Positions 1-60,111 of a stretch of DNA of 60,111 bases are shown here, piece by piece. Below the pieces are notes generated by a model, which was given only the letters and a program-made list of their open reading frames with translations, made no database searches and was not told the origin of the DNA. A program made the position numbers and the translations under genes. This DNA comes from Phragmitibacter flavus (GTDB lineage Bacteria; Verrucomicrobiota; Verrucomicrobiia; Verrucomicrobiales; Verrucomicrobiaceae), in assembly GCF_005780165.1 (NCBI RefSeq), contig NZ_VAUV01000025.1, positions 1 through 60,111 on the forward strand. Reading direction: 5' to 3'. The first letter of the stretch is position 1. Each line of letters opens with the position of its first letter.

Positions 1-70
1 CATCCAAGTTTTCAGGAAGAAAGTGCCGCAGCACCTCCCACTCATCCTCGACCAAAGTTCGCGGTTGCAT
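1..70 (-). CDS. Partial CDS, N-terminus of a probable IS4-type transposase
   Basis: An ATG at 70-68 on the minus strand opens a frame that runs off the window edge after 23 codons. The peptide begins MQPRTLVEDEWEV and contains LRHFLPENLD. This resembles the start of IS4-like DDE transposases, which often carry an LLP-x-x-W/L-D-type segment near the N-terminus. With so few residues the family is a guess, and it could equally be a non-mobile gene. If correct, the neighbouring small genes lie at the edge of an insertion sequence. Confidence 0.35.
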   Translation of the reverse strand, partial: MQPRTLVEDEWEVLRHFLPENLD

Positions 71-129
71 CAGCCAACATAGCCAGCTCAATGCATACTT
101 CAACCTTTAGGTATATGCTTATGGGCTTG

Positions 130-163
130 CAGCCTGTGGCTGTGACAGGCATTTTGCCTGTCA
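130..163. repeat. Two adjacent short hairpins
   Basis: Two inverted repeats follow each other. CAGCC (130-134) pairs with GGCTG (138-142) across a 3-nt loop. TGACAGGC (143-150) pairs exactly with GCCTGTCA (156-163) across the loop ATTTT. There is no U-run on either side, so this is more likely a dispersed palindromic element or an mRNA-stabilising hairpin than an intrinsic terminator. It lies downstream of the small minus-strand gene ending at 201 and upstream of the partial transposase. Confidence 0.5.
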
Positions 164-200
164 TCCCGAACGTCTCCCCGCCCCCAACCCTCCCCACCCC

Positions 201-425
201 TCAAAGAATAAAAATCATCGTAATCATCAGCTTCACCGAGAGCGCCCAGCACACAAACACCTGCATCTTCGTGTAACCCCGTTCCCCGCTAGTCTCCATC
301 CTCCCCGGCGACTTCATCCCAAACCAGCTTTCGTGGTTCCTGATCAAAAACCATCCAAAGACCAACAATCCGATCAACGCACCAATAGCCGCAATTTTCA
401 GCGGAAAAGTAGACAAGTGAATCAT
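201..425 (-). CDS. Small two-helix membrane protein, hypothetical
   Basis: This is a 74-residue frame from the ATG at 425; a GTG at 464 would add 13 glycine-rich residues that look non-coding. It has two hydrophobic segments, roughly residues 10-28 (KIAAIGALIGLLVFGWFLI) and 54-73 (VFVCWALSVKLMITMIFIL), joined by a polar loop. That predicts a two-pass inner-membrane protein. No function is recognised. It is supported mainly by the clean membrane pattern and the absence of a competing gene on the other strand. It may be a real small protein or a chance frame. Confidence 0.45.
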   Translation of the reverse strand: MIHLSTFPLKIAAIGALIGLLVFGWFLIRNHESWFGMKSPGRMETSGERGYTKMQVFVCWALSVKLMITMIFIL

Positions 426-577
426 CTGCCACAGTGCCTCACATCCGCCACCTCCACCAGACACAGAACCGCCAATTGTGCACCTGCACAGATCATTCTA
501 AGAGTTCACACAAGTGATCAAAATCTCGACGTCGAGAACCTCATTGCAACCGGCTGCGACATGCACAATCTCAACGA

Positions 578-835
578 ATGGTCAGCCAAATTGAACCTGA
601 CAGATATGCTGACACGGGTTTCTCCGTAAAGGACACGGCCCCAAAAATCAATGCGCTGATCTTCCACCGCATGATGCAAAAAACGCCAAGCGAGCGCATG
701 CTCATGGGAATGGACATGTTGGCAACCGCCCGGCAACTCGTCTGGTCCACCCTGCCACCAGAACTGACCGATCAAGCCCGCAGAAAAGCCTTCTACGAGC
801 GCTTCTACAACGAACCCTGCCCGCTCAAAAAGTAG
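578..835 (+). CDS. Small conserved hypothetical protein
   Basis: This 85-residue protein begins at the ATG at 578. It contains the pattern KTPSERMLMGMDMLATARQL followed by a leucine/proline turn and a C-terminal KAFYERFYNEP. The same layout (SPAER-x-x-MG-x-x-M-x-x-TAR, then an LF-x-RFY-like end) is familiar from small uncharacterised proteins of cyanobacteria and planctomycetes, sometimes next to nucleotidyltransferase-type genes. No such partner is visible here. It is predicted to be soluble and helical, with no signal peptide. The pattern supports a real gene; the function is unknown. Confidence 0.65.
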   Translation: MVSQIEPDRYADTGFSVKDTAPKINALIFHRMMQKTPSERMLMGMDMLATARQLVWSTLPPELTDQARRKAFYERFYNEPCPLKK

Positions 836-891
836 AAGACTCGTCCCGAGCCTTGAGATGCTAGCCATCCATCAATCAAATCGCCCGCGCC

Positions 892-2352
892 TCACCCCAG
901 CTTCCCTCTCAACAGCTCCCCCACCACCTTCGGATTCGCCTTGCCACCACTCGACTTCATGATCTGACCCGTCATCCAGTTCAGCATCTTCTCATTCCCC
1001 GACTTGAACTCCGCCACCTTGTCCGGATTCGCTGCAATCACCTGATCACACAACGCCTCCAGCGCCCCGGTGTCACTCACCTGCTCAAATCCCTTCGCCT
1101 TGATGATTGACCCCGGCGCATCCCCACTCTCAAACATCTCCGCAAACACTTCCTTCGCCTGATTGTTGGAAATCTTGCCCGATTCCACCGCGCCCACCAG
1201 CTCATTCAACGCCCCCGGCGTCACCCGACTCTCCGTCAATGTCGACCCCGCCTCGTTCAACTTGCCCAACAGCTCATTGATCACCCAGTTCGCCACCTTC
1301 TTGGCCGGAACCTTCGCGTCCGTTCCCGCTGATCTCTCAAACCAGTCCGCCAGACCAAGATCACTCGCCAGCACCCCCGCATCATAAGCACTCACCGCAT
1401 ACTCCTGCTCAAACCGCTCCCGCTTCTGATGCGGCAACTCCGGCACCAAAACCCGCATCCGCTCAACAATCGGCAACGTGCGGATCGGCAGCAAATCCGG
1501 ATCAGGCAAATACCGGTAATCATGCGCATCCTCCTTCGTCCGCATCAACTGCGTCTCCCCGCGGTCGTCATCCCAACGACGCGTGCTCTGCACCAGTTTC
1601 TCGCCCTTGTCGAGAGCTTCCGTCTGCCGCTCAATCTCGAAATGAATCGCCCGACGCACCGCTGATACCGAGTTCAAATTCTTCAACTCAATCTTCGCCC
1701 CCAACTCCATCTGCCCCTCCGGCCGCAAACTGATGTTCACATCACAGCGCATCTCCCCCTTCCCCATGCCCGCACCCCCCCCCCCGCCATAAATCAAAAT
1801 CTGCCGCAGGCTGTTTAAATAAGCCACCGTCTCCTCCGCTGAATCCAGATCCGGATCACTCACGATCTCCATCAACGGCGTCCCCGCGCGGTTAAAATCC
1901 ACCAACGTCCCCGCCGCCGTGTGCGTGCTCTTGCCCACATCCTCCTCAAGATGAATCCGTGTCAGCTTCACCACCTTGCCGGGATTCTCAATGCGCTTCT
2001 GCCAGTCTTTCGGATAAGCCAGATCATACAACGGCACCCCGCCTCCCAAACACAGCGGCAGATCAAACTGACTCAACTGATAATTCTTCGGCATGTCCGG
2101 ATAAAAATAGTTCTTCCGATCCCATTTGCTGATTTCCGGCGTCGAACATCCCAGCATCAACCCCGTCAAAATCGTTTTCTCAATCGCCGCCAAATTCAGC
2201 ACCGGCAACGCCCCCGGCAACCCCAAACAAACCGGACAAGTCATCGTATTCGGCTCGGCCCCATACTCCACCGGACAAGCACAATACATCTTGCTGCGCG
2301 TATTCAGCTGCGCATGAACTTCGAGACCAATGGTGACAATATATCGGGGCAT
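892..2352 (-). CDS. gatB: Aspartyl/glutamyl-tRNA amidotransferase subunit B
   Basis: GatB is the tRNA-binding kinase subunit of the GatCAB complex. The complex turns Glu-tRNA(Gln) or Asp-tRNA(Asn) into the amide using ammonia supplied by GatA. The N-terminus PRYIVTIGLEVHAQLNT and the zinc-site region with paired CxC/CPVC cysteines (near residues 25-40) are hallmark features. A GatB/YqeY helical domain fills roughly residues 330-486. The ATG at 2352 is preferred over the TTG at 2373 because it puts the conserved strand at the very N-terminus. The resulting 486 residues match the family length. gatA and gatC are not in this window, so the operon is split. It is divergent from the gene at 2442 across an 89-bp spacer. 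Confidence 0.97.
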   Translation of the reverse strand: MPRYIVTIGLEVHAQLNTRSKMYCACPVEYGAEPNTMTCPVCLGLPGALPVLNLAAIEKTILTGLMLGCSTPEISKWDRKNYFYPDMPKNYQLSQFDLPLCLGGGVPLYDLAYPKDWQKRIENPGKVVKLTRIHLEEDVGKSTHTAAGTLVDFNRAGTPLMEIVSDPDLDSAEETVAYLNSLRQILIYGGGGGAGMGKGEMRCDVNISLRPEGQMELGAKIELKNLNSVSAVRRAIHFEIERQTEALDKGEKLVQSTRRWDDDRGETQLMRTKEDAHDYRYLPDPDLLPIRTLPIVERMRVLVPELPHQKRERFEQEYAVSAYDAGVLASDLGLADWFERSAGTDAKVPAKKVANWVINELLGKLNEAGSTLTESRVTPGALNELVGAVESGKISNNQAKEVFAEMFESGDAPGSIIKAKGFEQVSDTGALEALCDQVIAANPDKVAEFKSGNEKMLNWMTGQIMKSSGGKANPKVVGELLRGKLG

Positions 2353-2441
2353 GAGAACCCCCAGCCTACCCAAAGACCGCCCGCATGCAACGTCCCGCTC
2401 ATCTGTATTGCAAAAACCCTCCCCAATATTAGCCTTATCTC

Positions 2442-2825
2442 ATGAGCGCGTGGCGACGCAAAGCTTCAGAATATCTGCCCGAACTGCAATCCACCATTGC
2501 CAGCCCGGTCATCGACAACCCGATGTATTTGTGGACAGAACTACAATCCCATTTTTCCCGCTTGTGCACCGAATCGCCTCCAAACATTGACCTCCTTACG
2601 CGCTTCTGGCATTACTCTCAATGGTGTCTTCGCCACCCTAATCCGAACATTCAAACCGCCGCTGCCATCGGATTCTGCGGGCACCTTCTCGACACCCACG
2701 ATACACGGTCCATCCTTCCTAAAATCATCTCCCGCGAAGAATACATCTCACTGAAATCCCTGCTTCTATACCACAACACCGAAGCCGATCACCTTTCCAC
2801 CCTAACCACATTCCCAGACAAATAG
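2442..2825 (+). CDS. Hypothetical protein
   Basis: The ATG at 2442 opens a 127-residue soluble protein rich in tryptophan, histidine and leucine (WHYSQWCLRHPNPN in the middle) with no signal peptide. The alternating helical pattern, the central W-C-L motif and the acidic/aromatic composition recall small DUF or immunity-type proteins; DUF7674-like proteins are one possibility recalled without certainty. It diverges from gatB and ends 19 bp before the convergent ligase gene. No toxin or secretion partner is adjacent, so no role is proposed. Confidence 0.6.
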   Translation: MSAWRRKASEYLPELQSTIASPVIDNPMYLWTELQSHFSRLCTESPPNIDLLTRFWHYSQWCLRHPNPNIQTAAAIGFCGHLLDTHDTRSILPKIISREEYISLKSLLLYHNTEADHLSTLTTFPDK

Positions 2826-2844
2826 CCCTTCATTCGTCATTTCT

Positions 2845-5556
2845 TTAACCCGCTCCCGCCAGCTTTCGCGCATACTCCAGCGAATCAATCTCCTCCACCC
2901 CCTTGTCCGTTCGGATCGCCTTGATCCTCGGAAACCGTAGAGCCAGGCCGCTGTCGTGCCGCTTGCTCTCCTGGATCGAATCAAACGCGATCTCCAACAC
3001 CACCCGCGGCGTCACCGTCCGCACATTTCCCTTCTGCGAGATTGTGTCTTCCACAAACACTGCCGTTAATTCCTCAATCTCCGCATCGGTCAGACCGGAA
3101 TACGCTTTCCCAATCACCCGCAAAGCGCCCCGCTCGTCCCGCACTGCAAAGGTGTAGTCGCTCAACACATGACTGCGCTTGCCATGCCCCTGCTCCACCT
3201 TCACGACCACCACATCCAACGTCGAAAAGGCCTTTTTCAACTTCAACCACGTCTTCCCGCGCCTTCCCGGCGTGTAAAAACTGTTCCGGTCTTTCGCAAT
3301 CAACCCCTCATTTCCCGCCCGACGCGCCGCATGAAACGCCTCTTCCACCGCCTCCGATGAACCTGCCTCCATCAAGGCAATTCGCTGCCACAACGACGGC
3401 AACACAAGCGCCTCCAACTGCCCCCTGCGCTTCTCCAACGGCTCCTGCAAAAAGCTCACGCCATTTCGCCACATCATATCAAACACCACATACTTCACGG
3501 TGATGTCCGAGGGCACAAAAAGATCCCCCTGCGACTTCCTTCCCAAGCGACGCTGCAAATCATGAAACGTCAGCTTCTTGTCATCTGCAAAAGCGATGAT
3601 CTCCCCGTCCACCATCACCTCATCCTTCATCTTCAACGCCGCCTCCGCGATCTCTGGAAACTGACCCGTCACCAACTTCAAATCACGTGTAAAAATCTCC
3701 ACCCGTCCCGCCCCCACATGCACCTGCGCACGAATCCCATCAAACTTGTCCTCCAGCCACACCGATCCCCGGTCCACCCCCGCTCCCAGCCGATCCCAAA
3801 TCGCCTCGGCCGTCTCCTCAGGACTCGCCAGCATCACCTTGACCGGCACAAACAAGACCGGCTGCGCATCCTTCAATCGACCGCCCTTCGCCAGCAACGC
3901 CGCCCGGCCAATGTCGCCGCTCAACATCGCCGCCTCACGAACCTCCTCACCCGCGCACCCAAATGCCCGCGCCACCGCCTCTTCAATCAATCCCTCGCGC
4001 GATCCAATCCTTAACTCCCCCGTCAGAAGCCGCACCACATAACTCCCCTCCAGCGCTGACATTCCCATCAAACCCTCTTTCAGCACTGACGCCTTCGCCA
4101 CCGGTCCACGAGCCTCACGCAACCTCACAAAAACCCCCGCCACATCAGTCAAAGCCACCCCGCCCGAATCATTGACTCCCTCCCGCCTCTGCAAGACCAA
4201 AAACGCCGTCCGACCCGTGTCATTCTGCGAACGTGCAATCTGCCGGTATTCCGCCTCACGCATTCCGCTCACACCCAACAACGCCTGCCGGATCGTCGCC
4301 CATCCCGTCTGCAACGGCGGGGCCTGCAAGGTCGGATCATCCAAGATCGCCGCAAACCACCTCACCGCCCGCTCTACTTCGCTCTCCGGCAGCTTCTGCA
4401 AATACTCCGCCAGCAACTCCTGCTTCTTCAACCGTGACGACTGCGCCGAAACCCGCTCACAAACCATCGCCCAAGCCGCAAATGCATCCACCGCCATTTC
4501 TCCCTCAACCTGCTCCACCACCTTCCCCACCTCATCTTCCTTCTTCACCTCGCCTCCCAATCCCAGCTCCAACTGATTGCTCGCAATCAACGACCACGCC
4601 TCCACTCCCCTCTCCCTCAAATCCCGCGCAAACTCCGTGGTCGATCCATGCACCGTGTAAACCAGCTTCGGCCTCACCCTTTCCACACAATCCAGCAACT
4701 CCCCATAATCCGCATGATCACTCAACGGAAAAACCTCATCCACCTGATACCGAAACTTCGCCCCCGGCGTCAATGCCCACCCGCTCAACATCGCTGTCCG
4801 ACAGACCTTTAATTTCTTCACGACCAGCGAACGCGCCGCGCTCGGCGGAAAAATCAAAGCATGGCCCGCTGCCTCATCCGCCTTAAAAACCCGCCATCCC
4901 GGCAGCTCATACCCCAACTCCTCATACACCTTCGTCAGCTTCACCATCGACGCGTGCAACATCACCGGCACCCCCGCCCCATTCAGCGCCGCCAGCACCT
5001 CCTGCGCCTTGCCCAGAGAATACCCCAACAGCACCGGAATCCCCCGATCCTCAATCGTCTCCTGCACAAACGCCACCACCGATGCGATCACTTTCTCCGA
5101 CGCTGGAAAGCGATACATCGGCAATCCAAACGTCGTCTCCATGATCAACGTATCCGCCTTGATCAACTCCGCCTGCTCGGAGGACAGCCCCACCCTCATC
5201 TTAAAGTCCCCCGTGTATAGCAGCGTCGCTCCATCGCGCAAGCGCGTCATATGCAACATCGCCGAGCCGAGGATATGCCCCGCCGGCAGCAACCTCAGCT
5301 CAAATCCGCGCTCCACCACCACCTCTTTCCAATCCGGCATCAACGCCACTTCCAACGACCCCTCCCCATACCGACTCCGACTCAGCATCCCTGTCACCGG
5401 ACTGCACAAGGTCCACCCATGCCGGGCAAAATGATCGCTGTGCGCATGCGAAACAAACGCCCGATCTTTCCCCATTTGGGGATCGAGCCACAGATCCAGT
5501 TCCGGCAGGAAAATCCCCCGGTCATAACGCACCTCAATCACATCCAGCTTCTGCAT
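2845..5556 (-). CDS. Fused MBL-fold DNA exonuclease and ATP-dependent DNA ligase
   Basis: This single 903-residue protein joins two activities usually encoded by adjacent genes. Residues 1 to about 335 are a metallo-beta-lactamase/beta-CASP nuclease of the ligase-associated exonuclease type: HAHSDH (about 37-42) binds the metals, and PAGHILGS, YTGDFK, SDHAD and VHGS follow in order. Residues from about 355 are an ATP-dependent ligase: an N-terminal helical DNA-binding domain, then the nucleotidyl-transfer motif EDKFDGIR with the catalytic lysine at about 604, motif IV EGLIAKD, motif V WLKLKK, and a C-terminal OB fold. The ATG at 5556 is chosen over the TTG at 5562. A role in DNA break repair is inferred. 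The helicase and phosphoesterase genes that often accompany this pair are not nearby. Confidence 0.93.
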   Translation of the reverse strand: MQKLDVIEVRYDRGIFLPELDLWLDPQMGKDRAFVSHAHSDHFARHGWTLCSPVTGMLSRSRYGEGSLEVALMPDWKEVVVERGFELRLLPAGHILGSAMLHMTRLRDGATLLYTGDFKMRVGLSSEQAELIKADTLIMETTFGLPMYRFPASEKVIASVVAFVQETIEDRGIPVLLGYSLGKAQEVLAALNGAGVPVMLHASMVKLTKVYEELGYELPGWRVFKADEAAGHALIFPPSAARSLVVKKLKVCRTAMLSGWALTPGAKFRYQVDEVFPLSDHADYGELLDCVERVRPKLVYTVHGSTTEFARDLRERGVEAWSLIASNQLELGLGGEVKKEDEVGKVVEQVEGEMAVDAFAAWAMVCERVSAQSSRLKKQELLAEYLQKLPESEVERAVRWFAAILDDPTLQAPPLQTGWATIRQALLGVSGMREAEYRQIARSQNDTGRTAFLVLQRREGVNDSGGVALTDVAGVFVRLREARGPVAKASVLKEGLMGMSALEGSYVVRLLTGELRIGSREGLIEEAVARAFGCAGEEVREAAMLSGDIGRAALLAKGGRLKDAQPVLFVPVKVMLASPEETAEAIWDRLGAGVDRGSVWLEDKFDGIRAQVHVGAGRVEIFTRDLKLVTGQFPEIAEAALKMKDEVMVDGEIIAFADDKKLTFHDLQRRLGRKSQGDLFVPSDITVKYVVFDMMWRNGVSFLQEPLEKRRGQLEALVLPSLWQRIALMEAGSSEAVEEAFHAARRAGNEGLIAKDRNSFYTPGRRGKTWLKLKKAFSTLDVVVVKVEQGHGKRSHVLSDYTFAVRDERGALRVIGKAYSGLTDAEIEELTAVFVEDTISQKGNVRTVTPRVVLEIAFDSIQESKRHDSGLALRFPRIKAIRTDKGVEEIDSLEYARKLAGAG

Positions 5557-5611
5557 CACCAATAGAAACGAACCAACCCCTCAACACGAACGCACACGAT
5601 TCAAAGAAGCT

Positions 5612-5641
5612 ATCTGTGTTTATCTGTGTCCATCTGTGGTT
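5612..5641. repeat. Three tandem 10-bp ATCTGTG repeats
   Basis: The heptamer ATCTGTG occurs at 5612, 5622 and 5632 with an exact 10-bp period (ATCTGTGTTT, ATCTGTGTCC, ATCTGTGGTT). It lies in the spacer between the ftsZ terminator and the ligase gene. Similar intergenic strings are, as I recall, scattered through planctomycete and verrucomicrobial genomes. That would make this a dispersed repeat rather than a local operator, though the period of about one helical turn also fits a protein-binding array. Confidence 0.6.
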
Positions 5642-5688
5642 AAAGAGAATTCCAAAACCACCGATAACTCACCGGGCCACGTCTAAAC

Positions 5689-5714
5689 AAAAAAGCGGAG
5701 CATCGCTGCTCCGC
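5689..5714 (-). terminator. Rho-independent terminator of ftsZ
   Basis: On the minus strand the 8-bp stem GCGGAGCA (5714-5707) and TGCTCCGC (5702-5695) encloses a 4-nt loop and is followed by a run of T (complement of 5694-5689). It lies 35 bp past the ftsZ stop codon. It ends the division-gene transcript and separates it from the ligase gene. Confidence 0.85.
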
Positions 5715-5748
5715 CTTTAAATTTTTCTATTTCGTTAGCCTGCCCAAC

Positions 5749-7707
5749 CTAGCTGCGCTTCTGCTTCAAACGCATCCAGGTCGGCACATCAAGATCTTCT
5801 CCTTCAACGATGGTCTTGGTGGTTCCCTTGAACCGCCCGGCTTCGTCTTGATTCAGATTAAAATTGCCCTGTTTGAAACCCGCAGGGGTTCCCGCCCCCT
5901 GAATCGGGGCTGCCGATGCCATGGCGGGTTCACGCCCCCGCCCCTCTGCCGTCGGAGCCGCCGCTGCTGGTTTGGGAGGGTGAGCATACTTGTCTGCCCA
6001 GGGGGTGTCGCTGTCCTCAAGATCAGCTTCATGGCCCTGCTGATCTTCCTCCTCCTCATCATCATCGTCGTCATCAGCGTTGTCGATCACCGAGAAAATC
6101 GATTTTGCTGGCGCAGCAGGTGCGACCACCGACTGCTGCACGACAGGTGCCGCCTGCACCTGGCTTTCCACCACAGGAGCAGGAGGAGGCTCAACCACAT
6201 GGGCTTCCATCTTGGGGGTCACCGGTTCTTCCACCGCTGGCTCCTTTTCGGCCACCTGTTTTGGAATGGTGATCCGCACCTGCGCATGCGTGGTGCTGAC
6301 CACCGCCTGCTGCGGTTTGGGTTCCGTTGCCGGGGCAACCGACTCCACCAATTCAGCTCCGAAAAGATCACGCTCGACCATTGCCGACGTCACCACCTCA
6401 AACTTGGGAGCAGGTGCAGGCGCAGGTGCGGGTGTTGGCTCTACCGCTGCAACTGGAGCAGGAACAGGAGCAGGAGCTGGCGCAACCGCGACTGCCACCG
6501 GAGCAATCACCACCGCCGGTTCCTGCTTCACCTCAACCTCAGCTTCAACCTTCGACTCCGCCATTGGCAACGCAGGTGCTTCAGGCGCTTCTTCACGCTT
6601 CACCTCTGCCTCAACAGCCGCTTTTTCCGTCTCGAAAGGCAGCGCGGGAGCGTGATTCTCATTCCTCTCAGGCTGCGGCTGTGGTTGCTTCAACTCCTTC
6701 TGCCCAGCATCCGACTCGGTTGACATCTCCTGCGCACTCAGCGAGCTCACCAGAGTCACCGAAATGGCATCGCCCATGCGCGGATCAACGGCCAACCCGA
6801 ACATGATCTGCGTGCTCTCCGGCACACATTTGCTCAGTTGCTTCATCAATGCTTCGACTTCCGAAAGCGTCAGGCTCTCGCCGCCAGCGACATGCACCAG
6901 AAGGTTGCGCGCATTCTGCAACAACTGCCCCTGGTTCACCAATGGACTCTTCAACGAACGCTTCAACGCATCCGCCACCCGGTTCGCCCCTCGGGCCTCA
7001 CCAAATCCAAACAAACAACGCGCATTCGGACTGTTCAACGCCGTCATCAGATCGGCCAGCCCCATACGAACAATCCCCGGTTGCGTCACCATCGTCGCAA
7101 TCGCACGGAGGCTGTGACCAATCAACTGGTCCGCCTGACTGAACGCTTTCTGAATGCCTTCTTTCGGCAGCACCAGTTCGCCCATGCGGTTGTTCTCAAA
7201 CAGAATCAACGCGTCAACATGCCCCTGCAATTCGTCCATCGCGGTCTCCGCCTGTTTAAGCCGACGACGCCCTTCAAACACAAACGGCGTGGTCGCAAAC
7301 ACAAACACCAGCGCCCCGCTCTCCTTCGCAATGCGCGCCACCACCGGGGCCGCACCCGAACCGGTGCCACCACCGAGACCACAACAGATAAACACCATGT
7401 TGTGGCCGCTCACCACCGCGCGAATTTTTTCCCTCGAAGCGATCGCCGCCTCGCGCCCCAGTTCAGGATCGCCACCACTGCCAATGCCGCGCATGATTTC
7501 AGCACCCAGTTGAATCTTTGCCGCCGACATCGAATGGGTCAGCACCCTCACATCCGTATGCATCGCCACCACCGTGGCATCCAGCATCCGGTCCAGTGAG
7601 ATGCGATCCAGGACATTGAGGCCACCGCCACCAATGCCTACCACGCAGATCTTCAAGTTGTCGGCCGGTGCGGGCTCGCGTTCAAGGGTGCGGTCGAATT
7701 CTACCAT
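5749..7707 (-). CDS. ftsZ: Cell division GTPase FtsZ, with a long linker
   Basis: FtsZ polymerises into the cytokinetic ring. The ATG at 7707 gives 652 residues, against about 390 in typical FtsZ; the TTG at 7761 is disfavoured. The GTP-binding core (about residues 15-330) carries VGIGGGGLN and the tubulin signature GGGTGSG at 112-118. The core is divergent: NTD in loop T3 reads HTD, and the T7 synergy loop NVDFAD reads RMGLAD, so only the last aspartate is kept. A linker of about 300 residues follows, rich in A, P, E and V with an acidic run (DDDDDD, EEEE). The C-terminal peptide DVPTWMRLKQKRS matches the conserved FtsA/ZipA-binding tail. It lies downstream of ftsA and is closed by a terminator. 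Confidence 0.95.
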   Translation of the reverse strand: MVEFDRTLEREPAPADNLKICVVGIGGGGLNVLDRISLDRMLDATVVAMHTDVRVLTHSMSAAKIQLGAEIMRGIGSGGDPELGREAAIASREKIRAVVSGHNMVFICCGLGGGTGSGAAPVVARIAKESGALVFVFATTPFVFEGRRRLKQAETAMDELQGHVDALILFENNRMGELVLPKEGIQKAFSQADQLIGHSLRAIATMVTQPGIVRMGLADLMTALNSPNARCLFGFGEARGANRVADALKRSLKSPLVNQGQLLQNARNLLVHVAGGESLTLSEVEALMKQLSKCVPESTQIMFGLAVDPRMGDAISVTLVSSLSAQEMSTESDAGQKELKQPQPQPERNENHAPALPFETEKAAVEAEVKREEAPEAPALPMAESKVEAEVEVKQEPAVVIAPVAVAVAPAPAPVPAPVAAVEPTPAPAPAPAPKFEVVTSAMVERDLFGAELVESVAPATEPKPQQAVVSTTHAQVRITIPKQVAEKEPAVEEPVTPKMEAHVVEPPPAPVVESQVQAAPVVQQSVVAPAAPAKSIFSVIDNADDDDDDEEEEDQQGHEADLEDSDTPWADKYAHPPKPAAAAPTAEGRGREPAMASAAPIQGAGTPAGFKQGNFNLNQDEAGRFKGTTKTIVEGEDLDVPTWMRLKQKRS

Positions 7708-7776
7708 AGGAGTGCGGGGTTGAGGGTGGTTGAGGGATCCAAAAAGAGTTGAGTGAACCAATAAATCGTGACGAAC

Positions 7777-8994
7777 TTAGAAAGTCCAGGTGCTGAACAC
7801 TTCTGCCATGCGACGCCCCAACTTGGCAAGCGGAGAAAGCCACGGTTTTTCAGCATCCATCAGCTGCGCGTAGCGGATCAGTCCGATAGGTGCGGAATAA
7901 CAAGGATTTTCATAAGTTGCCGCCACCCCGCCCGAGGCCGAAGAGCCCGAACGAGTGATACGCACCCCAAACACATCTTTCGCCACCTGATCAATGCCGC
8001 GCATCTGGCTCACCCCACCGGTCAAATAAACCCCTGCACCAAGTCGGCCCATGTGCGGAGCGCAGCGTTCATAGACCTGCTCAAGAATCTCACGCGTCCG
8101 CATGTGAATCACTTCATTCAACAAGGCACGCTCAATCTCTCCGACAAACATGCCGTTCTCATCGTCCACACGAATCATCTCCCCAGGCTCAAGCTCGACA
8201 TCAGCCGCCGATCCCTCTTCCACCTTCAAACGCTCCGCCCTTGCATGCGGAATCTGGAAACAAAGGGAAATGTCATTGGTAATGTGATCCCCCCCCAGCG
8301 GCACCGAACCCGACGCCGTCAGCATGCCCTCCGCATACAGCACGTAATCTGCCGTGCCACCGCCGAAATCGATCATCAAAGCCCCATGCTGCTTCGCTTC
8401 CTTGGTGAGCACCACCTGCGCTGCCGCCAGCGGAAGAAACACCGCATCCTCCACCTCCAAGGGAACCTGACGCACCAGTCGGATCGAATTCTGCACCCGG
8501 CTGCGCACCCCGTGAATGATGTGAAACTCCGCATCCAATCGTTCCGCCGTGCGACCAATCAACGACCGCACCTGCTCCTGTCCATCCACGCCATACTTGC
8601 GCGCAATGCGATGGAGAAAAACATGATTCTGTGGAATGTCCACGTTGCAGGCAATCTCCCGCACGTCTTCCAAATCGTCTTCCGTGATCTGATTCTGATC
8701 CGGCGGCAGACGATACACCCCCGCATGATTCAGACTCTCAATGTGCGAACCTGTCACTCCAAGAAACACGTTGCGGATCATCACATCGCTGCGGTCCTCC
8801 GCACGCAGCAACGCATCGTTCAAACAAGTCTGCGCAATGTCAAAATCCACGATCTCCCCTTTGCGAATGCCGCGCGAAGGAGCCTGGCCAACGCCAAGAA
8901 TCTTGATGGCACCATCCTTCTTCACTTCGCCAACAACGACGCAGATCTTGGAAGTGCCTATTTCTAGTCCCGCATAAATAGTGCTACGAGCCAT
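7777..8994 (-). CDS. ftsA: Cell division protein FtsA
   Basis: FtsA is an actin-like ATPase that ties FtsZ filaments to the inner membrane and recruits the divisome. The 405-residue protein shows the phosphate-1 loop GLEIGTSK near residue 9, the phosphate-2 loop DFGGGTADY, the adenosine motif LTGGVSQM, and a C-terminal amphipathic helix (KLGRRMAEVFSTW) that fits the membrane-targeting sequence. The ATG at 8994 is unambiguous. It sits between ftsQ (61 bp upstream) and ftsZ, the classic order. Length and motif order are normal, unlike the divergent FtsZ next to it. Confidence 0.97.
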   Translation of the reverse strand: MARSTIYAGLEIGTSKICVVVGEVKKDGAIKILGVGQAPSRGIRKGEIVDFDIAQTCLNDALLRAEDRSDVMIRNVFLGVTGSHIESLNHAGVYRLPPDQNQITEDDLEDVREIACNVDIPQNHVFLHRIARKYGVDGQEQVRSLIGRTAERLDAEFHIIHGVRSRVQNSIRLVRQVPLEVEDAVFLPLAAAQVVLTKEAKQHGALMIDFGGGTADYVLYAEGMLTASGSVPLGGDHITNDISLCFQIPHARAERLKVEEGSAADVELEPGEMIRVDDENGMFVGEIERALLNEVIHMRTREILEQVYERCAPHMGRLGAGVYLTGGVSQMRGIDQVAKDVFGVRITRSGSSASGGVAATYENPCYSAPIGLIRYAQLMDAEKPWLSPLAKLGRRMAEVFSTWTF

Positions 8995-9055
8995 GGTGTT
9001 TCAATCGAGAAGGTTGGAGTCTTGGGATTTGGTTGAGAGGAAAGCCGCTTAAGGT

Positions 9056-10054
9056 TCAGTTGCTGCGAGCCAGCGTTTCCCGACGCAACGCCGGTTTGTG
9101 CAGAGGATCATTCACCACCGAGCCATCATGAAAAGTCACCGGAACATTGAGCTGCACCAAAAGATTCACGCTCGCCAGATTCCAGTCCTTCTCTTCAGAC
9201 AGCTCAACAATTCGCGCCATGCGCTGCATCTGGTCCTGCAAATCGTGACGTGGAAAAACCGCAGTCACCTGATTCTCAAAAACCGCCTTGAATGCATAGG
9301 CTCGCGAAGCATCCACCCGCTTCAAACGGATCAAATGACTCAGCCCGGTGACATGATGCTGTTGGATAAAGTTTAAAGCCGCCAGCACATCAGGCGAATC
9401 AATGCCCTGACCCGGAATCAAGCGTCCCACATCCGCCACCTCAATCACCGGCAAAGCCCGCTGCTCATCCGACAACTCACCACTGGGCACCACAAATCCT
9501 TCCGCATCAAGCAGACAACCCCGACCCGCCACTTTGGCATCGACATTCTTCCCTTTGCACTCCAACCAGGCCACCGGCGTGCGTTGCATCACCTCAAGAA
9601 ACACAATGCCGGGATATCCGCGAGTCACTTTCGCCGACTTCACCTGCGGCAGCGCCGTGAGCTGCTCCTTCACCCGCACGAGCGAAACCGACAGCATGTT
9701 CACCCCCTCATGAAGACCGGAAGCCTCCACGATCTGACCCGCAGACAAACCCGCCGCTCCATCCGTCACCACCGAAATGTGTTTCAACTGAAACCTTTCG
9801 TTCTCCATGAAGGCCTGCTTCACCACAATCACCCCGGCGCTAAACAGTCCCATCACAAACAGCAATCCCGCCGCCACCTTAACGCCCGCACCTGCCGTGC
9901 GCAGACGCTTCTGACGCCGCGTGGCATCCGTCTCCGGGTTCAGCTCCATGCGATGCCGCACCTCCAGACGTGTCACCTTCGCTTTCTTGCGACGGAAAAC
10001 GAAGTTGCCCTGCACCTTTTTGGTCTTGCGACGAATGTTGCCGGAAAAGAACAT
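9056..10054 (-). CDS. ftsQ: Cell division protein FtsQ
   Basis: FtsQ is a bitopic divisome protein that bridges the Z-ring to septal peptidoglycan synthases. Here it has a long basic cytoplasmic N-terminus (residues 1-53, rich in K/R), one membrane segment at about 55-79, a POTRA domain at about 89-165, and a periplasmic beta domain. Sequence identity is expected to be low, so the call rests on this topology and on its position between ddl and ftsA. The start ATG lies 2 bp after the ddl stop codon, which suggests translational coupling. The cytoplasmic tail of about 50 residues is longer than in E. coli. Confidence 0.92.
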   Translation of the reverse strand: MFFSGNIRRKTKKVQGNFVFRRKKAKVTRLEVRHRMELNPETDATRRQKRLRTAGAGVKVAAGLLFVMGLFSAGVIVVKQAFMENERFQLKHISVVTDGAAGLSAGQIVEASGLHEGVNMLSVSLVRVKEQLTALPQVKSAKVTRGYPGIVFLEVMQRTPVAWLECKGKNVDAKVAGRGCLLDAEGFVVPSGELSDEQRALPVIEVADVGRLIPGQGIDSPDVLAALNFIQQHHVTGLSHLIRLKRVDASRAYAFKAVFENQVTAVFPRHDLQDQMQRMARIVELSEEKDWNLASVNLLVQLNVPVTFHDGSVVNDPLHKPALRRETLARSN

Positions 10055-10056
10055 GG

Positions 10057-10995
10057 TTAAGCCAAAGTTACCTCCCTGGCACCCCGTGCCTGAAGGGACA
10101 ATTCAACAATTCGCTCCATCAACTGTGGAAACTCAATCCCGGCCGCAAGCGCGGCCTTGGGCAGCAGACTGCTCACCGTCATCCCGGGGATTGTGTTCAC
10201 CTCCAGCACAAACGGCTCGCCGTCTTCGCGCAGGATCACATCCACCCGGCCATAAACTTCAATCCCAATGGATCTCATCGCCGCCAGCGCAGCCGACTGC
10301 ACCCGCGCTGTGGTCGCCTCATCAAGGTCTGCTGGACAATGATAAAGCGTTTTGCCCGTGCCACCCATCCAGGGATATTTGTTATTGATGTCGTAAAAAC
10401 CGCTCACCGGCTCAATATGAATCACTGGCAGCACCTGCTCGCCGAGCACACCGACTGTCAGCTCTTTACCGTCGATCAATTCTTCGACCAGCGTTTCGTC
10501 TCCAAAGCGCTTCGCGTCGTCCAATGCCACCGCCAGCTCGTCTTCCGTGCGCACTAAATGCACACCCACACTCGACCCCTCACGCGGCGGTTTCACCACC
10601 AACGGCAACGACAGTTTCAACTCATCGCTGCCATTCAATTTTAAGGTCTGACTGCGCGGCGTCGGCACTCCAGCCGCCAAAAACTTCTCTTTGCTCAGCA
10701 GTTTATCGAACGCCACACGGCTCGACTCCACCCCGGCGCCAGTGTAGGCAACGCCTTGTTTTTCTAAAGCCTCCTGTAATTGCCCATCTTCACCAAATGT
10801 GCCGTGAATCATGTTCACCGCCACCAAAACTCCCTCAGGAACGACCACATCCGTCGAGGTAACATCCACTTCAACCACTTCTGCACCAAGCGATTGCAAC
10901 GCTTCCGACACACTCTCCGCTGATTTCAGCGAGACCGCACGCTCTGAGCCAGGTCCGCCTTTCAAAACAGCAATAGTGTGATTTTTCAGATTCAT
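10057..10995 (-). CDS. ddl: D-alanine--D-alanine ligase
   Basis: Ddl joins two D-alanines for the peptidoglycan stem peptide. The 312-residue ATP-grasp protein shows the N-terminal motif GGPGSERAVSLKSAESV, the ATP-binding segment VVKPPREGSSVGV, and the metal/catalytic end EVNTIPGMT. The ATG at 10995 is clear. It is the first gene of the minus-strand ddl-ftsQ-ftsA-ftsZ run. murC and murB, which normally precede it in dcw clusters, are absent; instead a spacer of about 0.5 kb separates it from the polysaccharide locus. Confidence 0.96.
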   Translation of the reverse strand: MNLKNHTIAVLKGGPGSERAVSLKSAESVSEALQSLGAEVVEVDVTSTDVVVPEGVLVAVNMIHGTFGEDGQLQEALEKQGVAYTGAGVESSRVAFDKLLSKEKFLAAGVPTPRSQTLKLNGSDELKLSLPLVVKPPREGSSVGVHLVRTEDELAVALDDAKRFGDETLVEELIDGKELTVGVLGEQVLPVIHIEPVSGFYDINNKYPWMGGTGKTLYHCPADLDEATTARVQSAALAAMRSIGIEVYGRVDVILREDGEPFVLEVNTIPGMTVSSLLPKAALAAGIEFPQLMERIVELSLQARGAREVTLA

Positions 10996-11378
10996 GAGAA
11001 CGAAATCGGCCTAACTTATCCCAAAAATTGCTCAGGATTATTGAAATCAAACTACCTAAGCAATCTAAAATATCAAGAATTTAAGAGACAAGTCGTCGCA
11101 TTTTTTATAATCAAGAGGAATTTCAAGGCGGTTTCTATCAAAACTGATTGAACGAACACCCCCTGAAATTTTCGTTTCGCCAACATTGGCAGGAAATTCA
11201 GAAATCAATTCCCCCACTTCTCATTTTTCCGACGATCGGGGTCACCAAGGCCGATGAACCTGCCATCCGCCAATCTCCAATGCCAGTGGCTTATGAAGTG
11301 TGTGAGCCTGATTATCCTCATTAACAGCTTTCTCTAGCTTCCTTCCCAAAACGGCCCTCGCTAATTCCGTGCGCCGCA

Positions 11379-11410
11379 GCATTTTTTGCGGTTGAACAAG
11401 CAAAAAATGC
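11379..11410. repeat. Perfect 11-bp inverted repeat upstream of the sugar transferase
   Basis: GCATTTTTTGC (11379-11389) is exactly complementary to GCAAAAAATGC (11400-11410), with a 10-nt loop. It lies 22 bp upstream of the predicted -35 box of the sugar transferase gene. The arms have an A/T core flanked by GC. It could be an operator for a dimeric regulator or a hairpin in a longer leader RNA. Confidence 0.65.
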
Positions 11411-11431
11411 GCATTTAAGCGCTACTTACAC

Positions 11432-11459
11432 TTGATCTTTGCATCACTTTGGCTAATAC
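11432..11459 (+). promoter_or_regulatory. Possible sigma-70 promoter of the sugar transferase gene
   Basis: TTGATC (11432-11437) and TAATAC (11454-11459) are separated by 16 bp. Transcription would start near 11466, leaving a leader of about 60 nt to the ATG at 11526 or about 12 nt to the ATG at 11478. The match is moderate and was judged by eye only. Confidence 0.35.
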
Positions 11460-11477
11460 ATCCACTGAATCCGCTTA

Positions 11478-12932
11478 ATGTTGCTTATCCCCCGGGGCGA
11501 TCACATAGCAAATCTCAACGGACTCATGATCTCACAACGTGCACGAGGATTGGCTACGCTGCATGCGACCGCACAAGCGGTGGTGTCACTAATAATCTTC
11601 TGGTGTTGGGCCGGTCTCCATTTCGAGCTGCGTGCCTCAGCGGTGCAGCCCGACTACGCCCGCTATGCCCAATATTCATTGCTCGTAGTGCTCGCCCACT
11701 ATCTCGATCTGGCGTTGTCCAACCGCAAGGACGTCAACCTTCTCTATCTGGACATGGCGGTCAACTCACGCATCAGTCTCCGCCAATGCGCCAACGTCTC
11801 CTTGGTCCTCATGGCCTACCTCGTTGCAGTGAAGGACAGCATGATTTCCCGCGCCTTTTTGTTCAGCTGGATTCCCCTCCTCTACTCTGCGCTCTTCATT
11901 ACCAACAAATACCTGCCCCGGCTCCTTGCCTCTGCCGCTTTCTACACTGCCCGCCGCCACCGCATCCTGTTTGTGGGTTCCAGCAAACACACTGATCGTC
12001 TCAAAATCTGGGCCGACCGACGTGCGCTCTATGGGTTTGAAACCATCGGCATTGTGCCAACCGATGGCGAAGTTCCAGACGACTCCTGTCTCCGTATGCT
12101 TGGCAAACCGGAAGACCTTGCAAAAGTGCTTCTGCGTGAGCGCCCCTCTCATTTGATCCTGACCGAATTTTCCACCCAGTCAAACGAGGGCCGCAAAATC
12201 GCCGACCTCTGTGAGCGCAACGGAGTTCGGCTTCTGATCGTGAATGACCTTTCCGATTACCTCGGTCGTCCGGTGGCTGTGGTCGAGCACGATGAGTTTT
12301 GCCTCATGGGCCTGCGTCGCGAACCACTCGAAAGTCCATTCAATCGAGTCGTGAAACGTGCGCTCGACATCATCATCGCGATACCTGTCGTGTTTATCGT
12401 CATTCCCATCACCAGCGTGTTCGTCTGGCTCGGGCAACGTATTCAATCCCCTGGCCCGGTATTCCACCGTCAAACCAGATCCGGCATCAACAACCGCGAT
12501 TTCACCATCATCAAATTCCGCACCATGCACGTGCATGACGGCAGTCAGGATCAGCAAGCCACCCGCGGTGATGCCAGGGTCTATCCTCTGGGGCGGTTCC
12601 TTCGCCGCTTCAGCCTTGATGAGTTGCCGCAGTTCATCAATGTGCTGAATGGCGAGATGAGTGCCGTCGGCCCACGTCCCCACCTGCCCGCCCACAACGA
12701 CTGGTTCATGGAAGAGGTCAACCACTACAACGTGCGCACCTTCATCAAACCCGGCATCACCGGCCTTGCCCAGGTGCGTGGCCATCGTGGTGAAACCAAG
12801 TGCAAGGACCAGATCAACGCCCGTATCGACATGGACCTCCACTACGTGGAAAACTGGTCGCTCACCCTTGACCTGATGATCGTCCTCCGCACCATGCGCC
12901 ACATGGTGCTGCCTCCCAAGTCGGCCTACTAA
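11478..12932 (+). CDS. Exopolysaccharide initiating sugar-phosphate transferase (WcaJ/EpsE-like)
   Basis: This is a membrane phosphoglycosyl transferase that loads the first sugar-1-phosphate onto undecaprenyl phosphate. The N-terminal half has about four membrane helices and a CoA-binding-like Rossmann domain. The C-terminal half is the catalytic bacterial sugar transferase domain: a membrane helix (RALDIIIAIPVV), then SPGPVFHRQTRSG, FTIIKFRTM, SLDELPQFINVL, GEMSAVGPRPH and IKPGITGLAQVRG. The protein is 484 residues from the ATG at 11478. The internal ATG at 11526 (MISQRARG) matches the usual start of relatives and may be the real one. It is divergent from ddl and convergent with the GT cluster it presumably feeds. 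Confidence 0.95.
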   Translation: MLLIPRGDHIANLNGLMISQRARGLATLHATAQAVVSLIIFWCWAGLHFELRASAVQPDYARYAQYSLLVVLAHYLDLALSNRKDVNLLYLDMAVNSRISLRQCANVSLVLMAYLVAVKDSMISRAFLFSWIPLLYSALFITNKYLPRLLASAAFYTARRHRILFVGSSKHTDRLKIWADRRALYGFETIGIVPTDGEVPDDSCLRMLGKPEDLAKVLLRERPSHLILTEFSTQSNEGRKIADLCERNGVRLLIVNDLSDYLGRPVAVVEHDEFCLMGLRREPLESPFNRVVKRALDIIIAIPVVFIVIPITSVFVWLGQRIQSPGPVFHRQTRSGINNRDFTIIKFRTMHVHDGSQDQQATRGDARVYPLGRFLRRFSLDELPQFINVLNGEMSAVGPRPHLPAHNDWFMEEVNHYNVRTFIKPGITGLAQVRGHRGETKCKDQINARIDMDLHYVENWSLTLDLMIVLRTMRHMVLPPKSAY

Positions 12933-12980
12933 CCGGCGAACGCCTTCTTCGGCTCACAGTCGTCGGAACCGGGGCCTCCT

Positions 12981-14207
12981 TCAGTCAACACCGGAGAGCT
13001 CCTTCAACGCCGCTTCAAATGGCGGCATCACCTGGACCGCTTCGAAACGCTCCACATATCGACGCCCCACGCGCCCCATCTCCTCTACTTGAGCGGGACT
13101 GGCCGCCAACTCCTCCAGCTTTGCCACCAAAGCAGCGGAATCCCTCGGTGGCACCACCACTCCGAAGCCCCCCTCCCGCACCGCACGCGATAGCACGCTC
13201 TCTTCATCCGCCACCGCCACCACTGCACGACCAAAAGCCAGCGTTGTGAGCAACTTGCTCGGAAAAAAACATGCACCTGATCCCGGTTGTTGCGTGATCA
13301 TGCAGGCGTCCGCATCCACCAGCATCTCCTCATACTCACGTCGAGGCTGCAACGGCAACAACAGCAAATTTTTAAGCCCCTGCTTGAGCATCTCATCCTC
13401 CAGCTTCAACCGCCTCGCTCCATCCCCGCAGATCACGATTCGAATCCGCTCCGACTTCAATATACGAGCCACCGCATCCAGCACATCAAGCCCCTGTTTC
13501 TCCCCCAGATTTCCCGAATACAACGCGACAAATTCGTCATCACGAATCCCATGCCGTTTCCGAAAATGCCCCCGCCCGGGCAACGACTCCAGGGGTGGAA
13601 TCACCGTGCTGTTGGGAAAACAAATCGTCTTGGACCTCGCAATCCCCTTGGCCACATAAGCATCCGTCATGGCCTCACTGATGCCACTTACGCGGGCAGC
13701 CGAGCGATACGCAAAGCTCTCAAGCCCATAAAGAATCTTCGTCAGCCATCCCGGCTTCAACAATCCCAACGCCACCGCCGCATCCGGCTGCAGATCCTGC
13801 ACATGAAAGACAAACGGCGCACGTTTCATGAGCGACACCAGCCACGCGGAAACCCCCAGCACCAGCGGCGGGGAAACCACCATGTAAACATCCGCCCGAG
13901 GCAGCATCATCTGCTTCAAAAAAGACGTCTTCACAAACGACGCCTCATGCAGCATGCGCTTCACCACCGTTGGATGCTCCGGCACATAATGCCAGCAACG
14001 ATGCACCTCCACCCCGTTCACCATCTCCTTGCTGGACCACCTGCCCCGGTCTTCCTCCCGCTTTTTCCACGACGGATAATAGGGAAACGCCGTCACCATC
14101 ACCACATCGTGACCCTGCGCCTTCAGCCACTCACAAAGCGCCGTATTGCACGGCCCGATCCCAATCATCTCAGGAGCATAATTAATCCCACAAACAATCA
14201 CTCTCAT
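12981..14207 (-). CDS. Glycosyltransferase family 4, WcaI-like
   Basis: This is a GT-B glycosyltransferase resembling WcaI of colanic acid synthesis. The N-terminus reads MRVIVCGINYAPEMIGIGP, followed by TAFPYYP and a second-domain donor site (VALYSGNLGEKQGLDVL; then a VADEE/GFGVVVPP-type end). The ATG at 14207 directly follows a GTG at 14210. It is 408-409 residues, as expected for the family. It is the last gene of a three-gene minus-strand set with the acetyltransferase and GT4 genes upstream. The donor and acceptor sugars cannot be read from sequence. Confidence 0.9.
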   Translation of the reverse strand: MRVIVCGINYAPEMIGIGPCNTALCEWLKAQGHDVVMVTAFPYYPSWKKREEDRGRWSSKEMVNGVEVHRCWHYVPEHPTVVKRMLHEASFVKTSFLKQMMLPRADVYMVVSPPLVLGVSAWLVSLMKRAPFVFHVQDLQPDAAVALGLLKPGWLTKILYGLESFAYRSAARVSGISEAMTDAYVAKGIARSKTICFPNSTVIPPLESLPGRGHFRKRHGIRDDEFVALYSGNLGEKQGLDVLDAVARILKSERIRIVICGDGARRLKLEDEMLKQGLKNLLLLPLQPRREYEEMLVDADACMITQQPGSGACFFPSKLLTTLAFGRAVVAVADEESVLSRAVREGGFGVVVPPRDSAALVAKLEELAASPAQVEEMGRVGRRYVERFEAVQVMPPFEAALKELSGVD

Positions 14208-14254
14208 CACACATCAAGTCTTAAAATTTCACCACCTTCTTGCTCTGTAGCGCC

Positions 14255-14809
14255 TCATTTTTTCCACCTGTCCTTCACCGCCACACAAGGATTGCCCGAA
14301 CAAACCATCGAAGACGGCAACGAATTGGTCACCACCGACCCCGCCGTGACCACCGCCTCTTCGGCAACCGTCACCCCAGGGGCCACCCAGACACAGGCAC
14401 CAATCCAAACTCCATCCTCCACCACGATCGGACGATTCCGATAGCTGAACGCAGGATCGCGAAAATCATGATTCCCGGTGCAAAGAAACGCGCGCTGTGA
14501 AATGCAACAATGCGCCCCAATGCGGATCGGTTCAAAATTCAGCAGGAACACTTCCTCGCCCAACCAGCTATGCGCCCCCACCTCCAGCTTCCAAGGAAAA
14601 TGCACATTCACTCTTGGCTTGATCACCACCCCCTCACCAATGTCCGCCCCAAACCATCGCAGCAGACGGCACCGCCAGGTTGATGGCCAGGGCAACGGAC
14701 TCAGAAAAAACACGCACTTCACCAGATACCAACACGCCTCCAGCCACTTCGGTCGACCGCGATCCAACCCCTTGCTGCCATCAAACAAATCCTGTCGCAT
14801 CCGCGTCAT
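14255..14809 (-). CDS. Putative colanic-acid-type acetyltransferase (WcaF-like)
   Basis: This 184-residue left-handed beta-helix acyltransferase has the WcaF layout: an N-terminal helical segment with LFDGSKGLDRGRPKW-like residues, then hexapeptide repeats (IGEGVVIKPRV, VGAHSWLGEEVF, IGAHCCISQ), the catalytic histidine region TGNHDFRDPAF, and the closing VWIGACVWVAPGV. It probably O-acetylates a sugar in the cytoplasm. The start ATG overlaps the upstream GT stop by 4 nt (ATGA), so the two are translationally coupled. A WcaI-like GT directly downstream supports a colanic-acid-like assembly step. Confidence 0.88.
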   Translation of the reverse strand: MTRMRQDLFDGSKGLDRGRPKWLEACWYLVKCVFFLSPLPWPSTWRCRLLRWFGADIGEGVVIKPRVNVHFPWKLEVGAHSWLGEEVFLLNFEPIRIGAHCCISQRAFLCTGNHDFRDPAFSYRNRPIVVEDGVWIGACVWVAPGVTVAEEAVVTAGSVVTNSLPSSMVCSGNPCVAVKDRWKK

Positions 14810-15957
14810 GATGATCTCGATGCCCCCTCCTGCAACGCCTTCATAAAACTCTCCGTCGCCCGGCCGATTTCAAACCTCTCCGTAAAACACTTCACCGCCC
14901 GAACCTTCATCTGAGTCCGCTCATCCACCGTCATCCCCAGCCATTCTTCCAGAAGCCGACGCGTCCCCTCCAAAGTGTCCGGTGCCACCAATCCAGCCCC
15001 ATCGCCCACAATCTCCCGCCAGATGTTCACCTGATCCGAGATCAACACCGGCACTCCACACGCCAGCGCCTCCACCACCGCCACTCCAAAATTTTCCTGA
15101 TGCGAAGGCAACACAAACGCCTCCGATGCATGCAACGCCCCCCACTTCAGATCCCCCGTCAACATTCCCGCCCACGTCACCCGCTCCCCTTCAAGACTTT
15201 TTAGCTCCTTCAAATACTCCTCGTCCTTGCACGGCCCCGCCATCACCAACTGCCAATCGGGTTCACGCAACGCCAACTCCCCAAAAGCCCGCAGCAAAAG
15301 ATCGCATCCCTTCTTCTCGTGAATACGACCCAAAAAAATCAAACACCGACGACCTGCGCACTCCGGAAACGCCTGCAAAAAGGCCTCTTTTTGCAATACT
15401 GCATCTCCCGTCGGCGCACTTGTTCCATAATTGATCACCTGCTCCCGACATCGGTAAAGCCAGAACGATTCCCGCGCCAACCGACGCTCCTCTTCACAGG
15501 TGAACAATACTGACGTCGCATCCCGCAACACCCGATACTCCGCCCACGGCCAATACAGCCACTTCTTCAAGTGTTTCAGCGGATAAGTTCGCTTGAACCA
15601 TGGATCCAGCATCCCATGCGTGAATACGTGATACGGCGTGCCCGATCCGCGTAACGCCTGCCACACCGCAAAGCTGTGATACTGCCACACCCCATGCACA
15701 ATCACTCGGTCATACTTGCCAGCATGCTCACGCAACCAAGGCAACAGGTTATCACTATAACGATAAGACGTTTTCGCCGGTCCCAGGGCGTTCACCGGCG
15801 GATTCCAACCCTCCAACCACTCCTCACCGGGAGCATCCGTGCATGCCACATCCACCACATGACCCTGCTTCTGAAATAGGCTCCGATACTGCCTTAACCA
15901 TTCCACCGGACCACCGGAAGCAGGATTCGCCGAAAAGATCACACTCAGCAACCTCAT
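14806..15957 (-). CDS. Glycosyltransferase family 4
   Basis: This is a GT-B glycosyltransferase of about 383 residues. The N-terminal domain has SANPASGGPVEW and HGVWQYHS/THGMLDPWFK segments typical of this GT4 group. The donor domain has FLGRIHEKKGCDLLLRAF and the E-x7-E pattern in SHQENFGVAVVEALACG. Three ATGs are possible (16020, 15966, 15957); 15957 (MRLLSVIFSANP) puts the first strand at the N-terminus. It is divergent from the methyltransferase at 16078, so the short spacer probably carries promoters both ways. It overlaps the WcaF-like gene by 4 nt. Confidence 0.9.
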   Translation of the reverse strand: MRLLSVIFSANPASGGPVEWLRQYRSLFQKQGHVVDVACTDAPGEEWLEGWNPPVNALGPAKTSYRYSDNLLPWLREHAGKYDRVIVHGVWQYHSFAVWQALRGSGTPYHVFTHGMLDPWFKRTYPLKHLKKWLYWPWAEYRVLRDATSVLFTCEEERRLARESFWLYRCREQVINYGTSAPTGDAVLQKEAFLQAFPECAGRRCLIFLGRIHEKKGCDLLLRAFGELALREPDWQLVMAGPCKDEEYLKELKSLEGERVTWAGMLTGDLKWGALHASEAFVLPSHQENFGVAVVEALACGVPVLISDQVNIWREIVGDGAGLVAPDTLEGTRRLLEEWLGMTVDERTQMKVRAVKCFTERFEIGRATESFMKALQEGASRSS

Positions 15958-16077
15958 GCCCTTCATTGATTCGATGCATGAATCATCTGGTTTGAAACTT
16001 GCTTTTGCATAAGCTCCCATTATTCAATCACTCCTCCGATTCAATCTCCCAAGCAAGCTTTTTGACTCACCTTATCC

Positions 16078-16806
16078 ATGAATTACCGCGGTCGTTTTTA
16101 TCCTGAAAGCAAGTTTGGCAATTTCACCGATGTCGATGGCACGATCGCCTTCTACACCCGGGTTCATTCACTCCTCCAACCTAATGACGTCGTGATCGAC
16201 GTTGGTTGCGGACGCGCCGAGTATCAGGACGATCAGGTGAAACTGCGCCGCGACCTGCGCATCTTCCAAGGCAAGGTCAAGACCGTCATCGGCATTGATG
16301 TCGATCCCGCTGCACAGACCAATCCCTTCATGGACGAGGTCCGCATGATTGAAGGCTCCAACTGGCCCCTCGAAGACGCCTCCGCCAACTTCGTGGTGGC
16401 CGACTTCGTCATGGAACACCTTCCCAACCCCAGCGAATTTTTCTCCGAAGCCTTCCGTGTGCTCAAACCCGGCGGGCATCTCGCCCTGCGCACCACCAAC
16501 CGCTGGAACTACTTTACGCTAGCCGCCCGACTGATCCCCACCAACCTCCACATGAAGGTCCTTGGCAAGGTCCAGGAAAAACGCCTGGAGGAAGACGTGT
16601 TCCCCAAGCACTACCGCTGCAACACCGTTCCCGCGCTTCGCAATGCCATCAAACAACGAGGTTTCGATGGCATCGCTTATGGCTACGAAGCCGAACCTTC
16701 CTACCTCTCGTTCTCCGTCATCGCCTACTGGTTCGGCGTCCTGCACCAGCGTTTCGCGCCCAACTGGCTGCGCCCGGCGATTTTTGTCTTCGCCCGCAAA
16801 CCCTAA
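16078..16806 (+). CDS. SAM-dependent methyltransferase, type 11
   Basis: This 242-residue class I methyltransferase has motif I VIDVGCGRAEY near residue 40, an acidic motif II IGIDVD, and FVMEHLPNPSEF followed by RVLKPGGHLALRT, the usual type 11 order. It probably methylates a sugar or lipid-linked intermediate. It is the only plus-strand gene between 13 and 43 kb. It is divergent from the GT4 gene at 14806 and ends 12 bp before the convergent acyltransferase, which hints at an insertion or inversion in an otherwise one-way cluster. Confidence 0.88.
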   Translation: MNYRGRFYPESKFGNFTDVDGTIAFYTRVHSLLQPNDVVIDVGCGRAEYQDDQVKLRRDLRIFQGKVKTVIGIDVDPAAQTNPFMDEVRMIEGSNWPLEDASANFVVADFVMEHLPNPSEFFSEAFRVLKPGGHLALRTTNRWNYFTLAARLIPTNLHMKVLGKVQEKRLEEDVFPKHYRCNTVPALRNAIKQRGFDGIAYGYEAEPSYLSFSVIAYWFGVLHQRFAPNWLRPAIFVFARKP

Positions 16807-16818
16807 GGTGAAGTTCGC

Positions 16819-17499
16819 CTACTTCACTACACCAGTCGTCCGCGTAAAATAAGCCGCGTCCGGTGGCAATGCCTTCAACGCCTTCGCCGGCACGCCGCCA
16901 TACAACGTGTGCGTCGTCTCCAACCTGGATTGCAACAACGCCCGCGCTCCCAACACGCAAAAATCCGGCAACTCACTGCCCTTCAAAATCACCACCCCGG
17001 TGCCCACAAAACAATAAGCACCAATCGTAATCGGACCCGAAGTCTGACGCCCCTCCAACAAATCAATGCTGTGCGTCAGCAACTGCGAATTAAACCCCGC
17101 CAGCGTGCTGAACCGACCCACTCTCACACAGTTGGTGCAATCAATGATATGACGGGTCGTTACCGCCGCATGCTCCTCCACGATCAACGCCGACTTCCGC
17201 CCAGTCTCCCCCTCAAAATAACCTCCACCCCCGTTCTCCGGATGCCCACCGATCCAGTTGCCCGTGCCGATGGTCGCACGCTCGCGCAACTCCAACAAAG
17301 TAATGCCACGACACACCGTTCCGTGGCCAATGCGCGAATGCGGCCCCATCACCAGTCGCTGCGGATAAACCAACGCCAGCCCAATCCGTGCCGTGGGATG
17401 GATCTCATATCCAAAACACCAGCACAACACCCGGCGGCGCAGCCCCCAAGGCAGCACACAAGCCGCCACATGCACCATCAACGCCCCGATTTGTCGCAT
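16819..17499 (-). CDS. Hexapeptide-repeat acyltransferase
   Basis: This 226-residue LbetaH-fold protein has repeats in IGLALVYPQRLVMG, IGHGTVCRG, IGTGNWIGG and, at the C-terminal end, ITIGAYCFVGTGVVILKG followed by YGGVPAKALK. It is predicted to transfer an acetyl group to a glycan precursor. An insert with PENGGGGYFEGE interrupts the repeats. The start ATG overlaps the upstream GT gene by 22 nt in another frame, so translation is coupled. It is the last gene of the long 43-17 kb minus-strand run. Confidence 0.85.
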   Translation of the reverse strand: MRQIGALMVHVAACVLPWGLRRRVLCWCFGYEIHPTARIGLALVYPQRLVMGPHSRIGHGTVCRGITLLELRERATIGTGNWIGGHPENGGGGYFEGETGRKSALIVEEHAAVTTRHIIDCTNCVRVGRFSTLAGFNSQLLTHSIDLLEGRQTSGPITIGAYCFVGTGVVILKGSELPDFCVLGARALLQSRLETTHTLYGGVPAKALKALPPDAAYFTRTTGVVK

Positions 17500-18614
17500 A
17501 GTTTTTGGTAAAGTTGCAGATAGTCATCCATCATCCGCTGCGCCAAAAAACGCGGTGCATTCTGCAACCCTCGTTTGATCAAATCCGCTCGCTGCGCCCC
17601 ATCTTCCAGCTTTAACACCGCCGCTGCAACCGATTCCACCTCATCAATGTCCACCACCAACGCCGCATCGCCCGCCACTTCCGGCACCGAAGTCCGATCA
17701 CTACAAATCACCGGGCAACCACAAGTCTGGGCCTCCACCACCGGCCAGCCAAAACCCTCAAAGCGCGACAAAAACAGCAGCGCATACGCCCGGTTGTAAA
17801 GTGCCTCAAGCACCTCATGCGAAGGTTTGATGATCTTCACCACCTGTTCCCCCACCCCAAGTTCATCCTTCAACTTCTCCAACCCCTCATCCAACGGTTC
17901 TCCGGCAATCACCAGCCTGCCATGCCAGCGCCCCTTCAAACGCGCCATCAGACGCAACATGCCATCGCGATTTTTGCGCCGCAGATTCCTCCCCACACAA
18001 AGCAGATACGGAACCTCTAGATCCAATCCCTCCACCTCTAGCAGCCTTTGCCGACTCTCCTCCTCCGTCAGCTTTCTGAACGGTTGATTCAACCCCAACA
18101 ACACCACCGAAGACCGACTCACCCGATCCTCATCCGTCAATCGTCTTAAATCATCCTGCGTGTAAGTCGAGTCACACGCAATCCACGTCGCCTTCCGCAA
18201 TCCCGCAAGAATCCAACGCTGTAAAATCCTCCCCGCATACGAGGCCGGACAGTCAGTGTCCTCGCCCAAGCCACCCCTCACCGCCAGCAGATCATGACAC
18301 GTCACCAGCACCGGTGTGCTCCCTACATCCGCCGTGTAAAATGCATTGGAGTGATCGCACACATGAACCACATCCGCCCATCGCGCCGCCTTCCTCAAGC
18401 GCCACGGGAACAGCAGAAACTTGTCCAGATACCCCAGCCACTTGCCCACTCCATAAGCTGCCGGTTTCAATCGGCCAAACACCGGCTCCGGTCGGATCAT
18501 CCGCACCTCAATGCCAACCCCCGACGCAACAAGACCGGCTTCCAGCAATGCCGCAAAACGCTGCATGCTTTCCTGCCGGTCCGTCCGGTAGTTACCAACC
18601 AGAAGAATCTTCAC
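17478..18614 (-). CDS. Glycosyltransferase family 4
   Basis: This GT-B glycosyltransferase is about 378 residues long. The acceptor domain has DVVHVCDHSN and LVTCHDLLAVR. The donor domain has YLLCVGRNLRRKNRDGMLR, an SRFEGFGWPVVEAQTCGCPV segment with the E-x7-E nucleotide-sugar motif, and SVPEVAGDAAL. The GTG at 18614 is chosen because it starts the first beta-strand (KILLVGNYRTD) and comes 1 nt after the stop of the upstream membrane-protein gene; the more distant GTG at 18662 would overlap that gene. Confidence 0.9.
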   Translation of the reverse strand: MKILLVGNYRTDRQESMQRFAALLEAGLVASGVGIEVRMIRPEPVFGRLKPAAYGVGKWLGYLDKFLLFPWRLRKAARWADVVHVCDHSNAFYTADVGSTPVLVTCHDLLAVRGGLGEDTDCPASYAGRILQRWILAGLRKATWIACDSTYTQDDLRRLTDEDRVSRSSVVLLGLNQPFRKLTEEESRQRLLEVEGLDLEVPYLLCVGRNLRRKNRDGMLRLMARLKGRWHGRLVIAGEPLDEGLEKLKDELGVGEQVVKIIKPSHEVLEALYNRAYALLFLSRFEGFGWPVVEAQTCGCPVICSDRTSVPEVAGDAALVVDIDEVESVAAAVLKLEDGAQRADLIKRGLQNAPRFLAQRMMDDYLQLYQKLCDKSGR

Positions 18615-18615
18615 T

Positions 18616-20004
18616 TCAAAGTGCCTGTGCGCTCCTGCCGTCAGGTCCGATTGGTTCACCACTCACCACAAGTTGGGTATCATCCTCCACCTCCACCTCT
18701 TCCTTTTCCTCGTCTTCGTTCTCATCCTCCACCGTGTTCAAACTGGTCAAACAGAGCCCGCCCATGAGCACGGTAAAACCCAAGGTTGTGGCCGGACCAA
18801 ACTGCCCGATCAACAATAGCAGAAACGCCGTCGACCAGATGAACAACGGCAGCAAGTGCCCCTTTCTCGCCGCCATCAACGAACTCCAGCCCAACCAACC
18901 GGTGAGCGCGATCCGCCAGAAGATAAAGGCCGTTCCAAAGATCGGCCCACTCTCCAGCATCACCCGGTCCCACTCCGCCTCCGCATACAAAATGAAGGCA
19001 CGTTCCCCAGTCAAAATCTTCGCTCCCGCATTGGTTCCCATCCCCAGCCCATGCCCAAACAACGGTGCCTCAAAGAACAACTCCACCGGTCGCGTGAAGG
19101 CCACCATGATCCTTCCTGCCGTGCCCATGGCTCCGCCTTCCGACGCATTCGCCATCATAAACCGGTCACGCAAAACGTCATACCCCTCCTGAACCACAGG
19201 CACTTGAAATGCCACCACTGCCACTATGGACACCAACAATCCCATCTTGAAAAACTTGGCCAGCATCCAGGGCTGCCAAAGGGCCGCCAGCAATGCCCCA
19301 ATCACCACACAGCCGCACGACGCAACCAGCGATCGACTTCCCGACACCGCAAGCGCCGCCACCAAGGAGGCAGCCGATGGCAGCAGCAGCCACATCGAAT
19401 AGACCTTCGGCTTGAAGAAACCATACGCCAGAAATGCCGAGACGACCCCGTAAAACAGCGCCGGTCCGGTGGCAAAAGCAAAGGTCCCCGCTGGACGAAT
19501 CCTGCCCTGCGCTGACCCGAGCTGAACCCCTTCCATCCCGCCCGCACCAATGTTTAAATAGGAAAACGGACCCGCCTTGAACTGCAGCACCATCAGCACC
19601 GCCATCGGAATGGCCAGTGCCAGGAAGAACGTGCCGATCGCTTTGATGTCCTTCATGTTCATCACCTTCGCCATCAGGAAGATGAACGGCAGGTGGAAGA
19701 AGTTGGAATGAGCGCCAATGATGGCCACAAACAGCGTGTTGAACTGCGGAATCAGCCCCACGAAAAAAGTCAGTCCGCCAAGAAACATCAGCGAACACAC
19801 AAACGCATTCCAGGGAAACACCCCCACCCTGAAAGCAAACGCATAAGCCATCAGCACGACCGGTGCACGGATCGCAAAGAAGATCGCGGCCAGCTGCGGC
19901 AGCACCCATTTGCGCAGCGAACCTTCAAAGATCAATAGCAGGATATAAGTCCATATCAGCAGTTTGATGCCTTTGATGTAAGGGTTGTTGGGACTGATAT
20001 ACAC
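18616..20004 (-). CDS. Wzy/O-antigen ligase-like polytopic membrane protein
   Basis: This 462-residue protein has about 10-12 membrane helices. It has the arrangement of Wzy polymerases and O-antigen ligases: a large periplasmic loop (about residues 260-340) with RPVELFFEAPLFGHGLGMG. It starts at a GTG (20004). The C-terminal tail is acidic and of low complexity (VEDENEDEEKEEVEVEDD), which is unusual for the family. Lying among GT genes, it most likely polymerises or transfers the glycan. Polymerase and ligase cannot be told apart from sequence alone. Confidence 0.78.
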   Translation of the reverse strand: MYISPNNPYIKGIKLLIWTYILLLIFEGSLRKWVLPQLAAIFFAIRAPVVLMAYAFAFRVGVFPWNAFVCSLMFLGGLTFFVGLIPQFNTLFVAIIGAHSNFFHLPFIFLMAKVMNMKDIKAIGTFFLALAIPMAVLMVLQFKAGPFSYLNIGAGGMEGVQLGSAQGRIRPAGTFAFATGPALFYGVVSAFLAYGFFKPKVYSMWLLLPSAASLVAALAVSGSRSLVASCGCVVIGALLAALWQPWMLAKFFKMGLLVSIVAVVAFQVPVVQEGYDVLRDRFMMANASEGGAMGTAGRIMVAFTRPVELFFEAPLFGHGLGMGTNAGAKILTGERAFILYAEAEWDRVMLESGPIFGTAFIFWRIALTGWLGWSSLMAARKGHLLPLFIWSTAFLLLLIGQFGPATTLGFTVLMGGLCLTSLNTVEDENEDEEKEEVEVEDDTQLVVSGEPIGPDGRSAQAL

Positions 20005-20078
20005 CGGATAAGAAATGGAAAGTTTGACGCTAATTCAGGCCAGCGCAACTTCAATGAAAATGCCCACCAGCCGCATTG

Positions 20079-20801
20079 CTATTTTTTGATGCCAAGCAAC
20101 GCCACATGACTGGCGGACCGGTAGGGATTGATGTCACCGGGCGTGGTATTAAGAAGATGCACACTCCGGCATTGCTGCTTGATCTGCCGGTAGTTGTTGA
20201 ACACCGAATAAGAATAGGAGATCCCATCACCCGGCGTCTCCACATAGCCTTTGCCTTTCGACAACACCAGCGCAGCCAGCTTCCATAAACCCAGTGAGTT
20301 GATCGACTGCTTCATTAAACGCCCCAGCCGCGATCCACGCCCAAAGTTGTTCGCATCAGAGATGAAAATCGCCTTTCCGGCCACCCGCAGCATCTCCGCG
20401 ATGGCCAGCTCTGGCTGGCGGATGTGATGCAGCACTCCGAACGCACACACCACATCAAACTCGCCCGCAGCATACGGCAGCTTCGTTGCATCCCCATCGA
20501 GCAGGCAATCCTTCGGAATGCCCTGGGCATATCCCACCTCGCGCAATTCCTGCACCGGCTCAATGCCTGCCACGCGCAGTCCCGGGCGATGCCTCATCAG
20601 ATAACCCATCGCGCGACCAGTTCCCGATCCTACATCCAGCACCGAATCCGCCTTCAAATACTCCAGCACCCCCTCAAGAAATGACAGCCCAAAAAAATGC
20701 TCATCATCCTCATGAACATGTGCATCGTCATATCGCTCCGCCTTGTCCGCATAATAGCGACGCTGCATCTCCACCTCGTCATTCATATCGTTGATCTCCA
20801 T
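20079..20801 (-). CDS. SAM-dependent methyltransferase, type 11
   Basis: This 240-residue class I methyltransferase has motif I SVLDVGSGTGRAMGYL near residue 54, GIEPVQE for ribose binding, and FDVVCAFGVLHHIRQPE followed by EMLRVAGKAIFIS. The N-terminal Y-Y-x-x-K-A-x-x-YD segment is common in SAM enzymes acting on sugars or quinones. It lies 10 bp downstream of a GT4 gene, so it probably modifies the same glycan. Confidence 0.88.
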   Translation of the reverse strand: MEINDMNDEVEMQRRYYADKAERYDDAHVHEDDEHFFGLSFLEGVLEYLKADSVLDVGSGTGRAMGYLMRHRPGLRVAGIEPVQELREVGYAQGIPKDCLLDGDATKLPYAAGEFDVVCAFGVLHHIRQPELAIAEMLRVAGKAIFISDANNFGRGSRLGRLMKQSINSLGLWKLAALVLSKGKGYVETPGDGISYSYSVFNNYRQIKQQCRSVHLLNTTPGDINPYRSASHVALLGIKK

Positions 20802-20811
20802 CTCTTTAAAT

Positions 20812-22041
20812 TCAATCGGTTCCCATGGTCGCCTCCAGCACCTTGCGACCGTATTCCTGCCAGGTGTAAAGCGCCGCCTTCCGTCGTGCGGCCTCGCGCA
20901 TGCCCTTCAATTCATGCCGATGACGACAAAACCACTCTAGACGCTCCGCAATTTTCTCCGGCGCACGGATCGGCACCACAAAACCCGTCTCCCCTTCGTC
21001 AATCAAATCCTCACCCCCGGTATTTGGCGTGATGATCAACGGCAGACCACAACTCAACGCCTCCTGCTGCACCAGCGCCCGTCCTTCCACCAAGGAAGGC
21101 AGCACAAACACATCGCAATTCCGCATCAGCTCCAGCACCCCCTGGCGCGAACGGGTTGGCTCATGCCGAAACTGCGGACACTGCTGCTGGTAAAAACTCA
21201 ACGGTGCCACCGGCTGTCCGAGCACCACCAACTCCACCTTGTCCCGGCCCAACAACTTCGCTGCCTCAAACAAATCCGCCAGCCCTTTGCGCTGCGTCAT
21301 CGACCCCGCAAACAACACCCGCAACGGACGCCGCTCATTCTCATCCTCATTCTCATTCTCAGCGCGCTCCCCACCCGCAGCATCCTGATCCGAACCAAAC
21401 TCCGCCACCACACAACGCTTCCCCTGCCTCGCCCACTCCGGCAGCGAATCCAAAACAAAACGGCTGCAACAAACCACCACATCACTCAACCTCAATTCGG
21501 CATCCTTGCGCTCCAGCTTCTCTCCCGAATCATGAACCCCCTGCATCGTCGGTGCCCAGTCCGGCCAGCGCTGCAGCTCCTCCCTCATCAAGCGCTGACT
21601 CAGCCCCCAATACGCGATGGGTAAATCATAAACACATTTCCAGCCACGCTGCTTCGCCACCGCGAACGTCTGCGAAGCGCAATCTTCATACGCATACGCC
21701 ACGTCCACCTTCCCCGATTCTTCAACCCTCAAACTTCCAGCCACATGCCGGTCCAAATCCTTGCAAACCCGCGTCACCCATTCATTCGCCGTGCCAAACC
21801 CATGCCGCCCAATGCTCAATCGCATCAACTCAAGCCAAGGACGCTGCCGGATCTTCGTCGCAGGCACCGGAAAGGTCCGACGCCGCATCTGCGCCGCCAG
21901 CCGCTTCGGCAAATACGATCCACCACGCTCCGAATCCGCCGCCACCGTGGTGTAAAACTCATGCAAACACCCCGCCCGCTGAAACGCATCAAGCACGGCC
22001 CGGACATTCGCATTCCCCACCGGATGACTGACAACAACCAT
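20812..22041 (-). CDS. Glycosyltransferase family 4 with a low-complexity insert
   Basis: This 409-residue GT-B protein has SHPVGNANVRAVLDAF at the N-terminus, a donor domain beginning RVLFAGSMTQRKGLADLFEAA, and the nucleotide-sugar motif SLVEGRALVQQEALSCGLPL with conserved glutamates. Between the domains it carries an insert ENENEDENE encoded by four in-frame hexamer repeats (21335-21361). It is 10 bp upstream of the type 11 methyltransferase and 33 bp downstream of an FkbM methyltransferase. Its sugar specificity is unknown. Confidence 0.88.
   Translation of the reverse strand: MVVVSHPVGNANVRAVLDAFQRAGCLHEFYTTVAADSERGGSYLPKRLAAQMRRRTFPVPATKIRQRPWLELMRLSIGRHGFGTANEWVTRVCKDLDRHVAGSLRVEESGKVDVAYAYEDCASQTFAVAKQRGWKCVYDLPIAYWGLSQRLMREELQRWPDWAPTMQGVHDSGEKLERKDAELRLSDVVVCCSRFVLDSLPEWARQGKRCVVAEFGSDQDAAGGERAENENEDENERRPLRVLFAGSMTQRKGLADLFEAAKLLGRDKVELVVLGQPVAPLSFYQQQCPQFRHEPTRSRQGVLELMRNCDVFVLPSLVEGRALVQQEALSCGLPLIITPNTGGEDLIDEGETGFVVPIRAPEKIAERLEWFCRHRHELKGMREAARRKAALYTWQEYGRKVLEATMGTD
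21335..21361. repeat. Hexamer microsatellite inside a GT gene
   Basis: Four in-frame TCATTC/TCATCC hexamers in tandem encode alternating Glu with Asn or Asp on the minus strand. Because the unit is two codons, slippage would lengthen or shorten the linker without breaking the frame. Confidence 0.75.
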
Positions 22042-22074
22042 AACTCAACAACCCACAACCACACCCGCACCCGC

Positions 22075-23004
22075 TTACTTTGCCAGCCATCTCCCCAACC
22101 CAAAAGACTGCCAGCCCCGGGGTTCAATCAGCCTCTTCGCCCTCGCCACATCCGCCGTGGCGAGATAACACGGCGAATCATAAGAACGCCGTTGGTATTC
22201 CTCCGCCACCGGCTTCAGACCCACGCCGGACAAATGCTCTTCACAGGCAAAAATCGTATACCCCGCCTCCTCCAACAACCGGTGCGTGGCCGCCGGATAC
22301 GCATCCCACTCCTCAAACACAATGTCCCGGACCATCTGCTTCGAAAGAAAATCTCCGAACCCCTGCAACACCGGTAACTCGTGTCCCTCCACATCAATCT
22401 TCACCAGCTTCACCTTCTGAAAATCCTGCGCAAAATGATCGAACCGTTCCATCTTCACCGAAATCTGCCGCGCTGCATTGGCAACATCCGCCTCCTTCAA
22501 CTTCGACGTCCCGTTGTTCACCGCAAAATCCTCCTCCATCGCCAGCGCCGCCACCCCCGCACTGCTGCTCAACGCCAGCGGCATCGCCGTCACCGGTGCG
22601 GTGCCCGGAACGCCTTTCCAACGATCCACATTTGCCTGCAACACCTTGAAAACTTCCGGATGCGGCTCAAAGCTAAACACCTGCCCGCTCGAACCTGCCT
22701 TCTTCGACAGGATCGACGAAGTGTAACCAATGTTGGCACCAATGTCCGCCACCACATCGCCCGGCTCCACCAGCCGCCACAACACCTCCGTCACCACCGT
22801 CTCATGCACGCCCGTCTTGGCAATCGCCCTGCCAATTACCTCGCGCGGATCCACACAAAGCGGCAAACCCCATGGCAGTTTGATCACCTCCGTATCCCCC
22901 GCCTTGTTGCCAAAAAAATGCTGGCACAGACGCGAAACCACACGGTGCGGCTGAAACAAGTATTGGGGCTTCGCCAGCCCGTCCAAAATGCTGATGTCGT
23001 TCAT
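22075..23004 (-). CDS. FkbM family methyltransferase
   Basis: FkbM enzymes O-methylate sugars or hydroxyl groups in glycan and polyketide pathways. This 309-residue copy has motif I VVADIGANIGYTSSIL near residue 84, VFSFEPHPEVF for SAM ribose binding, and KLVKIDVEGHELPVLQGF, the FkbM signature with the conserved acidic/glutamate pair. The ATG at 23004 is unambiguous. It is one of five FkbM genes in the locus and lies directly between two GT4 genes, consistent with methylation of the sugar added by one of them. Confidence 0.93.
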   Translation of the reverse strand: MNDISILDGLAKPQYLFQPHRVVSRLCQHFFGNKAGDTEVIKLPWGLPLCVDPREVIGRAIAKTGVHETVVTEVLWRLVEPGDVVADIGANIGYTSSILSKKAGSSGQVFSFEPHPEVFKVLQANVDRWKGVPGTAPVTAMPLALSSSAGVAALAMEEDFAVNNGTSKLKEADVANAARQISVKMERFDHFAQDFQKVKLVKIDVEGHELPVLQGFGDFLSKQMVRDIVFEEWDAYPAATHRLLEEAGYTIFACEEHLSGVGLKPVAEEYQRRSYDSPCYLATADVARAKRLIEPRGWQSFGLGRWLAK

Positions 23005-23028
23005 GAGTTAGATAGCAGGAATAAGTTG

Positions 23029-24126
23029 TTAAGTTCCATAACCACGTTGTTGATGAGTTAGCTTCGATGCCCCGCCGTGAAACTCCGTCATCAGTTCACG
23101 ATAGCTGTCCAGATACACCGACAGCGGCTGCAAATACTCCATCAGTTCCGCACGCGTCACTTCCGACAGCTTCACATACTCATCCTCCGGCATCGCCGCC
23201 GCCTGCTCCAACAGTCGCTGCAATCCCGCCACATCTCCCGGCTCGCAGATCAAGCTGTGCCGACCGCCCGCCTCAGGAAGTCCGCCATCCCGCGTGATGA
23301 TCGCCGGCACCCCCACATGACGCGACTCAATCGGCGTCAGCCCCAGATCCTCCTTCGTGTTCGGCGGCGTCACCATCCACTTGGCGCGGCGGATCATGTC
23401 ATTGCGCTCCGCATCACTGACGAACCCCGGCCGGATCACCCCGCGCAGTTGATGCTTGTCGATCAACGCCTGCACCCGGTCCTCCAACGGTCCAAATCCC
23501 ACCAGGGTCAAGGGCCAGACCGCCGGATCCAACCCTGCTCGCGCATACGCCTCCAACAATTCTTCAAGGCCCTTGTTTTCGATCCAGCGCCCCACAAAAA
23601 TAAATCCCCGGCGTTCATGCGGTGGAACGCTCTCCGAGGGCAGATTCGAGATGATCGGCATCTTGCCACTTCCCGTCCTGCGCCGACCCGGCTCCCAGGT
23701 CGACCAGACAAAATCCGAGATATACCAACGTCGATGGGCACAACGTGCCGCCAGCTTCCACAACACCCGGTGCATCCATCCGCCACGTCCAAATCGGTTG
23801 TAGATCGTCACCACCAACGGCTTGCCCGCCAGCTTGGCAAACAACGTGGCATCTGGTGTCGGATTATGCAGGTGCACCACGTCAGCCCCGGCAATCAACT
23901 GCTTCAACTCATCCGAACCACGATCAATAAAAGTCGCGTTGACCGGCGACGCTTCAATCGCCCCCGTCAGCGAATCCAGCAGCTTAAAGTTCTTTACCCT
24001 CTTGAATCCCACCGAAGCAAATTGCCCCTGCGAATGCAACTCCTCCGCCAGCCTCAAAGTAAAAGCTTCAATGCCACCAAATCCACCGTGACACGGTGCG
24101 ACATGCAAAATTTTCAACGGACTCAT
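23029..24126 (-). CDS. Glycosyltransferase family 4
   Basis: This GT-B protein is 365 residues from the ATG at 24126 (a TTG at 24129 also exists). It begins KILHVAPCHGGFGGIEAFT, the glycine-rich N-terminal loop of GT4 enzymes. It has VVHLHNPTPD in the acceptor domain, and GFIFVGRWIENKGLEELLEAY plus VTPPNTKEDLGLTPIESRHVGVPAI in the donor domain. FkbM genes flank it on both sides at 24-28 bp, so it sits in a GT-methyltransferase alternation. Confidence 0.92.
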   Translation of the reverse strand: MSPLKILHVAPCHGGFGGIEAFTLRLAEELHSQGQFASVGFKRVKNFKLLDSLTGAIEASPVNATFIDRGSDELKQLIAGADVVHLHNPTPDATLFAKLAGKPLVVTIYNRFGRGGWMHRVLWKLAARCAHRRWYISDFVWSTWEPGRRRTGSGKMPIISNLPSESVPPHERRGFIFVGRWIENKGLEELLEAYARAGLDPAVWPLTLVGFGPLEDRVQALIDKHQLRGVIRPGFVSDAERNDMIRRAKWMVTPPNTKEDLGLTPIESRHVGVPAIITRDGGLPEAGGRHSLICEPGDVAGLQRLLEQAAAMPEDEYVKLSEVTRAELMEYLQPLSVYLDSYRELMTEFHGGASKLTHQQRGYGT

Positions 24127-24154
24127 CAAAATTCTTCGAAATTACCACGCCCAC

Positions 24155-25114
24155 TTACAACTCCAAAGGTGCCACCGGCATCAATCGCCGTGCCCGAAGT
24201 TTGAACTCTGGATCATACCCATAAGCATCGATCAAATCTTGATGCTCATCCGTCCCCGCAAACACATTGGAAACCCGGAACGCCCCGTTTTCAGGTGGAT
24301 AGAGACAGTGTTCCATGGAATAAAACTTCGTATACCCCGCCTCCCGCAATGGCTCCACCAGCTCACTCGGACGAATCCCTCGCTCCTCCAGCGCCGGCCG
24401 GTTCACTTCAAACACCAAGGGAGGTCGGCGCATCGCGAACAACGCTTTCGCTCCACGGAAAACCTCGCGCTCAAACCCCTCCACATCCACCTTCACCACC
24501 GCCGCATTCTGCCATTGCGTTTCTGAAATCAACGAAGACAGCCGGTGCACCGGCACCTTGATTTCCGTGCTCCCCGGCAGGGGTTGACCACCGCTGTAGG
24601 CAAGTTGCTCGGGATGAAAAAAGAAACTGATCTCCCCATCCTCCTCGCCCACCGCCACCGGATGCAGCCGCACCCGCTTCTCAAGGCCGTTGAGTTTTTG
24701 ATTCTCCTCAAACCACCCCTTCAGTTCCGGCACCGGCTCAAATGCAATCGCCTCCCCCTCCGTGCCCATCAAGGTCGAAACCGTGATCCATCCCAGGTTC
24801 GCCCCCACATCCACCAGGACCGGACGCCCCGCGCAAGGACGCTGCATCGCCAGCTTCAAAAATCGCACGATGTCCTGCTCATAATCACCAAACGTAAACA
24901 TGTGCAAACTCAACCAGTCCGCCCGCGGCACCCGCAGTCTGGCACCCGATTGCTTCATCATCGCGGTCACCAGATAGGCCCCCTTCGGCAACAACTGGTC
25001 GACCAGCCGAACCAGCCTGCTGCGTCCCTTCTCCCATGGATAGCGACGGCAAAAGAAAAGCAGAGCGTCAGCCACCACTCCAAGTGGCCGATCAGGCGAA
25101 TTAGTTACTTCCAT
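24155..25114 (-). CDS. FkbM family methyltransferase, paralogue of 31479-32423
   Basis: This 319-residue FkbM protein has motif I LVDVGANLGWITVS near residue 99 and VVKVDVEGFEREVFRGA. It carries an extra N-terminal helical region of about 75 residues (RYPWEKGRSRLVRLVDQLLP) and a C-terminal extension (LYPPENG, ending APLEL). Both are matched by the protein at 31479-32423 (RYRLVDMVEHLLP, LYPPENG, TPMEL), so the two are duplicates with a shared architecture. The extra segments may bind the glycan acceptor or the membrane. It is followed by a GT4 gene 28 bp away. Confidence 0.92.
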   Translation of the reverse strand: MEVTNSPDRPLGVVADALLFFCRRYPWEKGRSRLVRLVDQLLPKGAYLVTAMMKQSGARLRVPRADWLSLHMFTFGDYEQDIVRFLKLAMQRPCAGRPVLVDVGANLGWITVSTLMGTEGEAIAFEPVPELKGWFEENQKLNGLEKRVRLHPVAVGEEDGEISFFFHPEQLAYSGGQPLPGSTEIKVPVHRLSSLISETQWQNAAVVKVDVEGFEREVFRGAKALFAMRRPPLVFEVNRPALEERGIRPSELVEPLREAGYTKFYSMEHCLYPPENGAFRVSNVFAGTDEHQDLIDAYGYDPEFKLRARRLMPVAPLEL

Positions 25115-25163
25115 GGTCAGTGATAAAAGAAAAAATAAAACAGAATCTGACTTGTTGATCCAC

Positions 25164-26288
25164 TTAGCTCGCCACCGCCGGAACCCTGTGTCCAGGCCTC
25201 AATCCCTCACTCATCTTCGCCGCAATGGCAGGCCAGGAAGCCGTCGACGCATGCCAGTCTCGCAGCGCTTGCGATCGTTCAATCAGCCTGCCGTCCAGGT
25301 CACCATCTTCCGCCAGCAACTCCTCCACTCCCGTCAGCCATGCAAAGGGCGCCCGCGTGTCCGATCCCGCGAAAGGCGACAAAATGTTCAGCCCATGGGC
25401 CGCATAAGCCATGAACGTCGTGGACTTCTCCACGCTCGACCAATCCTGTCCGGAAATCCCGAACTCCGCTCCGTCCAAAATCGCCGACAGCTCACCTTCC
25501 TCCACAAAGCCCGTTGCCTCCACCTGCTCCAATGGCAGCACCTCCTTCAACAACTCCCGCTCCGCCCTGCCGCCATCATCACTGCCACCCAGAATCACCA
25601 GCTTCTTCAAGCGTCCCGCCTCACTCAACCGCTGCAAACCGGCCAGCATCGGACGCAACGACATCAACCTCGTCCCTTGTTTCCCAAACACCACCATCAC
25701 CCCGCGCTCCCGAACTTTCCCCGAAGACGCCGACGACGACACACTCACATTCGACCCCACCGGAGCCACCGTCACTGGCGTTTTTAAACCGAACTGCCGC
25801 AACCATCCCGCATATCCTTCCGTGTTGGTAAACACCGACTCCGATAGCGCAACCAGCCGCCGCACACTATGCCGATGCGCCCTCATGCGCAGCACCCGCG
25901 GGTCCCACCATGGTCTCAGGCTCCAGAGTTCATGAAACATGATCGCCAGCCGCCTGCCCCGGCCTTTCGCCTGCCACCGCTCAAAAGCATCGGGCATCCA
26001 CAAGGGGCAACCACGCCGGTCAAAACCAAAGCCGCTGTATTGCATCATCACCAGGGAGGCACCCACTCGATCCAATGCCGCCTCCAGTCCATCCCCGCTC
26101 AACTCAAACCCCTCAACCACCTGTCCTGGAAATACCGCCCGGCTTTCTTCCACCCCCCTCGCCAGCAAAAAACAAAACTTCTCATCCCCGGGCCACGCCG
26201 CCACCAGCCTCGTCGTGTAGTCGCCGATCCCACAAACCGCAGGAGGCAGCTGCGGTGCGATCATGGTAATCGTCGAGTCCACATTCAT
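25164..26288 (-). CDS. Glycosyltransferase (GT4-like), first of a tandem pair
   Basis: This GT-B protein of about 374 residues starts at the ATG at 26288 (a GTG at 26291 precedes it). The N-terminus has VCGIGDYTTRLVAAW, a loop also present in the upstream neighbour as PCGIGGYTAML. MMQYSGFGFDRRGCPLWM and MFHELWSLRPWWDPR match that neighbour segment by segment. The donor domain is less canonical, with GVMVVFGKQGTR and SVEKSTTFMAYAAHGLNIL. It is clearly a duplicate of the gene at 26292-27380, 3 bp away. Activity is likely but the donor sugar is unknown. Confidence 0.82.
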   Translation of the reverse strand: MNVDSTITMIAPQLPPAVCGIGDYTTRLVAAWPGDEKFCFLLARGVEESRAVFPGQVVEGFELSGDGLEAALDRVGASLVMMQYSGFGFDRRGCPLWMPDAFERWQAKGRGRRLAIMFHELWSLRPWWDPRVLRMRAHRHSVRRLVALSESVFTNTEGYAGWLRQFGLKTPVTVAPVGSNVSVSSSASSGKVRERGVMVVFGKQGTRLMSLRPMLAGLQRLSEAGRLKKLVILGGSDDGGRAERELLKEVLPLEQVEATGFVEEGELSAILDGAEFGISGQDWSSVEKSTTFMAYAAHGLNILSPFAGSDTRAPFAWLTGVEELLAEDGDLDGRLIERSQALRDWHASTASWPAIAAKMSEGLRPGHRVPAVAS

Positions 26289-26291
26289 CAC

Positions 26292-27380
26292 TCAGCAGAT
26301 CTTCGCCACCCGTCCCGCAATCCGTCCCCAACTCGCATGCTCCTGATACCACTCATGCAACCCCTTGGCCTTCGAAGCAAGAAACCCATCATTACCATCT
26401 CGCTCCCACAACACTTCCGGCTTCACCAAAAACTCCTGCGGCACCTCGCCGGAATCATCATGGCGGCTCGACACCACCACCATCTGATGGCTCGCAAATG
26501 CCATGAACGCCGTCGACTTCATCAAGCTCTCCACCGGCTGCGCCAGCAACGCGAATGCACAGTGACTCAATAACTCCGACACCTTGTCCGCCGCCAAAAT
26601 TCCATGCATCTTCACTTGTCCCCCGGGCAGGAAATCCTTCAACAAGCGTTTTTCTTCCGCCGCCCAGCGCGGATCACTCGGACCAATAATGTGCACCTGT
26701 TTCAGCAACCCTTTATCAGCAAGCTTTCGCAACGCCTCGCCCATCTCCCGGAATAACTGAACCCGCCCGTATGGCGCGGTCAAGACTGCAAACTCACCCT
26801 TGGCGCGCTCCTCAAAACGCGGGAAACCATCCAACGCGGGAAGAATGTTCGAACCCACCGGCACACAGTCCATCATCTCGCCACCAAACGCCCGCTGCAA
26901 CCTTGCTGCATGATGCGGGGTATTCGTCACCACTCCATCCGCCAGACGCATCAATCGCTTTGAAATCCATCGACTTGCAGCCTCGGTCAAAGCGAACTTG
27001 CTGGTCCAGGGCACCTCCCCCCACAACTCGTGAAAAAAGACCGTCAGCCTCCGCTCAGGATGTCGACGCCGCCACTCACGCAAAGCGCCCAACAACCAAA
27101 ACGGACATCCCAAACGGTCATAGGCGCGCCCCGCATACTGCAACAAAATGTCCGCATCCGGATGCTTGTTCAACTGCTGCAACATCGACCGCTTCGTGCG
27201 CTCCATTTGCAGAATGTTCCCAAGTCCAAGATGCCGGGCCGACTCTTGAGCCTCTGCATCCACCAGATGAAAAACCCGGGTATCTTCCGGCCAGTAACGT
27301 CCAAGCATGGCCGTGTAACCTCCGATGCCACACGGACGTGGGGGCAGTGGCGTGGAGATGATGATCAATTCCCTTTCCAT
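26292..27380 (-). CDS. Glycosyltransferase (GT4-like), second of a tandem pair
   Basis: This 362-residue paralogue of the adjacent gene has PCGIGGYTAMLGRYW, ILLQYAGRAYDRLGCPFWLL and TVFFHELWGEVPW in the acceptor domain and STAFMAFASHQMVVVSSR near the donor site. The ATG at 27380 (MERELIIISTPLP) is preferred to a TTG at 27416 that would add 12 unlikely residues. It lies 3 bp upstream of its paralogue. The two probably add different sugars, or the same sugar at successive positions. Confidence 0.82.
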   Translation of the reverse strand: MERELIIISTPLPPRPCGIGGYTAMLGRYWPEDTRVFHLVDAEAQESARHLGLGNILQMERTKRSMLQQLNKHPDADILLQYAGRAYDRLGCPFWLLGALREWRRRHPERRLTVFFHELWGEVPWTSKFALTEAASRWISKRLMRLADGVVTNTPHHAARLQRAFGGEMMDCVPVGSNILPALDGFPRFEERAKGEFAVLTAPYGRVQLFREMGEALRKLADKGLLKQVHIIGPSDPRWAAEEKRLLKDFLPGGQVKMHGILAADKVSELLSHCAFALLAQPVESLMKSTAFMAFASHQMVVVSSRHDDSGEVPQEFLVKPEVLWERDGNDGFLASKAKGLHEWYQEHASWGRIAGRVAKIC

Positions 27381-27422
27381 TTCATAGCTCGACCGTCTCA
27401 CCCCCTTCAATACCAAACAGAA

Positions 27423-28610
27423 CTAAGGTTCTGCCAGAGGTCGACTGATCGTCGTCCCTTCACCCAAATCCTCACCCGCTGCCTTGCGTTTGGCCTTTTC
27501 AGTAATCCTCTTCGACACCACCCGCCCCAAAGATCGCGCAGGTTTCTCAACAAAATTGAACACCACCACGGTGATGATTACCGTGAAAACCGACAACAAC
27601 ACCACAAACACCGTCAACATCACAGGGAATGACAAATCCTTGGGAAGATAACGCGTCATCACCCAGGCCGCCATCGCCATGCCAAACATTTGATACAGGT
27701 AAATTCCGTAAGTCCAGTCCGCCAGCAACCGAACCGCCCGTGTATCCGCCAGCCATTTGACCCCACGTGAAAAGTAACCATGATGATGGGTGGTCAGCAT
27801 CACCACAATTGCAAAAGCGGTGCAGACCATCGCCGACCGCCAGGTGAACAGATACAAACCACCCAACAAGGACAACGCCAGAAGCATCCGGTTTTGGCTC
27901 GTATTGTCCAACACCGCCCGGCACAACATCGCCCCTATGCCAAACAGAAACAAACGATTGGGCAGGAACGACGGATAGAAATAGTCAAACAACAGCCCCG
28001 ACTCACCAAACACCCCAAACAGCTTGTTCGCGACGAGGTTGACCACGAAATAGATGCCCAGTCCCACCAACGGTTTGTTCCTCAAGATCGGAATCAACAA
28101 AGGTGCCAGCAGATAATACTGCATCTCCAGACAAAGCGTCCAGGAAGGGGCGACAATTTTGATATTTTCCCAAGGAATGAAGCCATTCAAAAACAGGAAG
28201 TTCAGCACCACCGACCACGGTCCTATTTCCAGATTGACCCCGGGGATCTTATAGTCACTACCCAGCAGGCTTTCGATTTCGCCGAGGTTGGTGACGTAAA
28301 ACTCCCGAAAACAAATGTAAAGAATCAGCGCCAGATAAAACGACGGGGCCACCCGAAAAAATCGTCTTACATAATAGGCCTTGATTGCCCCAGGCTTGCT
28401 CGCCCGTTCGTCCAAAAGGAGCAAATACATCAGGAACCCCGAGAGGGCGATGAAAATCTCCACCGCCAGCCAGCCCGCACTAATGAAGTAGATGGGCGTT
28501 CCGCAAATGAACGTGATGTGGGCGATCAAAACCCAAATCGTGGTAATGCCCCGGAACAAATCCAGCACTGGAAATTCTAGGGGTGCCTTTTTGGTGGGTG
28601 TCTCGTTCAT
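27423..28610 (-). CDS. Acyltransferase family 3 (OafA/YrhL-like)
   Basis: This is a polytopic membrane O-acyltransferase with about ten helices over 395 residues from the ATG at 28610. It has the family N-terminal signature: DLFRGITTIWVLIAHI with the conserved R, VEIFIALSGFLMYL, and YYVRRFFRVAPSFYL. These enzymes move acetyl or succinyl groups across or at the inner membrane to decorate glycans. The C-terminal cytoplasmic tail is basic. Another family member is at 34894-36117. The TTG at 28634 is rejected as the start. Confidence 0.92.
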   Translation of the reverse strand: MNETPTKKAPLEFPVLDLFRGITTIWVLIAHITFICGTPIYFISAGWLAVEIFIALSGFLMYLLLLDERASKPGAIKAYYVRRFFRVAPSFYLALILYICFREFYVTNLGEIESLLGSDYKIPGVNLEIGPWSVVLNFLFLNGFIPWENIKIVAPSWTLCLEMQYYLLAPLLIPILRNKPLVGLGIYFVVNLVANKLFGVFGESGLLFDYFYPSFLPNRLFLFGIGAMLCRAVLDNTSQNRMLLALSLLGGLYLFTWRSAMVCTAFAIVVMLTTHHHGYFSRGVKWLADTRAVRLLADWTYGIYLYQMFGMAMAAWVMTRYLPKDLSFPVMLTVFVVLLSVFTVIITVVVFNFVEKPARSLGRVVSKRITEKAKRKAAGEDLGEGTTISRPLAEP

Positions 28611-28706
28611 GATGATTAAGTCAATGCTGGGCAAATATTGGGACTCTCAATTACAGAAAAGCAATCGCCGGGCTATCTTCCCTCGGTAAGCAGGATAGCG
28701 TTTCAC

Positions 28707-29570
28707 CTAGCGTTCCGGTTCGCAGAGCAGGTTGCAGTAGATAGGCTCCGCCACGGGAGTCAGATCAATCAACTCCTGCATCTCCGCTGTTCTCAAGGTT
28801 TTGTTGGACTCGTCAAAATACAACACCTTCAACCCAATTTCACGCAGCAGCTTGAGATAGTCCATCGGATCCACCCCGGCACGCTTCAATCCAAAAGGCC
28901 AGAACTCGGTAAGCAATTTCACCTTTGGATTGGTTGCCAGCACCTTCTTCATCCCTTTGACGGCAAAAAACTCCGCCCCCTGAATGTCCATCTTGATCAA
29001 ATCGATCTGCGCCTTGATTTCCGAGAAATAATCATCCAGCGCCACCGCAGGGATGGTTAGCTTCTGACGTCCATCTCCCGAATCGTAGATACGATGGTCC
29101 GCAGGACAGCCCGGTGAGACAAATAACTCAATCTCGCCACTTTTGTCGGTGACTGCCTTGTTCACCATGGTCACATTTTCATGCCCATTAAGTTTCAGGT
29201 TCTGAGTCAGCAGGGAAAAGTTGCCCGGATCAGGTTCAAAACCAAACACCGTTCCTGTCGGCCCCACTGCCTTGGCGAAAATCAAACTGTAGTATCCAAT
29301 GTTTGCCCCCACATCCACAATGGTATCTCCCGGCTTGATCAGTTTCTGTAGAAGTTCCGTCTCCGCGGGTTCATAGATCCGGTTCAATGCAAGGTTCAGG
29401 GCATCATTGGTATCAAGCAGCATTCGTTGTCCGAGAATTTCCACCGGCTCCTTCCGCAAGCTCTGCACCAATCGGCCGCGCATGTTTTCAACAAACGAAT
29501 AGTGGCGCATCTTCAATGTTGGCAGGAGCCGCTTTTTGGCCCGGTATAGAAAGTAAAGAATATTGCTCAT
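28707..29570 (-). CDS. FkbM family methyltransferase
   Basis: This 287-residue FkbM protein has motif I IVDVGANIGYYSLIF near residue 84, VFGFEPDPGNF, and IDLIKMDIQGAEFFAVKG. The usual acidic/glutamate position reads DIQGAE, a common FkbM variant. A basic N-terminal stretch (FLYRAKKRLL) precedes the fold. It lies in the middle of the cluster, 87 bp after the SGNH hydrolase gene and 96 bp before the acyltransferase. Confidence 0.93.
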   Translation of the reverse strand: MSNILYFLYRAKKRLLPTLKMRHYSFVENMRGRLVQSLRKEPVEILGQRMLLDTNDALNLALNRIYEPAETELLQKLIKPGDTIVDVGANIGYYSLIFAKAVGPTGTVFGFEPDPGNFSLLTQNLKLNGHENVTMVNKAVTDKSGEIELFVSPGCPADHRIYDSGDGRQKLTIPAVALDDYFSEIKAQIDLIKMDIQGAEFFAVKGMKKVLATNPKVKLLTEFWPFGLKRAGVDPMDYLKLLREIGLKVLYFDESNKTLRTAEMQELIDLTPVAEPIYCNLLCEPER

Positions 29571-29657
29571 AATTTGGATGCCGACGGAGATCGCGAATGG
29601 GACATTGAAACGGTTACAAAAAGATAGACAGGCCGGGCGATCAACAATGGTCGCTGC

Positions 29658-30683
29658 TCACTCGGTTTCACCCCGCAGCGTCAAGCGCTTTCCGTTCTCA
29701 CCATCAAGCGCGGATTGAACAGCTTTGAACAGCGCCTCCCCGACCGCCTCCTGTCCGGCGGACGTGAGATGAATGTTGTCCTTGTAAGTCTCGGTGCCTG
29801 CTTCGCGAGTGGATGCCATTGCGGGTCCAAGTTGAATGACCTCGGTCCCACAGCTTTTTGCCACGTCTGCAATTACCCCATGACCCGGCATAGGTTTGTC
29901 CTCAAGCTCCCGCTTTTCCAAATGCTGGGCCACCATCACCTCCGCACCCGAGGCCTTGGCCAGTTCCAACAGTTCACGCAACGCTTGCATGGAGGTTTCC
30001 ACGGACGACTTCATCAACCTCTCCAACTCTTCTGGATTGAGGGTATCCGGCTGTGGCAGATTTTTGCGCATGGCGGGAACGTATCTCGGCAGATAGCGGG
30101 TGAACAGTTCCTCTACTGCAAGGACGGGTTTGCGCGCTGGAAAATCGGGATGCACCCCAACAATGGGCATGAAGGTTGGCACATCGGCCACATCATGACT
30201 CGACACCACCACAATGCAGACATCGGCATCAAAAAATCCGTATCGCTTCACGTATTCAAGCATGTTGGGCGGCCCCCAGCTTTTCGCAGACGCATTGCCC
30301 ACCAACACTGGAATCTGCGTGCCTTGCTGCAGCAATTTCCGTAAACGCTCCGTCGCAATATCCTTCTGATCCACCAACCCCCCGCCCTCCACCACGCTGT
30401 CACCGATCACCAAAACACGCAGCTCCTCACGCGCCGTTTTACGCTGCGAAAAATCGTCGCTCCGCATGGAATACTGATTGTAGCGCACTTCATGACCGAA
30501 CCGCTGGTAGTTGCTTGACGGCTTGTAAAGATATTCAATTTTTGAATCCTCCATCATGAGTGGGGGATCGCCCAAACCCAAATGAAATCGGGCCACCAGT
30601 TCGGCCCCAATCCCGCCAAGGACCAAACACACCAAGCCCGACAGAACACCCTTTCTCAACCACTGTTTAGTCGGCTTGTTCAT
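29658..30683 (-). CDS. SGNH/GDSL-type esterase, membrane-anchored or secreted
   Basis: This 341-residue protein has an N-terminal signal or anchor helix (about residues 10-30). Block I is LVIGDSVVEGGG with the nucleophile serine near 96. GNASAKSWGPPNM corresponds to blocks II/III. The C-terminal DNIHLTSAG carries the catalytic Asp-x-x-His (about 302/305). It probably adds or removes O-acyl groups on the exported glycan in the periplasm, complementing the acyltransferases of the locus. It sits between two FkbM genes. Confidence 0.88.
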   Translation of the reverse strand: MNKPTKQWLRKGVLSGLVCLVLGGIGAELVARFHLGLGDPPLMMEDSKIEYLYKPSSNYQRFGHEVRYNQYSMRSDDFSQRKTAREELRVLVIGDSVVEGGGLVDQKDIATERLRKLLQQGTQIPVLVGNASAKSWGPPNMLEYVKRYGFFDADVCIVVVSSHDVADVPTFMPIVGVHPDFPARKPVLAVEELFTRYLPRYVPAMRKNLPQPDTLNPEELERLMKSSVETSMQALRELLELAKASGAEVMVAQHLEKRELEDKPMPGHGVIADVAKSCGTEVIQLGPAMASTREAGTETYKDNIHLTSAGQEAVGEALFKAVQSALDGENGKRLTLRGETE

Positions 30684-30717
30684 CGATTTATCTGATCCGA
30701 ACTTTCTGGCCCCAACC

Positions 30718-31461
30718 TCACAGCGGACGCGCTGAACAAATCACATTCTCCGAGTGTTCCGTTGCGTTAAGTTCCTCCTCAGGTTGATTGAGAACCGTAA
30801 AATCGCCCCGGTAAAAATTCCGGTAACCCAATGCGCGCAACGGAGCCAGCAACTCCTTCGCGCCATAACCAAAGGCCTCCGTCCAGCTACGGTAAAATTC
30901 CAGGTGCAACACCGGTTGAAACTTGCCCAAGGTTTTTTCTCCACCACGCAAGGCAAGCAACTCCGCCCCCTCAATATCCATTTTGATAAAATCGAGCTTC
31001 TTCAATTCCTTCTCCGCCGCATACCCATCCATCGTCTTAACCCGGCAGGACACGGATTCCGTTTGATCCTTCGCCCACGACCCGGTCGAGTGCCTGCGCA
31101 ACGAAGCCTGCCCGTGATCTCCAGCCGGAATGTGCATGACCATCTCCCCCTCGCTCTCCCCCATCGCCGCCTGGTTCAAAGTGACGTTGGCAAAGCGCTG
31201 CTCCTTTGCCAGCCTGTCTTTCAGCATATCCAAGGTTGAACGCACCGGTTCAAACGAATGCACCTGCCCGCGTGATCCGACAATATGCGAAAACAACACG
31301 GTATAGGAACCCTTGTTCGCACCAATGTCGAATGCCACATCCCCGTCTTTCACCAGTCGAAGGAACGTCTTCTTCTCAAGGTGCCTGCTGCGAACCACCT
31401 CCAGCAGCAGCCGGTAAAAGGCAGGTTGCCTTGCGAGAATATAATTGGCGTGATGTTTCAT
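30718..31461 (-). CDS. FkbM family methyltransferase, short form
   Basis: At 247 residues this is the most compact FkbM copy here. It has AFDIGANKGSYTVLFSHI (motif I near residue 44), VHSFEPVRSTLDML, and LDFIKMDIEGAELLALRGG, the catalytic signature. There is little sequence before motif I, unlike the 310-residue paralogues. It is 17 bp downstream of the FkbM gene at 31479 and 34 bp upstream of the SGNH gene. Confidence 0.93.
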   Translation of the reverse strand: MKHHANYILARQPAFYRLLLEVVRSRHLEKKTFLRLVKDGDVAFDIGANKGSYTVLFSHIVGSRGQVHSFEPVRSTLDMLKDRLAKEQRFANVTLNQAAMGESEGEMVMHIPAGDHGQASLRRHSTGSWAKDQTESVSCRVKTMDGYAAEKELKKLDFIKMDIEGAELLALRGGEKTLGKFQPVLHLEFYRSWTEAFGYGAKELLAPLRALGYRNFYRGDFTVLNQPEEELNATEHSENVICSARPL

Positions 31462-31478
31462 GAACAGTCGATAAAAAG

Positions 31479-32423
31479 CTACAGTTCCATGGGGGTCAGC
31501 GGGAAATGCCGATGCGGTTTGGGACGGAAATTCGCATCACAACCATAAGCCTGACGAAGCGATTCATGCGCATCGGTCGTGGCCACCACATCTACCAGAT
31601 AACTAACTCCGTTCTCCGGCGGATAAAGCACATCGCCCAGCGCATGAAAATGCTTGTAGCCCGCCTGTCTCAGCGGTTCGGACACATCACGTGGCGTCTG
31701 CCCGCGCTCGGCCAGGGCGGCGAAATTCACCTCAAAAACCACCGGCGGCAGGGCGGTTTCAAACAAACCCGTAGCACCAAGGAACGCCTCGCGTTCATAA
31801 CCTTCAATATCCACCTTCATCACTGCCGCCTGCAACCATTCATCACGGGAAACCATTTCGTCCAGCCGCTTGATTTGCACATGGACCTTCTGTGAATCCG
31901 GCGTCTCACGCATGCTGGAACTCGCAGGATGACGATGGTTCACATAGAAAAACGTTTCCCCCGAGCTGTCTCCCACCGCATGGGGAACCAGCCGCACCTG
32001 ACTCTCCAACCCATTCAGTTTGGCATTCGCTTCAAGAAAATCCTTCACTCCCGGCTGAGGCTCCACCGAGATGGTCTTGCAACCCGTTTCCGCCGCCAGC
32101 CTGAGCGAAACCAAACCGATATTGGCACCGAGATCCACCAGCAGCGGTGCCTTCTGCGAAGCCGATTTCATCGCCAGACTGAGAAACCGAAATACATTCG
32201 GCTCCGCATCCGCCAGGGCATACAGCAGCACCCCGAGCTTGTCAGAACGACGGAAACTCAATCTCACCCGGCTGTTCTTCAACCGCGCATACATGATCTC
32301 GTCGCTCATTGGCAGCAAATGCTCCACCATGTCGACCAGCCGGTAACGGCCCTCAAGAAACGGCCACTGTCGGGAGAAAGTCGCCACACCAGCCGCCATC
32401 CATTTTCTTAACCGGTTTGTCAT
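31479..32423 (-). CDS. FkbM family methyltransferase, paralogue of 24155-25114
   Basis: This 314-residue FkbM protein has motif I LVDLGANIGLVSLRL near residue 97 and VMKVDIEGYEREAFLGA. Its N-terminal and C-terminal extensions match the copy at 24155-25114 (helical RYRLVDMVEHLLP; LYPPENG; final TPMEL). The pair implies duplication within the locus. It follows a GT4 gene by 34 bp. Confidence 0.92.
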   Translation of the reverse strand: MTNRLRKWMAAGVATFSRQWPFLEGRYRLVDMVEHLLPMSDEIMYARLKNSRVRLSFRRSDKLGVLLYALADAEPNVFRFLSLAMKSASQKAPLLVDLGANIGLVSLRLAAETGCKTISVEPQPGVKDFLEANAKLNGLESQVRLVPHAVGDSSGETFFYVNHRHPASSSMRETPDSQKVHVQIKRLDEMVSRDEWLQAAVMKVDIEGYEREAFLGATGLFETALPPVVFEVNFAALAERGQTPRDVSEPLRQAGYKHFHALGDVLYPPENGVSYLVDVVATTDAHESLRQAYGCDANFRPKPHRHFPLTPMEL

Positions 32424-32457
32424 AAGTCAGTAAGTGATTCCTATCCCTGAATCTCAA

Positions 32458-33579
32458 TCATCGATCTTCAAGCCACTTCAAATAGACGCTCTCAAGCTGA
32501 CCAACCACCGTCGGCCATTGGAGTTGTTGCGCGCGTGTCCATCCTTCTTGAGCAAGCTTGATTCGAAGCTCGTCGTCGTGCAAAAGTTTCTCCACATGTT
32601 GTTGCATGGAAGCAACATCACGGAAATCGCATACCATCGCCTCATCTCCGTTCTTCAGTTCGCCGCCATATCCCGTTGGCGTTGTCACCGATGCACACCC
32701 ACAAGCCATCGCCTCTGCCAATGCAATCCCAAAGCCTTCATACTGGGTCGGGAAAAAGAACACCTTGGCCCGGCCCAATCCCTCTGCGATTTCCGCATTG
32801 GTCAGTCGCGCATACACCTTGATTCTTGCCCGCAACACTTCGGGAAACAAAGGCAGGATCACCGCCTCCTTGCCCGCCGCTCCATAAATGTCGAGCACAA
32901 GCTTCTCGTCCTTCAGCATCAACGCCGTCATCACCTCGGTCAGCAACTCAACCCCCTTGCGCACATTCCAGGTCCCAGTAAAAGCGACACGATGTTCTCT
33001 TTCCAGCACCAATGGCCGCCCCAGATATTCCTCATCCAAACCCGGCGGAACCGTAGCGGTGCGTTTTTGAGGATACAAACCTTCGCCGACAGCATGCCGG
33101 CGATCCAAATCACACAGCGAAACAAACGCATCCGTTGATTCAAAAGCAATGCGCGCAAAACGCTCGTGCGTTTGCTTCACCGTGTATCTTCGCAACTTGT
33201 CCCGCACTCCGCGCGGAGGCGATGCCATGGCTTTCTTCCGCTCAATGTTCAACAGTTCAAAACCATTGGTGTGCGCCACGAGAAACGGCCTTTTCGTCTG
33301 CGACCTCAACCAGCGCGTCGCCAGCCAAAACTCATCGCCAAAGAACTCCACCAAATCGTAGTTCCCCTCACGCATCCGCCGCTTCAACATTTTCCATCCG
33401 CCAACGGCCTGCCGGAATTTTGGAGCCCTCCCACCACGCCGACCCAATTCAAATTCATCAGGTGCAACCACCTCCACCTCATGACCTAGATCTCTCAATC
33501 CCTGCGAATACATCATCACGGTCTTCCCCGAACCCGTCGTTGGATCCAATGCACAATTGGTAAATGATAGAATCCTCAT
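32458..33579 (-). CDS. Glycosyltransferase family 4
   Basis: This 373-residue GT-B protein begins RILSFTNCALDPTTGSGKT, with the glycine-rich acceptor loop. It continues to RVAFTGTWNVRKGVELLTEVM and FFFPTQYEGFGIALAEAMACG with the canonical E-x7-E donor motif. It is the eighth GT4 enzyme of the locus. It is 9 bp downstream of the WbsX-like gene and 34 bp upstream of an FkbM gene, so it is likely cotranscribed with both. Confidence 0.92.
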   Translation of the reverse strand: MRILSFTNCALDPTTGSGKTVMMYSQGLRDLGHEVEVVAPDEFELGRRGGRAPKFRQAVGGWKMLKRRMREGNYDLVEFFGDEFWLATRWLRSQTKRPFLVAHTNGFELLNIERKKAMASPPRGVRDKLRRYTVKQTHERFARIAFESTDAFVSLCDLDRRHAVGEGLYPQKRTATVPPGLDEEYLGRPLVLEREHRVAFTGTWNVRKGVELLTEVMTALMLKDEKLVLDIYGAAGKEAVILPLFPEVLRARIKVYARLTNAEIAEGLGRAKVFFFPTQYEGFGIALAEAMACGCASVTTPTGYGGELKNGDEAMVCDFRDVASMQQHVEKLLHDDELRIKLAQEGWTRAQQLQWPTVVGQLESVYLKWLEDR

Positions 33580-33588
33580 TCGACACCC

Positions 33589-34818
33589 TCAACCCACCCC
33601 TTGCAACACCGGCACGACAACCGACTTCACTTGAGGTTCCGTATGAATCTCCTCACGCACCACATCAAGATACTGATGCCCAAAACGCCGGTCCGGTTCC
33701 AAATAGTTACCCTCCGCCCATTCGTTCCAGGATTTCACAAACACAATCCGCTCCGCCGCCGGCAATACTTCAGCATCCTCCAGCACCTCGTTCAAATGTT
33801 TGCGAAACAATTCCGGCGTCGAGTTATGCAAAATGGTCCGTCCTCCGCCCGACCTCGGCGAATGATCCCAGTTAGGGACCACCGATGGATAAACTCGAGG
33901 AGAACCACCTGCCATTCCCCGCAGATACGGCAAAGCCTCGGCGTAATCAAAGACCTGCAAAGGACGTCCCTGCGCCCTGCGAATCACTTTGCGCAAAGAA
34001 TGCATCGTTGCCGATCTGGCCACGGTGGACTGATCAACCCCACCCGCAAGCTTCTCACCATTTTTCCAAAATTCACGTCGCAGAACCTGACGCAGCCCAA
34101 AGCTCGCAATCCGGTTTTCATGGGAGTATGTAAAAGCAGCGAACCCCTTGGAAAGCGACCTGGGCAGGGTGTATTCGAATTCAAACGAGCATCGTGCCAC
34201 AAAATGAATGCCGTCCAGCCCATTCTTCACCGCCAGCTCCTGCCAAAATTCCAGAAATTCATCGGCATCAGGAAGCTCCCAAGCACTGAATACATAAAAC
34301 AGCGGCTTGTTATCGACCCGAATGTAGCGCGGATCTTGAAAAGCAGGCAGCAAGTTATAAAAATGTGCCTCATAATCCGCCTTGCCAGGATAAGTCTGTT
34401 CAATCAGACAACCCTGCTTCCCATACCAACTGTGGTTGGCCCACGCAAGGCAGAAAGGGAAATCCGGCTCACCCGATTTTAATACCTCATTGAATGGCCT
34501 TTCCATGATCCGCCGCCCGCCAAACCAATAGTGCCAGTAACAAAAACCTTCGATCCCTGCCTTGCGCGCCAAGTCCGCCTGGGCAGCCCTGGTCTCCGGC
34601 AAACGAAGATCATAAAAGCCAAGGTCCGCCGGAATGCGCGGTTGGTAATGCCCTGGAAACAAGGGCTTGGCTTTGGCCACGTCCGTCCACTCGGTGAACC
34701 CCTTCCCCCACCACTCATCGTTCTCCGCAATCGGATGAAACTGCGGAAGATAAAAGGCCACCAGCCTCGCTCGTTTGTTTTCAGCAGTCATGCCGTCAGT
34801 GCTGGTTATCTCTAACAT
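33589..34818 (-). CDS. WbsX-type glycan biosynthesis protein (GH99-like fold)
   Basis: The protein matches the WbsX group, which shares a fold with GH99 hydrolases and is found in O-antigen clusters. Near the N-terminus are RLVAFYLPQFHPIAENDEWWGKGFTEWTDV, then FCYWHYWFGGRRIMERPF and CLAWANHSW. The C-terminal part has FVKSWNEWAEGNYLEPD. These tryptophan-rich motifs are diagnostic. The ATG at 34818 gives about 409 residues; an internal ATG at 34791 is also possible. Its reaction in O-antigen synthesis is not established; glycosyl transfer or glycan trimming have both been suggested. Confidence 0.9.
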   Translation of the reverse strand: MLEITSTDGMTAENKRARLVAFYLPQFHPIAENDEWWGKGFTEWTDVAKAKPLFPGHYQPRIPADLGFYDLRLPETRAAQADLARKAGIEGFCYWHYWFGGRRIMERPFNEVLKSGEPDFPFCLAWANHSWYGKQGCLIEQTYPGKADYEAHFYNLLPAFQDPRYIRVDNKPLFYVFSAWELPDADEFLEFWQELAVKNGLDGIHFVARCSFEFEYTLPRSLSKGFAAFTYSHENRIASFGLRQVLRREFWKNGEKLAGGVDQSTVARSATMHSLRKVIRRAQGRPLQVFDYAEALPYLRGMAGGSPRVYPSVVPNWDHSPRSGGGRTILHNSTPELFRKHLNEVLEDAEVLPAAERIVFVKSWNEWAEGNYLEPDRRFGHQYLDVVREEIHTEPQVKSVVVPVLQGVG

Positions 34819-34893
34819 TTCCAAAAACCGTTGAATTATACCGACTGCTATTGTTCCTCAGCGGATATAGATGCTCATTTGACTCCATGCCGC

Positions 34894-36117
34894 TCAGTGC
34901 TGGGAAACGGCAACCACACCCTGCCTCGCCGTATGGCGGTTCAAGTGATTACCCCAACGTTTTCCCAGATCCATGCCAGGCTTCTCAATGTAATGGTTGA
35001 GGAGTGCCGTGATGATCAGAGAACTGATCAACGACGGTAGGAGCAAGAGGGGAAACATTCCCTCACGACTAATTTCTGGATACATCCGGTGAAGGACCCA
35101 CTGGCAGACATAGATGCATGTCATGTGACTCAGATACATCGAGAACGAGGTATCCCCGAGATACACAAGGGTTTTCCTTTTCAACACCCAGGACATGCCC
35201 GAACCCAGCCCCCTCACCTGGTCCCTTTGACCGGCGAAGGTCGCCATCAACAGCACGAACCACATCGTCATGGCCGGAGACGACGTAAGGAAATACACCA
35301 AGGGAAAAAGCCAGATTAGCAGATCCGCACGAACCACCGCTTTTCCGTCCTCGCCACTCCAGCGCTCCCAAATGAACCACGAGAGAATACCCATCGCAAA
35401 AAACTGCACGCGGATCGGGAGAAATGACGGAGCGTAGTATTTGGAGCTAAATACATAGAATCCCACCATGGCCACCACAATCGTCAAAACCACCAAGGCT
35501 GCGGTCCACCAGCGGTTCTTCTTTTTTAGCAGCGCAAACACCACCGGGGCGATGAGATAGAACTGCCATTCCAACGAGATGCTCCAAGACGGGGCCAGCA
35601 ATGCCAGCGTGCTAAACGGGAACTTGGCGTCCGGAATTACCCCATGGAGAAGCGTTAGGTGGGTTGCCAAATGCAGCCAGAACGATTCATCCTCACTCTG
35701 CATCATCGCGACCTGCATTCGTTGAGCACGTTCAACAGGGTAAGGCAGCTCTTGTAGCAACTCCCACATCAATGGTCTCACCGCAATGGCAAACGCCAAA
35801 CACACCAGGAACACCGGAAACATCCGCATAAAACGGCGGACGATGTAAACACGATAAGGTTCCGATTTAAGACTCAGCAGCCTGAAAATCACAAAGCCAC
35901 TCATGATGATGAACACGTCCACCGCCTCCTGTCCGTATAGAACCGCGCGATAGGCCGGATCGATGGTGTCCAGCAGATAGCCCGACAGATAGATGACATG
36001 CACAAGCAGCACCCACATCGACAAGATACCCCGCGCCCCGTCCATCTCGGCCAGGCGCCTGCCAGTGGAGGCCGCCCGCGCCAACATCGGAGGTGAGGAT
36101 GCAACAGAATCGCTCAT
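34894..36117 (-). CDS. Acyltransferase family 3 (OafA-like)
   Basis: This 407-residue polytopic membrane protein has the family pattern: EMDGARGILSMWVLLVHVIYLSG, AVDVFIIMSGFVIFRLL, YIVRRFMRMFPVF and, later, LAPSWSISLEWQFYLIAPV. About ten helices are visible. It is predicted to O-acylate the glycan at the inner membrane. It is clearly related to, but diverged from, the protein at 27423-28610. A 75-bp gap separates it from the WbsX-like gene downstream, and 24 bp from the TylF gene upstream. Confidence 0.92.
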   Translation of the reverse strand: MSDSVASSPPMLARAASTGRRLAEMDGARGILSMWVLLVHVIYLSGYLLDTIDPAYRAVLYGQEAVDVFIIMSGFVIFRLLSLKSEPYRVYIVRRFMRMFPVFLVCLAFAIAVRPLMWELLQELPYPVERAQRMQVAMMQSEDESFWLHLATHLTLLHGVIPDAKFPFSTLALLAPSWSISLEWQFYLIAPVVFALLKKKNRWWTAALVVLTIVVAMVGFYVFSSKYYAPSFLPIRVQFFAMGILSWFIWERWSGEDGKAVVRADLLIWLFPLVYFLTSSPAMTMWFVLLMATFAGQRDQVRGLGSGMSWVLKRKTLVYLGDTSFSMYLSHMTCIYVCQWVLHRMYPEISREGMFPLLLLPSLISSLIITALLNHYIEKPGMDLGKRWGNHLNRHTARQGVVAVSQH

Positions 36118-36141
36118 CGCGTATAGTCAAAGAACACCAAC

Positions 36142-37017
36142 TCAGGCGGATCGGCGCCAGTAGGAAGACTGGGGATCAATCGTGATGATTTCGTCTTCGA
36201 TCCCATGTTTCGCCCGATAATCATGGACTGCCTGCTTGCAGGCAGGAACCGCCTCGTAGTCGTCAATGATCACATATCCGCCCACCGACAGCTTCGGATA
36301 CAGAGACACCAATGCGTCCATGGTCGACTCATACATGTCTCCATCCAGTCTCATCACTGCAAGACGCTCGATCGGAGCATGAGGCAATGTCTCGCTGAAC
36401 CAGCCTTTGAGAAACTTCACCTGGTCGTCCAAAAGATCGTAACTCCTGAAGTTGGCCTGCACCTGTTCAAGACTGACCTTCAATTGCTCAAAGGTGTGAA
36501 ACCGGTCACCGCGGTCCGCTGGATACTTCTCCTCGTCCGGTGCTGGCAGACCTTCAAAGGAATCTGCCACCCACACCTTGCGATCCGTCACTCCCCAGGC
36601 CTTCAGCACGGCACGCATCAAGATGGTCGCGCCTCCGCGCCACACTCCGGTTTCAATCACATCGCCAGGCACGCCCTTGACGATCACGTCCTCAATGCAG
36701 AACTGCACATTGTCGAGACGTTTCATGCCAATCATGGTGTGCGCTGTGGCAGGCCAGTCCAGCCCCACATCGCGTCCATTGGGACCTACGTGAATTTCTT
36801 TTACCAGCAGCAATCCGGCGCTTTTCACCGCTTTGGCGACCAGACGATTGACAGGATTCGCGCCGATCACCGGTCGGATTTCCACCTGACCATAGATCTT
36901 GTTGAGCAGGATGTTTTTCATCAACTGCAAGTAAGTCTCCCTCATGGTCGACACCTCCTGGTTGGGAACTTCAAGTGTATTCATTTCGTTCATAATTTTC
37001 GCATCATGAGATGGCAT
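36142..37017 (-). CDS. TylF/MycF family sugar O-methyltransferase
   Basis: The 291-residue protein has the TylF hallmarks: YLQLMKNILLNKIYG near the N-terminus, GLDWPATAHTMIGMKRLDNV, VPGDVIETGVWRGGATILM (SAM loop), VWVADSFEGLP, and the metal-binding MRLDGDMYEST with VIIDDYEAVPACKQAV. TylF enzymes are Mg-dependent and methylate deoxysugars such as macrolide or rhamnose units. This points to a methylated hexose or deoxyhexose in the glycan. The first 25 residues are poorly conserved, so translation may start at a later ATG. Confidence 0.94.
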   Translation of the reverse strand: MPSHDAKIMNEMNTLEVPNQEVSTMRETYLQLMKNILLNKIYGQVEIRPVIGANPVNRLVAKAVKSAGLLLVKEIHVGPNGRDVGLDWPATAHTMIGMKRLDNVQFCIEDVIVKGVPGDVIETGVWRGGATILMRAVLKAWGVTDRKVWVADSFEGLPAPDEEKYPADRGDRFHTFEQLKVSLEQVQANFRSYDLLDDQVKFLKGWFSETLPHAPIERLAVMRLDGDMYESTMDALVSLYPKLSVGGYVIIDDYEAVPACKQAVHDYRAKHGIEDEIITIDPQSSYWRRSA

Positions 37018-37021
37018 GGCC

Positions 37022-37645
37022 TCATCCTTCCCGGCCCGGGTTCACTTCGGAATAACGTTCGACAAACTGCGCAATGTTGCCGGACAACAATAAAGGCAGC
37101 GCCTGCCTGACCTGCTCAAATGGCCAGTTCCACCAGGCAATTTTTTCCAGCGCCGGGATGAATTGCTCCGGGATTCGATAACGTATAAACTTTGCCGGGT
37201 TACCTCCGGCGATGGTGTAAGGCTCGACATCCTTGTTCACCACGCTCCCTGCCGCAATGACCGCACCGTTTCCAATGGTAACTCCCGATAAAATCATCGC
37301 GTTCTGCCCGATCCACACATCGTTGCCTATGGTCACCCCCCCCTTGGTCCAACCTGTGCTCGGCAGCGGCCCGAACTCAGGGAAAAATTCGACGAAGGGG
37401 TAACTGGTCACCCAATCGACGCGATGGTTGCCGCCCATGAGAATGGTAACCCCAGGAGCGATGGAACAATAACTCCCGATGTTGAGCACCTTTCCCTGCT
37501 CGGCCCACAAAACCAACGGCAACCCGTAGGTGTATTTGCCAATGTTGTAGGCCGCATAGTCAGGATTGTCCGCCAGCCACCGCAGCTTATACCCTGTATG
37601 GGGTTTGCGTGGGAAGATTCTGCGGTAAATTTTCCTCAACATCAT
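37022..37645 (-). CDS. CatB-related O-acetyltransferase (hexapeptide)
   Basis: This 207-residue protein of the xenobiotic/CatB acetyltransferase group has IGSYCSIAPGVTILMGGNHRVDWVTSYPF with the catalytic histidine, then VTIGNDVWIGQNAMILSGVTIGNGAVIAAGS and the closing YTIAGGNPAKFIRYRI. The ATG at 37645 overlaps the stop of the upstream flavoenzyme by 4 nt. A longer frame to 37744 would overlap that gene by about 100 bp and is rejected. It probably acetylates a sugar of the glycan. It lies 4 bp upstream of the TylF gene. Confidence 0.92.
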   Translation of the reverse strand: MMLRKIYRRIFPRKPHTGYKLRWLADNPDYAAYNIGKYTYGLPLVLWAEQGKVLNIGSYCSIAPGVTILMGGNHRVDWVTSYPFVEFFPEFGPLPSTGWTKGGVTIGNDVWIGQNAMILSGVTIGNGAVIAAGSVVNKDVEPYTIAGGNPAKFIRYRIPEQFIPALEKIAWWNWPFEQVRQALPLLLSGNIAQFVERYSEVNPGREG

Positions 37646-38895
37646 GCAGGAATTTCCAGCGCGGAACGCCATCCACTGTATCCGAGGCGGTCGGCAAGCT
37701 TCATCGCCTGGTGAATGCACACATCCGAGTTGAAATACTGCCACTGGCCCCAGCGACCAAGACCGATCACACCGTTTTCCTCACCCCAATCCAGAATCGT
37801 CTTGATGGTGGCCGCCCAGTTCAGAACTGGAATCGGATAAGCATAGTCATTCTTGTGGGCATACACCGTTTCCGTGTTTTCATTCCAGCGCTTTACATTG
37901 GTCTCCCGGTAAAGGCCGTTTGCCTGACTGTGAGGAGCAAAGTTACGGATAAAAAACTCACGGTGACTGTCTTGATTCACATCGGGCACATAAGTCCAAT
38001 GGGCATTGGTCGTATACTCTTCTTCGTGCAACGAAACCATGAGCGTGTTGTGCTGCAAACGCATCGCACAATCTTTGATTTCCTGCGGCATGATCGGCGA
38101 ACGGGTCAGCGTTTTCCACGGCACCGTCACTATCACCTTCCCGGCGAGATAGCGACCATTGACCAACAAGTCGTCACCCGACTTCTCAATCGTCTCCACC
38201 GGCGTGTTGCATAACACATGCTCTGCCACGGGCTTGAGAATGGCATCAAAGATCTCCTGAAAACCACCGGATTTCGGATAATAAAACACTTCGTGGGAGG
38301 GCATCGTGTCCTTGAGCACCTCACGTTTCAGACATTGCTGCACGATTTCCTCCACCTTGAGCCGTGGGATCTTGCTGAGCCAGTCAACATCCATCTCCGT
38401 AGGCTCCACGCCCCAGATCTTGCGGTTGTAGGGAATCATGTAGTTATCCGTGACCAGATCTCCCAACTTCCAGCGCAACCAGCCTTCGAAATCCGATGGC
38501 GGCGGTGCGCCTCGGGCCTCCGCGTTCCTCACGATGGAAATCAGGTAATCGGCGCACTGCTCCACAGGAAGCTGCCAGATGTTCGACTCCAAAGGATAGT
38601 CCACCTCACTCCCGCCTATACGGATGGTTGACACCCGGTTGAAATAGTTGAACTCCGATTTGGCGTAGTGCGAGAAGATAAAATCGTAGACTTCGGGATG
38701 CTTGGTGCACAAGAAGTGTCCGCCGCCGGTATCCAGATAGTGATTGCCGATCTTCTTGGTCTGGCATAGCCCCCCCGCCTGATCTTCCGCTTCGAGCACC
38801 AGCAACGATTTCACTCCAGATAGCTGGAGCAACCTCGCCATGGTAACACCGGACATGCCGGCACCAATAATAACATAGTCGAATTTTTCGCTCAT
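37642..38895 (-). CDS. FAD-dependent oxidoreductase, UDP-galactopyranose mutase/amine-oxidase-like
   Basis: This 417-residue flavoprotein has an N-terminal dinucleotide fold YVIIGAGMSGVTMARLLQ and an E-containing ribose strand (LLVLEAEDQAGGLCQT). The rest fits the amine oxidase/UDP-galactopyranose mutase superfamily, including GGGHFLCTKHPEV and SGGFQEIFDAI. A Glf-type role, making UDP-galactofuranose, is possible given the operon. The motifs do not decide between Glf and another nucleotide-sugar or lipid flavoenzyme. It overlaps both neighbours by 4 nt. Confidence 0.75.
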   Translation of the reverse strand: MSEKFDYVIIGAGMSGVTMARLLQLSGVKSLLVLEAEDQAGGLCQTKKIGNHYLDTGGGHFLCTKHPEVYDFIFSHYAKSEFNYFNRVSTIRIGGSEVDYPLESNIWQLPVEQCADYLISIVRNAEARGAPPPSDFEGWLRWKLGDLVTDNYMIPYNRKIWGVEPTEMDVDWLSKIPRLKVEEIVQQCLKREVLKDTMPSHEVFYYPKSGGFQEIFDAILKPVAEHVLCNTPVETIEKSGDDLLVNGRYLAGKVIVTVPWKTLTRSPIMPQEIKDCAMRLQHNTLMVSLHEEEYTTNAHWTYVPDVNQDSHREFFIRNFAPHSQANGLYRETNVKRWNENTETVYAHKNDYAYPIPVLNWAATIKTILDWGEENGVIGLGRWGQWQYFNSDVCIHQAMKLADRLGYSGWRSALEIPA

Positions 38896-40034
38896 GATTC
38901 TTTAATTTCTTCGAGAAACTGCAACATGGCCGGATCACGAAGATCGCTGATACCCTCACAGATGAATTCCTGACAATTGCACTGCACCTTCATTGACTTG
39001 AAGCCAAACAACTCCATGGGCGGGCGGGCATAGTTGTCCACCGCTGGATACAACACACACATCGGCGCAGGTGCTGCCGCAGCAATGTCACACAATCCGC
39101 TGCGCCAACCGACAAAGGGAACACCGGCAAGACGCAACCTCAGAAACTCCTCATGCGAACACAACAGCGGAATGGTGTCGGGAGCCGCTTCAAATGGATC
39201 GAGAACATTGTGCAAAACCGTAAACCCGGCTTCCGAGAGCATGCGCACCATTTCATTGATCAACTCGGGGGTCGGTGCCCGCAAAGACTTGGCACCGGTC
39301 CCCAGCAGAACATAACGTGAGCCTTCCATCGGCTTCAATCGTTTCGCCGGTGCAGGTTTCGCCCACTTGCTGAGTTCATGCCGCACATGTTTGATGGCGA
39401 TGGGCAGATGCGTCCGGTCAAACATCGCGCGCCTCGCCACCATCATCACGCCATTCGCCAACGTGGTCAGTCGCTTTTTGACCAATGGATAAGTCAACCC
39501 ATGTCCGGTGCAGGTTCGCAGCACCTCTTCAATCGAACGCCTGGGTCCCGGGACATCAAGCCAGAAACGCACGCCCTCCTCCGGCACACCGCCCTCGATT
39601 CCCGCGATCAACCAGATCACTTCCACCGCGTTGTAAGTCTCCAACAAATCAACATCCTGCCTGACGCAGTTGGGGTAAATGACTGCATCGGCGCGGCCTG
39701 CAAAATGTTCAACCAGCCAGTTGCGGCTGAAGTTATGGACTTTTGCCGATGGCAGCAGCGCGATCTCGTCAATATACGGACACAATTTGGCAACCCCAAA
39801 GGTCACCTCGTTCGTAACGAAGGTAACATGGCAATCGGGATTCTGTTCTTTTACATGACGCAGCAAGGGCGTGGTCAGACAAACATCGCCACTAACCCCT
39901 GGAACCATGACAAACAACGAGCGCAGGCTTTTGATGTCGAGGAATCCCCCGACGCGTTTTTTTATCTCCGCACGCCATCTCTCGCGAGTGGTTACGGAAT
40001 CATTGGCCATGGTGGCAACGCTATTACTCATCAT
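38892..40034 (-). CDS. Glycosyltransferase family 9 (heptosyltransferase-like)
   Basis: This 380-residue GT9 protein has VPGVSGDVCLTTPLLRHVKEQ, the GT9 N-terminal loop, followed by VTFVTNEV. In the C-terminal domain are RYVLLGTGAKSL and FVGWRSGLCDIAAAAPAPMCVLYP, the donor-binding region. GT9 enzymes include LPS heptosyltransferases, but others act on O-antigens. Here it is in an O-antigen-like cluster with no core-LPS genes. The cysteine-rich end (VQCNCQEFIC) is unusual. It overlaps its neighbours by 4 nt on both sides. Confidence 0.85.
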   Translation of the reverse strand: MMSNSVATMANDSVTTRERWRAEIKKRVGGFLDIKSLRSLFVMVPGVSGDVCLTTPLLRHVKEQNPDCHVTFVTNEVTFGVAKLCPYIDEIALLPSAKVHNFSRNWLVEHFAGRADAVIYPNCVRQDVDLLETYNAVEVIWLIAGIEGGVPEEGVRFWLDVPGPRRSIEEVLRTCTGHGLTYPLVKKRLTTLANGVMMVARRAMFDRTHLPIAIKHVRHELSKWAKPAPAKRLKPMEGSRYVLLGTGAKSLRAPTPELINEMVRMLSEAGFTVLHNVLDPFEAAPDTIPLLCSHEEFLRLRLAGVPFVGWRSGLCDIAAAAPAPMCVLYPAVDNYARPPMELFGFKSMKVQCNCQEFICEGISDLRDPAMLQFLEEIKES

Positions 40035-40969
40035 CGGACAAACTCGGCTACTGGCTGCACATAGGCTTCTTTGATGGCCTGCAACGAAGCGTCTGCAAGG
40101 CCATGGAAAATCTTTCTCGCCTGAGCAACACCGTTGACGTATTCCGGTTGTGAGCCCAGTGAGATATACTCATCCATCCATGCGGGGCGGATCTTCCAGC
40201 AAATGGTGAGATAGTTTGAGGTGTCGAAAACATGGGCATCCCAACCGCTGGCCAGCAGGAAGGAAAGCGCGTCGCGCACATCGGCACCCCAGCAGTCATG
40301 CAAAAAAATCACGGCGTCGGGAGTGATCAACGGCAGCACACCGATGAGGTCCTTGAGCGGCTGACCGTCCATGTGCCAGCCATCGACAAATGCCCAGTCC
40401 CATCCGCCTTCAGGGGCGATGCTGTCCAAAACCTGTGGCGATTTTTCTGCTGCGAGACGCACCTTCTCCTGCGCCCCACCTGCTTTGATGTTGGCCAGGA
40501 ATCGCGCCTCGGCATCCAGATCCTTGGTCTCATGCAAACCACCCCCTTTGAGAAATGGATCCACACATGTCAGGGTCGACGATGCGGGCAATCCAGCAGC
40601 AATGTGCACCGTGCTCCAACCAATGTAGCTGCCAATCTCCATTGCTGCTCGCGGCTGCGCCAGTCGCGCGGCATGATGAAGCAAACAAGCCTCCGCCTCG
40701 GTGCAGGCAATGCCGGTTTTTACGTCGGTGTCCTGATAATGAAGATCGGGATTTCCAGATGGATACCCATGCGCCACCAAGGTTGGCAACTTCTCAAGAA
40801 GATCACGGGAAAGCGGGAATTTGGTTCCCTGCAATGCCTCCGCGCGCAGACGCTGACGACGTGCGGGTGTATCCTTTGGCTTGCGCAGGGCAAACCCGTG
40901 GTAGGCCTTCATCAAAGGAGCGGGCACCCACTTGCGAATGGATTTTTTCAGTTCTGTCTGCGCATTCAT
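40031..40969 (-). CDS. Class I SAM-dependent methyltransferase (Methyltransf_24 type)
   Basis: This 312-residue protein has AAMEIGSYIGWSTVHIAAGL (SAM motif I near residue 107), LTCVDPFLKGGG, WDWAFVDGWHMDGQPLKDL with conserved D and H, and PDAVIFLHDCWG, a layout seen in the Methyltransf_24 group in polysaccharide clusters. It starts 1 nt after the stop of the wzt gene, so it is tightly coupled to the ABC exporter. It may methylate the terminal sugar that marks chain end, as known for some ABC-exported O-antigens; this is inference. Confidence 0.85.
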   Translation of the reverse strand: MNAQTELKKSIRKWVPAPLMKAYHGFALRKPKDTPARRQRLRAEALQGTKFPLSRDLLEKLPTLVAHGYPSGNPDLHYQDTDVKTGIACTEAEACLLHHAARLAQPRAAMEIGSYIGWSTVHIAAGLPASSTLTCVDPFLKGGGLHETKDLDAEARFLANIKAGGAQEKVRLAAEKSPQVLDSIAPEGGWDWAFVDGWHMDGQPLKDLIGVLPLITPDAVIFLHDCWGADVRDALSFLLASGWDAHVFDTSNYLTICWKIRPAWMDEYISLGSQPEYVNGVAQARKIFHGLADASLQAIKEAYVQPVAEFVR

Positions 40970-40970
40970 A

Positions 40971-42323
40971 TCAAACTAACACTGAAGGACGCGACTGGCT
41001 GGCTGGCAGTTCGGCGTCGGCGGCATGGTGGTTGTGATTGGCGTTGGCGTTGGGTTCGGAGGAGGTCACCAGCTTCCATGAGTAGTCAAACCTCATCATT
41101 CCAGGTCGGGAGTCCGGCATTTTCCCGTTCGGACCAACGGCAGGTTCGACTTCAAACTGGATCACATCGGAAATGGCGTCACTGGCGGAACCGCCAATCA
41201 AAAGCCCACAGCGCAAGCTATACCTGCCGGGCAGCAGATTGTTCGGCGCGATCCACGATTCCAGCGCGCTGGCACCTTGCGGAAGTTCGTCACAATCAAG
41301 AGTGTCGTTGTGATGCGAGGTGAACAAGGTGGTGCCTCTCATGTCCACCACCGAATAACCTATAAGGATATCCGAAACCGGCTCCTGACTTTCAATGGTC
41401 AAACGCAATCCAATTTTTTCGCCAATCAGGAAGGCGTTGCCACGACGTTCCACTTCGGCTTTTTCATGCAGGAACTCGCACGACACAAAACGCGCCACCC
41501 CCGACCCGGAACGATCCAGGCGATCACGCAGACAAACCTGATCCCGGTCCTCGCCCGACGCCGACATCTTCATGTAAGCCGCAATGCCGCCCTCGACATC
41601 GCCATCCATCATCAAGGTGCCGCGATCAAGCATCAGCACCCGGCTGCACATGGCCTGCACGGCTGCCAGTTGATGACTGACAAACAACACCGTGCGTCCC
41701 TGCCCCGCCACATCTTCCATCTTGCGGATGCACTTTCTCTGGAACTGCATGTCCCCCACTGCCAGCACTTCATCCACAATCAGAATTTCCGGATCAAGAT
41801 GGGCCGCCACTGCAAATGCCAGACGCAGATACATGCCCGATGAGTAACGTTTGACGGGGGTGTCGAGAAATTTTTCCACTTCGGCGAATTCAACGATCTC
41901 ATCGAAGCGCCGGTTGATGTCGCGTTTGGTCATGCCGCAGATGGCACCGCTCAAGCTGATGTTTTCCCTGCCGGTCAACTCAGGATGGAATCCCGTTCCC
42001 ACTTCCAACAGGGTTGCCAGCCGACCTTTCATCCGGATCCGCCCCGTGGTCGGCTCCGTGATCCGGCTCAACAACTTCAACAAGGTGGACTTGCCTGCGC
42101 CGTTGCGCCCAATGATCCCCACCACCTCACCTTGCTTCACCTCAAATGACACATTCTTCACCGCCCAGAACTCTTCCACCGAGCTGGCGCTCTTGTTTTT
42201 TGAAGGGCGGATGATCCCCGATGCCTTCTGCGCAATCAGATCACGCAGGGTGCTGTAACGCTCCCGGTTTTCATGCCGGACGCGATACGCCTTTCCCAAA
42301 TCTTCTACCTTGATAACAGTCAT
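40971..42323 (-). CDS. wzt: ABC exporter ATPase Wzt, with a C-terminal glycan-binding domain
   Basis: This is the ATP-binding subunit of a polysaccharide/O-antigen exporter. It has Walker A GRNGAGKST (72-80), signature YSSGM (160-164) and Walker B ILIVDE (180-185). Residues from about 255 to 450 form an extra C-terminal beta-rich domain. In the Wzt family this recognises the capped end of the finished O-chain before export. It pairs with the permease 16 bp upstream. The presence of this domain suggests the glycan is completed in the cytoplasm and chain-terminated, possibly by the adjoining methyltransferase. Confidence 0.95.
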   Translation of the reverse strand: MTVIKVEDLGKAYRVRHENRERYSTLRDLIAQKASGIIRPSKNKSASSVEEFWAVKNVSFEVKQGEVVGIIGRNGAGKSTLLKLLSRITEPTTGRIRMKGRLATLLEVGTGFHPELTGRENISLSGAICGMTKRDINRRFDEIVEFAEVEKFLDTPVKRYSSGMYLRLAFAVAAHLDPEILIVDEVLAVGDMQFQRKCIRKMEDVAGQGRTVLFVSHQLAAVQAMCSRVLMLDRGTLMMDGDVEGGIAAYMKMSASGEDRDQVCLRDRLDRSGSGVARFVSCEFLHEKAEVERRGNAFLIGEKIGLRLTIESQEPVSDILIGYSVVDMRGTTLFTSHHNDTLDCDELPQGASALESWIAPNNLLPGRYSLRCGLLIGGSASDAISDVIQFEVEPAVGPNGKMPDSRPGMMRFDYSWKLVTSSEPNANANHNHHAADAELPASQSRPSVLV

Positions 42324-42339
42324 GTCGGCACTCTTAAAA

Positions 42340-43185
42340 TCAGATCACGTCTGCGAAGCGGCGCTCGGTCGCACGGAAGTAGCGGAGGCCAGTGATCAAA
42401 ATGACCACCACCAACCCTCCTGAAAGCAACAGACCGGGAAGGTGCAGATGGTTCCCTCCCCCCAAAATGGCCCACCGGAAACCATCAATCACTCCGACCA
42501 TCGGATTGATCGAATAGACGAGCCGCCATTCGTCAGGAACCACGGAACTGCTCATCCCCACCGGCGAAACATAGAGCCCGAACTGCACGATGAACGGCAC
42601 AATGTAGCGGAAGTCCCGATAGGTGACATTCAAAGCAGCCAGCCAAAGCCCCACTCCAATCGCCAGCCCGAGTGCCATCAACAAAAAGCCAGGAATAAAG
42701 ACCACCCTCCAGCTCGGCATCCATTGAAACCACACCATCAGCAGCACCAGAAACATGGCAGCGATCAAAAAGTCCACCAACGCGGTAATCACTGAAGCCG
42801 CAGGAATGATGAGTCGCGGGAAGTAAATTTTGCTCACCAGATTGGCATTGCCAACCAAACTTCCGCTCGCCTCGCTCATCGCGCGGGAGAAGAACTGCCA
42901 GGGCAGCAAGGCCGCAAAAACAAAAAGTGGGTAAGGAACGCCATGAGATGGCATGTTTCCCAGCTTGCCAAACACCACGGAAAAAATGATCATGGTAAGC
43001 AGTGGTTGAATTAATGCCCACGCAATTCCAACCACCGTTTGCTTATAACGCACCAAAATGTCCCGCCAAGCCAGGAAATAGAACAATTCACGAAACCGCC
43101 ACAAATCTCCCCAATAATGACGCTCCACCTTCCCTGCTTGTATATCGAGATCGAAATCGATGGTGACATTGGAAGGTTCACTCAT
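42340..43185 (-). CDS. wzm: ABC exporter permease Wzm
   Basis: This 281-residue integral membrane protein has six helices. It carries the ABC-2 polysaccharide exporter start LVRYKQTVVGIAWALIQPLL, the GKLGNMPS loop and WQFFSRAMSEASGSLVGNANLV. It forms the inner-membrane channel with Wzt and moves undecaprenyl-linked glycan to the periplasm. It is the first gene of the 43-17 kb minus-strand run, so its upstream spacer should hold the main promoter. The ATG at 43185 is clear. Confidence 0.95.
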   Translation of the reverse strand: MSEPSNVTIDFDLDIQAGKVERHYWGDLWRFRELFYFLAWRDILVRYKQTVVGIAWALIQPLLTMIIFSVVFGKLGNMPSHGVPYPLFVFAALLPWQFFSRAMSEASGSLVGNANLVSKIYFPRLIIPAASVITALVDFLIAAMFLVLLMVWFQWMPSWRVVFIPGFLLMALGLAIGVGLWLAALNVTYRDFRYIVPFIVQFGLYVSPVGMSSSVVPDEWRLVYSINPMVGVIDGFRWAILGGGNHLHLPGLLLSGGLVVVILITGLRYFRATERRFADVI

Positions 43186-43494
43186 AAATCTTCTAATTCT
43201 ATAAATATCAACGAGATGTGACTATTGATGGTGCCCTTGTGAACAATAGGCACTCTTTTTTGATGGACACGCTGCCGCCACCGGTGGAGCAGTCACTCTC
43301 CATCGCTTCATCTGACATCACGAGCATGCAAAAACACGCTTACAGTGATTTTTCCTTATACAAGACCTCTTATACATTAGCAAAGCAAATGCCACATTAG
43401 TCACAAGATTTTGCTTTAAGTCATATGCGGATTTAAATTGACGGGCGAATCCCGCCGTTTGGACTATGTTGATTGCGCCAAAACACCCCTGTTA
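43186..43494. other. Divergent spacer upstream of wzm and the O-antigen ligase-like gene
   Basis: This is a spacer of about 310 bp between two divergent genes. It contains a perfect 10-bp palindrome CCACCGGTGG (43278-43287) and, for the rightward gene, a weak promoter-like pair TTGCTT (43411-43416) and TAAATT (43434-43439) 17 bp apart. The leftward promoter for wzm could not be resolved by eye. Confidence 0.45.
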
Positions 43495-45141
43495 ATGAAT
43501 CAAAACAAAGCCGACGCACTCCAGGAAATCCGCAATCGCATGCTCGCCACGAGCGGGGCCAGCCATTCCACGCCTCACGTAGGACGGTTCGCCACCGGAT
43601 TGAAGGCGTTGACGGGATGGGCGCTGGCAGGTGCCCTTATCCTTGCCCCCTGGCTTTACGGCGGAACCCGCCCGTGGACCGTTGGCCTGCTAAATATGAT
43701 CCTGCTCGGCATTGTCGTGCCATGGCTGTCGATTGCGGTGATCTCCAAAACCTTCTTCAAACTGCCCCGTGTGCTGCTGGCAGCCGCATTCCTGCTGCTG
43801 CTGCAAGGTTGGTGGATGACTTTGAATGCCCACTTTGTGCATGACAGCGAATATTCCACCTTCGCCCCGGCCGCGACGTGGAGCGAGAACGCCCCTGGTT
43901 CCGTGGACAAGATTTCCTCATTGGACATGATGTTGCGCATCAGCGCGCTCGTCGGGGTGGTTTTGATGGGTTGCGATCTCTCCCGATCACGCCGCTGGCG
44001 CATGCGTTTATGGTGGGCTTCCTGCATCGCGGGCATCTCGGTGATCTTGCTCGGTCTCATCCAAAAGCTCGCGGAGGCGCCGATGATTTTCTGGCAGGGA
44101 GGGCGAACCGGGCATCATTTTTTCGCCACCTATCTTTATCACGGCAACGCCGGGGCTTTTATCAACCTGGTTCTGCCTTTGGTGGCCGGACTAAACTTCA
44201 TGGTTTTTCAAAAGGGCCGCACCACGGCCATGACCTTCATGGCATCCGGACTTCTGATCTGCGTGGCGGGTGCCTTCTCTCACGCCTCCAAAGCGGGTGC
44301 CGCCGTCAGCGTCTTCCTGATGCTGGTGCTGATGGTCTGGCAGGCACGGCTGTTTTTGGGCTACGGGAATTTGCATCAACAGCGCGCCTCCAATCTGCTG
44401 TCGTTCGGCATCGGCATTGCCGCCGTTATCGCCGTCGTGCTGGCGGTTGGCTGGCAGTTCGCGGCACAACGGTGGCATTTGTTTGATGTCAGCCGGGATG
44501 CCCGGATGTTCACCTACAACATGTGTCACAGCATGCTCCCGGATGCCGGCGCTTTCGGATTCGGGCCCGGCACCTTCAGCATCATGTTTGACCGCTATGC
44601 GCTGGCGGCCAATCCTGCCATGCAGGTCTTCTACCGCTACGCCCACCAAGATTACATGCAGGCACTGATCGAATGGGGTTGGGTGGGGGCCTCCCTGATG
44701 GGGACGATTTTTTTCGGCGGCCTGTTGGGCAGTTTCTGGCGGTATTTTGCCAATTCCCAAGACTGGCGCAGTTATGAGCGCGTGCTCGTGTTCAGCATCG
44801 GACTGGCATTGCTCGGCGTCGCCATGCATGCTGCGGTCGATTTCCCTCTGCAGATTTACTCCCTGCAATTGTTCGCCGCCGTCTACCTTGGCCTTGCTTG
44901 GGGCAGCGGATCATGGACCCGCCCTCCCGGCAACCGCAATGAAGGACGACGCAGGGCGGCGAAGGAAAGAATCAAGCGCCGTTCGCACCCCGAGTCCGAC
45001 CACAAGACTCCCACGAATAAACCTATCACCGAGAACTCCGCCACCGGAGAACAAAGCGCCAAGAAGTCCGCCACCGAAAAGCGAAGCGCCAACAAGTCCC
45101 CCACCGAAAAAAGAAACTCCAAAGCCAAACGGGGTCGATAA
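43495..45141 (+). CDS. O-antigen ligase/polymerase family membrane protein
   Basis: This 548-residue protein starts from the ATG at 43495; a TTG at 43438 is less likely. It has about 10-12 helices, a large periplasmic loop after residue 330 and FGFGPGTFSIMFDRYALAANP and HQDYMQALIEWGWVG in the C-terminal half, as in WaaL-type ligases. The C-terminal tail of about 65 residues is hydrophilic and lysine-rich with repeated SATEKRSANKSPTEKR-type units. As a WaaL-like enzyme it would attach the glycan to lipid A core; a polymerase role is an alternative. It is the only rightward gene here, convergent with the BY-kinase. Confidence 0.8.
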   Translation: MNQNKADALQEIRNRMLATSGASHSTPHVGRFATGLKALTGWALAGALILAPWLYGGTRPWTVGLLNMILLGIVVPWLSIAVISKTFFKLPRVLLAAAFLLLLQGWWMTLNAHFVHDSEYSTFAPAATWSENAPGSVDKISSLDMMLRISALVGVVLMGCDLSRSRRWRMRLWWASCIAGISVILLGLIQKLAEAPMIFWQGGRTGHHFFATYLYHGNAGAFINLVLPLVAGLNFMVFQKGRTTAMTFMASGLLICVAGAFSHASKAGAAVSVFLMLVLMVWQARLFLGYGNLHQQRASNLLSFGIGIAAVIAVVLAVGWQFAAQRWHLFDVSRDARMFTYNMCHSMLPDAGAFGFGPGTFSIMFDRYALAANPAMQVFYRYAHQDYMQALIEWGWVGASLMGTIFFGGLLGSFWRYFANSQDWRSYERVLVFSIGLALLGVAMHAAVDFPLQIYSLQLFAAVYLGLAWGSGSWTRPPGNRNEGRRRAAKERIKRRSHPESDHKTPTNKPITENSATGEQSAKKSATEKRSANKSPTEKRNSKAKRGR

Positions 45142-45348
45142 CCAGTTGAACCACCGACTTCTCGCAGAGGCGCGCCAATCTTCCTTTTTTACAGAAGGCA
45201 ATCCATTCGTTGATCCGAATGAATGACATTGGTTTGGGGGCCCTGATATCGCCCCTTAGGCCGGTTACGTTTCCTGATGCAGAGTTCGCATCAAGCGGGT
45301 CAAAAACCCTTGAGTGGGAACAAGCAGACTTCCCTTATTCAATTCAAA

Positions 45349-47481
45349 TCATGAGGCAACTGGTTTGCCGTAAACGGGCTTGCCATAGGAGCCGCTATAA
45401 TAATGGTAATACAGACCGCTGTTACGACGGGCAGGGAGCATGTTGAGGATGATGCCGGAAGGAGCCTTTCCAGCCTCTTCCAACATTTGTGCCGCGCGAA
45501 TCACCGCCTTGCGGGGGGTTTTCGAGCAGCGCGCCACCAGACAGACAAACTTGCAGAAACTGACCATGTGCAGCGTATCGCTGACGGCGTGGATCGGCGC
45601 GGTGTCCAATACCACACGATCAAATTTGCCCTTGAGGGAGTCAAAAAATTCAGCCAATGCCGGGGACGCCAGAAGTTCCGCCGGATTGCGAATTTCCGTG
45701 CCTGCGGAAAGGATGAACAGGTTTTCCGTGTTCGACACATGCAGCGCCTCTTCCAGCGTCACCTTGCCCTGAAGAACGTCTGCCAATCCCACCGAAACGC
45801 GGCCTTTGAAGAACAGCTCATTGACCATTGGGCGGCGCAAGTCCGCGTCAATCAACAGCGTGCGCTTGCCCAGGTTTGCCGACGAAATGGCATAGTTGGC
45901 TGAACAAAAGCTCTTTCCTTCAGACGGGATCGAACTGGTAAACAGAACCACTTCATCCTTGTCATGATCCTCCATCAGCTCCAGCGAACTGCGCAAAATT
46001 CGGAACGATTCCGCAATCGGAGAATTGGGGTCCTTCACCATCACCAGCGAATGGGCCGGAGACTTGAATTTTGAACTCTGCGGCAATGCGGCAATCACCG
46101 GAACATCCGTGGCTGCCTCCGCCTGGTCGACGGTGCGCAGGGTATCATCGAACGCGTGAATGCCGAAAGCCAGAGCCAAACCGAACACCAAGCCCACCCC
46201 CAAACCAATCAACCAGGTCCTCATCTTACGAGGTTTCGAAGGATCTTCTGCCACCTGCGGAGTTTCAACCACCCGCCACGGAGCAAACTCGATGGTCCGG
46301 GTAATGTCCGTTTCCTTCAATCTCTTCTGAACGGAGGCATACAGTGCCTGGTTGGACTCCACATCGCGGGCCAGCGCATTGTATTCAATGGCGATCTTGC
46401 CCAAATCGAGCGCCAGTCGCTCCTGCTCGGCCAATCCTTGGGCCACCTTCTGCTCCGTGGCCAGTGCGGAGTTGTAGGCATTCTCCATGCCCTCGGCCGC
46501 AAGAGCAATGTTCTCCAACTGACTGCGCTGAAGATCCTTCAAACGATCCTGCATTTGGATAAACCTGGGATGTTTCGGACGGTAACGTTGGGAGAGATTT
46601 GCCATCTCCGATTCAGCAAGGCTGATCTGACTGCGCAATTCCGCAACGGCACGCTGGTTGGCGATGCTGGGAATGCTGAGCAGTTTGTAAAGATCGTTGC
46701 CCGCCGTCTTCACCTGCTCACGGTCGTTTTCCAGCCGGATGCGGTCCGTCTTCGACTGCGTCAAACGAACGTTCAGGTCGCGGAGTTTTTCGGTGACGAT
46801 GTTCTGTTTCTCTTCAAGAGACACCGCCTGACGTTCATCCTTGTAGTTTTGCAAGGCGAGCTCGGAATCTGCCAGCGCCTTGGCAAGTCGCTTCGATTCT
46901 GCCGCCAGAAACTCATTGGCCAGGGTCCCCGCATTGGCACGCGATTCAATGTTTTGACCGATTGATTCTTCGATCAGCATGCCCGCGATTTTTTGCGCCC
47001 TTTCAGGAACCTGATCCTCGACGGACACTTCAATCAAACGGGTCCCCTTGCGGATGGTGATGTCGATTTCCGACTCCAATGCATCTACCAGCTCCGGCTC
47101 GGTCATGATGTAATCGCGCACCTCGGGGAAGGTCATGTCTTTGCCCAATTCCGCCCTGCGAACCACACGCAGCAACAAATCGCGGTTCTTGAGGTTTTCC
47201 ATGATGGTCGCGAGAAGGTCGTTCATCCGCAAATCCTGCGGGTTAACTTCCTGCACACTGTCCAGAACCTTGGTCTCGGACTGCTCGACCTGAACCACCA
47301 CCCGCGACTGGTAGAGCGGGACGGAACGAACCAACATGGCAGCAACAATGAAGGCTGCCACCAGCAGGCAAAGAACAATCAACCAAGCCTTGTCGCGTAA
47401 GACATGAAATATGTCACTGTAAGTAAAGGCGGTGGTTGAATCGTATTGGATTTTTCGACTCGAAGCTGGAGATTTGCGCAT
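45349..47481 (-). CDS. Polysaccharide co-polymerase with BY-kinase domain (Wzc-like)
   Basis: This 710-residue protein joins a Wzz chain-length domain to a bacterial tyrosine kinase. It has TM1 at 33-51, a periplasmic coiled-coil region to about 400, TM2 at 422-444, and then the cytoplasmic kinase: Walker A SSIPSEGKS (516-524), Walker A' LLIDADLRRP (542-551) and Walker B DRVVLDTAP (621-629). The C-terminus carries a tyrosine cluster (Y691, 692, 694, 695, 699, 704) for autophosphorylation. It should control length and export of a Wzy-type polymer together with the OPX protein 39 bp upstream. Confidence 0.95.
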   Translation of the reverse strand: MRKSPASSRKIQYDSTTAFTYSDIFHVLRDKAWLIVLCLLVAAFIVAAMLVRSVPLYQSRVVVQVEQSETKVLDSVQEVNPQDLRMNDLLATIMENLKNRDLLLRVVRRAELGKDMTFPEVRDYIMTEPELVDALESEIDITIRKGTRLIEVSVEDQVPERAQKIAGMLIEESIGQNIESRANAGTLANEFLAAESKRLAKALADSELALQNYKDERQAVSLEEKQNIVTEKLRDLNVRLTQSKTDRIRLENDREQVKTAGNDLYKLLSIPSIANQRAVAELRSQISLAESEMANLSQRYRPKHPRFIQMQDRLKDLQRSQLENIALAAEGMENAYNSALATEQKVAQGLAEQERLALDLGKIAIEYNALARDVESNQALYASVQKRLKETDITRTIEFAPWRVVETPQVAEDPSKPRKMRTWLIGLGVGLVFGLALAFGIHAFDDTLRTVDQAEAATDVPVIAALPQSSKFKSPAHSLVMVKDPNSPIAESFRILRSSLELMEDHDKDEVVLFTSSIPSEGKSFCSANYAISSANLGKRTLLIDADLRRPMVNELFFKGRVSVGLADVLQGKVTLEEALHVSNTENLFILSAGTEIRNPAELLASPALAEFFDSLKGKFDRVVLDTAPIHAVSDTLHMVSFCKFVCLVARCSKTPRKAVIRAAQMLEEAGKAPSGIILNMLPARRNSGLYYHYYSGSYGKPVYGKPVAS

Positions 47482-47520
47482 GTGAGCAGCTGTAAGGGGT
47501 AATGTCGGCTATGAATTAAA

Positions 47521-48555
47521 TTAAAAGAAGGTGGTCGGCACGTTGATCGTATCGCCAGCCTGGATGATGAAAGGCTGCACCCCTTCGCGGGACATGCGCT
47601 TGGCATCCAGAGTGATCACTTCTTCCTTGCCGCCAACGTTGCGTTTGACGGTGACCTTTCCGGTGCGTGCCGTGCGGGTGAATCCACCTGCCGAACCAAT
47701 GGCATCCAGCAGGGTAACATCGCTGTCACGGGGCAGGTTGTAGCTTCCAGGACGCTGGACCTCGCCAAGGATGGTGAAACGTCCCATCGTGTATTCAATG
47801 ATCTTGAGGTTGACCTGGGGATTCACAATGTAATCTGCGTCCAGCTTGCGGCGGATCATCTCCACCGCCTCGTTCACCGTGCGACCGCCGATTTGGGTCA
47901 CGCCGATCAGTGGAAAGTTGATGGTGCCATCCTGGGAAATCCTTGCCTCCGTCGCCAAATCGTTTTCCTGAAAGACGGTGATCTCCACGTAGTCGTTGGG
48001 CGACAGCACGTAGTTGCCTGCGGGCTGCTCGCCAGGCGACCGGGTTGGAGCCTCCTGGCTTTTAAGGGCAGAGGTTGCATCCACCGATTCCCAGCTGGGC
48101 AATGGGAGAATCGAAGAACTCTCCGTCGCCTGCCCCAAAGGCGCGACCACCACGTCGCTCGACTCCAAAGCCATATTGCCTGTCGCCGCAGAAGGAGACG
48201 CAGCGGTGCGGCGCATGGCCTCGTTGCTTGCCTGATCAGCCTCTTCCGGCGTCAATTGCTTGAATGCGTTCGTCTCCTTGATGGAGGCATCCATCCTTGT
48301 CTCGCGGGCTCCTGAACTTTGGTCTTCCACAAGGGTTGCCTGCGAGGCCGGGGCAGCAACGGCCTGGGGAGCGGGTGTCTGACTCTGCGCTTGCGGCGCA
48401 CGCTGGCGTGCGGAGGATCTGGAAAAGATGGAACTGCTCTCACGAAGATCCATGGACGGCATCTGAGCCACTCCCCCCTGGGGAAAGACACTGGCAACCG
48501 CGAGGATCAAACACCCTGTCAAACGCAGGGTCGATGGCACAGAAAACAATCGCAT
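47521..48555 (-). CDS. Outer-membrane polysaccharide export (OPX/Wza-type) protein without a C-terminal helix
   Basis: This 344-residue protein has a signal peptide (residues 1-31) and a disordered A/P/S-rich stretch (about 32-180) with no family match. A Poly_export domain spans 181-255 (YVLSPNDYVEITVFQENDL, then DGTINFPLIG) and one SLBB domain spans 258-343 (LGEVQRPGSYNL, AGGFTRTARTG). It ends directly after the SLBB fold at TINVPTTFF, so the C-terminal amphipathic helix that forms the outer-membrane pore in E. coli Wza is missing. LTGC at 12-15 lies before the hydrophobic stretch, so it is unlikely to be a lipobox. The adjacent beta-barrel may supply the channel. Confidence 0.92.
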   Translation of the reverse strand: MRLFSVPSTLRLTGCLILAVASVFPQGGVAQMPSMDLRESSSIFSRSSARQRAPQAQSQTPAPQAVAAPASQATLVEDQSSGARETRMDASIKETNAFKQLTPEEADQASNEAMRRTAASPSAATGNMALESSDVVVAPLGQATESSSILPLPSWESVDATSALKSQEAPTRSPGEQPAGNYVLSPNDYVEITVFQENDLATEARISQDGTINFPLIGVTQIGGRTVNEAVEMIRRKLDADYIVNPQVNLKIIEYTMGRFTILGEVQRPGSYNLPRDSDVTLLDAIGSAGGFTRTARTGKVTVKRNVGGKEEVITLDAKRMSREGVQPFIIQAGDTINVPTTFF

Positions 48556-48586
48556 AGGATAATTTCAACTAACTTAAGATGAAAGC

Positions 48587-48621
48587 ATCAGCAATGCCAT
48601 CTAATAGACGCCATTGCTGAT
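48587..48621. repeat. Perfect 10-bp inverted repeat between the barrel and OPX genes
   Basis: ATCAGCAATG (48587-48596) is exactly complementary to CATTGCTGAT (48612-48621), with a 15-nt loop. It lies 19 bp past the stop of the beta-barrel gene and 32 bp before the OPX start. No T-run follows on the minus strand, so it is more likely an mRNA-processing or attenuating hairpin than a terminator. Confidence 0.65.
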
Positions 48622-48639
48622 ACCCAAAATGAGACAGGC

Positions 48640-50457
48640 TTAAAATGTGAGGCTGATCTGCAAACCGACCTGGCTGTTGTCGAATCCGGTGCCATTGTCG
48701 TCAGAGGTAAGATCGCGGAACAGATAATACAGTTCCACATCGAACCAGCGACCGGCGTAGCTAAGGCTTGGACGGACAAAGAAGTAGTCGTAGTCAGCCG
48801 CAATTGTCCCTGGCGCACTGGCAATGTCATACTCGACGTGATCGTAGCCACCTTTCACCCCGAGGGTAAAACGCTCGAACAGACGCTGGCTGAATCCGGC
48901 GGACGCTCCGGTAAGGATGGTGTTCACGCCTGGGAAGATCGCAGATGGCTCGATGTTGCGGTGACCTTCGATGGCGAAGTTGGTGCCGTCACGAATGTTC
49001 CACTGACCAGAAAGCCCAAATACGAAGTAAGTTTCATCATTCCCGACGTCGAGTTGACGGAATTCCGCACCGAGACTGGTGTTCAAGGTCACCCGACCGG
49101 TCGCCAGGTAATTCATCACCAGCAACACTTGCTGGAAGTCTTCCTGACCACGCTCATCAGCGTCCACCTGCCCATACACGCCGGTCAGACCTGCTTGGAT
49201 TTTGGGGGTGATGCTGGTCAGAATCCCGGCGCTCGTTGTCCAGGCTTGAGAATCGATAAACTCATCGTAATCGCGATCCGAGTAGCTGCCCGAGAACACA
49301 AACAGGGTGCGGTCGGTGTAGGCGAACTTGGCATTCACACCGGCCTGGAAGCTGGTGAGATCCACGCGATCTCTAATTTCCACCGCGCCGAGATCGGAAC
49401 TGGTGCCCTCACGAATGGCATAACCAGCGCTTCCACCGAACGTCCAGCGACCTGTCACCACCTGCGCTTCAACCGCCAGCTGATGGGAGAAGTTGTCTTC
49501 ACCTTCAAGCTCTTCGACATCATAGTAGGTGTAGGCAGGCGAATAATCGAGGGCGAGGTAATTGCCGCTGCGTGACTCATAATCACCGAGAGCCACGTTG
49601 ATGCCAAGCGTCTGGGTGAAGATGAAGGACGAGATTTTGTCGTTCTGGCGAAGGAAAACGTTGTCATCATAGACGACTCCGGTTGCGGCGCGGACCGTGA
49701 CGTTCACGTTCAGATCACTGAGCGGGCCGCCGGCCATGTTTTCGACGCCTTTGGGGAAGATGCTCTCTTTGGCGCTTTTGTGGCTGGAGCTGTAGTGACG
49801 CGTCACATTGCTAAGGTGACCACTCGACTTGGCGTAGCGACCCGAAGGCACGCGCACCGTAGGATTGGTGATTTTTTCCTCGACGGTTTCTTCCTTGACC
49901 ACTTGCTGGCTTGCGGCAGGGGTCATGTCAGGCACCGCAGGTGGAGGCGCGTCCCCAGAAGCTGGGACGGGTGTAGGCAGTTCCTTTTCCTTGGCAGGCT
50001 TGGAGCCCACTGGTGCCGGTGGCACAGGAGGTGCGTCCGAGGCTGGAGGGGTGGATTCAGGTGCCTTCGGCTTGGGTGCCTCAGGAGTTGAGACAGGTTT
50101 TGGTGCAGGAGTCGGCGCAGCAGGAGTCGGCGTTGGCGTGGGCGTTGGCGTTGGCGTAGGGGCCGGGGCTGGAGGCGGAGTCGCCATGGGAGCCGGTGTC
50201 GGCGTTGGCGTTGGCGCAGCTGGCGGAGGAGTCGGCGCTGTTTCAGGAGGCGCTGGCAAGGTCGGCGCCATGTTAGGATTACCGGCGCGACGTCGCTCCA
50301 TCCGCTCCCTCGCGCTCAAGGGCGCTTCATCGTCATTTTTCGCATCTGCACTCGTCTCTTGCGAGCGGGCTGGAAACCCAACTGAGGCGACCACCAGAAC
50401 GGCGCAGGCACCGACGATGTTGGAAAACTGTTTCAATGGGCGTGTCTTGCGTCGCAT
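48640..50457 (-). CDS. Outer-membrane beta-barrel protein of the export module
   Basis: This 605-residue protein has a signal peptide (about residues 1-32), a proline/threonine-rich linker (about 55-200, largely PTPTPTP) and a C-terminal region from about 235 with alternating hydrophobic/aromatic strands. It ends in SLTF with a terminal phenylalanine, the barrel-assembly signal. The strands recall putative capsule/exopolysaccharide beta-barrels that accompany helix-less OPX proteins. It lies between the FecR-like gene and the OPX gene in the same operon, which suggests it is the outer-membrane channel. The proline-rich linker could span the periplasm. Confidence 0.85.
   Translation of the reverse strand: MRRKTRPLKQFSNIVGACAVLVVASVGFPARSQETSADAKNDDEAPLSARERMERRRAGNPNMAPTLPAPPETAPTPPPAAPTPTPTPAPMATPPPAPAPTPTPTPTPTPTPAAPTPAPKPVSTPEAPKPKAPESTPPASDAPPVPPAPVGSKPAKEKELPTPVPASGDAPPPAVPDMTPAASQQVVKEETVEEKITNPTVRVPSGRYAKSSGHLSNVTRHYSSSHKSAKESIFPKGVENMAGGPLSDLNVNVTVRAATGVVYDDNVFLRQNDKISSFIFTQTLGINVALGDYESRSGNYLALDYSPAYTYYDVEELEGEDNFSHQLAVEAQVVTGRWTFGGSAGYAIREGTSSDLGAVEIRDRVDLTSFQAGVNAKFAYTDRTLFVFSGSYSDRDYDEFIDSQAWTTSAGILTSITPKIQAGLTGVYGQVDADERGQEDFQQVLLVMNYLATGRVTLNTSLGAEFRQLDVGNDETYFVFGLSGQWNIRDGTNFAIEGHRNIEPSAIFPGVNTILTGASAGFSQRLFERFTLGVKGGYDHVEYDIASAPGTIAADYDYFFVRPSLSYAGRWFDVELYYLFRDLTSDDNGTGFDNSQVGLQISLTF
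50120..50260. repeat. Low-complexity PT/PA repeat in the barrel gene
   Basis: Tandem GGCGTT/GGCGTG/GGCGCA hexamers encode alternating Pro-Thr and Pro-Ala on the minus strand. The clearest tract is about 50126-50160, with a second at about 50198-50220. Units of two codons keep the reading frame on slippage. Confidence 0.7.
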
Positions 50458-50502
50458 AGGATGGCAGATTGGGAGTGGTTGCGGTTGATGATGCTGGGAT
50501 GA

Positions 50503-51297
50503 TTACTGTTCGGGAGAAACGATAGGGCGGCCCTCTGGCGGGCGTCTGACTGGGGGGGTTCTGGGTTCTACTGGGGGCACGCCTGGCGGCAAAGCTGAAA
50601 ACTCACCATAAATACGCTCAAGCGTGTCAATGCAAACTAATCCCAAAGTATCTGCACGCTCAATGGTTTGTTGCAAATTGATCAAATCCGACTGCGCGTC
50701 ACTATTTCCCTCTGCTGGCTGCGGGGCAGACGAAGGGGAGGCACCCGAAACCGAGGCAAATTCACCCGCTGCAACCACAAACGTTTCCCCCGACGCATTG
50801 GTGACGGAGACCTTGCCAGAAAACACCGTCAGGGTCGTCTCGCCAGAAGCTGACACCGCCGCAGAAAACACTGCTGCATTGGAAATGCTAAGCACACCCC
50901 CTGGAATGCTCACCCTGCCCTGCATGCCCTGCATGATGAACGAAACCTGACCGCGTGACAAGGTGAACTCACCGGCACGGGCAGTCACCCCGGCGGCCTT
51001 GCGGACCAGTTGCAGTTTGTCCAAGGAAAGCGATGCATCAGCCCCCAACTCCAGCGATGAGCAAGGCGTCAATTTCATCACGGCACTACCATCAGCACCA
51101 GCGACCAATAGGCCACCAGGACCAACACGAGCCCCTTCAATAACGTCGACTTGCGCCAACCCACCAACGGAGGTCCCGGTCGACACATTTCCCTGAACTT
51201 TTAATATGGTTCCAAAAATCGTCTCCGCTTTGGCCGACGTGGCTGCGAGCATGACAACTAGGAGAATGGGTAAGATTTTAGTGCGCATATCGGTCAT
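50503..51297 (-). CDS. FecR-domain periplasmic protein
   Basis: The protein is 264 residues from the ATG at 51297 (a second ATG at 51288 is possible). It has a signal peptide (LPILLVVMLAATSAKA) and a FecR-type beta domain: AQVDVIEGARVGPGGLLVAG, GSAVMKLTPCSSLELGADASL and SRGQVSFIMQGMQGRVSIPGGVLSI. A proline-rich tail follows. FecR-like domains often accompany export or signalling systems and bind partners in the periplasm. It is the first gene of the export operon behind a good promoter. The longer frame to 51357 overlaps that promoter and is rejected. Confidence 0.85.
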   Translation of the reverse strand: MTDMRTKILPILLVVMLAATSAKAETIFGTILKVQGNVSTGTSVGGLAQVDVIEGARVGPGGLLVAGADGSAVMKLTPCSSLELGADASLSLDKLQLVRKAAGVTARAGEFTLSRGQVSFIMQGMQGRVSIPGGVLSISNAAVFSAAVSASGETTLTVFSGKVSVTNASGETFVVAAGEFASVSGASPSSAPQPAEGNSDAQSDLINLQQTIERADTLGLVCIDTLERIYGEFSALPPGVPPVEPRTPPVRRPPEGRPIVSPEQ

Positions 51298-51335
51298 GCC
51301 TAATATAAGTTCATCTGATTGATTAGGTTGCGCGG

Positions 51336-51364
51336 AGTAAACTATCCTAATGCACATCTGTCAA
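51336..51364 (-). promoter_or_regulatory. Sigma-70 promoter of the export operon
   Basis: On the minus strand TTGACA (51364-51359, a perfect -35) and TTTACT (51341-51336, 4/6 for -10) are separated by exactly 17 bp. The start of transcription would be near 51329, giving a leader of about 32 nt to the ATG at 51297. This is the best promoter seen by eye in the window. Confidence 0.7.
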
Positions 51365-51499
51365 ACAAACGAACACATAAACAAACAAAAAAGTTATTTT
51401 GGTGTTGCGTGTGCTGATTCCTTGAGTGTCAATCCGTAATCCCCACCCCTACCCCCTTCATATTCATTCGCTCATCAAACCTTGTCATCGCTATCGATC

Positions 51500-52435
51500 A
51501 TGAAATTCCGAACCATTGCCAGCCTGCTCTCTGCCCTCACCTTCCTGGGATCTTCGGCATCCCTTGTCCACGCTGCAGTTCCTGTCGAACTCGATGGAGC
51601 CATCACGGCGGTCAAACTGAACAATGATGGCAGCGCAACCTTGACGGTCATGGGAGTCACCGTCACGCTCCCCAAAGGAACGCCGGTCACCTCCCCCAGC
51701 GCCATGCTGACCCTCCAGCAGCTCGCCGACACCACGCCCCTTCCCGGCCGCACCGAGGCAGGATTTGTGGGAGGCACCGCCTTCATTTCCGGCACGGGTG
51801 ATCCTGCCACGGGCAGCGTCACCGCTTCCGACGTTTTCGTCGAGGCCGCCAAACACATCGTGGTGGGCTTCGTCACCTCAGGTGAACCCCTCACCGTCAA
51901 CAACATGCCCGTCTCCTTCTCCAAAGACCCGCGTTTGCCCAGCGCTCCACCAAAAAATAAATATGGATTCCCCGTCAAGGTCTCGGCCCTGAAATCCGGC
52001 ACCCCGGTGGTCGTCGAAGGTTACTGGGACGGAAAAAGCTTTCGTGCATTCTCCACCGCCATCAACGGCAAGGCAGAGGTCATGAGCATCTACCCCCAGG
52101 TCGCCATCGTTGCCTCCAAGAGCTGGGAACGCACTCCTAACAATGAGAAAGGCGACGATGTCGAGATCCGCGGCTCCGTCACCATGTCCCACGCGCCAAA
52201 CACCATCACCACCCAAACCATCCGTATTTTCCGCGTAGATAAAGGTGTCGACACCATGCTTGGTGACGCCATTGCCAACCGCGACCCCGAAGATCCCGAC
52301 TACGGCACCTTCAATTTCAAGGTCACCACGCCTCCGAGCTCGGATGCCATTCTCGGTTCCGCACCGACCCGCTTCAAGGCGGTTAACATCAGCGCGGCCA
52401 CCATTGAGGCGGACACCACCGAGTTCGTTCGCTGA
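51500..52435 (+). CDS. Secreted protein of unknown function
   Basis: This 311-residue protein starts from the ATG at 51500 with a clear signal peptide (MKFRTIASLLSALTFLGSSASLVHA). The body is beta-rich and begins with ELDGAITAVKLNNDGSATLTVMGV followed by TVTLPKGTPV, a pattern recalling DUF5666-type small OB-like domains, here apparently repeated. No catalytic motif is recognised. A terminator follows. It is divergent from the FecR operon across about 200 bp. Confidence 0.72.
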   Translation: MKFRTIASLLSALTFLGSSASLVHAAVPVELDGAITAVKLNNDGSATLTVMGVTVTLPKGTPVTSPSAMLTLQQLADTTPLPGRTEAGFVGGTAFISGTGDPATGSVTASDVFVEAAKHIVVGFVTSGEPLTVNNMPVSFSKDPRLPSAPPKNKYGFPVKVSALKSGTPVVVEGYWDGKSFRAFSTAINGKAEVMSIYPQVAIVASKSWERTPNNEKGDDVEIRGSVTMSHAPNTITTQTIRIFRVDKGVDTMLGDAIANRDPEDPDYGTFNFKVTTPPSSDAILGSAPTRFKAVNISAATIEADTTEFVR

Positions 52436-52486
52436 TCTGATCGTTCATTCATTGCCTGTAGCGAATCAAATCAACAGGCATCTTCA

Positions 52487-52519
52487 ACGGGCAGGCTCCG
52501 GCCTGTCCGTTTTTCTTTT
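52487..52519 (+). terminator. Intrinsic terminator of the 51500 gene
   Basis: ACGGGCAGGC (52487-52496) pairs with GCCTGTCCGT (52501-52510) with one G-U wobble and a 4-nt loop. TTTTCTTTT follows. It lies 51 bp after the stop codon. Confidence 0.85.
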
Positions 52520-52634
52520 CCCTGAACCCCTCTCACGGGTGTTTTTCTGTCTCTGAAATTTAATCCTTCGTTTGTTCTTGCCTCTTTCCGCCTTTTTAGA
52601 GACAAAAGAGTCGGCATCAACAAACCTTAATAAA

Positions 52635-52937
52635 ATGGACGCCTCTTCTCCCTCCTCTTCCACATTTCGGCGCTTCGAAATTCAAAACGGACTCGTCATC
52701 AGCGAAACAGGTCAGCAGGACGCCGACGACTTTGCTGCCGACTTCCAAGGCCTCCGACATTTTGCCAACCGCGTCGGAGCCACACTTGAGCTAGGCGATG
52801 CCACCCATGCCACTCTCCACGAGGCTTCCTTCAGTTTCATTTTCACCCTGAGCGAAGCCCCGGGCCAGCCCGCCAAGGCCGTCGGCGGCATGGTCGCCAG
52901 CAACGTCTCCAACAACGACCTGCTCAACGCCCTCTAG
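52635..52937 (+). CDS. Small hypothetical protein, possibly roadblock-like
   Basis: This is a 100-residue protein from the ATG at 52635; the longer frame from a TTG at 52572 adds 21 unlikely residues. It begins with a Ser-rich stretch, then EIQNGLVISETGQQ and a helical segment LRHFANRVGATLELGDA before a second strand pair (FSFIFTL). The strand-helix-strand order suits a roadblock/LC7 fold, but the match is loose. A second candidate lies 50 bp downstream on the same strand, so the pair may work together. Confidence 0.55.
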   Translation: MDASSPSSSTFRRFEIQNGLVISETGQQDADDFAADFQGLRHFANRVGATLELGDATHATLHEASFSFIFTLSEAPGQPAKAVGGMVASNVSNNDLLNAL

Positions 52938-52987
52938 TCTGCGCTCCCTCCCCGGCAACCTCACCTCACTTCATCCACTCACGCTCC

Positions 52988-53494
52988 ATGTCCACCGCCA
53001 TCACTCCCTCCCTTCGCGCCAGTCTCGAGCGAATCAAACACGCCGGTGCCGTCAACGGCATCTGCCTCGCCTGGAGACGACAGATCCTGGTCAGCCTGAT
53101 GCCTTATGAAGATTTCCGCGTGGAACAACTGGTGCAAACCATCAGCGATGCGCGCGAGCATTTCCAAAGCGGCGGCGAGAGACACGTTGACTCGCTCTGG
53201 ATGGGCTTTGCCGATGTCAATGCGATTACCGTTTTTGCCGGTGAAATCACCGTCATCATGCTGCACGCCCGGGCTGATGAGTCCGACTTTTTGAACGGCA
53301 TCATCAAAACGTTCCTCGCCGATGCCCAACTCACCATCGCCGCCGCCCTCACCCCGGACGACAGCCACGATCAAGGTCAAAGCTACGAGCGGCACGAATC
53401 ACCCGGGCAAGAATCCACCCATTCCGATGAAGATCTCGAATGGCAGCCTGAGGCACCCGATCTCGATCCCAACAAAACCAACGTGGTCAGTTGA
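52988..53494 (+). CDS. Hypothetical protein, possible roadblock/LC7 domain
   Basis: This 168-residue protein begins with a helix (SLERIKHAGAV), then GICLAWRRQILVSLM, a helix with DFRVEQLVQTISDAREHF, and strands MGFADVNAITVF and EITVIMLHARAD before a final helix. This order fits the roadblock/LC7 fold that regulates small GTPases. A disordered acidic tail (about residues 120-168) follows. No MglA-like GTPase is in the window. The terminator just past it suggests it closes a two-gene operon with 52635. Confidence 0.6.
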   Translation: MSTAITPSLRASLERIKHAGAVNGICLAWRRQILVSLMPYEDFRVEQLVQTISDAREHFQSGGERHVDSLWMGFADVNAITVFAGEITVIMLHARADESDFLNGIIKTFLADAQLTIAAALTPDDSHDQGQSYERHESPGQESTHSDEDLEWQPEAPDLDPNKTNVVS

Positions 53495-53535
53495 AGCGGT
53501 TGATCTGCTTGCGAATCCTGCCCCGAATCGCCCGG

Positions 53536-53557
53536 ACGGTGGAAAAGCACCGTTTTT
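53536..53557 (+). terminator. Intrinsic terminator after the roadblock-like gene
   Basis: ACGGTG (53536-53541) and CACCGT (53548-53553) form a 6-bp stem with the loop GAAAAG, followed by TTTT (53554-53557). It lies 42 bp past the stop at 53494. Confidence 0.75.
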
Positions 53558-53648
53558 CCGGTGATTCTTTTTGATATTTTGCGGTTCTCACCCCGCCAAG
53601 ACATGAACGATAGACAACGCCAGTTGCCTATGATACTACCGACCACTT

Positions 53649-55235
53649 ATGAGTTTCGCCCACTCTCACCTCATCACCATCAGCCTCCTCGCATCGCTCC
53701 CTGCGCTCAGCGCCAAGGAGATTGACAAACCGGACTTCAACGCCCACGTCCGCCCCATCCTGGAGGCCGCCTGCTTCAACTGCCATAACGAGAAATCCGA
53801 CAAGGGCGGACTCAACCTCACCACGCTCGAAACCACCATGGCCGGTGGCGACAATGGTGACGCCCTCGTCCCCGGCAAACCTGCCGACAGCCTGCTCTAT
53901 TCCACCACCATCCTCCCGGAAGACGATGACATGGTCATGCCTCCGCCCAAGGAGGGTCTGCTCACCAAAGCCCAAACCGAAATCCTCCGACTCTGGATCG
54001 AACAAGGCGCCAACTGGCCCAAAGACGTTGTGCTTCAGCAGAAGCCGCGCATGAATTTCGCCAAACACATCAAACCCATCCTTGATGCCCGGCTCGCCAG
54101 CGGCGGCCCCGTCAAAGCCGACGAAGCTTACATGCTCCGACTCTGGACCGAACAAGGTTCCGTCTGGCCTGAAGGCACCGCCGCTCCCGGCACCGAAGCT
54201 CCCAAACCTGCCGCCCCCGCCGCCAAACTCGACGGCATGGAACTCGTCAAACGCATCCACGCCCACATCGTTGCCACCTCCAAGGAAAAAGCCGAGGCCG
54301 ACATGAAACCCTACGACAGCCGCGGCCCCAAATCCGACGCCCCCTACAGCATGCTTGTCATCAAGGGCGGCGAATTCCTCATGGGCAGTCCTGAAGGAGA
54401 AGCCGAACGAAAAGACGACGAAGGCCCGCAGGTCAAAGTGAAGGTCAAACCCTTCTGGATGGGCAAACACGAAGTCACCTGGGACGAATACACCCCGTTC
54501 ATGGTCACCGAAGTGGGTCGCAACAAGGACGGCTCCAAACAAAGCGGCAAAGCCGACGAGCCGATCACCGAAATCATCAGCCAGCCCACCACCCCCTACA
54601 CCGAAATGTCCTTCGGCATGGGCACCGATGGCTACCCCGCCATCAGCATGACCCAGCATGCCGCCAACAAATTCTGCCAGTGGCTCAGCGCCCAGACCGG
54701 TCATTTTTACCGACTCCCCACCGAACAGGAATGGGAATACGCCGCCCGCGCTGGCACCACCACCGCTTATTATTGGGGCGATGACTCCGCCGGGGTCGCC
54801 GACTACGAGTGGTATTACGACAACGCCCCCAACTTCCAGTATTCCCAAGTCGGCAAAAAGAAACCCAACCCCTGGGGCCTTTACGACATCCTCGGCAACG
54901 TCGCCGAATGGACTCTCGACCAATACACGCCCGACTATTACAAAAACCTCAAGGCCATGGCTCCCGACAAAATCGCCGGATACTACGTGCCCTCCACCAC
55001 CCCCTATCCGCACACCGCCCGAGGTGGTTCGTTTGATGACGACCTCGTCCGTCTTCGTTCCGCCTCCCGTCGTGGTTCCGCCCCCGATTGGAAACAGCAG
55101 GACCCGCAGCTTCCGAAAAGCATCTGGTATCACACCGATGCCAAATTCCTCGGCTTCCGTCTTGTCCGCCCCCTCGAAATCCCCTCCCCCGAAGAGATGT
55201 TTAAATATTGGAACAACGGCGTCGAAAACGAATAA
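53649..55235 (+). CDS. Cytochrome c (PSCyt-type) plus SUMF1-domain protein
   Basis: This 528-residue protein has a signal peptide (about 1-22) and a Planctomycete-type cytochrome c domain with one CXXCH haem site (C42-F-N-C45-H46) and a likely axial Met in MVMPPP. A shorter repeat (about 137-175) matches it (HIKPILDAR, LRLWTEQGSVWPEG) but has lost CXXCH. Residues from about 225 form a SUMF1/FGE-like domain (VIKGGEFLMGSPEG, RLPTEQEWEYAARAG, WGLYDILGNVAEW, ARGGSF). The cysteines of true formylglycine-generating enzymes are absent, so it should not make formylglycine. Function is unknown; similar fusions are common in planctomycetes. Confidence 0.88.
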   Translation: MSFAHSHLITISLLASLPALSAKEIDKPDFNAHVRPILEAACFNCHNEKSDKGGLNLTTLETTMAGGDNGDALVPGKPADSLLYSTTILPEDDDMVMPPPKEGLLTKAQTEILRLWIEQGANWPKDVVLQQKPRMNFAKHIKPILDARLASGGPVKADEAYMLRLWTEQGSVWPEGTAAPGTEAPKPAAPAAKLDGMELVKRIHAHIVATSKEKAEADMKPYDSRGPKSDAPYSMLVIKGGEFLMGSPEGEAERKDDEGPQVKVKVKPFWMGKHEVTWDEYTPFMVTEVGRNKDGSKQSGKADEPITEIISQPTTPYTEMSFGMGTDGYPAISMTQHAANKFCQWLSAQTGHFYRLPTEQEWEYAARAGTTTAYYWGDDSAGVADYEWYYDNAPNFQYSQVGKKKPNPWGLYDILGNVAEWTLDQYTPDYYKNLKAMAPDKIAGYYVPSTTPYPHTARGGSFDDDLVRLRSASRRGSAPDWKQQDPQLPKSIWYHTDAKFLGFRLVRPLEIPSPEEMFKYWNNGVENE

Positions 55236-55260
55236 CCCATTCCGTCCTCAGACTTCTTTA

Positions 55261-55295
55261 AGGCCCGATCCCACAAGATCGGGCCTTTCCTTTTC
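55261..55295 (+). terminator. Strong intrinsic terminator
   Basis: AGGCCCGATC (55261-55270) and GATCGGGCCT (55277-55286) form a perfect 10-bp stem with a 6-nt loop, followed by TTCCTTTTC. It ends the cytochrome-SUMF1 transcript 25 bp after its stop. Confidence 0.9.
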
Positions 55296-55356
55296 ACACA
55301 CCCTCTTCAAGTCGCATCTCCCTCGGACTTTAGCCCTTATCCTTTATCCTTTCCAT

Positions 55357-56418
55357 ATGACCCGCCGCACCTTCCACACCCTCGCCCTCAGCAGCGCCGC
55401 CACCTCCCTGCTCCCCGCCGCCGCTCCATCATCCTCCGGCAATACCAAATCCAAAATCAAGATCGGCCAGATCGGCACCAAACATGGCCACGCCGCCGGC
55501 CAGCTTGAAACCCTCCGCCAATGCTCCGACTTCGAAGTCGTCGGCATCGTCGAACCCGATCCCCAACAACAACAAGCCGTCAAAAACCAACCCGCCTACG
55601 CCGGTCTTCCCTGGCTCACCGAAGAACAACTCCTCAACACCCCCGGCCTCCAGGCCGTCTGCATCGAAACCGATGTCGCCAACCTCCTCACCCATGCCGA
55701 ACGCGCCGCCAGTGCCGGACTTCACCTCCACATCGACAAACCCGCCGGCTCCGACCTCGCCAAGTTCAAATCCCTCCTCGACACCTGCACCGCCAACCAG
55801 CGCCTGGTCAAACTCGGCTACATGTTCCGCTACAACCCCGCCTTCGAACTCATGCTTCAAGCCATCCGCGAAGGCTGGCTCGGCGAGGTCTTCAGCATCC
55901 ACACCGAAATGAGCAAACAGCTCAGCCCCACCGAACGCAACCTCATGCTCCCCTACCCCGGCGGTTCCATGTTCGAACTCGGCTGCCACCTCATCGACTC
56001 CGTTGTCCACATCCTCGGTGCCCCAGAAAAAGTCACCCCCTTCATCCGCAAGAATCCGACCGATGGATTCGCCGAAAACATGCTCGCCGTCCTCGACTAC
56101 CCCAAAGCCACCGTCAGTGTTCGCAGCGCCATGATCGAAGTCCAGGGCGGAGCCCGCCGCCAGTTCACCGTGTGCGGCGACCAAGGCAGCTTCGAAATCT
56201 TCCCCCTCGAACACCCCGTCGCCCGCCTGATGCTTGATCAACCACGCGGACCCTACAAAAAAGGCGTCAACGCCCTCACCTTCGAAAAAACGCCACGCTA
56301 CGCCGCCGACTGGACCGATTTCGCCAAAGCCATCCGCGGCGAAACCGCCTGGGAATTCACCCCTGATCACGACTACACCGTGCAGAAAACCGTCCTCCAG
56401 GCCTCCGGCCTGATGTAG
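55357..56418 (+). CDS. Gfo/Idh/MocA-family oxidoreductase, Tat-exported
   Basis: This 353-residue protein starts at the ATG at 55357 and begins with a Tat signal (MTRRTFHTLALSSAATSLLPA) and then IKIGQIGTKHGHAAGQL, a dinucleotide-binding fold. HLHIDKPAGSDLAKF carries the conserved lysine of the EKP-type motif, and GYMFRYNPAFELMLQAI is typical of the second domain. These NAD(P)-dependent enzymes act on sugars or inositols; many PVC bacteria export them. The open frame extends upstream to 54658 but there it overlaps the SUMF1 gene, so the extension is rejected. Confidence 0.92.
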   Translation: MTRRTFHTLALSSAATSLLPAAAPSSSGNTKSKIKIGQIGTKHGHAAGQLETLRQCSDFEVVGIVEPDPQQQQAVKNQPAYAGLPWLTEEQLLNTPGLQAVCIETDVANLLTHAERAASAGLHLHIDKPAGSDLAKFKSLLDTCTANQRLVKLGYMFRYNPAFELMLQAIREGWLGEVFSIHTEMSKQLSPTERNLMLPYPGGSMFELGCHLIDSVVHILGAPEKVTPFIRKNPTDGFAENMLAVLDYPKATVSVRSAMIEVQGGARRQFTVCGDQGSFEIFPLEHPVARLMLDQPRGPYKKGVNALTFEKTPRYAADWTDFAKAIRGETAWEFTPDHDYTVQKTVLQASGLM

Positions 56419-56487
56419 CCTCTCCTCCGATCTCCATCACCACTTGCCGCTCCTCCATTCCTCGATAAAGTAGCCTCCCTACTCCTC

Positions 56488-56991
56488 ATGGCCAAACTTA
56501 CCGACGAACAGAAACAAGCAATCACGCAATGGGCGGCCGACGGCGCCACCCTCAATGACATCCAGGCGCGGTTGAAGGAAGATTATTCCCTCGTCTACAC
56601 CTATTTCGACACCCGCCTGCTCGTCATGGAACTCGGCGTCACCCTCAAAGACAAAAAACGCGACGTCCCCGCTCCTGAACCCGAACCTGAACCCGCCGCC
56701 TCTGGCAATGCCTCCGAAGATCCCAACGCCGCTTTCGATGACGAATCCGGCGACGACTTCGCCTCAGACATTCCTCCCGGCGGCAACAGCAACGTCAGCG
56801 TCTCCCTCGACACCCTTGCCATCCCGGGAACCATGGTCAGCGGCAAAGCCACCTTCAGCGATGCCGTCACCGTTTCCTGGTATCTCGACCAGCAGGGCCG
56901 ACTTGGTCTCCGCGACGCCCCTCCCGGCTACCAGCCACCGCCGCAAGACATCCAGAGCTTCCAACTGCAGCTCCAGAAGCTCCTGCGTTAA
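56488..56991 (+). CDS. Conserved small hypothetical protein
   Basis: The 167-residue protein opens with a helical region that looks like a short DNA-binding or coupling motif (DEQKQAITQWAADGATLNDIQ then LVYTYFDTRLL). An acidic proline-glutamate linker (EPEPEP, about 75-110) follows, and then a C-terminal beta domain with VSVSLDTLAIPGTMVSG and VSWYLDQQGRLGL. It is cytoplasmic, with no signal. The two-part layout suggests a small regulator or scaffold, but no function is recognised. Confidence 0.6.
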   Translation: MAKLTDEQKQAITQWAADGATLNDIQARLKEDYSLVYTYFDTRLLVMELGVTLKDKKRDVPAPEPEPEPAASGNASEDPNAAFDDESGDDFASDIPPGGNSNVSVSLDTLAIPGTMVSGKATFSDAVTVSWYLDQQGRLGLRDAPPGYQPPPQDIQSFQLQLQKLLR

Positions 56992-57037
56992 CGGTCGCCT
57001 CTTAGATCATTTCACTGTTTAAATTATCGGAACTTTC

Positions 57038-57115
57038 GCCCCAAAGGGGCATCCTATGGTAGTCCAGGGCAGAGCCCTGGGTCCGTTCCCACCGCCGATT
57101 GAGCCCTTTAAGGGC
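57038..57115. repeat. Cluster of three short palindromes
   Basis: Three palindromes follow closely: GCCCC-AAA-GGGGC (57038-57050), CCAGGGC-AGA-GCCCTGG (57064-57080) and GCCCTT-T-AAGGGC (57103-57115). They lie between convergent genes. This stacked layout resembles dispersed palindromic elements of Bacteroidota and PVC genomes. They could also act as a two-way terminator. Confidence 0.6.
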
Positions 57116-57199
57116 GCCTTACCCTCGCGCGGCAACCAGGCCCTGATTAAATCCTTAAATCCCCGCCTGAATTTCGACAATTAAAAGAGCGGAAAGGTA

Positions 57200-58837
57200 T
57201 TACTTCACCGGCAGCTCATAACACACGACCTCCCGGTCATTGCGCACCAGCAAATATCGCCCTGCCAAGGTGGGGTGATTCCACGTCTTGCTGCTCAACG
57301 CCTCCAGCTTGCCCAACTCCTCAAACCCCTCCCTCTTCACCGAGGCCAGATACACCGGACCCGGCTCACTCTGGATGATCACCAATCCATCATTCACCAT
57401 CAAACTCTGACCCGAGCCAAAACGACCCTCCTTCCACAAACGATCTCCGTTCGCCGGATCAATGCAGGCCATTCGTCCGTCATCCAATCCAAACAAAAAC
57501 TCCCCGCCAAACGACGCACTATTAAACTGCGTCTTCAACTTCAACCCCCGCCACAGCTCCGCCACCGCCAGCTTTCCTTCCTCGCCAGCCGCCGTCACTT
57601 GCACCATCTGGCAGCCCATCCCGTAACCCCCCGACAAAAACAACCGATCACCCGGCATCACCACCGGTTGCGACGCCTTCGGCCAACGCGCATCCCCCCA
57701 CTCATGCTCCGCCACCAAGACTCCGGTCGCCGGATCATGAAAGGTCAGCGACCTCGCATTGTTGCTCAAGATCACCCGCCGTCCCGCCAGCGTCGCCAGC
57801 AGCGGTGAAGCATAGCTCGCCTCATCGCTCCCCGCCTTCCAAACCGGTTCCCCGCTGTCCCGCGCAAACGCCAGCAACACCGCTCCCGACGTGCTCCCAC
57901 CCGTCACCACCACCTTGTCATCAAACACCAACGGCGAGCTGCTGGTCCCCCACTCAAGATTCTCCGACCCCACCTCTTCCAATACCTTCCTGCTCCAAAC
58001 CAACTTGCCCGTCCTCATTTCCAGGCAATTCAAAATTCCCGTCGCCCCATAACTATACACCCGACCGTCCACCACCGTCGGCGTCGCACGCGGACCCTCG
58101 CCACCCTGCCATTGCGTGAAATGCGCCGCATCCGAATGCGACCACAACAAGCGACCCGTCAGCAATTCATAACACGTCACCAACTCCTCCGCCCCGCGCT
58201 GCTCCTGCGTGAACGCCCGTCCACCCACCACTGCAAAAGCCGACCACCCCGCTCCAATCGGCTGCCTCCACATTTCCTTCGGTGCCGCCGCCTTCCAATC
58301 CGACACCAACTCCATCTCCACCCCGCGCACCACTCCATCTCTCAACGCCCCAAAAAACTGCGGCACATCCGCCGAACCATCCACCGTCCCATCCAGAGCC
58401 ACCGACGGATCCCCTTCTCCCTCACCCGCGACCGCCACCCCTACCGAAGCAGGCGCAGGCAAAGCCAAATCCGGCGTTCCCTTGCCACTCCAACTCCAGG
58501 CCAGCTTTGGCAACCCACTTCCATCCACCACCCCATCCACCCGCACCATCTGACTCGCCGCCACTCCCAACACCACCAACGCCACCGCTATCCCCAACCT
58601 CAACTTGCCGGACACCCGACTGAACAACAAAAACCAAAAAACGTTCAGCAACCCACACAACAACCAAATCGCCGTCGTCAGCCAGCGATTCAAGTTTCGA
58701 TCCATCTCCGGCCTTAACACTCCCACCGCAAAAATGGCTCCGACCGCCGCCAGCACCAACAACAGCGGCATCCACAACCGGTGAAAACGAAATTTTGACA
58801 CTCTCAATGAACGATTTGGATCAGATGAAGTATTCAT
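57200..58837 (-). CDS. PQQ-like beta-propeller protein, membrane-anchored
   Basis: This 545-residue protein has three membrane helices at the N-terminus (about 18-40, 53-75, 81-100) and then a large extracytoplasmic beta-propeller. Repeats such as LVTCYELLTGRLLWSHSD, ILNCLEMRTGKLVWSRKV, VLLAFARDSGEPVWKAGS and MACIDPANGDRLWKEGRFG are typical PQQ/WD-like blades. No PQQ-dehydrogenase active-site motif is obvious. It follows a TetR-family regulator 60 bp upstream, with an inverted repeat between them, so it is likely its target. Confidence 0.88.
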   Translation of the reverse strand: MNTSSDPNRSLRVSKFRFHRLWMPLLLVLAAVGAIFAVGVLRPEMDRNLNRWLTTAIWLLCGLLNVFWFLLFSRVSGKLRLGIAVALVVLGVAASQMVRVDGVVDGSGLPKLAWSWSGKGTPDLALPAPASVGVAVAGEGEGDPSVALDGTVDGSADVPQFFGALRDGVVRGVEMELVSDWKAAAPKEMWRQPIGAGWSAFAVVGGRAFTQEQRGAEELVTCYELLTGRLLWSHSDAAHFTQWQGGEGPRATPTVVDGRVYSYGATGILNCLEMRTGKLVWSRKVLEEVGSENLEWGTSSSPLVFDDKVVVTGGSTSGAVLLAFARDSGEPVWKAGSDEASYASPLLATLAGRRVILSNNARSLTFHDPATGVLVAEHEWGDARWPKASQPVVMPGDRLFLSGGYGMGCQMVQVTAAGEEGKLAVAELWRGLKLKTQFNSASFGGEFLFGLDDGRMACIDPANGDRLWKEGRFGSGQSLMVNDGLVIIQSEPGPVYLASVKREGFEELGKLEALSSKTWNHPTLAGRYLLVRNDREVVCYELPVK

Positions 58838-58848
58838 AATTCAATACA

Positions 58849-58862
58849 AGTAAGCACTTACT
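58849..58862 (-). promoter_or_regulatory. Probable TetR-family operator upstream of the propeller gene
   Basis: AGTAAG (58849-58854) and CTTACT (58857-58862) form a 6-bp inverted repeat with a 2-nt centre, 11 bp upstream of the ATG at 58837. Dyads of this length and spacing are typical TetR-family sites. The regulator gene directly upstream makes repression of the propeller gene plausible. Confidence 0.55.
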
Positions 58863-58897
58863 CATTAACCAGGCACAAAAAAATATACGTCAGGAGA

Positions 58898-59572
58898 TTA
58901 CGACATCAGCAAAGCAAAAGCCTGAGGCCGGTAGTGTTCTTTGATCACCTCCGCCTTCACCCCCAACCCCAGCAACGCAAACCACACCGTCTGCTCCACC
59001 AGTTCCGCCTGCTTCAATCCAAACGACACCACCGGCTCTCCCGGCATCTGATTCAGCATCAACATCGCCACCAGATGCTCCACCAACCACGCCCCCGCCC
59101 TCGACTGCACCGGCGTCTTCACCAGATCCCCAACCCTGCGCCCCTCGCGAATGCACTCATCGAGTTTCGCGATCAATCCCGCATCCACCTGCTTCATAAA
59201 ACCCCGCGCAAACGCCCCGTCCTCCAGGTAGCTGTTTGCCAGTAGCCGGTGCAAACTCTGATCCACTACATCCACCTTGTCCGGTCGGCGCAGCATCTTC
59301 GCCGTCAAATAATGCACCAACGTCACCAACGACGCCGTCCCCGCCTCCAATGCCTCCACCTCCAGCGCCCCCTCCTTGTTTTTCATCGCAAAACAAGCCG
59401 TCTGCAACGCCCCATACAGGTCTTCTTTACTAGGAAAATGCCGAAACAACAATGCCTCCGAAACCCCCGCCGCCTCCGCCAGCGCCCTCGTCGTCGCCCC
59501 ATGAAACCCCTTCTCCGCAAACACCTCCAACGCCGCACGAAGAATCCCTTCGCGCCGCTCATCATGGCTCAT
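58898..59572 (-). CDS. TetR/AcrR-family transcriptional regulator
   Basis: This is 224 residues from the ATG at 59572; a GTG at 59599 would add nine residues but overlaps a dyad. The N-terminal helix-turn-helix reads RREGILRAALEVFAEKGFHGATTRALAEAAGVSEALLFRHFPSKEDLY, the TetR signature. The C-terminal ligand-binding domain is helical, as expected. It is a likely repressor of itself and of the downstream propeller gene. The ligand is unknown. Confidence 0.93.
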   Translation of the reverse strand: MSHDERREGILRAALEVFAEKGFHGATTRALAEAAGVSEALLFRHFPSKEDLYGALQTACFAMKNKEGALEVEALEAGTASLVTLVHYLTAKMLRRPDKVDVVDQSLHRLLANSYLEDGAFARGFMKQVDAGLIAKLDECIREGRRVGDLVKTPVQSRAGAWLVEHLVAMLMLNQMPGEPVVSFGLKQAELVEQTVWFALLGLGVKAEVIKEHYRPQAFALLMS

Positions 59573-59593
59573 TCGTTCTTTGGTTGGAGCGGT

Positions 59594-59611
59594 TGACACT
59601 ATTGTATGTCA
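59594..59611. promoter_or_regulatory. Dyad upstream of the TetR-family gene
   Basis: TGACA (59594-59598) and TGTCA (59607-59611) form an inverted repeat over 18 bp, just upstream of the ATG at 59572 and across the GTG at 59599. It may be an autoregulatory site. A second TATGTCA copy at 59627-59633 repeats part of it. Confidence 0.4.
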
Positions 59612-59985
59612 GCATTCACTCACAAATATGTCAATGCGAAAATCGTAGCAGCCAAAGTCCTTCCCCAAAAATCGAGGCGAGTGTCGACGCATCGAAACCA
59701 TCTCTTAGACAACATCATCCTGGATTTGGCGGTCACTTATTTTGGATTGGATGGAATTTGACCAGAAAAGCACGACAAAAACACTACTCCATTGAAGTCT
59801 GGAGTCACCGCCATTTCCACTCGACGACCAGCGCGCTAATATTCGCAAACCGCTCCTAAACCAAGGCGCGACAACAGCAAGTCCGTCGATCATGCGATTG
59901 CTCGGGCTTCATGAGCCGCATAAAATAGGCTCTACGCCGAAGGGCGCGGGAAGATATCGATGAACAATCTCACAAGCTCGACAGT
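59612..59985. other. Gene-poor spacer before the insertion sequence
   Basis: This spacer of about 370 bp sits between the regulator and the IS end. A minus-strand frame (59705-59893) and a plus-strand frame run through it, but neither has a start, composition or motif that supports a gene. No RNA gene is evident. Confidence 0.45.
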
Positions 59986-60111
59986 TGATCAGCCCCCCGA
60001 AAATCGGACATGGTGAAGTGCTAGTCGAGTGGTTAAATTAACCACAAGACGACCATGAGAAAGAGACACAGTGTAGAACAGATCATCAAGACATTGAAAC
60101 AGGTGGAGGGC
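59986..60111 (+). mobile_element. Left end of an IS3-family element, truncated by the window edge
   Basis: The sequence from about 59986 (TGATCAGCCCCCCG, then AAAATCGGAC) resembles the TG-starting terminal inverted repeats of IS3-family elements. A leader of about 70 bp leads to the ORF at 60056, whose product is an IS3 OrfA start. The right end and OrfB lie beyond the window. Confidence 0.7.
60056..60111 (+). CDS. IS3-family transposase OrfA, N-terminus only
   Basis: The ATG at 60056 opens MRKRHSVEQIIKTLKQVEG, which matches the start of IS3-family (IS407/IS2-like) OrfA proteins, where a helix-turn-helix of the MRKRxx-x-EQII pattern is common. Only 18 codons are in the window, so the family is inferred from this motif and from the terminal repeat upstream. 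Confidence 0.75.

Follow-up and report, generated by a model that had tools for sequence, protein, structure and literature searches.

A helix-less OPX protein and a neighbouring 18-stranded beta-barrel in Phragmitibacter flavus: a likely two-part outer-membrane polysaccharide translocon

A glycan locus of Phragmitibacter flavus encodes a Wza-family (OPX) protein that ends before the helix by which such proteins can span the outer membrane, and the question is how its polymer would leave the cell. According to PMC9603273 most OPX proteins are without a pore helix, so that the outer-membrane crossing of most secreted polysaccharides hinges on how generally such proteins are paired with a barrel. 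A D1D2-OPX/beta-barrel translocon, of a type that was first known from Myxococcus, was published in 2022 (PMC9601211, PMC9603273); the string 'Verrucomicrob' has no occurrence in the main texts of the two papers. In the stretch of DNA analysed here (the window; 60,111 nucleotides of contig NZ_VAUV01000025.1), two adjacent genes probably encode a composite outer-membrane polysaccharide translocon, to which we assign a probability of about 0.82.

The OPX gene (47521..48555, minus strand, as are its parts) encodes a protein of 344 residues of the D1D2 type with the Class 3 layout. A signal peptide of about residues 1–31 (48463..48555; model helix 9–23, putative cleavage site) is followed by a disordered N-terminal extension (residues 32–176; 48028..48462), by D1 with the Poly_export/PES motif (residues 177–252; 47800..48027; PF02563, E 8e-22, found again at the same place) and by D2, an SLBB domain identified by domain match and model (residues 259–339; 47539..47781). 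The domain scan returned one Poly_export and one SLBB domain, with the end of the protein, residue 344, only 5 residues past the latter. In the AlphaFold2 model the ordered part of about 164 residues (181–344) has a pLDDT mostly above 90, and residues 24–180 are devoid of secondary structure (pLDDT about 45–60). A C-terminal transmembrane helix after the SLBB domain, which would speak against a separate exit, was sought in this model and is absent. The initial annotation, which described a single-SLBB protein without pore helix and with a disordered extension of some 150 residues, was therefore accurate on these points.

Among solved structures, the best match of the OPX protein is the Class-3 OPX protein WzaB of Myxococcus xanthus (crystal structure 9n9a; E 8e-18, 37% identity; sequence match E 1.5e-26), and the pairing with Wzp barrels in Myxococcus, cited in the initial annotation, is indeed a correct precedent. 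When both domains are taken together, the model superposes loosely on WzaB (rmsd 5.9, TM-score 0.54 by target length). EpsE (TIGR03028) was matched at E 1e-30, far below the equivalog cut-off of NCBIfam. A crude pattern search of the protein found no lipobox. An LTGC motif at residues 12–15 is preceded by Arg and by too short a hydrophobic stretch. An N-terminal lipoprotein signal is present in nearly all myxobacterial members in PMC9601211 and is not universal; almost 50% of Class 3 OPX proteins carry an SPII and about 30% an SPI signal (PMC9603273).

Directly upstream on the same strand, at a distance of 84 nt, lies a gene for an EpsL/TIGR03016-like outer-membrane beta-barrel (48640..50457, minus; 605 residues). 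As had been noted before, it carries a long proline-rich linker, which comprises 211 residues (33–243; 49729..50361, minus; 25% Pro, 15% Ala, 11% Thr) and is disordered in the structure model; residues 251–604 (48646..49707, minus) form 18 long predicted strands with a pLDDT mostly above 80. The nearest named families, as judged by sequence, are TIGR03016 (E 8e-6; 25 bits versus a cut-off of 90.85 in the NCBIfam scan) and, via the barrels of relatives, EpsL (TIGR03014; 5e-22), both below cut-off; the window barrel itself gave no TIGR03014 match in that scan. With Foldseek, generic barrels ranked first and PgaA (4y25) appeared at rank 20. In VIA-align, AlgE chains (Z 19.8–20.0, rmsd 4.5, 305 residues aligned, about 10% identity) shared the top rank with BenF-like and Occ porins, and the AlgE family was not matched in Pfam and NCBIfam scans. 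The barrel fold thus resembles many porins, including uptake porins, so that the fold alone is no proof of export and the substrate cannot be read from it.

Between the two genes, a hairpin (48587..48621) is formed by a 17-nt inverted repeat with 88% complementarity. It lacks a U tract and was not called as a terminator, nor is it a genomic repeat, since both arms occur free of mismatches only at this place in the genome. In many gene pairs of relatives the gap is too short for such a hairpin.

The two genes belong to a set of FecR-like, barrel, OPX and Wzc genes inside the glycan locus. Directly downstream of the OPX gene lies that of a Wzc protein, combining chain-length determinant and tyrosine autokinase (45349..47481, minus; Wzz, GNVR and TIGR01007 above cut-off), followed in order by genes for a Wzy_C protein (O-antigen ligase or polymerase; 43438..45141, plus), a Wzm-like ABC-2 permease (42340..43185, minus; PF01061, E 7e-22) and a Wzt-like ATPase with C-terminal Wzt_C domain (40971..42323, minus; PF00005, PF14524). 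PF04932 was above cut-off for the Wzy_C protein in the genome scan, unlike in Pfam scans of the same frame at E 1 and 0.01, which gave no match. The initiating phosphoglycosyltransferase of the locus (Bac_transf; 11478..12932, plus; PF02397, E 4e-60) is also in the window. The similarity to EpsL and EpsE suggested an exosortase/PEP-CTERM link, which was rejected, as the three exosortases of the genome are all encoded outside this contig.

The first gene of the set encodes a FecR-like secreted protein (50503..51357, minus; PF04773, E 2e-4, just below cut-off). At the same position in relatives, one gene (G007) exceeds the PF04773 cut-off and three others (G002, G003 and G019, the last two of one genus) have weak FecR scores. 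A profile made from the window's gene and these four found, by construction, only the same four in the loci of 12 relatives; the 53 named loci gave no match, and another 77 loci a single weak one. These counts speak against the FecR-like gene as a universal subunit; its presence in the set is at most a family-level feature.

Conserved co-occurrence of the OPX and barrel genes across the Verrucomicrobiota, a check proposed with the initial annotation, was found. All ten relatives with a barrel-domain match have the OPX gene next to the barrel gene or, in G029, one gene off. In 35 genomes of the phylum, a Poly_export match was present within 4 kb of 46 out of 55 barrel places, where about 0.7% would be expected by chance, assuming three OPX genes per 4 Mb; the adjacency is beyond chance, and nine barrels had no OPX within this distance. 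Counted from the OPX side, a barrel was nearby for 30 of 40 OPX proteins without a C-terminal extension versus none of 35 extended ones, leaving ten non-extended proteins with no detected barrel near them. Named loci (53 frames) gave a similar picture, with a barrel accompanying 34/36 non-extended and 1/17 extended OPX proteins, and in Myxococcales bins, too, the profile finds barrels next to OPX genes. OPX and barrel distances are strongly correlated (Mantel r 0.85 for 73 pairs; maximum among 2,000 permutations 0.10), and in 17 compared pairs both proteins sort into matching classes, also within genomes holding two pairs. Matching classes could come from linkage alone.

Non-extended OPX proteins nearly always end in a bulky hydrophobic residue (40/40 in the phylum sample, 35/36 in named loci and 11/11 in relatives), often as VPE[SR]xF; WzaB, like many relatives, ends in VPE..F. 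A conserved docking tail that plugs the barrel was considered and dropped, as several extended OPX proteins close their SLBB domain, ahead of the extension, with a comparable VPE/VPD/VND..F or W, 18 of the 35 extended proteins likewise end in L, I or Y, and one barrel-paired OPX protein of this genome has -HVSQ as its C-terminus. The hydrophobic end may simply be part of the domain fold.

By homology to EpsX/EpsY of M. xanthus, the OPX protein would form a ring on which one copy of the 18-stranded barrel sits as the passage through the membrane, with the polymer passing through this complex. Wzc would bind to the ring from the side of the inner membrane and regulate the length of the chains. 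Either the Wzm/Wzt transporter encoded in this locus or a Wzx/Wzy route may supply the polymer; for Wzx flippases, the genome was searched with the family PF01943. Since a lipobox is not recognisable in the OPX protein, it is probably held at the outer membrane mainly by the barrel.

The barrel could instead belong to the pathway without being the conduit, anchoring or organising the surface polymer as Wzi does for the E. coli group 1 capsule, with the polymer exiting otherwise. Conduit and anchor are not told apart by the fold matches, and Wzi is discussed in PMC9601211 as an 18-stranded barrel unneeded for export; however, nothing in the OPX model spans the membrane, so that another protein must form the pore, and a general anchor would not be required to track non-extended OPX proteins as this barrel type does, which makes such a role unlikely. 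That the barrel serves as a porin for some unrelated solute and lies beside the OPX gene by accident is far less credible still. Uptake porins of the BenF-like and Occ types are among the top fold matches and nine such barrels lie away from any OPX gene, but the nearby OPX genes at 46 of the 55 barrel places in the phylum, the resemblance of relatives to EpsL/TIGR03016 polysaccharide-locus proteins and the matching OPX and barrel classes all argue against coincidence. The phylum-wide tie to OPX genes speaks against an unrelated substrate, the initial concern, though the fold by itself does not exclude one.

The suggestion in the initial annotation that the OPX extension and the PT-rich linker couple the two parts did not gain support, because conservation is lacking in both segments and a hexamer repeat makes up part of the linker. 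They might nevertheless work as tethers or couplers specific to this lineage, for example by way of the peptidoglycan. Both segments are long and are expected on the periplasmic side, the 211 residues of the Pro-rich chain would by simple arithmetic be enough to cross a periplasm, and barrels of verrucomicrobial loci tend to have longer N-termini than those of Myxococcales loci. We consider this improbable, as a search of 2,202 frames found no homologue of the extension, no more than 119 residues precede the barrel match in relatives that carry this gene pair, the PT run contains 6-bp tandem repeats (50129-50157 and 50201-50216) that are open to slippage, and linker-only matches (query residues about 24–169) occur in other frames of relatives. 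A more elaborate translocon of this lineage is likewise doubtful. Its OPX ring would be without lipid anchor and held at the membrane by the barrel, disordered arms on the OPX protein (145 residues, in eight copies if it is an octamer) and on the barrel (211 residues) would form a lining or a gate for the periplasmic path or extend to the peptidoglycan, a FecR-like secreted protein would be a third subunit common to some family relatives, and a 280-residue length filter would miss such members.

The composite translocon formed by a helix-less OPX protein and a separate barrel therefore stands as the preferred reading, well supported by the domains, both models, the adjacency, the matching classes and the 2022 papers, and its coupling through the disordered segments is unsupported. 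Within the Verrucomicrobiota the pairing is supported by the barrel-centred count, the OPX-centred count and the comparison of paralogous pairs. The features that mark the published translocon are an OPX protein with a PES-bearing D1, a single beta-grasp D2 and no C-terminal helix spanning the outer membrane, encoded within five genes of an outer-membrane barrel; the OPX protein here has this composition and its barrel gene is the next one upstream. Its 344 residues exceed the limit of 280 in the survey of PMC9601211 because of the N-terminal extension. This limit is an empirical survey filter, not a structural one, and was taken here as non-defining; it overlooks members with an N-terminal extension, this one included. 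Among barrel-paired OPX frames 11 out of 30 are longer than 280 residues, an upper bound as length was counted from the first start codon.

With Wza of E. coli (Class 1 OPX), the protein shares D1 and the first D2-type domain (2j58, 26% identity), whereas the second beta-grasp domain and the D4 helix of the octameric pore are absent. The alginate exporter AlgE has the 18-stranded barrel fold in common with the neighbouring protein. The pair is similar to the EpsL (TIGR03014)/TIGR03016 barrels and EpsE OPX proteins of PEP-CTERM/exosortase exopolysaccharide loci, albeit with scores far below the equivalog cut-offs and on a contig without exosortase. WzaB/WzpB, WzaX/WzpX and WzaS/WzpS, pairs of Class 3 OPX proteins and Wzp porins (PMC9603273), show the same Poly_export-SLBB layout. 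For the three Wzp barrel sequences, homologues were reported only in myxobacteria (PMC9603273), and the window barrel is compared with WzpX, WzpS and WzpB (MXAN_7418, MXAN_3226 and MXAN_1916) by fold and strand number, not by sequence.

The closest counterpart is EpsY/EpsX, the D1D2-OPX/beta-barrel translocon of M. xanthus (PMC9601211). In contrast to that system, the OPX protein here has no detected lipobox, the 145-residue OPX extension and the 211-residue barrel linker are present, the locus includes Wzm/Wzt genes and an extra FecR-like gene, and the pair is known from genes and models. In both systems the OPX protein consists of D1 and D2 without a D4 helix, a neighbouring gene encodes an 18-stranded barrel whose closest folds include AlgE, and a PCP is encoded in the same cluster. 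It is well supported that the P. flavus system is a new example of this known translocon, and not a new mechanism.

The OPX gene (47521-48555, minus strand; 344 residues) and the barrel gene (48640-50457, minus strand; 605 residues) belong to a set of four genes on the minus strand (45349-51357), in the order FecR-like, barrel, OPX and Wzc, separated by 45, 84 and 39 nt. The set is part of a glycan locus that takes up most of its contig, and the window is that entire contig (G000:C25:1-60111; 60,111 nt) of a 5.9-Mb genome. The locus also encodes an initiating phosphoglycosyltransferase, Wzm and Wzt, a Wzy_C protein and, among the scanned frames, a glycosyltransferase, a WbsX protein, an FkbM methyltransferase and acyltransferases. 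The gene set opens with a FecR-like secreted protein (50503-51357), which is a possible third subunit or regulator; four further genomes of the family also have a gene at this position, which scores above the FecR cut-off in one and weakly in three. A strong hairpin devoid of a U tract (48587-48621; -29.5 kcal/mol, z -3.3), whose two arms match nowhere else in the genome without mismatch, separates the barrel and OPX genes and could influence their relative expression. Elsewhere on the contig, a single 905-residue frame (2845-5562) combines a metallo-hydrolase part (RMMBL domain) with an ATP-dependent DNA ligase (N, middle and C domains), and a planctomycete-type cytochrome c domain (PSCyt1) is fused with a sulfatase-modifying-factor-like domain (53649-55235). 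Near the glycan locus, genes at 5749-10995 read by eye as FtsZ, FtsA, FtsQ and Ddl, the FtsZ-like frame having a long tail rich in Pro, Ala and Glu.

The OPX protein consists of a Poly_export domain (residues 177-252) and an SLBB domain (259-339). In its model, built on a 30-sequence alignment, residues 181-344 are confident, residues 24-180 are unstructured, and no helix follows the SLBB domain. Among solved structures the best match is 9n9a, whose title names M. xanthus WzaB as a Class-3 OPX (37% identity at E 8e-18; TM-score by target length 0.54, rmsd 5.9). Wza chains come next. The sequence match to WzaB has an E-value of 1.5e-26. The closest named relatives come from bins named Verrucomicrobiota, Spartobacteria or PVC group, which makes a verrucomicrobial host likely; 'the phylum' in what follows is the one assigned to the window's genome. 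A crude lipobox pattern is absent from the window OPX; in three sets of barrel-paired OPX proteins it occurs in 4 of 11, 3 of 34 and 11 of 31, and among extended OPX proteins in 14 of 35.

In the model of the barrel protein, residues 251-604 make 18 long strands. A Pfam scan gave no family above cut-off and an NCBIfam scan gave TIGR03016 below cut-off (E 8e-6); among nine scanned barrels of relatives, seven match EpsL TIGR03014 or TIGR03016, all below cut-off (best E 5e-22), and two gave no match. With VIA-align, a BenF-like porin and AlgE rank first (Z 20.0), followed closely by Occ porins.

The pairing of both genes extends well beyond this contig. With the window barrel as query, barrel-domain matches were found in ten of the 37 other genomes of the order, leaving out three with matches in the low-complexity linker only; a Poly_export gene adjoins the match in all ten, or lies one gene away (G029), and in two (G001 and G018) the OPX and barrel genes are on opposite strands. 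An alignment of 11 barrels, searched against the phylum (115 genomes) at E <= 1e-10 and leaving out the window itself, gave 55 barrel places in 35 genomes. For 46 of them a Poly_export match lies no more than 4 kb away, and for half of those 46 no more than 600 bases; chance would give about 0.7% per place under an assumed three OPX genes per 4 Mb. Of the other nine, four share a contig with an OPX, the nearest being 57-505 kb distant, and five are on contigs without any OPX.

The converse count used a systematic OPX sample of 75 complete frames drawn from those 115 genomes, with barrels sought in the fetched stretch of about 4.5 kb on either side. Forty frames stop within three residues past the SLBB domain, and 30 of these have an EpsL-type barrel nearby, always on the strand of the OPX, whereas none of the 35 frames with a C-terminal extension of at least 20 residues has one (Fisher p 1e-12, for frames that are not independent, one genus, g12, supplying 15 of the 35). 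Among the ten barrel-less non-extended proteins, one (L224) is truncated by the contig start, and a group of short proteins (L202, L207, L211 and L217) end in -RSPF, -RSAF or -KSAF, with no partner seen and no EpsL-type barrel within about 4.5 kb on each side. In the named loci (53 complete frames), a barrel accompanies 34 of 36 non-extended versus 1 of 17 extended OPX proteins, the exceptions being L086 and L094, with no barrel found, and L084, with a barrel plus an 18-residue extension.

The genome itself carries further sets, with a 407-residue EpsL-like barrel, Wzc and OPX on contig C1 (L226) and a 625-residue barrel, 263-residue OPX and Wzc on C2 (L227). A possible third, on C14 (L228), has an OPX close to a 590-residue protein that resembles TIGR03016 (E 5e-6) and is missed by the barrel profile; a fifth Poly_export match, on C9, is below threshold.

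Pairwise distances of OPX and barrel proteins correlate over 73 pairs (r 0.85; highest of 2,000 permutations 0.10); species descent confounds this value. To control for descent, 17 hand-picked pairs were compared, yielding two classes of five pairs each, with identities within classes of 43-67% (OPX) and 35-47% (barrels), and between classes of 30-45% and 17-24%. Two genomes, G106 and G116, have one pair of each class apiece, their own two OPX proteins being 34% and 32% identical and their own two barrels 23% and 20%. In G130, G129 and G090, with two sampled pairs each, one pair joins a class that is found in further genomes too and the second pair is separate, and this holds for both proteins. 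Since both proteins follow the same class pattern, also in genomes with two pairs, their sequences indicate that an OPX and its barrel are passed on together as a matched unit. This supports contact between them, short of proof, as linkage alone could produce such units.

The initial annotation had also suggested that a disordered OPX extension and a barrel linker may couple the two parts. Both segments (OPX residues 32-176, barrel residues 33-243) are real, the linker being disordered, rich in Pro, Ala and Thr and partly encoded by a 6-bp tandem repeat. Relatives that carry this gene pair lack them: at most 119 residues precede the barrel match there, and a search of 2,202 frames from the loci compared found no homologue of the OPX extension. 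A weak correlation between OPX and barrel N-terminal lengths (43 pairs, Spearman 0.35, p 0.02) carries no weight, because descent is uncorrected and lengths were taken from first start codons.

Regarding the substrate, the locus carries Wzm and Wzt, which suggest an ABC route, and also Wzc and the Wzy_C protein, which suggest a Wzy route. For PF01943, the one Wzx family searched, two matches above and one below cut-off were found, all on contigs other than this 60-kb one. An ABC context of such OPX proteins is already known, as PMC9601211 assigns ABC routes to 14 of 453 short coupled OPX proteins.

The D1D2-OPX/barrel type of system was published in 2022 (PMC9601211, PMC9603273). The term 'Verrucomicrob' is absent from the main texts of both papers, and among the matches listed by a literature search on OPX proteins and barrels in the phylum, no title concerns such pairs. 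In the accessible parts of two further papers, PMC3422733 predicts barrels in the phylum and does not discuss OPX pairs, and PMC11845990 deals with helical OPX pores. The phylum may already be among the ten of PMC9601211, since its Figure 4 shows a PVC group. As far as searched, what is new is the window member, together with the counts across the phylum and the paralogous-pair comparison; the OPX-centred counts reproduce inside one phylum the dichotomy that PMC9601211 reports. That paper also describes mutual stabilisation of M. xanthus EpsX and EpsY and their interaction in pulldowns. From the two parts and their pairing, and by homology with EpsY/EpsX, we infer a two-part exit, as initially annotated, in which a ring of D1D2 OPX would lie beneath the outer membrane, in contact with a barrel that would cross this membrane and let the polymer pass.
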